Below are positions 1-22,134 of a stretch of DNA of 22,134 nt, in pieces. The stretch comes from Acidobacteriaceae bacterium (GTDB lineage: Bacteria; Acidobacteriota; Terriglobia; Terriglobales; Acidobacteriaceae): NCBI GenBank assembly GCA_030040395.1, contig JASHTU010000502.1, positions 1 through 22,134 on the forward strand. The letters are read 5' to 3'. Every line of letters starts with the position of its first letter. The first letter of the stretch is position 1. Both the position numbers and the translations under genes were made by a program. The notes beneath the pieces are model-generated. The model was given only the letters and a program-made list of their open reading frames with translations. It had not been told where the DNA came from and ran no database searches.

Positions 1-108
1 GATAAGCTTCTCACCTACGCCAACGCCGGCCTCCTCACGCTGAGCAAAGGCAGCGAAATGCCCCAGCTCAACAACGGCCCCAAAATCATGAGTAGTGAGA
101 AGGAATAG
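1..108 (+). CDS. C-terminal end of an unknown protein (partial)
   Basis: Frame 1 is open from the first base to a TAG at 106-108 and gives 35 residues, polar at the end (ending SSEKE). The gene begins outside the window. No motif is recognisable in so short a tail, so no function is offered. The next gene, argH, starts 130 bases downstream on the same strand; the gap could hold a promoter, but I see no convincing -35/-10 pair in it. Confidence 0.45.
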   Translation, partial: DKLLTYANAGLLTLSKGSEMPQLNNGPKIMSSEKE

Positions 109-238
109 CGCGACCACTTGCAAATATCGTGAATCTAATTGCCATACAGTGTGATCCGGACGCGATTCCGTCGTCGACGCCCGACCAAGAAGAATCACAA
201 TTCGGTAATAACGACGGGACGGACGAGAAGAAAAAGTA

Positions 239-1702
239 ATGTCCAATGGTCAACAATCCGGGAAGATGTGGTCCGGCCGCTTTCGCGAGCCGCTCGATCC
301 ACAATTCGAAAACTGGCAGCGCTCCATCGCCTTCGACTGGCGATTGCTGGACCAGGAGCTGGCGGCCAGCCGGGCGCATGCCATTGGCTTGCAAGCCGCG
401 GGAATCCTGAGCGAGGACGAGTGTGGCCGCATCGTCGACGCGCTGCGCGCTATCGGCGAACGCTGTGCAAGCAATCGCGAGGCAGTCCGCTTTGACGCGC
501 AGGCGGAGGACATTCATCATTTCGTGGAGCTGCGCCTGGTTGAGGCGATTGGCGAACTGGGCCTGAAACTGCATTCGGGCCGCAGCCGCAATGAACAGAT
601 CGCCACCGATCTTCGGCTCTACATCCGCTTCCATATCCATAGGGTTGTGCTGGGCCATTTGGCTGCATGGGCGCAGCAACTCGTGGAAAAGGCGCACATC
701 GCGGGCGACGCCGTGATGCCCGCCTACACTCACCTGCAACGCGCCGAGCCGGTGCTGGTTGCGCACTGGCTGCTTGCCTACGTGGAAATGCTGTTCCGCG
801 ATGCGTCGCGCCTGGAGGATTGCTGGAAGCGGCTCGATTATTGTCCGCTTGGATCTGGAGCCGTCGCCGGCGCGACGTTATCTCTGGATCGCGAAATCGC
901 TGCGCGTGAGTTGAATTTCACAGCCCCCACAGCGAATAGCATCGACGCCACCAGCGACCGCGATTTTGTGCTCGAGTATTTGCAAGCGCTCACGCTGATT
1001 GCGCTTCATGCGAGCCGCTTTGCCGAAGAGATCACTCTGTTCGCGACGGCGGAGTTTGGATTCGTAGAGTTGCCGGAACCCTTTTCCACAGGATCGAGCG
1101 CCATGCCGCAAAAGAAGAATCCCGATCTGACCGAATTGATTCGCGGCAAAGTGGGCCGCATTCATGGCGCGACGGAAGCGGTGACGCTGTTGCTCAAAGG
1201 CCTGCCTCTGGCCTACAACAAAGATATGCAGGAGACGCAGGAACCCGTTTTTGCGGCCACCGGCGAGGTGCACCATATGTTGTATCTGCTTGCCGCCTTT
1301 ACGCGCGCGCTCCGCTTCCGCCCTGACCGCATGCGCGCCGCTTGCGAGAGCGGCTATTTGAATGCGATGGCCGCGGCCACCTACCTCGTGCACAAGGGCG
1401 TGCCTTTTCGCACCGCGCACGAAAAGATCGGCAATGCGGTTCGCTGCGCGCTCGACAAGGGCGTCGAGCTGAACGATCTTACCCTGGATGAGCTGCGGCA
1501 ATTCGGCGCGGAGTTTGACCAGGATTTTTACGACGCCATCACGCTCGACGCCACGCTCGATTGCCACGATGTCGTCGGCGGCACGGCGCGCCATCGCGTG
1601 GCCGCAGCGTTACAGGAGGCTCAAAAACGTGTCGAGTCGTTGATCTTAAGCCACGGCGTGGTGAGCCTCGGCAAAATGGAGGCCCTTCATGCTGGTGCGT
1701 AA
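239..1702 (+). CDS. argH: Argininosuccinate lyase
   Basis: This cytoplasmic enzyme cleaves argininosuccinate to arginine and fumarate, the last step of arginine synthesis. At 487 residues it is slightly longer than the usual ~460. The N-terminus carries the ArgH hallmark MWSGRF. SGRSRNEQ lies near residue 115 and YTHLQRAEPV near 163. The fumarate-lyase superfamily signature GSSAMPQKKNPD lies near residue 285 and contains the catalytic serine loop. The ATG at 239 is preceded by only a weak purine-rich stretch (GAGAAG), and MWSGRF ten residues in supports this start. The stop overlaps the start of the next gene, an ArgA-like acetyltransferase, so the two are probably co-transcribed and translationally coupled. 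No key residue appears to be missing. Confidence 0.97.
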   Translation: MSNGQQSGKMWSGRFREPLDPQFENWQRSIAFDWRLLDQELAASRAHAIGLQAAGILSEDECGRIVDALRAIGERCASNREAVRFDAQAEDIHHFVELRLVEAIGELGLKLHSGRSRNEQIATDLRLYIRFHIHRVVLGHLAAWAQQLVEKAHIAGDAVMPAYTHLQRAEPVLVAHWLLAYVEMLFRDASRLEDCWKRLDYCPLGSGAVAGATLSLDREIAARELNFTAPTANSIDATSDRDFVLEYLQALTLIALHASRFAEEITLFATAEFGFVELPEPFSTGSSAMPQKKNPDLTELIRGKVGRIHGATEAVTLLLKGLPLAYNKDMQETQEPVFAATGEVHHMLYLLAAFTRALRFRPDRMRAACESGYLNAMAAATYLVHKGVPFRTAHEKIGNAVRCALDKGVELNDLTLDELRQFGAEFDQDFYDAITLDATLDCHDVVGGTARHRVAAALQEAQKRVESLILSHGVVSLGKMEALHAGA

Positions 1703-2210
1703 GGCCCTCCTCCAGGACGCCTCGAACGTCTACGACTTGGTGAACTCGCTATCCGCCGACGGCACGCTGCTCAGACGGCCCTTCGCAGAGATTTGCGAGA
1801 ACATCCGCGACTTCACGGTGGCCGAATCCGATGGCGGCGTGTTTCTTGGTTGCGGCGCGCTTCACCTTTACGGCCCGCATCTGTCTGAGGTGCGGTCGAT
1901 CGTGGTCAAGCCCGAGGCCAAGGGCCAGGGCGCCGGCGGGCGCATCTTGAGCGCGTTGATTGAAGAAGCGGAGATGCATGGCGTCCAATCCGTGTGCCTG
2001 TTCACGCGCATTCCCGATTTCTTCTTCAAATATGGCTTTCGCACCGTGGAAGACAAAGCTGAGTTACCCGACAAGATCTTCAAAGATTGCCAAATCTGCC
2101 CGCGGTTGCACCGCTGCGACGAGGTTGCGATGGTGCGCGGACGCATTCCCCGCATCTCCATCCTTGGTCCGCGTCATGAAGCACAGGAGTTGGTGCGGCT
2201 CTCCGGCTGA
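1689..2210 (+). CDS. ArgA-type GNAT N-acetyltransferase (probable short N-acetylglutamate synthase)
   Basis: The 173-residue protein is a single GNAT domain. It has the acetyl-CoA loop near residues 78-85 (KGQGAGGR, with lysine where the R/Q of the motif usually is), then FKYGF near 113-117. The C-terminal block has three cysteines, C134, C137 and C143 (CQICPRLHRC), followed by DEVAM, which is typical of short ArgA-like synthases. Such enzymes acetylate glutamate from acetyl-CoA, the first step of arginine synthesis. The start codon at 1689 lies inside argH (14-base overlap) with a GGAG ribosome site seven to eight bases upstream. Context with argH supports an arginine role. Another amino-acid acetyltransferase specificity is possible. 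Confidence 0.85.
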   Translation: MLVRKALLQDASNVYDLVNSLSADGTLLRRPFAEICENIRDFTVAESDGGVFLGCGALHLYGPHLSEVRSIVVKPEAKGQGAGGRILSALIEEAEMHGVQSVCLFTRIPDFFFKYGFRTVEDKAELPDKIFKDCQICPRLHRCDEVAMVRGRIPRISILGPRHEAQELVRLSG

Positions 2211-2227
2211 TCGATGGAGAAACAATC

Positions 2228-3202
2228 TTGCGCCAGGAGACCAAAGTGTGGATCGGCGTGGATATTGGGGGCACCAAGACGGCGGTTGTGCTTTGCCGCC
2301 GGCCTCCGGCCATGCTGGCGCGCATTGAGTTTCCCACTCTTCCGGAGCGGGGACCGGAGCGTGTCATTGAACGCATCAAGGGGTCGATTTACGAACTCAT
2401 CGGTTCTTCGGGCCTCCGCCATTCCAGGCTGGAGCGCATTGGCGTCAGTTGCGGTGGACCCCTTGACCAGGCCGCGGGCGTGATTCAAAGCCCTCCCAAC
2501 CTGCCGACTTGGAAAGATGTGGCGATTACGTCGATACTCTCCAACGAGTTTGGCGTGGACTGCAGACTGGAAAACGACGCCAACGCCGGCGCCCTTGCGG
2601 AACATCGGTTCGGGGCGGGGCAGGGAACCAGCCACATGGTGTTTCTGACCATGGGCACCGGATTGGGCGCCGGAATTATTGCGGATGGCCGCTTGCTCGC
2701 GGGAGCTAGCGGTCAGGCAGGCGAGATCGGGCACGTGCGGCTTACGCCAAATGGACCCGTCGGATATAACAAAGCGGGCTCAGTTGAAGGATGGGCCAGC
2801 GGGGGAGGAATGGCGCGCGTAGCAATGGAAGAGGTGGCCGCGGCCGTTCGCAAGGGCCAAGCTACGGTTCTCGCTTCAGTGCTTGAGCAGCGGGCTGACC
2901 TCACGGCAAAAGACGTGGCCGAAGCCGCACAGGCCGGAGACGATTTGGCCAAGCGGATTATTCAAAATACCGGCCGCCGGCTGGGCGAGGCGCTCGCGAT
3001 TCTTGTCGATCTTTTTAATCCGCAACGGATTGTCATCGGGGGCCTCGCGATGCGCCTCGGAGACACTCTGCTGGCCCCTGCGCGAGAAGCCATGGCGCGC
3101 GAGGCATTGGCGGCTTCCGCGGAAATTTGCCAAGTCGTGCCGGCGGCCTTAGCGGAAACGATCGGCGATGTCGCGGCAATCTGCGTTGCGATGGGTCCTT
3201 GA
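2228..3202 (+). CDS. ROK-family sugar kinase/glucokinase-like protein lacking the zinc motif
   Basis: The 324-residue protein has the ROK ATPase fold. It shows the phosphate loop DIGGTK (12-17), the catalytic-Asp region ENDANAG (115-121, probable base D117), the second phosphate motif TMGTGLGAG (141-149) and EIGHV with the zinc-ligand histidine at H169. ROK kinases normally follow this with a CxCGxxGCxE zinc cluster. Here the segment reads GPVGYNKAGSVEG (176-188) with no cysteine. ROK proteins of this type phosphorylate hexoses such as glucose with ATP. There is no N-terminal helix-turn-helix, so it is not a ROK repressor. The start is TTG at 2228 with GGAGA at 2216-2220. It follows the acetyltransferase by 17 bases and is probably co-transcribed, although its link to arginine synthesis is not obvious. 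Confidence 0.88.
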   Translation: MRQETKVWIGVDIGGTKTAVVLCRRPPAMLARIEFPTLPERGPERVIERIKGSIYELIGSSGLRHSRLERIGVSCGGPLDQAAGVIQSPPNLPTWKDVAITSILSNEFGVDCRLENDANAGALAEHRFGAGQGTSHMVFLTMGTGLGAGIIADGRLLAGASGQAGEIGHVRLTPNGPVGYNKAGSVEGWASGGGMARVAMEEVAAAVRKGQATVLASVLEQRADLTAKDVAEAAQAGDDLAKRIIQNTGRRLGEALAILVDLFNPQRIVIGGLAMRLGDTLLAPAREAMAREALAASAEICQVVPAALAETIGDVAAICVAMGP

Positions 3203-3286
3203 CAGGTTCAATCTTTCATTGCGCGCCGAAAGCGCAGTGCGGCGCGATAAGCTGTCAAAGGCCGACAGAGAGGAAGAAACAAAGGC

Positions 3287-4071
3287 TTATCCCCGGCCGA
3301 TAAAGGGCATCTTCGTCGCCATCACGGTGATGAACTGGACATTGGCGTCCAGGGGCAGGCTGGCCATATAAACAACCGCGTCGGCAACGTGTTTTGCATC
3401 GATTCTTGGCTCCCGCACCACATCGCCATTTGCCTGTAGAGCCCAAGCGCCAAGCGATCGCTCATTTCGCTGATGGCGTTGCCGATATCAATCTGGCCGC
3501 AGGCAATATCGTAGTCCCGGCAATCCAGCGAAATACATTTTGTCAATCCCGTGATGGCATGCTTGGTGGCCGCGTAGGGCGCCGAATGCGGCCGCGGGAC
3601 ATGCGCGGAAAGCGACCCGTTGTTGATGATCCGCCCGCCTCGCGGCGCTTGCGCCTTCATCAGACGGATCGCTTCCTGGGCGCAGAGAAAGGCGCCGGTA
3701 AGATTCACATTCACCACTTCCGTCCATTGGGCGTACGTCAAGTCCTCCATCGCGATTCCCGGAGCAGTGGCGCCGGCATTGTTAAATAAAACATCCAGCC
3801 GGCCGAATTCATTCCGGGTCTTCGCAAACAGTTCCTTAACCTCATCGGGACGGCTCACATCCGTCGCCACGGCAAGAATTCCGGCTCCTCCACCTGCTGT
3901 CATCGCGGCTGTTTCTTCAAGCTTGGCCATGCGGCGGCCCGCCAGCACAACGGAATAGCCGGCAGCATGCATGGCGAGCGCAGCCGCCCGGCCCACTCCA
4001 CTACCCGCTCCCGTAATCATCGCCACCTTGCCTTGACCGGCAGGTGCGCCGCTTTGATCCATGCCATCCAT
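3287..4071 (-). pseudogene. SDR-family NAD(P)-dependent oxidoreductase, frameshifted near the C-terminus
   Basis: The first ~211 residues are a good classical short-chain dehydrogenase: cofactor motif TGAGSGVG (20-27), NNAG (97-100), a serine in NNGSLSA (~153-155), and catalytic Y166-x3-K170 in YAATK. Family members oxidise or reduce alcohol/ketone groups with NAD(P)H. At about 3438-3443 the frame breaks. The expected C-terminus ([20 protein letters not shown], ending KMPFIGRG) continues in another frame to a TAA at 3287-3289. The original frame ends at 3322 with unrelated residues. A missing base explains this, giving an ancestral length of about 261 residues. AGGAG abuts the ATG at 4071, so the ATG at 4062, nine bases after it, may be the true start. 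It could also be a sequencing or assembly error. The gene converges on the ROK kinase. Confidence 0.82.
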
Positions 4072-4308
4072 CTCCTGTTTCCGGGGTCTGCCGCGCGATA
4101 ACCATTATTGCATCTGCTCAATGAATTCAATCGGCCCATGAAAAACCGCGGGGTCTTGCCCGGGTGGCAGTAGAGGTTTGACAGTTCTGGGAATCATCAT
4201 TTGTTCTTGTTTGGAGGATGGTAGCCCGAACGAGTTTCCGCTTGTGATCGTCTCGGGAACGCCGGCCATTCTGAGGCATCATCAACCTTTGGATCAAGGA
4301 GAGAGAAA

Positions 4309-4782
4309 ATGGACAACGATGCGGCCTTGCGGGAACATCTGCTGAGCCTGTTGAAGGGAGGGAACGCGCATGCCGGTTTCGAGAAGGCGGTCAAAGACTT
4401 TCCTGCGGAACTGCGCGGCAAACGGCCGCGCGGTGCCGAACACTCGGCGTGGGACGTGCTCGAGCATCTGCGCATTGCGCAATGGGACATTTTGGAGTTT
4501 TCGCGCAGCCCCGCGCACAAGTCGCCGGAGTGGCCGGGCGGCTATTGGCCGAAGGCGCATGCGCCGGCGGATGAGAAGGCATGGGACAAGAGCGTGCGCG
4601 CTTTCCGCAGGGATTTGAAGGCGATGTGCGATTTGGTGGCCAACGAAGGGACGGACCTGTTTGCCCGGATTCCGCATGGGGAGGGACAGACGATTTTGCG
4701 CGAAGCCCTGCTGGTGGCGGATCACAACGCCTATCACCTGGGGGAGATGATTCTGCTGCGGAGGCTGCTGGGAGCGTGGTAA
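4309..4782 (+). CDS. DinB-like four-helix-bundle metalloprotein
   Basis: The 157-residue protein matches the DinB/YfiT-like superfamily, with helical segments and three spaced histidines of the usual metal site: H53 in WDVLEHLR, and H139 and H143 in [10 protein letters not shown]. The family includes thiol-dependent transferases (mycothiol or bacillithiol) and many proteins of unknown role, so no substrate can be named. An AGGAGAG ribosome site lies just upstream of the ATG at 4309. The start region is divergent from the SDR gene. A perfect TTGACA occurs at 4178-4183, but its -10 is poor. The stop codon is followed directly by an octamer repeat array. Confidence 0.85.
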
Positions 4783-4785
4783 AGG

Positions 4786-4836
4786 CAGGGAACGAGGAAC
4801 AAGGGAGCAAGGGAACAAGGGAGCAAGGAAACAAGG
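4786..4836 (+). repeat. Degenerate GGGAACAA octamer tandem array (array A)
   Basis: About six tandem units of an eight-base motif, GGGAACAA alternating with GGGAGCAA, start with AGGCAGGGAAC directly after the DinB-like stop codon (4780-4782). The reverse complement of the unit is TTGTTCCC, the same as in array B at 5734-5803, so the two arrays form an inverted pair about 0.9 kb apart. Some units are imperfect (GAGGAACA, GGAAACAA). Confidence 0.8.
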
Positions 4837-4917
4837 ATCCAGCCCCTACGGTCCTGCCCAGAATCGCGACCCCCCGATGATCGATGACGATTCAGCCTGC
4901 AAGGTCTGAAATCTAGC

Positions 4918-4934
4918 CAAGGGCCTCGCCCTTG
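4918..4934. terminator. Short perfect hairpin, possible terminator
   Basis: CAAGGGC and GCCCTTG form a seven-pair perfect stem with a three-base loop. It lies 135 bases after the DinB-like stop. No T-run follows on either strand, so termination is only a possibility; it may be part of a repeat. Confidence 0.3.
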
Positions 4935-5051
4935 AAATTCCCCCTTGCCCCCCCCTTGAAATCCCCTTTGTCTGCGAGCCACTTTTCACCTGGGAGGGGT
5001 GGCTCGCAAGTTTGTTGAAGTCGTTCTCATCATGATTCGAAGCACGAGAAT

Positions 5052-5065
5052 CGAACAGATGTTTG
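5052..5065. promoter_or_regulatory. LexA/DinR-like palindrome (CGAAC-N4-GTTTG)
   Basis: The 14 bases CGAACAGATGTTTG fit the Gram-positive-type SOS box CGAAC-N4-GTTYG. The overlapping bases 5055-5074 also form a six-pair hairpin (ACAGAT/ATCTGT). No gene with a recognisable SOS role follows in this window, so the site may be a relic, a chance match, or upstream of an unannotated RNA. Confidence 0.3.
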
Positions 5066-5360
5066 TAAATCTGTCGGGTGCGACCTCAAAATCTCGACCA
5101 ACTCCCGCCCAAGCTGTCAACCCCCTGCGCCCCCCGCATCCAACCCCATCCCTTTCATTCCAAACAGATTATATTTCTCCCCAACCTTGCCGGTTATTTC
5201 CGCCAAATCGTTAGAATGGTTTTAGGTAGCAGAACTGGGTAATCCCTCTTCGGAGACGGAGCGGCTCGGGAGTGGTGGCTAGCGCCGCGCCTTGGTGATT
5301 CTGTAACTGCTCCCAATGAACTTGGGTGCCCCAGGGTTCCCTCCGGGTCCCCGGTGAGCG

Positions 5361-5380
5361 GCGGGAACCCGCCTGCGGGT
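5361..5380. repeat. Two overlapping mutually exclusive GC hairpins
   Basis: GCGGG-AA-CCCGC (5361-5372) and ACCCGC-CT-GCGGGT (5367-5380) share the bases ACCCGC, so only one stem can form at a time. The surrounding 5326-5360 is also rich in short GGG/CCC complementarities. This suggests a folded non-coding or REP-like element. Confidence 0.4.
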
Positions 5381-5569
5381 GGCTCGCTTTGGTGGAGATC
5401 CCGATTTTGGGACCCGGGAAACCACGAACCTACGCGCTCACGATACTAGGTCGGGTTACGGCCGCCATCCCCGGGGCGACAGCTTTTTGTCACTGCTTTG
5501 CGGCCTATTCGCAGCCAGACTCAGCCTAGAATTGCACCGAAAGCGGGGCAAACGCCCGAAAATGGGCCG

Positions 5570-5624
5570 TAAGTCCTTATTATTGAGGATTTTATGATCT
5601 AACTCCTTTATTATCAAGGACTTA
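5570..5624. repeat. AT-rich nested inverted repeat with two tandem hairpins
   Basis: The outer arms TAAGTCCTT (5570-5578) and AAGGACTTA (5616-5624) are a perfect nine-base inverted repeat. Inside are two smaller hairpins in direct orientation: TCCT...AGGA at 5575-5590 and TCCTT...AAGGA at 5604-5620, both with an ATTAT-containing loop. The segment is much richer in A and T than its surroundings. Confidence 0.6.
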
Positions 5625-5733
5625 GAGCTAGTACTAAATAGTATAAGTGATTGCAAACAAACCACTTAACTACAAAAGGGGTAGGGGGTAGGGGCGGGGT
5701 AACTGAAAAGTAAAGGTCATGCCGCACATCCGA

Positions 5734-5803
5734 CCTTGTTCCCTCGTTCCCATGTTCCCTCGTTCCCTTGTTCCCTTGTTCCCTCGTTCCCATGTTCCCT
5801 GCC
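5734..5803 (-). repeat. GTTCCC octamer tandem array (array B)
   Basis: Eight consecutive eight-base units NNGTTCCC are visible on the plus strand, with variable leading pairs in the order TT, TC, AT, TC, TT, TT, TC, AT. A 25-base block therefore recurs exactly at a 40-base spacing (5736-5760 and 5776-5800). On the minus strand the array begins with AGGCAGGGAAC five bases after the permease stop codon, the same arrangement as array A after the DinB-like gene. Confidence 0.85.
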
Positions 5804-5807
5804 TTTC

Positions 5808-7217
5808 TCACCGCAGCGCGGCTGCGAGCAGCAGGGTGCATCCCAAGCCGGCGACGGAAAGTACGGTTTCGAGGATGGACCAGGTGGCCAGCGTGCCTTT
5901 GACTTCGAGTTTGAAGAGCGACTGGACAAGCCAGAAACCGGAGTCGTTGACGTGGGAGAGCAGCAGCGCGCCGGAGCCGGTGGCGAGCGCCAGCATTTCC
6001 GGACGCACGCCCATGTGACTCGCGAGCGGGGCCAGCACGCCGGACGCAACGGCCGTGGCCACGGTAGCCGATCCCATGGTGACGCGGACCACGGCAGCCA
6101 GCACCCAGGCCAGGACCAGGGGCGGCATGTGTGCGCCAAGGGCGAGGCCGACCGTGGCCTGTGCGGCGCCGGAGTCGCGGAGCACGCCGCTTAAGCCTCC
6201 GGCGGCGGAGAGGATCACGAGGACGCTGGCAATGGGACCGAAAGAGTCGGCCGTGAGGCGGCGCAAGCCGCCGCGGGCGCGGTAGGCGTGGTCCTGCACA
6301 TGCGGGCCGAGCATGGCCAGAGCCACAAGCGCGCCAATGAGCATGGCTGCGTCAGGATAGCCGGTCAGATGGAGAATCCGGTTCGTCCAGCTTTCAGGCG
6401 GAGCCACGGAGTCAGCCCAACTGCCGGCAAAGATCAAAGCTACGGGAAGGAGGATGGCCACCAGAGCGCGGACGGCCCCCGCGGGCGCAGCGGATGTGCG
6501 TTCGGAGGAGGTGGGTTGCAACTCGGCGCCGCCGACGGCCGGCGGGGCGAATCCCTCCACGACGGAGTGGCCTTGATGGCGCCGCCAGCGCCGGGTCAGG
6601 AACCGTTCGAGGACGGGTCCGGCAAGCGCGGCGGCGGGGATCCCCACCACGAGACCCCAGAGAATCACCCGGCCCACGTCGGCGCGGTAAACGGTGGCGG
6701 CCAACATTGCGCCCGGATGGGGAGGAACAAGGCTGTGCATGACGGAAAGCCCAGCCAGCACCGGCAGGCCGACCAGCGCGGGAGGCTTTCCGCTGCGGCG
6801 AGCCGCGTCCACGATGATAGGCATGAGCAGAACCAGGCCGACCTCGAAAAACACCGGCAATCCCACCAAAATACCCAGGGCGAGCAGCGCCCAGGGCACG
6901 CCTTTCGGACCAAATCCTTCGACCAGGGCTTTGCCCAGTGCGGCTCCCGCGCCGGAACTTGCCAGAAGCTGGCCGAGAATGGCGCCCATGGCGAGAATGA
7001 TGGCGATATGGCCCATCATGTTCCCGACTCCGGCGGTAAAGGATAAGGGAACCTGCTTGAGCGGCATGCCCGATGCGATGCCGAGAGCGAAGGCCACCAC
7101 CGCGAGGCCGACCGCGGCGTGAAGTCGAAAGCGCATGACCAGCAGCAGGAGCAGCAGGACCGTGCCGGCCACGCAGGCCAGCAGATACCACTCATGGGCG
7201 GAGGCGGCAGGATTCAC
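5808..7217 (-). CDS. GntP-family gluconate/aldonate:proton symporter
   Basis: The 469-residue inner-membrane protein has about twelve hydrophobic segments and GntP-family signatures: GVGNMMGHIAIILAMGAILG near 62-82, GLPVFFEVGLVLLMPI near 119-134 and HSLVPPHPGAM near 162-172. Members import gluconate or related sugar acids, some glycerate or other hydroxy acids, with protons. The start is GTG at 7217 and has no clear ribosome site, so it could be coupled to the small gene 35 bases upstream. The nearby gene set does not fix the substrate, though the sugar-acid cluster further right fits an aldonate. The stop at 5808-5810 is followed by octamer array B. Confidence 0.9.
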   Translation of the reverse strand: MNPAASAHEWYLLACVAGTVLLLLLLVMRFRLHAAVGLAVVAFALGIASGMPLKQVPLSFTAGVGNMMGHIAIILAMGAILGQLLASSGAGAALGKALVEGFGPKGVPWALLALGILVGLPVFFEVGLVLLMPIIVDAARRSGKPPALVGLPVLAGLSVMHSLVPPHPGAMLAATVYRADVGRVILWGLVVGIPAAALAGPVLERFLTRRWRRHQGHSVVEGFAPPAVGGAELQPTSSERTSAAPAGAVRALVAILLPVALIFAGSWADSVAPPESWTNRILHLTGYPDAAMLIGALVALAMLGPHVQDHAYRARGGLRRLTADSFGPIASVLVILSAAGGLSGVLRDSGAAQATVGLALGAHMPPLVLAWVLAAVVRVTMGSATVATAVASGVLAPLASHMGVRPEMLALATGSGALLLSHVNDSGFWLVQSLFKLEVKGTLATWSILETVLSVAGLGCTLLLAAALR

Positions 7218-7252
7218 CCGGCGATTATTCCATACGGCGGTGGGGCAAGGCC

Positions 7253-7534
7253 TTAGATTTCTGGGTAAAAGTCGAAGAACGCGTCGAGGCTGCGTAGTAG
7301 TTGGCGCTCGATTTCTTTACGCGAGCCTTCAATGGTGTGCATGGTCACGTGCGCCAGATGGCCGTTCGCCAGCTTGAGGGTCGCGTCTTCGATCTCCACC
7401 ACTTCGCCCTCGGGAAGCAGGCGCAGCCCGTAGATGAGAGTCAGATTGGCCATGGGAATCATCATATCTGGGGCGGAGAAATTGCAGGCGAACAAGGCTC
7501 GGTTTTCCGGGCCGCGAGGCTGGAGCTCACGCAT
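7253..7534 (-). CDS. Small conserved-looking protein of unknown function
   Basis: A 93-residue frame ending YPEI before TAA (7253-7255). It has an amphipathic beta-rich middle (VVEIEDATLKLANGHLAHVT) and a basic helical end (EGSRKEIERQLLRSLDAFFDF). I do not recognise the family. No clear ribosome site precedes the ATG at 7534; methionines at residues 24, 25 and 28 are alternative starts, and the conserved-looking part begins there. It lies 35 bases upstream of the GntP permease on the same strand, so the two may share a transcript, and diverges from trxB. Confidence 0.6.
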   Translation of the reverse strand: MRELQPRGPENRALFACNFSAPDMMIPMANLTLIYGLRLLPEGEVVEIEDATLKLANGHLAHVTMHTIEGSRKEIERQLLRSLDAFFDFYPEI

Positions 7535-7639
7535 GAAAAACGGCGCTTTGGGCGTTTTGGGAGCAGATCAAAAGGCCTGTAAACAGAAGTTGGCCGGGTT
7601 CGGGGCGACTCCTCCGTCTACAATCGACACGGGACATCC

Positions 7640-8587
7640 ATGGCAGAGATACGCGAGACAGTGATTCTTGGCTCCGGGTGCGCCGGACTGACGGCGGCGA
7701 TCTACACCGCGCGCGCCGGCTTGAAACCGCTGGTGCTGGAGGGCCACGAGCCCGGGGGGCAGCTTTCCATCACCACGATGGTCGAAAACTTTCCCGGTTG
7801 GCCGGAGGGCATTCAGGGGCCGGAACTGATCGACAACATGAAGAAGCAGGCGCAGCGGTTCGGCGCAAGCTTCGAGCTGGCGCACCTGAATGCCGTCGAA
7901 GTGGAAGCGCATCCCATGCGGCTGCAAACTTCGGCGGGCGAAATCCACGCGCGCACGATAATTGTCGCCTCGGGGGCCAGCGCGCGCTGGCTAGGCTTGC
8001 CCAGCGAACAGGCGCTGATCGGCCACGGCGTGTCGAGCTGCGCCACCTGCGACGGGTTCTTTTTCCGCGGCAAGGAGATTGCCGTGGTGGGCGGCGGCGA
8101 CTCGGCGATGGAGGAAGCGCTCTTCCTTACTCGCTTCGCCGCCAAGGTGACCGTGCTGCACCGGCGTGAGCATTTCCGAGCTTCGAAGATCATGCTGGAG
8201 CGCGTCATCGCGCATCCCAACATCGAGCTGCGCACCAATACGGTAGTAGAAGAGGTGCTGGGCGTCGAGGACAAGGAAGTGAAGGGGGTGCGGATCCGCG
8301 ACGTGGTTAATGGAGAGTCCTCCAATCTGGCTGTCGGCGGTCTTTTTCTGGGCATCGGCCACGTGCCTAACGCAGAGATGTTCGCCGGGCACATCGACCT
8401 CGACGAGGAAGGTTACATTAAGACCATCAATAACGTGTTTACGACGCGCAATGGCCAGGTGGTTTCCGGGGTATTTGCGTGCGGCGACGTGCAGGACCGG
8501 CGCTACCGGCAAGCGGTCACGGCCGCCGGATCGGGCTGCATGGCGGCGCTCGAAGCGGAGAAGTTCCTCGAGGAGCACGGACGGTGA
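7640..8587 (+). CDS. trxB: Thioredoxin reductase (NADPH)
   Basis: The 315-residue flavoprotein passes electrons from NADPH through FAD to a redox cysteine pair and on to thioredoxin in the cytoplasm. Visible features are the FAD-binding motif GSGCAG (11-16, with cysteine where most TrxB have proline), GGQL at 39-42, the active-site pair C134-A-T-C137 in SSCATCDGFF, the NADPH motif GGGDSAMEE (151-159) and the C-terminal FAD motif FACGDVQDRRYRQAVTAAG. Length is normal for the family. The ATG at 7640 follows only a weak GGGA site. It diverges from the small gene at 7253-7534 and is followed by a pseudogene remnant. A ferredoxin-type reductase is unlikely, given the CATC pair. Confidence 0.93.
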   Translation: MAEIRETVILGSGCAGLTAAIYTARAGLKPLVLEGHEPGGQLSITTMVENFPGWPEGIQGPELIDNMKKQAQRFGASFELAHLNAVEVEAHPMRLQTSAGEIHARTIIVASGASARWLGLPSEQALIGHGVSSCATCDGFFFRGKEIAVVGGGDSAMEEALFLTRFAAKVTVLHRREHFRASKIMLERVIAHPNIELRTNTVVEEVLGVEDKEVKGVRIRDVVNGESSNLAVGGLFLGIGHVPNAEMFAGHIDLDEEGYIKTINNVFTTRNGQVVSGVFACGDVQDRRYRQAVTAAGSGCMAALEAEKFLEEHGR

Positions 8588-8601
8588 GGACCTCTCTGTG
8601 A

Positions 8602-8793
8602 AGGCCGGCATCAAGAAGGATTGCGATAGCAACGGTCTTTCCCGGCTGCGACGCCGCGCAAAGCGATGGGTTCTTTGTGGTCTTTCTTATCGGTATGTGC
8701 TTCAACCGGCTTTGGGTGCTGCGGAGCTGGATCCCGGTGGCCAGGACCATGCCGCCCATGATCGCCGGGCTCAGGCACAATCCAGAACCATGA
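8602..8793 (+). pseudogene. Remnant of a DUF4188 monooxygenase-like gene
   Basis: The frame from a stop at 8599-8601 to TGA at 8791-8793 is open for 63 codons without a credible start. From about 8665 it reads DGFFVVFLIGM, then FNRLW, then WIPVARTMPPMIAGLRHNPE, and stops. This resembles, from memory, the N-terminal third of DUF4188 proteins (distant relatives of spheroidene monooxygenase), which read roughly DFVVFLIGM...KWLPV..AMPRML.EL..NPELG. The remaining two thirds are absent, since yggS begins at 8825. It is therefore a truncated relic between trxB and yggS. The similarity is from recollection of the family, not an alignment. Confidence 0.55.
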
Positions 8794-8824
8794 GAAAGCC
8801 GGAAGAGAGCGCGGCGCCAAAAGG

Positions 8825-9553
8825 ATGACGGGGCTCAAAGCAAATCTCGAGAAGCTGGAAGAAGCAATCGAGTCGGCTTGTCGCGCCGCGGGTCGCCCGC
8901 GCGGTGAAGTTGAACTGATGGCGGTCTCGAAGACGCTTCCCGCGGAGACGCTGGGCGAGGCCGCAGGCCTGGGGCTGACGCTGTTTGGCGAAAATCGCGT
9001 GCAAGAGTTCGCGGCCAAGGCCCTGCGGGCGGCGGAACTTTGGACGGGAGGGGTGCAAGAGCGGGTCCGCGTGCATCTGATTGGTCATTTGCAATCGAAC
9101 AAAGTGGCCCGCGCGGCGGAGCTTTTTGACGGGATCGATTCGGTCGACTCCGCGCGCCTGGCCGAGCGGCTGAACGAGGCGGCGGCCAAGTGCGGCAAGC
9201 ATTTACCAGCGCTCATCGAGGTGAAACTGAGCCCCGAAGAGACAAAGGCGGGGCTGGAGCCTGAGTCGGCGGAAATGGCCCGCCTGCTGGAGCTGTTGCC
9301 CGATCTCGAAAACTTGCAAATGCGCGGGTTGATGACCATCGCGCCGTGGGGGGCGCCGGAAACTGTAACGCGAGCGTGCTTCCGAAGCTTGCGCAGGTGG
9401 CGCGATGGCTGGGCCGCGGCGCATCCGCGTTTGAGCTTCGACGTACTCTCCATGGGCATGAGCGGTGACTTTGCGCTAGCCATCGCCGAAGGCGCTACGC
9501 GGATTCGCGTGGGATCGGCGCTTTTTGGCAAGCGCGTCCCGGAGCGGAGATAA
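8825..9553 (+). CDS. Pyridoxal phosphate homeostasis protein (YggS/PLPBP family)
   Basis: The 242-residue protein binds PLP without known enzymatic activity and helps maintain free B6 and amino-acid balance. Hallmarks are the PLP lysine K36 in MAVSKT, GENRVQE (55-61), HLIGHLQSNK (84-93), the strand with MRGLMTI and the phosphate-binding loop LSMGMSGDF, ending in a glycine/arginine-rich turn (TRIRVGSALFG). The ATG at 8825 has AAAAGG directly next to it, a poor spacing; the first helix supports it as the start. Its stop overlaps the next gene's ATG by one base (TAATG), so they are coupled. This yggS-yggU order is common in bacteria. Confidence 0.93.
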   Translation: MTGLKANLEKLEEAIESACRAAGRPRGEVELMAVSKTLPAETLGEAAGLGLTLFGENRVQEFAAKALRAAELWTGGVQERVRVHLIGHLQSNKVARAAELFDGIDSVDSARLAERLNEAAAKCGKHLPALIEVKLSPEETKAGLEPESAEMARLLELLPDLENLQMRGLMTIAPWGAPETVTRACFRSLRRWRDGWAAAHPRLSFDVLSMGMSGDFALAIAEGATRIRVGSALFGKRVPERR

Positions 9554-9858
9554 TGCTGCGCGTAACGCCCGGCGGGGTGGCGCTGGCGGTGCGCGTCCAG
9601 TTAGGCGCGAAGAAGACGGCCATCGCCGGCGTGTATGGCGACGGCGTCGGCGCGCAATTGAAGGTCGCTGTTCAGGCGCCGCCGCTTGAAGGTCGCGCCA
9701 ACGCAGCTTTGGTCGCCTTTCTCGCGGAGACATTTTCTTTGCCGAAGAACGCCATCGAGTTGCTGAGCGGGAAATCGGGGCGCAACAAAGTCTATCTACT
9801 TCGAGGCATTGCTTTGGCGGAGGCGGAAAGCATCTTACGCGACCGTTGTTCTCCATAG
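9553..9858 (+). CDS. DUF167 family protein (YggU-like)
   Basis: The 101-residue protein has the DUF167 pattern: an N-terminal strand with VRVQLGAKKT, the central APPLEGRANAALVAFLAE (58-75), and the terminal SGKSGRNKVYLLRGI. The fold is small alpha/beta and its biochemical role is not established. It overlaps yggS by one base, which implies translational coupling. It is the last gene of this plus-strand group and converges on the secreted protein gene whose stop is at 10007. I see no clear terminator in the 148 bases between. Confidence 0.9.
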   Translation: MLRVTPGGVALAVRVQLGAKKTAIAGVYGDGVGAQLKVAVQAPPLEGRANAALVAFLAETFSLPKNAIELLSGKSGRNKVYLLRGIALAEAESILRDRCSP

Positions 9859-10006
9859 CGTGTTTGAAAACTTACATAAGTTATCGGGCCGACGCTCAAG
9901 CTGCAGACTTGTAAGGTGAGGCGGTCCGATCTATAACAATCAGCTCGCCGCGGTAACTCTTGAAGATTCTCTTTTCAGCTCTCGTTTGCAGAATTCGATG
10001 GGATAA

Positions 10007-11041
10007 TTATTTTGCAAAGAAGCGATAACGAATGTTCCAGTCTTGGGCCTGACCGGGAAGGATGTGCAAATGAACATAGGCTTCAGGAGCAACTGTAGTG
10101 CGCACCGACCAGAAATTGAAGTTCGACATTGGGGAATCGCCCGATTGCTCGACGCCAACTCCAGTGTTCCGGTCTTCCACGGTAAAGTCGTAATCGGAAG
10201 CTCTGTTTGAGAAGCCGGTCAAAAAACTTGTGACTGATTGCCTTGGCTGCAGCTCCTCGTGATAAACAAGATCGTTCCCCTCAATCTCCCCGCCGTTCTG
10301 CAGTGGTCTGGTTGCATTGGGCGTGAATGCGAAGTGAACCACGATGCCGGGGCCGGTTGGCGTGTTATCGATCATGAAGAAATCATGCTCGTAAACGTCG
10401 GTGTCGATGATTTTTGTGCCGGTGTTCTTCATGGAGTGGTGAATCACCATTACGGGTTGACCTTTCACGAGCTGTAATACCTTTGTGTAAAGGTAGGAAT
10501 AGCCTATCGATGAATGAAGTCGCTGCGTAAAGGAGATCTCAGCGGGTTTTGCGTGCACAGTCCATTTTCCGGTGTCGACAATCGGGTAGAAAAACATATA
10601 CTTATACGGCGCGTCGCCTACTTTGCGCAACACGCCGACACCGGGCTTTACGAACAAGCCGCCGTCTTTGGCGTCACCGTAACCCAGGGCTCCGTCCGCA
10701 GAACGGAACTCTTCCACCGGCCCTGCGATGGAGTCGGCGACCAGCGGGTTATGATTTGGGGACCAAGCTCCAAAATAAGTATGGCCTTTATAAGCCAGGC
10801 ACGGAATAACTCCCGCCCAGTCAAAGCGCGTCGATCTATAGTAGCCATTGGTGGGATCCGGCAGGTAGATGACTGCATGAATCAGGTTGTTGGAGATTGA
10901 CGCCTGCGGAACATGAGCATCGGGAAGAGAAGCGCAAGGGTTGCCGGTGGCAGAATCGGCACCTTGAGTCCAACCCGTCTGAAACTGCAAAGCGGCTGCA
11001 AGAAAAACGAAAGCGATGACGTGAGTATTCGGAATTTTCAT
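10007..11041 (-). CDS. Secreted protein with probable aldose-1-epimerase/mutarotase-like fold
   Basis: The 344-residue protein starts with a Sec-type signal (hydrophobic residues 8-19, likely cleavage after about residue 26). The mature part is beta-rich and includes YSYLYTKVLQLVKG, VIHHSMKNTGTKIIDTDVYEHDFF (around 200-222) and a C-terminal YVHLHILPGQ. The pattern of a histidine pair, a 'NTG' turn and a downstream YEHDFF resembles galactose-mutarotase-superfamily proteins, but catalytic residues cannot be assigned. It lies in the same direction as, and 197 bases downstream of, a UxuA-like gene, so a role in sugar handling in the periplasm is plausible. Only a weak GGGA precedes the ATG. Another carbohydrate-binding role is equally possible. 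Confidence 0.6.
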   Translation of the reverse strand: MKIPNTHVIAFVFLAAALQFQTGWTQGADSATGNPCASLPDAHVPQASISNNLIHAVIYLPDPTNGYYRSTRFDWAGVIPCLAYKGHTYFGAWSPNHNPLVADSIAGPVEEFRSADGALGYGDAKDGGLFVKPGVGVLRKVGDAPYKYMFFYPIVDTGKWTVHAKPAEISFTQRLHSSIGYSYLYTKVLQLVKGQPVMVIHHSMKNTGTKIIDTDVYEHDFFMIDNTPTGPGIVVHFAFTPNATRPLQNGGEIEGNDLVYHEELQPRQSVTSFLTGFSNRASDYDFTVEDRNTGVGVEQSGDSPMSNFNFWSVRTTVAPEAYVHLHILPGQAQDWNIRYRFFAK

Positions 11042-11238
11042 GCTCTATCCCTCAGAACCAAAGACAGAACGCGCGCAAGAAAACAGCCCCGCTCATTGAG
11101 CGCTGGAAAGCTCATGCGCCCGCGGTCGAATGTTTCTCATCTTATAACACGCTGATGAAACGAAGAAGCGAGATAGCGAAACTCCTTCATTTCCCCACCG
11201 CAAGCATACTCTTCACGCTGAAGGCCGGCAAACGATCG

Positions 11239-12393
11239 CTATGCGCGAGCGAGCGCTTCGGCATGCGCCCGATAGAACAAGGCTTTCATATACGCAAAGC
11301 CATACGCATATTCGGCGTCGCGGCCACCCACTATGGTGGGCGTGTGGTCAAGAATGACAATCCCGTCAAAATTCACTTCCACGGCGGCCTTCGCAATTTG
11401 ATACATGTCATAATATCCATTGTCCATGAAGGTCTCAATGAAGTGCGGCAGAGGCGCGCTGACGTTGCGGAAATGCAGTTTCCAAATCTTCTCTTTTCCG
11501 AAGTAGCGGATCATTTCCGCAGGATCTTTATGCATAAGTTTGGGTCCGCCTTCGTTCCAGCACCCGCAGCAAAGGCAAATGCCGACATTCGGGCTGTTGG
11601 CGATTTCCATTGCGCGCTTATAGCCTTCAAAGTTAGCGAAGATGCAGCGCGGAACCCCCGCGAGAATCGGCTCCGGCGGATCGTCGGGGTGAATTCCAAT
11701 GCGCACGCTGTTTTCCTCCGCTACCGGAGCGACCTGTTTGATGAAGTAAGTGTAGTTGTCCCAAATCTCTTCTTGCGAAAAAACTCTTCCGTGTGACAGA
11801 GGTTCATAATACTTAATGTCGTTCCAGACACCCACCTTATTGGGGCTCGCCATGTCGAACTCTCGCGCCTCGGCCCCGCGGATGGTGGCTCGGCCACTGC
11901 TCCAGATGCCGTTGCCCATATGGGCGTATGTGGTGTAATAAATGTCCGCTTGGCCAAGATTGCGGAGGTATTGTTTGTACTCCTCTATCTTCTGATCGCG
12001 TCCGGGAAGGTTTAACGTAACTTCGGGCATGTTATGGACGCTGGAGTTGCCAATATTCCAAACTGTAATTCCCGCCTCCGCATAACGTTTCTTGATCTGC
12101 ATGAATCCTTCCGCGGTGCGCAAATCCGGAGTAGACGCCACGCTGACGTACTCGGCGCCAATCTGCTTGAAGAAAAGAAGCTCATCATCCGTGGGCTTGG
12201 CAGGGGCCTGCCCGGTCAATTTGAATCCCGGAGCGTTAGGATGCACGGTTGCCGACGCGCTCTTGGACGCCGACAGGAACACAGAGGCGCCGAGCGCACC
12301 GCCAACGGCAAGCTTCACGAATTCCCTGCGGTCGGGGTTGGCGAATATCCCGGTGAGTTCGGGGGCCAATTGTTCTTCTTCATTTTTTCGCAT
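11239..12393 (-). CDS. Tat-exported UxuA-like (mannonate dehydratase family) TIM-barrel protein
   Basis: The 384-residue protein has a twin-arginine leader: DRREFVKLA (21-29) then a hydrophobic stretch to about residue 50 ending in ASA. The rest fits the UxuA mannonate dehydratase family, which converts D-mannonate to 2-keto-3-deoxygluconate with a divalent metal. Probable metal ligands are H235 in IHPDDPP, C275 in the cysteine-rich ICLCCGC, H307 in LHFRN and D349-H350 in LDHTP. A perfect AAGGAGG lies six bases before the ATG at 12393. It lies 138 bases downstream of the receptor gene, separated by a strong hairpin. Characterised UxuA is cytoplasmic, so the exported form is unusual. The general sugar-phosphate isomerase/epimerase family is an alternative label. 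Confidence 0.8.
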   Translation of the reverse strand: MRKNEEEQLAPELTGIFANPDRREFVKLAVGGALGASVFLSASKSASATVHPNAPGFKLTGQAPAKPTDDELLFFKQIGAEYVSVASTPDLRTAEGFMQIKKRYAEAGITVWNIGNSSVHNMPEVTLNLPGRDQKIEEYKQYLRNLGQADIYYTTYAHMGNGIWSSGRATIRGAEAREFDMASPNKVGVWNDIKYYEPLSHGRVFSQEEIWDNYTYFIKQVAPVAEENSVRIGIHPDDPPEPILAGVPRCIFANFEGYKRAMEIANSPNVGICLCCGCWNEGGPKLMHKDPAEMIRYFGKEKIWKLHFRNVSAPLPHFIETFMDNGYYDMYQIAKAAVEVNFDGIVILDHTPTIVGGRDAEYAYGFAYMKALFYRAHAEALARA

Positions 12394-12491
12394 AGGCAGC
12401 CTCCTTCAGGCCATCGAGGCATCCGCAGCACGGATGCTCGACGATTTTGCTCTTCCAGCGGTAAAGCGGAGAGCAGCTATCTTCAGATCAT

Positions 12492-12523
12492 GCGGCGGGG
12501 AAAAGTGTGGCAGCCCCCGCCGC
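12492..12523 (-). terminator. Strong hairpin just after the TonB-dependent receptor stop codon
   Basis: GCGGCGGGG (12492-12500) and CCCCGCCGC (12515-12523) form a perfect nine-pair GC stem with a 14-base loop. It begins eight bases beyond the receptor stop (12532-12534) on the minus strand. No T-run follows, so it may be an attenuator or an mRNA-stabilising stem separating receptor from uxuA-like expression rather than a full terminator. Confidence 0.55.
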
Positions 12524-12531
12524 CTCGAAAT

Positions 12532-15500
12532 CTAGTAGGTTACTTTCATCGCGAACTGAATCTGCCGCGGATTGTTCGTGCTGAATAAACCGCTGATGAC
12601 TCCGAACGAGGTGCTGGAAGCCACGCCGGTGCCGGAGCCGACGGCAGAGCAGCAGGTGATGCCCGGGTAACCGAATTGAACACGGTTGAAAGTATTGAAC
12701 ATTTCGGCGCGAAACTGGAATCCGAAGCGCTCAGTGATCTGGGTCTGCTTAAAGATGGCCATGTCCCAGTTGGCGATGCCCTGGGTGCGCAGGTCGGGAT
12801 CGACCCGCGGCTCGTTTCCGAAGGCGTAGGGTCCCGTCTGGGCGAAGCAAGAGGTGTTGAACCAGGTTGCCCCTGGAAGGGTCTTGGAAAACGCCGACCC
12901 TCCGATCATCTTATTGCAGCCTGAAACCACGTTGGGGCGCGGCGATCCGGCGCCGAAGTTGGCGGTGAGCTGCGTGGGCTGTTCAAGAAAGATCAGCGGG
13001 AATCCGCTCTGGAAAGTTGTGATTCCGTCCAGGCCCCAGCCGCCAACAACCCTGTTCGTGGCGGGCTTTACGGAGCCAAGCAAGAATTTGCCCTGACCGA
13101 CAGGCGCGTCCAGTACGTAGCTGATTACTGTGCGCTGCGGAATGTTATAGCTGAGCTGAGAGTTTTCGGCTGCGAGATTTGTGAAGTCTTGCACTTCGCC
13201 GGGTTGAATGCCTTCCTGGAAGCCGGTCTGAGTATCTGCGTTGCCGAAGTCGTTGGCCCAGGTATAGACGCCCAGCAGCGTGCCCCCGGAGCCAAACCTC
13301 TTCTGGAATTTGACCTGCAGCGATTTATATTTCGAGAAATAGAGGACGGCCGCGGCGTTGTAAAGCTGGTAATACTGAGGATACGGACGCAGGAGCTGTC
13401 CAGCGGGGATGGTGGGGCCGGAAAGATTCCCCGACGTGATGAGTGTGCCCACGCCGATGAGCGGATTTGCCACGGGAGCCGACAGCGCCGCCCCCATGGA
13501 GTCATCCTGGTCGGGGAGCTGATTCATGGAATAACCGGTGTCGTTCAGGCCGGCCGGCCCCTGCTGGTGAATTCCATGATTGCCCACGTAGGCAATGTCC
13601 ACCATCATGTTGTGACCGAAATCCCGCTCGAAATCCACGTTCCATTGCTCGGTATAGGTCGATGGCTCCTTGGGGACCACCGCATCGACATTTTGTCCCT
13701 CGATTACGCTTTCGTAGTTGGCGCTTCTGCCCACCGGCTGTAGAACCCCGGTTGGGAATGGGTTGTCGAGGGAATTAGTTGGCGCGTTTGCGCCTGCCGC
13801 CAGGTTGGTGAAGGCAAGCTCTACGGGATTCTGGTAGGGCTGCGCATCCTGCTGGATGGCTGCCGTCGGCGCATAGAATAACCCCCATCCTCCGCGGATC
13901 ACCATTCGGGGCGTGAGCCGGAATGCGGCGCCGAGGCGCGGCGCGAAATCATGATAAACGGGGATTTCATTGGTTCTATGGGGATACGCGGATGTATTCA
14001 CAAGAACTTCATCGCCTTTTAGAGGCAGGCCCGTGGTCGCCGCCATGGGATTGGTCAAGTTGGCAAGGAACACGCCTTGCCGGTCGTGCCGCTCCTTCCA
14101 GTATCCCGGGTACTCCCAGCGGATTCCGAGGTCGAGGGTCAAGCGGTTGTTTACGTGGTAAGTATCGCCCAGGTAAGCGCCGGCATAATACATCACGTTC
14201 GCCGGGATGATGACGTTCTCTTCAATGGTGGCCTGGGGAATGCCCAACAGGAAGTTAGCGAACGCGTTGTTGCTGAAGTCGGTATTGAAGTTGAAAGTCT
14301 CCACGTCGGTGGAGTTGGTCTGGCCGTAGTTATCGGGCGCTCGCCGGAATTCCCCGCCTGCCAGGATTGTGTGACGTCCCAGCAGCTTGGTCAAGCTGCC
14401 CGAGAGCGCGTAATTCTCGGTCGTCGCGGGAATGTATTGCCCGCCTCCTCCATTGGTTGTGTAGCCCGATACTGTGGCGCGCGGGAGCACCGGGCTGTCA
14501 AGTTGGGCGACGGTGGCCGCCGGCCAGTCAAAGGGGGTAAGGTTGAAAGGGATGCCCGTAGCTCCGCTCCAGCCCACGTCGCGGAAATAGGAAAGATCCA
14601 GATTCAGGACCGTCTTGGAGTTGAGCGTAACGTCATCGCCCAGCACCATACTATTCACGGTGTTCCGAGCCAAGGTGAGATTGCTCGTGATGACGCCAAA
14701 GGGCGGAGCTCCCGGCTGAACGAATCGGTGGAACGTGTAACGCCCGAAGATACGCTGCTTGGCGCTGGCGTTCCAGTCCATGCGGGAAGTGTATTGATTC
14801 AGCACGGGTCGGACCGTGGTGTTGATGATGTAATTGTTAACGTTCAGATTAGCGAAGGCTGGTTGGGGCTGCGGCCAGAGATAGAGCATGGCCTTCGCCG
14901 TCGGATTGATGCGGTTGGCGGGAATGGTGTAATTCGGGAACGTGGTTCCCGGAGCCGCCGCAGTCCAGGTCGAGACCTCGCCCGAGTCGGGGCAGCCGGC
15001 CCCCGAGCAGGGAGAAGTCGTCCAATATCCCGGATCGGTAATGGCCTTAGTCAGATTGTTCAGAGTAATGTCGCCGGCCCCATCCATGGTGTAGTTGGGC
15101 ACCGAGTCAGTAGCCGTGGACCCGATGGCAGCGCGAATGCCTTCATAGCTGAAAAAGAAGAACAACCTGTCTTTTTTGATGGGGCCGCCCAGCGTGGCGC
15201 CGAACTGGTTCTGAATGAATGCGGGCTTCTTGGCGTGCGCGCGGTCCCCGTAAAACGTGTTGGAATTCAGCACCGTGTTGCGCAGGTAGTCGTAGCTGTC
15301 GCCGTGAAAATCATTGTTTCCGCTCTTGGTGATCATGGTCATCACGCCGTCTTCCGTGCTGCCGAATTCCGGTCCGATATTGTTGGCTTCGATGCGGAAT
15401 TCCTGAATCGATTCCTGGGCCGGAGCATAGGAAATGGCATTGATGTAACCGTTGTTGATGGGCGCGCCATCCACAAAGACGGCTTCGGTATTGGGAATGC

Positions 15501-16218
15501 CACCCGATATTTGGTAGTTGCCTTGAGAGAAGGCGTTGCCTTCATTACCTGAGGCCGCATTGGACGCCGAGGCCGCGGTTCCGCCCTGCGGAACAACGCC
15601 GGGCGTGAGTGCGAGGAGGTTGAAGACCATTTTCCCGTTCAAGGGCATGTCGCTGACAACTCTGCCCTCCACGACCTGGCCAACCGTAGCCTGCTGCGTT
15701 TCGATGAGCGGCGCCGCGGAGGTGACTTCCACGGTCTGACTGACTGTTCCGACCGCGAGAGCGGCGTCTACACGCGTGGAGCCCTGCACCTGGACGACGA
15801 CATTGATTCGGGTGAAGTGCTTAAAGCCCGTGTCCTCCACATCAACTCGATAGTTGCCCGGCACAATATTCACAAAGTCGTAATCGCCAGCGCCGTTCGT
15901 CGCCATATTCCGTTTGTCGCCGGTGCCCACATTAGTCAGGGTGACCGTTGCGCCCACGACTACGTTGCCCGAGTTGTCAGTAACTGATCCTACCACCGAT
16001 CCATACGCATTTTGGGCATGCAGCGCACCGCAGCAGAGAGTAAGTGTGCCGATCAGGCAGACAAAGGCGGCGATAGTCGTGTAATGCGCCTGCAAATATC
16101 CCCGTACCTTGCGGCCGACAGTGGTTCCCGAGTGCCCGCGCAGCGTTCCTTGTCCGCTCAGCATTCCGGTCATTGCCAAGAAACTGATGTCGATGCTGCC
16201 TTCCCGAAAACCCTTCAT
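12532..16218 (-). CDS. Oar-like TonB-dependent outer-membrane receptor with carboxypeptidase-regulatory-like domain
   Basis: The 1228-residue protein has a hydrophobic signal segment (about 47-66, cleavage near AHA/Q at 69), a carboxypeptidase-regulatory-like beta sandwich (about 72-155, GSVVGSVTD...GDYDFVNIVPGNYRV), a plug region from about 160 (VEVTSAAPLIETQQATVGQV, then MPLNGK) and a large beta-barrel ending QIQFAMKVTY with a terminal aromatic. Such receptors bind large ligands outside the cell and import them with TonB energy. They are very abundant in Acidobacteriota, usually beside carbohydrate genes. GGGAGG lies five to six bases before the ATG at 16218 and supports this start, which leaves a 46-residue N-terminal extension before the signal segment. 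The ligand cannot be read from the sequence; the neighbours suggest a glycan. Confidence 0.93.
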   Translation of the reverse strand: MKGFREGSIDISFLAMTGMLSGQGTLRGHSGTTVGRKVRGYLQAHYTTIAAFVCLIGTLTLCCGALHAQNAYGSVVGSVTDNSGNVVVGATVTLTNVGTGDKRNMATNGAGDYDFVNIVPGNYRVDVEDTGFKHFTRINVVVQVQGSTRVDAALAVGTVSQTVEVTSAAPLIETQQATVGQVVEGRVVSDMPLNGKMVFNLLALTPGVVPQGGTAASASNAASGNEGNAFSQGNYQISGGIPNTEAVFVDGAPINNGYINAISYAPAQESIQEFRIEANNIGPEFGSTEDGVMTMITKSGNNDFHGDSYDYLRNTVLNSNTFYGDRAHAKKPAFIQNQFGATLGGPIKKDRLFFFFSYEGIRAAIGSTATDSVPNYTMDGAGDITLNNLTKAITDPGYWTTSPCSGAGCPDSGEVSTWTAAAPGTTFPNYTIPANRINPTAKAMLYLWPQPQPAFANLNVNNYIINTTVRPVLNQYTSRMDWNASAKQRIFGRYTFHRFVQPGAPPFGVITSNLTLARNTVNSMVLGDDVTLNSKTVLNLDLSYFRDVGWSGATGIPFNLTPFDWPAATVAQLDSPVLPRATVSGYTTNGGGGQYIPATTENYALSGSLTKLLGRHTILAGGEFRRAPDNYGQTNSTDVETFNFNTDFSNNAFANFLLGIPQATIEENVIIPANVMYYAGAYLGDTYHVNNRLTLDLGIRWEYPGYWKERHDRQGVFLANLTNPMAATTGLPLKGDEVLVNTSAYPHRTNEIPVYHDFAPRLGAAFRLTPRMVIRGGWGLFYAPTAAIQQDAQPYQNPVELAFTNLAAGANAPTNSLDNPFPTGVLQPVGRSANYESVIEGQNVDAVVPKEPSTYTEQWNVDFERDFGHNMMVDIAYVGNHGIHQQGPAGLNDTGYSMNQLPDQDDSMGAALSAPVANPLIGVGTLITSGNLSGPTIPAGQLLRPYPQYYQLYNAAAVLYFSKYKSLQVKFQKRFGSGGTLLGVYTWANDFGNADTQTGFQEGIQPGEVQDFTNLAAENSQLSYNIPQRTVISYVLDAPVGQGKFLLGSVKPATNRVVGGWGLDGITTFQSGFPLIFLEQPTQLTANFGAGSPRPNVVSGCNKMIGGSAFSKTLPGATWFNTSCFAQTGPYAFGNEPRVDPDLRTQGIANWDMAIFKQTQITERFGFQFRAEMFNTFNRVQFGYPGITCCSAVGSGTGVASSTSFGVISGLFSTNNPRQIQFAMKVTY

Positions 16219-16611
16219 GGATGACCTCCCTGTGCGTTATGTTGAGACTTGTATGGTGTTCCCTCAGTTATTATGATCGATAGGTGAGACAACTTCAGAC
16301 TTGGGGCGAGACTTTAGCTCCGCCCTAGCACGTTTGTCAAGTCCTATTCTGTGTACCCGCGGTAAAAGCTGTTATTTTGAACCATCGGAGAGGCATCCCC
16401 ACGCACCGCCGTTCGAGATAGGCGTAGTCTGTTGAGTGCATCAAAAGGAAGCAACGACCCACGTCCCCGTTCGCAGGGCGCTCAGGTTCGAGGAGTAAGT
16501 CATATTGGGTCACTCTAAAGAGCCCGAGTTGCACACTCCTACGCTGGGGAAACTCCAAATAGCTCAGCCTCCGCGCGAAGCATCAACGAAAACGCGTACG
16601 GTGTACGAGGG
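16219..16611. other. Intergenic region upstream of the receptor gene
   Basis: No credible gene lies in these 393 bases. They carry a likely sigma70-type promoter reading toward the receptor (16311-16340) and a small CGTAC/GTACG hairpin (16595-16607) five bases beyond the PQQ dehydrogenase stop. The rest shows nothing I can name. Confidence 0.6.
16311..16340 (-). promoter_or_regulatory. Candidate sigma70 promoter for the TonB-dependent receptor
   Basis: On the minus strand a perfect TTGACA (16335-16340) is followed after 18 bases by TAAAGT (16311-16316). Transcription would begin near 16303, giving a leader of about 85 bases before the ATG at 16218. The -10 matches consensus at four of six positions. 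Confidence 0.45.
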
Positions 16612-18759
16612 TTACGGCAGCGCGAAAGCAACGTACATTCCGCCTTGAGGTTCCCTGCTTGTTTGCCCTCCGCTGGCGGCGATTACCACATATTGTTTCC
16701 CATCCACCATGTAGGTAGAAGGCGTAGCCAAGCCGGCATAGGGAAGTTTAGTCTCCCATACAAGCTTTCCGGTGCTGCTATCGTAGGCGTGAAACTCATC
16801 GTCGAAAACTGAGGCGCCGATAAATAGCAGACCGCCCGCAGTAACCACGGGGCCGCCGTAGTTATCGGAGCCTGTGTTGGCCATGCCTTTTGCCACTAAC
16901 TCCGGGTACTCTCCGAACGGGATTTTCCATAGATATTTGCCCGTGTTCATGTCGATGGCGCTCAAAGTGCCCCACGGCGGCGCCGTCGCCGGATAACCTT
17001 CAGGGTCGAGGAAGCGGCGAAAGGCGATGGTCTTGTATGGCATGTCATTGACAGCGGCGCTGGTTTCGGCCCCTACTCCCGCTCCTGCCACACCGCTGAG
17101 CGGACGCCGGAATTGCTGCTGCTGCGGAATCCTCGTCAGGTAGTCCACTACCGATTGAACCTCGTTGTCCCTCAAGTTATTGAACGGAGGCATGCGGCCC
17201 CTACCCTGGCGGATAATGGCGGCGATTTCAGAATCGGTGAGAATACCTTCGATTCCGCGCAATGAAGGAATCGAAGGCGGAGAGCCTCCGCGTGTAAGAC
17301 CGTGGCACATGCTGCATTGATTCTGGTATACGCGCTCGCCTAAACTTCCCGGCGGTGGAGGCTTTGTAAGTCCAACCAGCCATGCCGTGTCGTTAGCGTT
17401 GACATAGAGCACGCCCGTATTTGGATCCACCGCAGGACCACCCCATTCAGAACCGCCGGCAAAGCCCGGCATGTCCACGGTCAACTTGTCCACGCTCGGA
17501 GGAACGAACTGCCCGCCGCCGATAAATGTCTTGAACTGTTTCTCTGCCCAAGCGTGCGCCTCAGGCGTGCGGTTGGTGAGCGAATCCAGGGTGACGCTTT
17601 GATGGGTGTAGGGAGCGGGCAGAGTGGGCAAGGGTTGGGTGGGCGAAGTTATTTCGCCCGGCACGGTGCTGGCCGGATAGGGGGATTCCCTGATCGGAAA
17701 CAGCGGCTTGCCGGTGACGCGATCGAAGAGATATACATAGCCCGACTTCGTGGTTTGCGCAACGGCGTCAATTTTCTTGCCGTCGCGCATGACTGTCAGC
17801 AGCGGCGGTTGGGCGGGAAAGTCCCGATCCCAAACATCGTGGTGGACGCCTTGAAAATACCAGATCAATTTGCCGGTCTCGGCGTTCAGAGCCAGCAGCG
17901 TGTCGGCAAACAGATCGTTTCCGACACGGTCGCCTCCGTAGAAATCGAAGACCGCGGAGCCGGTCGGAACGTAGACTATGCCGCGCTTGGTGTCGACACT
18001 CATGCCTGCCCAGTTATTGGCGGCGCCGGCGTCTTTCCAGGCCCTCTTGGGCCAGGTGTTATATCCCGGCTCGCCCGGGCGGGGAATGGTGTGGAACGTC
18101 CAACGCAAGGCCCCGGTGCGCACGTCGTAGGCGCGAATGTCTCCAGGCGGGGCCGGATGCGTCTCAGGATCTTCTCCGCCAATAATGATAAGGTCTTTGT
18201 AAATTGCTCCCGGAGAAGTTAGGGACGTCGACTGTAGTTCATAAGGCTCACGGAGGCCTTTGCGCAAATCGATTTTGCCGTCTTCGCCAAAACCCGGGAT
18301 CGATTTGCCGGTTTTTGCGTCGATCGCGTAGAGATAATAACGAAAGCCGGCGAAGATGCGGCTATCATGGCCATCGGTCCAATAGGAGACGCCCCTCGCC
18401 CGCGCGCGGCCGCCGATGTCGGGGGTAAACTTCCACAACAGCTTGCCGGTGGCGGCATCGAGGGCAATCACGCCTGGATTCGGGGTCAACGTGTAAAGGA
18501 CGCGGCCGATAACAAGCGGGTTTGCCTCTATTTCTCCTCGTTCACCCGTGTCGTACTTCCAGACCACCGCCAGCTTGTCGACATTACTGCGATTGATCTG
18601 GGACAAGCTCGAATAGTGGTCCGCCGCCGGCTGTCCTCCGTAAGCGGGCCAGTCCTCGATCGTGTTTCCACTGGTTTGGTGTTGTGCCGCCGCATATAAG
18701 CCGACCGCACAGAGCGCGAATCCGGAAGCCAGCGCCGCGCACAACTGCATTTTCTTCAT
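16612..18759 (-). CDS. PQQ-dependent dehydrogenase with internal cytochrome c domain
   Basis: The 715-residue protein begins with a Sec signal (hydrophobic 6-24) and forms an eight-bladed quinoprotein propeller with repeated W-motifs (AATGKLLWKF, ETGKLIWYF, NTGKYLWKI, STGKLVWET). The block NNWAGMSVD (248-256) and HHDVWDRDFPAQP (306-318) match membrane glucose dehydrogenase-type enzymes, including the probable catalytic aspartate. A cytochrome c domain is inserted at about 470-545: C482-S-M-C485-H486, with M523 in GRGRMPPF as the likely sixth haem ligand. The propeller then resumes to the C-terminus. Family members oxidise aldoses or alcohols in the periplasm and pass electrons to the haem. 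No PQQ synthesis genes lie nearby. GGGATAGC precedes the ATG. The exact substrate is unknown. Confidence 0.92.
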   Translation of the reverse strand: MKKMQLCAALASGFALCAVGLYAAAQHQTSGNTIEDWPAYGGQPAADHYSSLSQINRSNVDKLAVVWKYDTGERGEIEANPLVIGRVLYTLTPNPGVIALDAATGKLLWKFTPDIGGRARARGVSYWTDGHDSRIFAGFRYYLYAIDAKTGKSIPGFGEDGKIDLRKGLREPYELQSTSLTSPGAIYKDLIIIGGEDPETHPAPPGDIRAYDVRTGALRWTFHTIPRPGEPGYNTWPKRAWKDAGAANNWAGMSVDTKRGIVYVPTGSAVFDFYGGDRVGNDLFADTLLALNAETGKLIWYFQGVHHDVWDRDFPAQPPLLTVMRDGKKIDAVAQTTKSGYVYLFDRVTGKPLFPIRESPYPASTVPGEITSPTQPLPTLPAPYTHQSVTLDSLTNRTPEAHAWAEKQFKTFIGGGQFVPPSVDKLTVDMPGFAGGSEWGGPAVDPNTGVLYVNANDTAWLVGLTKPPPPGSLGERVYQNQCSMCHGLTRGGSPPSIPSLRGIEGILTDSEIAAIIRQGRGRMPPFNNLRDNEVQSVVDYLTRIPQQQQFRRPLSGVAGAGVGAETSAAVNDMPYKTIAFRRFLDPEGYPATAPPWGTLSAIDMNTGKYLWKIPFGEYPELVAKGMANTGSDNYGGPVVTAGGLLFIGASVFDDEFHAYDSSTGKLVWETKLPYAGLATPSTYMVDGKQYVVIAASGGQTSREPQGGMYVAFALP

Positions 18760-18972
18760 GCTATCCCCTAAGCTGATGAATAAATCGCCGCTATCACTTT
18801 ATCGATCGCCCAATTTTCCGTGCAAAGCATAGACGCAGGCCGCGCTTGGTTACCGAGCGGGAAATTCACTGATCCCGGCCGGTCTGCGGGAGGGGTCCAT
18901 GCGTTCTTCCTCATCTTACCGGGTCGACGTTGGAGCGCTTCGGAAACGTCGAGAGCTGTAGCCCTGCGGTGC

Positions 18973-19001
18973 CTTATATGGGACCCAAAACTCATTGTCA
19001 A
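18973..19001 (-). promoter_or_regulatory. Candidate sigma70 promoter for the PQQ dehydrogenase
   Basis: On the minus strand TTGACA (18996-19001, six of six) and TATAAG (18973-18978, five of six) are spaced by 17 bases, the optimal distance. Transcription would begin near 18966 and run into the dehydrogenase at 18759. Confidence 0.55.
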
Positions 19002-19288
19002 GCAAAAAGAAGTCCTTTCCAAATCATGCAGATATCCAGATCGATCCATGAGCCGGCAAAGACGAAAACGACTGCGAGGCGATCGCGGGTCTGGGAAGGA
19101 AAGCTCCGTTCCCGCAAAGATTTTCTGCGCTCGGCCGGAGACCGGTTGGGGACCATCTGCGCAATTCCTATTTCATCACGTCCGCCGGGATTAGCGTGCG
19201 GCTCAATCGATTCATATTTGCGACCTCAGAGACTCTTGAGTCAACGATTTGGGGCGGATACGCGCAACCTGCTTTCAAGAAAGAAGGG

Positions 19289-19323
19289 AACCCCACTCCC
19301 GCGAATGGCGCAGGGGCGGGGTT
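19289..19323 (-). terminator. Rho-independent-like terminator after the RraA-family gene
   Basis: Arms AACCCC and GGGGTT (19289-19294, 19318-19323) extend inward with further pairs and an inner GCG/CGC stem around a CCATT loop. On the minus strand the hairpin is followed by a pyrimidine-rich CCCTTCTTTCTT. It sits 52 bases after the RraA-type stop codon and would separate that gene from the PQQ dehydrogenase. Confidence 0.45.
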
Positions 19324-19375
19324 GTTAAATTACGCAGCGTGAAGGTTATCGGTCAGGGAGGAGACAATCCGACGG

Positions 19376-20350
19376 CTAGTGACCGGGGGGGCGGCCCGCG
19401 CCGGAATTGCGTCGATTCATGCGCTCCATTGTCTCGTTGTACATTTGTTCGAACTCCTCCTTGGTCATCTTCAGCTGGTCAGGATGAGCTTCGACCCACT
19501 GTTTGAAGCCCGCGAATTTCTCGGCGTTCCAACCGCCTTCGAACTGGCCGCCGTTCTTGCCTTCGCGATTGAGCTCGAAGTTGTACGCATCCATGAGATT
19601 GGTGAATTCGGCGGTGCTGATGGCCTGCTCAGCCAGAATGGCGGGAACGAAGAGCACTCCTTCCGCGTTGGCTATCACCAGGTCTCCGGGCAAAACTACG
19701 GCGTGACCAATGCGAATGGGACAATTAATGCACGTGATTTCCTCCTGCATCCAAAAGGAGGGATCGTAGCCCTTGTAAAAGCCGTTGAAGTCTGGGATTT
19801 CGCGGTTTTCTTCTTGGTCGCGGATGCCGCCGTTGAAGATGAAACCGCTGTGCGTGTGCGCGGCGATTCCATTGCCAAGATTGGAGCCGATGAGGGTGCC
19901 GTCGGCGATTTTGCCGTAGCCATCGGCGACGTAGACATCACCCTGAACTAACTCCTGGATGGGCCAGCTATTGTTGAATTCCCAGGGGATGCGTCCTTCC
20001 GACTTGCCTTCCGCAGCTTCTGCTTTGGTGACATCGGGGCGGGATGGCATGTACTGGACGGTTAAGGCGCGGCCCGTGACAGCCTTGTCCATGTGCAGCG
20101 CCTGCCAGGTGCCCTCAAATTGGTTTTCATAGCCACGGCCACGCAGAAAATCCCAAACATCTTCCGTGGAGACATCCAGAGCGCGCTTGAGCAAGTCGTC
20201 GGGAACTTTCGGACGGCCATCGGGAAAGCGCTCGCCCTTCCAGTCCGCGGTGTAGAACATGATCTGTTCCTTGGTTTGCTTGACCTGAGCATGAGCAAAG
20301 GTCCCAAGCAAAGTTGAGGTGATAAGGGCGGCGATAGTCGACTTCTTCAT
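19376..20350 (-). CDS. Secreted RraA/HMG-aldolase family protein
   Basis: With the start chosen at 20350 the protein has 324 residues and a Sec signal, KKSTIAALITSTLLGTFAHA (2-21). AAGGAG lies four bases before this ATG; an adjacent ATG at 20353 is too close to it, and an upstream in-frame ATG at 20425 would bury the signal. The core matches the RraA family (4-hydroxy-4-methyl-2-oxoglutarate/4-carboxy-4-hydroxy-2-oxoadipate aldolase type): GDVYVADGYG (137-146), GSNLGNGIAAHTHSGFIFNG, the catalytic R177-D178 in GGIRDQ, and HAVVLPGDLVIANAEGVLFVP (216-236). Members cleave keto acids to pyruvate or decarboxylate oxaloacetate; others only inhibit RNase E. An exported copy cannot be an RNase E inhibitor. 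A charged C-terminal extension (about 260-324) is extra to the core. Confidence 0.82.
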   Translation of the reverse strand: MKKSTIAALITSTLLGTFAHAQVKQTKEQIMFYTADWKGERFPDGRPKVPDDLLKRALDVSTEDVWDFLRGRGYENQFEGTWQALHMDKAVTGRALTVQYMPSRPDVTKAEAAEGKSEGRIPWEFNNSWPIQELVQGDVYVADGYGKIADGTLIGSNLGNGIAAHTHSGFIFNGGIRDQEENREIPDFNGFYKGYDPSFWMQEEITCINCPIRIGHAVVLPGDLVIANAEGVLFVPAILAEQAISTAEFTNLMDAYNFELNREGKNGGQFEGGWNAEKFAGFKQWVEAHPDQLKMTKEEFEQMYNETMERMNRRNSGAGRPPGH

Positions 20351-20779
20351 CATTCTCCTTGATGGCGCCGGGGAGCTTGTCGGCGATTCCGAAAAGTTTG
20401 AGTGTAACGTCGTTGGATTATACATAACGACGGATGAAGCGCGATAATGGGCCGATGGCGCTCATTTTCCAATTCGAACCGGATGATTGAAAAAAGAGAG
20501 GTTCGCGCAAGTTTTCCTTCGCGTGTAAGCCTTTTGCGGGCAGAAAGGTGAGAGCTCTGTCGCCCTCGATGAAAAGGAAGAATTCGATTCCCCATTTGCG
20601 ATTGCAGGAAGGAAAAATGGCGGGGTTCGGTGGATTCGACCTTGTATGTTGGAAATTGAAAGGCCTGAGACGAAAGCCAAGCCGGCCACGTCAGATTAAA
20701 GGGAAGGCGCCGGGCCGATCGATAGCGCGAGACCCGCCAAAAAATTCCGAAAAAGATGAGGAGAGAATAGAGAGCTATT
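20351..20779. other. Divergent regulatory region between rraA-like and uxuA-like genes
   Basis: The 429 bases have no credible gene. Near the rraA-like start they hold a palindrome with a TATAAT box (20408-20432). The side next to the plus-strand gene is purine-rich and ends in AGGAGAGAATAGAGAG before the TTG start. I see no clear -35/-10 pair for the plus-strand gene. Confidence 0.55.
20408..20432 (-). promoter_or_regulatory. Palindromic candidate operator overlapping a TATAAT box
   Basis: CGTCGTT (20408-20414) and AACGACG (20426-20432) form a perfect seven-base inverted repeat with an 11-base spacer. The spacer holds a perfect TATAAT on the minus strand (20417-20422). Transcription would start near 20410, about 60 bases before the rraA-like ATG at 20350. 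No good -35 is visible, as is common for regulated promoters. A dimeric regulator bound here would block the -10. Confidence 0.5.
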
Positions 20780-21898
20780 TTGAGATCCAATCGTCGCGAA
20801 TATCTTAAAGGAGTTCTGGCCACCATGGCCACCGCTGCCGCCACGCCCTCCGCCCTCGCGGCGCTAGCGTCGCGGAATTCGCCACGCAAGGCGGATCATG
20901 ACCAGGGCGCTTCCGGAACGGCGATCACGTTGAGCTTGATCTGGGGCATCCGTGATCCACACCGTGTCAAGCTATCAGAGCAAATTGGAGTCACACACGG
21001 CATCGCGGGAACCGATATGATTCTGCGCAACCTTCGACACGACCAGTATGCCGACGCCATTGGTAAGTTGAAGGCGAACTACGAGGCTGCCGGACTGAAG
21101 ATCGCGGGCATCGAAAGCCATCCCGTGGACGCGGACAAGATCAAGCTTGGTCTTCCTGGCCGCGACGACCAAATAGCGAACTATAAAGCGGCGCTCGAGG
21201 CGCTCGGCAAGAACGGCATTGACTTGGTGTGTTACGACTTTATGGCGGGCATCGATTGGTATCGCTCTAATCTGCATACGTCTAGCCGATGCGATAGTTC
21301 GACGATGGATTTCGACATCGCCACCGCCGAGGCCCTGGGACCAACTCAATGGGGTCAGATCAGCGCCGAAAAAATGTGGAGCAACATGGAGTATTGCCTC
21401 AAAGCGGTGATGCCGGCCGCGGAAAAGGCGGGCGTCAAGATGGCTCTGCACCCAGACGATCCGCCCATCCCCAATCTGCGCGGGATTTCCAGGATCATTA
21501 TCAACGCCAACGCCTACCGACGAGTGATGAAGATCCTGCCTAGCCCTTTCAACGGGGTAACCTTCGAAATGTCGGTCTTTCACCTCATGGGCGAGAACCT
21601 TCCGGCGTTGGCGCGGGCGTGGGGCCGAGAGAACAAAATCTTTTTTGCCCACTGCCGCAACGTCAGGGGCACGCGCGAGCACTTTGCCGAGACCTTTCAG
21701 GACAACGGAGACATTGATTTCGGCGAAGTCTTCCAGGCGCTCTATGATAACGGCTTTCACGGTCCGATCCGTCCCGACCACGATCCAATTATGGACGGAG
21801 AGACACACGTGGAGCCGGGTTACGGGGTGACCGGCAAGATCTTCGCCATCGGCTATATCAAGGGAGTGCTGGAAAGCCGTCACATCCCATACGTGTAA
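20780..21898 (+). CDS. Tat-exported UxuA-like (mannonate dehydratase family) TIM-barrel protein, second copy
   Basis: The 372-residue protein starts at TTG (20780), chosen because it gives the twin-arginine motif NRREYLKG (4-11) before a hydrophobic alanine-rich stretch; an ATG at residue 16 would lose it. The body is UxuA-like. Expected metal ligands are H224 in LHPDDPP, H291 in AHCRN and D333-H334 in RPDHDP, but the cysteine ligand seen in typical UxuA (TMCTGS in E. coli) is glutamate here, E263 in TFEMS. The reaction of the family is mannonate to 2-keto-3-deoxygluconate; the substitution may change metal or substrate. It is divergent from the rraA-like gene and a distant paralogue of the copy at 11239-12393. 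Confidence 0.82.
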   Translation: MRSNRREYLKGVLATMATAAATPSALAALASRNSPRKADHDQGASGTAITLSLIWGIRDPHRVKLSEQIGVTHGIAGTDMILRNLRHDQYADAIGKLKANYEAAGLKIAGIESHPVDADKIKLGLPGRDDQIANYKAALEALGKNGIDLVCYDFMAGIDWYRSNLHTSSRCDSSTMDFDIATAEALGPTQWGQISAEKMWSNMEYCLKAVMPAAEKAGVKMALHPDDPPIPNLRGISRIIINANAYRRVMKILPSPFNGVTFEMSVFHLMGENLPALARAWGRENKIFFAHCRNVRGTREHFAETFQDNGDIDFGEVFQALYDNGFHGPIRPDHDPIMDGETHVEPGYGVTGKIFAIGYIKGVLESRHIPYV

Positions 21899-22015
21899 CT
21901 CTACTGTATGCGTTTGGAAATGGTGCAGGCTCATTCTCTCGGGGGTCCCGGGCGACTGAGGCTGAGCATTCTTCATCGCGAGTTCAACTTCCGGGCGCCT
22001 CGTTGCGGTCGAAAC

Positions 22016-22134
22016 CTATCTTGTTCCCGCCATATCTCTCAGTGCAGCTTCGGCGGTCGCGCGAATTCGCGGATCGGAGCTGTGCAAAGCTTCTTCGCAT
22101 TCTTTACGGGCATCTGCTATCTGGCCTTCTCCCT
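22016..22134 (-). CDS. C-terminal end of a helical-repeat (TPR-like) protein (partial)
   Basis: On the minus strand one frame is open from the window edge to TAG at 22016-22018. It reads GEGQIADARKECEEALHSSD, then PRIRATAEAALRDMAGTR. The alternation of small residues and helix-forming blocks, with a DP turn between two helices, is what the end of a tetratricopeptide-repeat protein looks like. The other two minus frames stop within 30 bases. The rest lies beyond the window, so its full role cannot be given. Confidence 0.6.
   Translation of the reverse strand, partial: GEGQIADARKECEEALHSSDPRIRATAEAALRDMAGTR

Follow-up and report, generated by a model that had tools for sequence, protein, structure and literature searches.

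Candidate export-type oxidation, dehydration and cleavage genes around an RraA-like protein in an Acidobacteriaceae bacterium and its relatives

The splitting of sugars into pyruvate is usually regarded as a cytoplasmic process. Could it also take place outside the cytoplasm? The question is raised by six neighbouring open reading frames (ORFs) in the window, a stretch of 22,134 nucleotides from an Acidobacteriaceae bacterium. They encode two UxuA-like proteins, a PQQ dehydrogenase with a cytochrome c domain, an RraA-like protein, a TonB-dependent receptor and one further protein, called here the 10007 protein after its first coordinate. All of the cluster proteins have export-type N-termini as read from the sequence. 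The source genome is 77% complete. A sequence-only reading of the window had proposed that export-signal enzymes around the receptor could carry out mutarotation, oxidation, dehydration and aldol cleavage in series outside the cytoplasm. Are the proteins what that reading took them for, and do their genes occur together in other bacteria? Comparison with relatives has strengthened the idea of a periplasmic series and has altered its core.

The RraA-like protein is encoded at 19376–20425 on the minus strand, has a true start likely at 20353 or 20350, and matches PF03737 at 64 bits. Its Sec signal peptide (MMKKSTIAALITSTLLGTFAHA; 20288–20353, minus strand) is conserved in position in a 17-row alignment, where a hydrophobic N-terminal signal ends ahead of the invariant Gln47 in 17 of 17 rows; row L034 begins late because of the start chosen by the ORF caller. 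The label of the 10007 protein apart, the gene set and the RraA signal stand as first read, the genes from ORFs and Pfam and the signal from this alignment. The class II aldolase motif of the HMG/CHA type has an acidic residue three past the active-site Asp. At this position the window protein has Glu; of the 71 aligned RraA rows, 33 share this residue and 38 have Gly. The Arg and Asp ahead of it, Arg202-Asp203 in the window (19817–19822, minus strand), are kept in 71 of 71 rows and align with Arg123 and Asp124 of HMG/CHA aldolase, the roles of which are described in the available portion of PMC5065237. The protein is under the NCBIfam ligK_PcmE cut-off (45.3 bits against 304.5). The exported RraA family has at least 577 relatives.

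Export signals were otherwise scored by a home-made heuristic, which wrongly flagged two of the eight genes for cytoplasmic proteins that served as controls from the window (TrxR as Sec-like and SDR as Tat). Its loose Sec test was positive in 64 of 76 RraA, yet also in 168 of 356 other ORFs. In the RraA-selected loci described below, the Tat pattern marks 45 of the 68 neighbours of the enolase type and 11 of the 12 of the UxuA type, against 29 of 356 other ORFs, and such RR motifs recur in these neighbours across different phyla. ORF starts came from our own caller and N-termini were re-read with upstream extension; starts are often late in low-GC genomes because the caller uses the codon usage of the window. 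By this heuristic the PQQ dehydrogenase and the 10007 protein are Sec-like, as had been claimed. Tat signals had been assigned to both UxuA-like proteins. The heuristic bears this out for UxuA 2; UxuA 1 was not scored as Tat because Asp, which the pattern excludes there, precedes its RREFVK. A looser RR pattern was present in 16 of 20 UxuA 1 homologue loci, L226 being dubious among them. Loci L214–L216 carry an RR motif that this looser pattern overlooked.

UxuA-like protein 1 (384 aa; 11239–12393, minus strand) matches PF03786 at 150 bits and begins with a Tat-like region (12250–12393, minus strand) comprising DRREFVK and a hydrophobic stretch, the end of which was judged by eye. UxuA-like protein 2 (372 aa; 20780–21898, plus strand; PF03786 at 249 bits) is divergent and has the Tat-like N-terminus NRREYLK. 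We take His199, Cys237, His266 and Asp310 to be the metal-ligand positions in the numbering of Streptococcus suis mannonate dehydratase (ManD). UxuA 1 keeps them as His235, Cys275, His307 and Asp349, carries Ile where ManD has Arg308 and Gly where it has Tyr325, and scores below the mannonate dehydratase cut-offs (NF003027, 124 against 191; TIGR00695, 95 against 200). UxuA 2 is above the first of these (219) and below the second (149), and the metal Cys237 is not kept: Glu263 (codon at 21566–21568, plus strand) aligns there, with Glu likewise in three orthologues. A third UxuA-like class also differs in its metal-ligand positions, with an Asp and with Glu replacing Asp310. The UxuA of loci L134 and L136 has the ManD residues complete. 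Since UxuA 2 is without the metal Cys of mannonate dehydratase, the mannonate specificity given to these proteins is not established. UxuA 1 as the obligate partner of RraA is ruled out: RraA is nearby in 1 of 20 UxuA 1 homologue loci, and PQQ dehydrogenase in 1 of 20, in a set that excludes the window and genome G018, which also has RraA.

The PQQ-type dehydrogenase (715 aa; 16612–18759, minus strand; PF01011 at 632 bits, PF13442) has an inserted cytochrome c domain with the haem-binding motif CSMCH at 17302–17316 (minus strand). Its best NCBIfam model is TIGR03074, at 460 bits under a cut-off of 833 and matching from model position 147; it also resembles TIGR04528, the 'acido-empty-quinoprotein' (240 bits, cut-off 650). 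PqqE was judged by cut-off only, because at E 0.001 every one of the 60 genomes, and each of the 14 controls too, gave a match. Above the cut-off there was none in the 77% complete source genome and one in the 60 genomes overall, in G020. Import of PQQ is possible in principle; in the available part of the published account, PqqU in Acidobacteria is reported for Vicinamibacteria only. The TonB-dependent receptor (12532–16218, minus strand) has a carboxypeptidase-regulatory-like domain and an outer-membrane barrel (PF25183 at 635 bits, PF13620, PF00593). It is missing between UxuA 1 and the PQQ dehydrogenase in the syntenic locus L047, and was rejected as an obligate member.

The protein of 344 aa at 10007–11041 (minus strand) had been called mutarotase-like. 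It matched no Pfam or NCBIfam family, gave no meaningful PDB sequence match either by itself or as a 70-row profile, and its fold predicted from the single sequence was not usable (pLDDT 32). The mutarotase label is not confirmed by these family and PDB searches. One homologue has a sub-threshold match to DUF4432 (E 0.12). There are 1627 homologues, and a PQQ dehydrogenase is present in 6 of the 10 loci read, which stem from three genomes (G020, G030 and G050). We place the protein in a family that is uncharacterised and associated with PQQ dehydrogenases.

What, then, accompanies the exported RraA? We read 80 loci picked solely by RraA similarity, the best 80 of at least 577, which span Acidobacteriota, Bacteroidota, Alphaproteobacteria and Planctomycetota; many are cut by contig ends. 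In 53 of the 80, RraA has close to it an acid-sugar dehydratase of the enolase superfamily, which in most cases bears a Tat-like signal; the median gap is 288 bp for pairs within 6 kb. It is the immediately adjacent ORF in 37 of 80, compared with a mean of 10.5 and a maximum of 18 when other ORFs of the same loci were drawn at random in 200 runs. Adjacent pairs are present, for example, in Dyadobacter fermentans JDP9 (L165), Mucilaginibacter roseus LMG 28454 (L145) and Runella sp. MFBS21 (L146). The exported RraA is thus usually accompanied by a dehydratase-type protein of the enolase superfamily, mostly Tat-like, rather than by UxuA. The window contains no such gene. Among the enolase-type proteins, 62 of 62 keep the His together with the Glu residues that are the second and third metal ligands, and the first ligand is Asp in 53 and Glu in 9. 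Other neighbours of RraA among the 80 are UxuA (12), PQQ dehydrogenase (8, from the loci read; a class-wide search that scored two candidates per genome is not counted), BASS/PanS-like carriers of the SBF/BASS type (22) and MFS carriers (10). GSDH-type dehydrogenases, a D-galactonate-transporter-like MFS protein and SusC/SusD also occur. An oxidiser plus a dehydratase accompany RraA in 10 of 80 loci, at distances of up to 9 kb, and neither dehydratase is in reach in 26, in some from lack of contig. SDR, taken as a yardstick, is near RraA in 7 of 80, a count of unequal sensitivity, as SDR was sought by one sequence and the enolase-type family by a nine-sequence profile.

UxuA-like genes are also close to RraA in nearer relatives. 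In 60 related genomes they lie within 10 kb at 10 of 18 RraA places, the window included, and within 400 bp at seven, where chance would give about 1% per place; the binomial values for this closeness were computed from counts entered by hand and from genome sizes that had been rounded. The locus sets overlap (for example L105 and L035; L107, L207 and L231) because several of the 80 loci are from genomes also read otherwise. In the Chitinophagaceae locus L136, RraA, dehydratase, PQQ dehydrogenase, UxuA and MFS genes are consecutive on one strand with gaps of 49, -1, 12 and 42 bp, and its close relative L134 has the identical order. In L229, from another genus of Acidobacteriota, UxuA, PQQ dehydrogenase (70%), 10007 family protein (58%) and RraA (70%) are consecutive on one strand. 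L047, from the same genus as the window, has the 10007 family protein (82%), UxuA 1 (94%), PQQ dehydrogenase (88%) and RraA (88%) in that order, the contig holding only the C-terminal part of RraA. An oxidiser, a dehydratase and RraA, each with an export-type N-terminus, are found together in L136, L229 and the window. The gene set therefore does co-occur in relatives, with UxuA 1, taken singly, largely an exception.

Gene co-occurrence, export-type N-termini and kept active-site residues are what we observe. From them we infer substrates, reactions and their sequence, as well as where the mature proteins really reside, as follows. The TonB receptor would admit a sugar, and the PQQ/cytochrome c dehydrogenase would oxidise the aldose to an aldonate, assisted in an unspecified way by the 10007 protein. 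An exported dehydratase, UxuA-like here and usually of the enolase superfamily elsewhere, would form a 2-keto-3-deoxy acid, which the exported RraA may cleave to pyruvate and an aldehyde. The products would then be imported, in relatives perhaps by the MFS or BASS/PanS-like carriers. The window has no clear importer. A GntP permease at 5808–7217 was rejected for this role: genes for TrxR, YggS and DUF167 intervene, and GntP is present in only 1 of 80 RraA loci. We lean, somewhat above an even chance, towards the region being a variant of a widespread exported module that works outside the cytoplasm to break sugars or sugar acids. The serial scheme first proposed is carried by the recurrence of exported oxidiser, dehydratase and RraA sets in several phyla, and had to be corrected in the dehydratase partner, the substrate, the 10007 label and the RraA reaction.

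That reaction is where an alternative weighs most. RraA could instead be a dehydratase/decarboxylase of 2-keto-3-deoxy acids, as the RraA-family FlDet is; water and CO2 would be lost, and the product would be of the ketoglutarate-semialdehyde type instead of pyruvate and an aldehyde. FlDet acts on KDGR, and a gene for an exo-type alginate lyase lies next to its own (PMC8563752, as far as its available text goes), oxaloacetate is also decarboxylated by HMG/CHA aldolase (PMC5065237, likewise), and one Arg/Asp pair would presumably serve both reactions alike. Set against this, 22 of the 80 loci have BASS/PanS-like carriers next to RraA that would suit the import of pyruvate or some other small keto acid, although different keto acids would fit too, and we consider a dehydratase/decarboxylase unlikely, at perhaps one chance in five. 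A little less probable still is that other sugar chemistry, such as epimerisation or a lyase reaction, is done by the exported UxuA-like proteins and perhaps also by those of the enolase type, rather than dehydration in series with RraA, in a loose carbohydrate neighbourhood. The altered ligands of UxuA 2 and of the third class, the low scores of UxuA 1 and the scarcity of RraA and PQQ genes around its homologues all suit such a reading; the closeness of UxuA-like genes at 10 of 18 RraA places, the full ManD residues in L134 and L136 and the intact metal and His positions of the enolase-type proteins oppose it.

Might the substrates be aromatic or hydroxy-dicarboxylic acids, with RraA an HMG/CHA-type aldolase and its enolase-superfamily partner a cycloisomerase? 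The closest characterised RraA-fold aldolases are of the protocatechuate and gallate pathways (PMC5065237, from the part available), and the window RraA does match ligK_PcmE, at 45 of the 304.5 bits of the cut-off. The enolase-type protein of L034, however, scores 185 and 164 bits with galactonate and mannonate dehydratase models and 69 with muconate cycloisomerase, all below cut-offs, and the neighbours (UxuA, PQQ/GSDH-type dehydrogenases, D-galactonate-transporter-like MFS, SusC/SusD) are those of sugars. This disfavours the aromatic reading, which we hold very improbable. Just as improbable is a cytoplasmic pathway with signals that are misread starts. The home-made caller and the two flagged control genes would allow it, but all 17 aligned RraA rows conserve the signal, RR motifs recur in different phyla, and the PQQ enzyme has a CXXCH cytochrome domain.

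Returning to RraA as an aldolase, we propose tentatively, at rather less than even chances, that several phyla have a full non-phosphorylating Entner-Doudoroff-like sequence outside the cytoplasm, with quinoprotein oxidation, Tat-exported dehydration and Sec-exported RraA aldol cleavage, in which only fragments such as pyruvate would be imported through BASS/PanS-like or MFS carriers. Such an exported pathway was not found in the open-licence literature searched. If true, electrons from sugar oxidation could pass straight to cytochrome c, small fragments and not sugars would be imported, and leaked pyruvate could feed soil neighbours. The large exported RraA family and the Tat-exported enolase-superfamily dehydratases would also gain a function.

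Non-phosphorylative Entner-Doudoroff and related pathways are generally cytoplasmic, with dehydrogenases that depend on NAD(P) and aldolases of other families. The proposed module would share with them the succession of an oxidation, a dehydration that yields a 2-keto-3-deoxy acid and an aldol cleavage, all without phosphorylation; it differs in its PQQ enzyme, exported-type dehydratase and RraA. The PQQ glucose, quinate and shikimate dehydrogenases of TIGR03074 are the best-scoring model for the window enzyme and are likewise exported propeller enzymes, although that enzyme falls short of their cut-off and has the inserted cytochrome c domain. UxuA and ManD share PF03786 and most metal-ligand positions with the window proteins, one of which passes NF003027; unlike them, the window proteins have Tat-like signals, a Cys-to-Glu change in UxuA 2 and sub-cut-off scores in UxuA 1. 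The enolase-superfamily galactonate and mannonate dehydratases resemble the partner in relatives in domains (PF13378/PF02746) and in metal and His positions, but that partner has Tat-like N-termini and is below the equivalog cut-offs. FlDet, a KDGR dehydratase/decarboxylase of Flavobacterium, is an RraA-family protein that acts on a 2-keto-3-deoxy acid and is encoded beside a polysaccharide lyase; by its description, compared in place of its sequence, it is of 27 kDa, has other neighbours and performs no aldol cleavage in the available text of PMC8563752. HMG/CHA aldolase and RraA share the PF03737 fold family and the conserved Arg/Asp pair with the window RraA, which is unlike HMG/CHA aldolase in being exported-type, longer, far under the ligK_PcmE cut-off and set among sugar-acid-type neighbours.

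Five genes of the cluster lie on the minus strand, in the transcription order RraA-like (19376-20425), PQQ dehydrogenase (16612-18759), TonB-dependent receptor (12532-16218), UxuA-like 1 (11239-12393) and a 344-aa protein (10007-11041), with UxuA-like 2 (20780-21898, plus strand) divergent from them. The minus-strand ORFs are spaced 138 to 616 bp apart, so this is a same-strand cluster and not a tight operon. No family member in the cluster reached an NCBIfam equivalog cut-off; UxuA 2 passed a subfamily cut-off. The flanking genes are of ArgH, GNAT, ROK, SDR, DinB, GntP, thioredoxin reductase-like, YggS-like and DUF167 types, and ARAGORN detected no tRNA in the window. The SDR-family ORF (3322-4071) has 44 final residues beyond its family match and is possibly frameshifted. 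Short tandem arrays of 8/16-bp units, mutually complementary in orientation (4787-4836 and 5734-5800), flank a region in which no ORF reaches 100 aa.

The gene set, with its export-type N-termini and active-site residues, would suit a proposed pathway outside the cytoplasm. A PQQ/cytochrome c dehydrogenase would turn an aldose into an aldonate, a UxuA-like or enolase-superfamily (enolase-type) protein would convert this to a 2-keto-3-deoxy acid, RraA would split the acid into pyruvate and an aldehyde, and an MFS or SBF carrier would import the fragments.

Are the enzymes exported? The sequence-only reading had given both UxuA-like proteins Tat signals. UxuA 2 carries NRREYLK and a hydrophobic stretch, which fit the Tat pattern used. 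The DRREFVK of UxuA 1 is atypical because of its Asp, which that pattern excludes. A looser RR pattern occurs at 16 of the 20 best UxuA 1 homologue loci from other genomes, the window and genome G018 being excluded (one of the 16 is dubious and three likely ones were missed). The RraA signal ends ahead of Gln47 in all 17 rows of our RraA alignment, one of which starts late. The PQQ dehydrogenase and the 344-aa protein score as Sec-like by our N-terminus heuristic, which also flagged two of eight cytoplasmic control genes of the window (thioredoxin reductase as Sec-like, the SDR as Tat). Near RraA genes, the Tat pattern was present in 45/68 enolase-type and 11/12 UxuA neighbours, as against 29/356 other ORFs of the same loci. 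RraA was Sec-like in 64/76 cases, a loose test that 168/356 other ORFs also passed.

Among 60 related genomes, long-type RraA (E < 1e-50) was found at 18 places in 15 genomes, the window counted. A UxuA-like protein lay within 10 kb at 10 places, an enolase-superfamily protein at nine, and one or other at 12; gene densities in the RraA-bearing genomes predict about 1% and 4% per place for UxuA and enolase-type, respectively. In genome G020 (locus L047) the order is TrxR, YggS, DUF167, 344-aa-type protein, UxuA 1 (94%), PQQ (88%) and RraA (88%, covering only the C-terminal part present on the contig); the TonB receptor between PQQ and UxuA 1 in the window is missing at that place. UxuA 1 homologues (E 1e-60, at most four candidates scored per genome) were present in 76 of the 399 genomes of the class. 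Near the 20 best loci were RraA (1), PQQ (1), the 344-aa type (3) and enolase-type genes (4), a result that speaks against the proposed pathway.

A scan of an 84,980-species collection with the RraA alignment gave at least 577 relatives, of which the best 80 were retained by similarity, disregarding neighbours; among named records, Acidobacteriota MAGs come closest (78-79% identity), pointing to an Acidobacteriota host. Nearby were an enolase-superfamily dehydratase (53/80), UxuA (12/80), PQQ dehydrogenase (8/80), GSDH with cytochrome c (6/80), SBF/BASS (22/80) and MFS (10/80) carriers, SusC (10/80), OAR-type receptor (9/80), SusD (9/80), N-acylglucosamine 2-epimerase type (8/80) and SDR (7/80). 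The ORF directly adjoining RraA was enolase-type at 37 loci, on the same strand in 33, compared with a mean of 10.5 and maximum of 18 for random other ORFs of these loci (200 runs). Pooled by role, 54 loci had a dehydratase, 13 an oxidiser (PQQ or GSDH), 32 an importer and 20 an outer-membrane receptor; dehydratase and oxidiser occurred jointly at 10, with an importer as well at five, and 26 had neither dehydratase in reach. Three Alphaproteobacteria records (L125, L127, L129) combine RraA, enolase-type and PQQ. Among further RraA loci of the class, the 19 with the highest scores had enolase-type (8), TonB (8), PQQ (5), UxuA (3) and 344-aa-type (1) genes; the 20th, G275, was omitted, having been added since UxuA was already known there.

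Other neighbours were also seen. An SBF/BASS carrier near an exported RraA (L175:8848-9990) best matches the PanS ketopantoate transporter model below cut-off (255 under 400), and such carriers are candidate importers of pyruvate or other keto acids. A FAD/BBE-type oxidase with a Tat-like pattern (L031:13421-15193), sharing its neighbourhood with RraA, UxuA, an enolase-type gene and MFS, is a possible alternative sugar oxidiser. DUF362 proteins, some with Tat-like starts, occur near RraA/dehydratase clusters (L105:6023-7279 and 5/80 RraA loci), and a Serpin-family protein (L115:3262-4446) directly adjoins an exported RraA gene.

Some clusters hold genes for every step. In a Chitinophagaceae contig (L136, JANWIY010000005.1), RraA (4806-5738) is followed by a dehydratase with a Tat-like start (5788-7287), a PQQ and cytochrome c protein whose start is lipobox-like by eye (7287-9476), UxuA with a Tat-like start (9489-10631; model NF003027, 255 over 191) and MFS (10674-11927; closest to the D-galactonate transporter model, 267 under 395). 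This UxuA keeps ten of ten mannonate dehydratase (ManD) positions checked. This order recurs in L134 at 87-96% identity, where the PQQ frame is shorter and contains an unread letter. In another genus of the window's family (L229, G388), UxuA, PQQ (70%), 344-aa-type protein (58%) and RraA (70%) follow one another directly on a single strand, and two enolase-type genes and a TonB receptor lie around this group. In G277 (L208), UxuA 1 (80%) lies 71 bp ahead of PQQ (73%).

Three metal-ligand patterns occur at the position of the metal Cys among 33 UxuA rows: Cys; Glu, in UxuA 2 and three orthologues; and Asp with Glu for Asp310, as in the L229 UxuA, which has a Tat-like start. These patterns may mark different reactions. 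A GH115 family protein (L033:11162-13360) adjoins a UxuA 2 orthologue (78%, L033:9444-10571), which hints at a plant-polysaccharide uronic acid as substrate. All 62 enolase-type proteins compared retain the His and the second and third metal positions; the first is Asp in 53 of them and Glu in nine. For the L034 member, the best PDB relatives are enolase-superfamily proteins, several called ManD or dehydratase, and the nearest NCBIfam models are galactonate and mannonate dehydratases, under cut-offs.

Also against the proposed pathway are the ligand changes in UxuA 2 and its orthologues and in the third class, the 26 RraA loci with neither dehydratase and the unreached equivalog cut-offs. A further such result is that PqqE exceeded its cut-off in one of the 60 genomes, which is not the window's own (77% complete). 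Within Acidobacteria, PqqU is reported only from Vicinamibacteria (PMC12124388). The 344-aa protein has 1627 homologues; among the 120 matches listed, all names given are hypothetical protein and no Pfam family is given. Ten loci of this family, from three genomes, had PQQ dehydrogenase at six and UxuA-like at two (one with both), with neither at three, one of which is at a contig end. The exported-looking family is recurrently beside PQQ dehydrogenases (window, L047, L087, L088, L090, L091, L093), and at L218:297-3769 a member has UxuA 1 on one side and a 7-bladed lactonase (PF10282) on the other, the three genes being consecutive on one strand. Our guess is that the family aids aldose oxidation, for example by exchanging anomers or opening a lactone.

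Searches confined to open-licence PubMed Central texts turned up no exported dehydratase/aldolase pathway for sugar acids, and with that scope the absence is weak evidence of novelty. Is RraA the aldolase of such a pathway? The main rival explanation is that it would act as a dehydratase/decarboxylase, because FlDet, the RraA-family KDGR dehydratase/decarboxylase of Flavobacterium, is described as such (PMC8563752).
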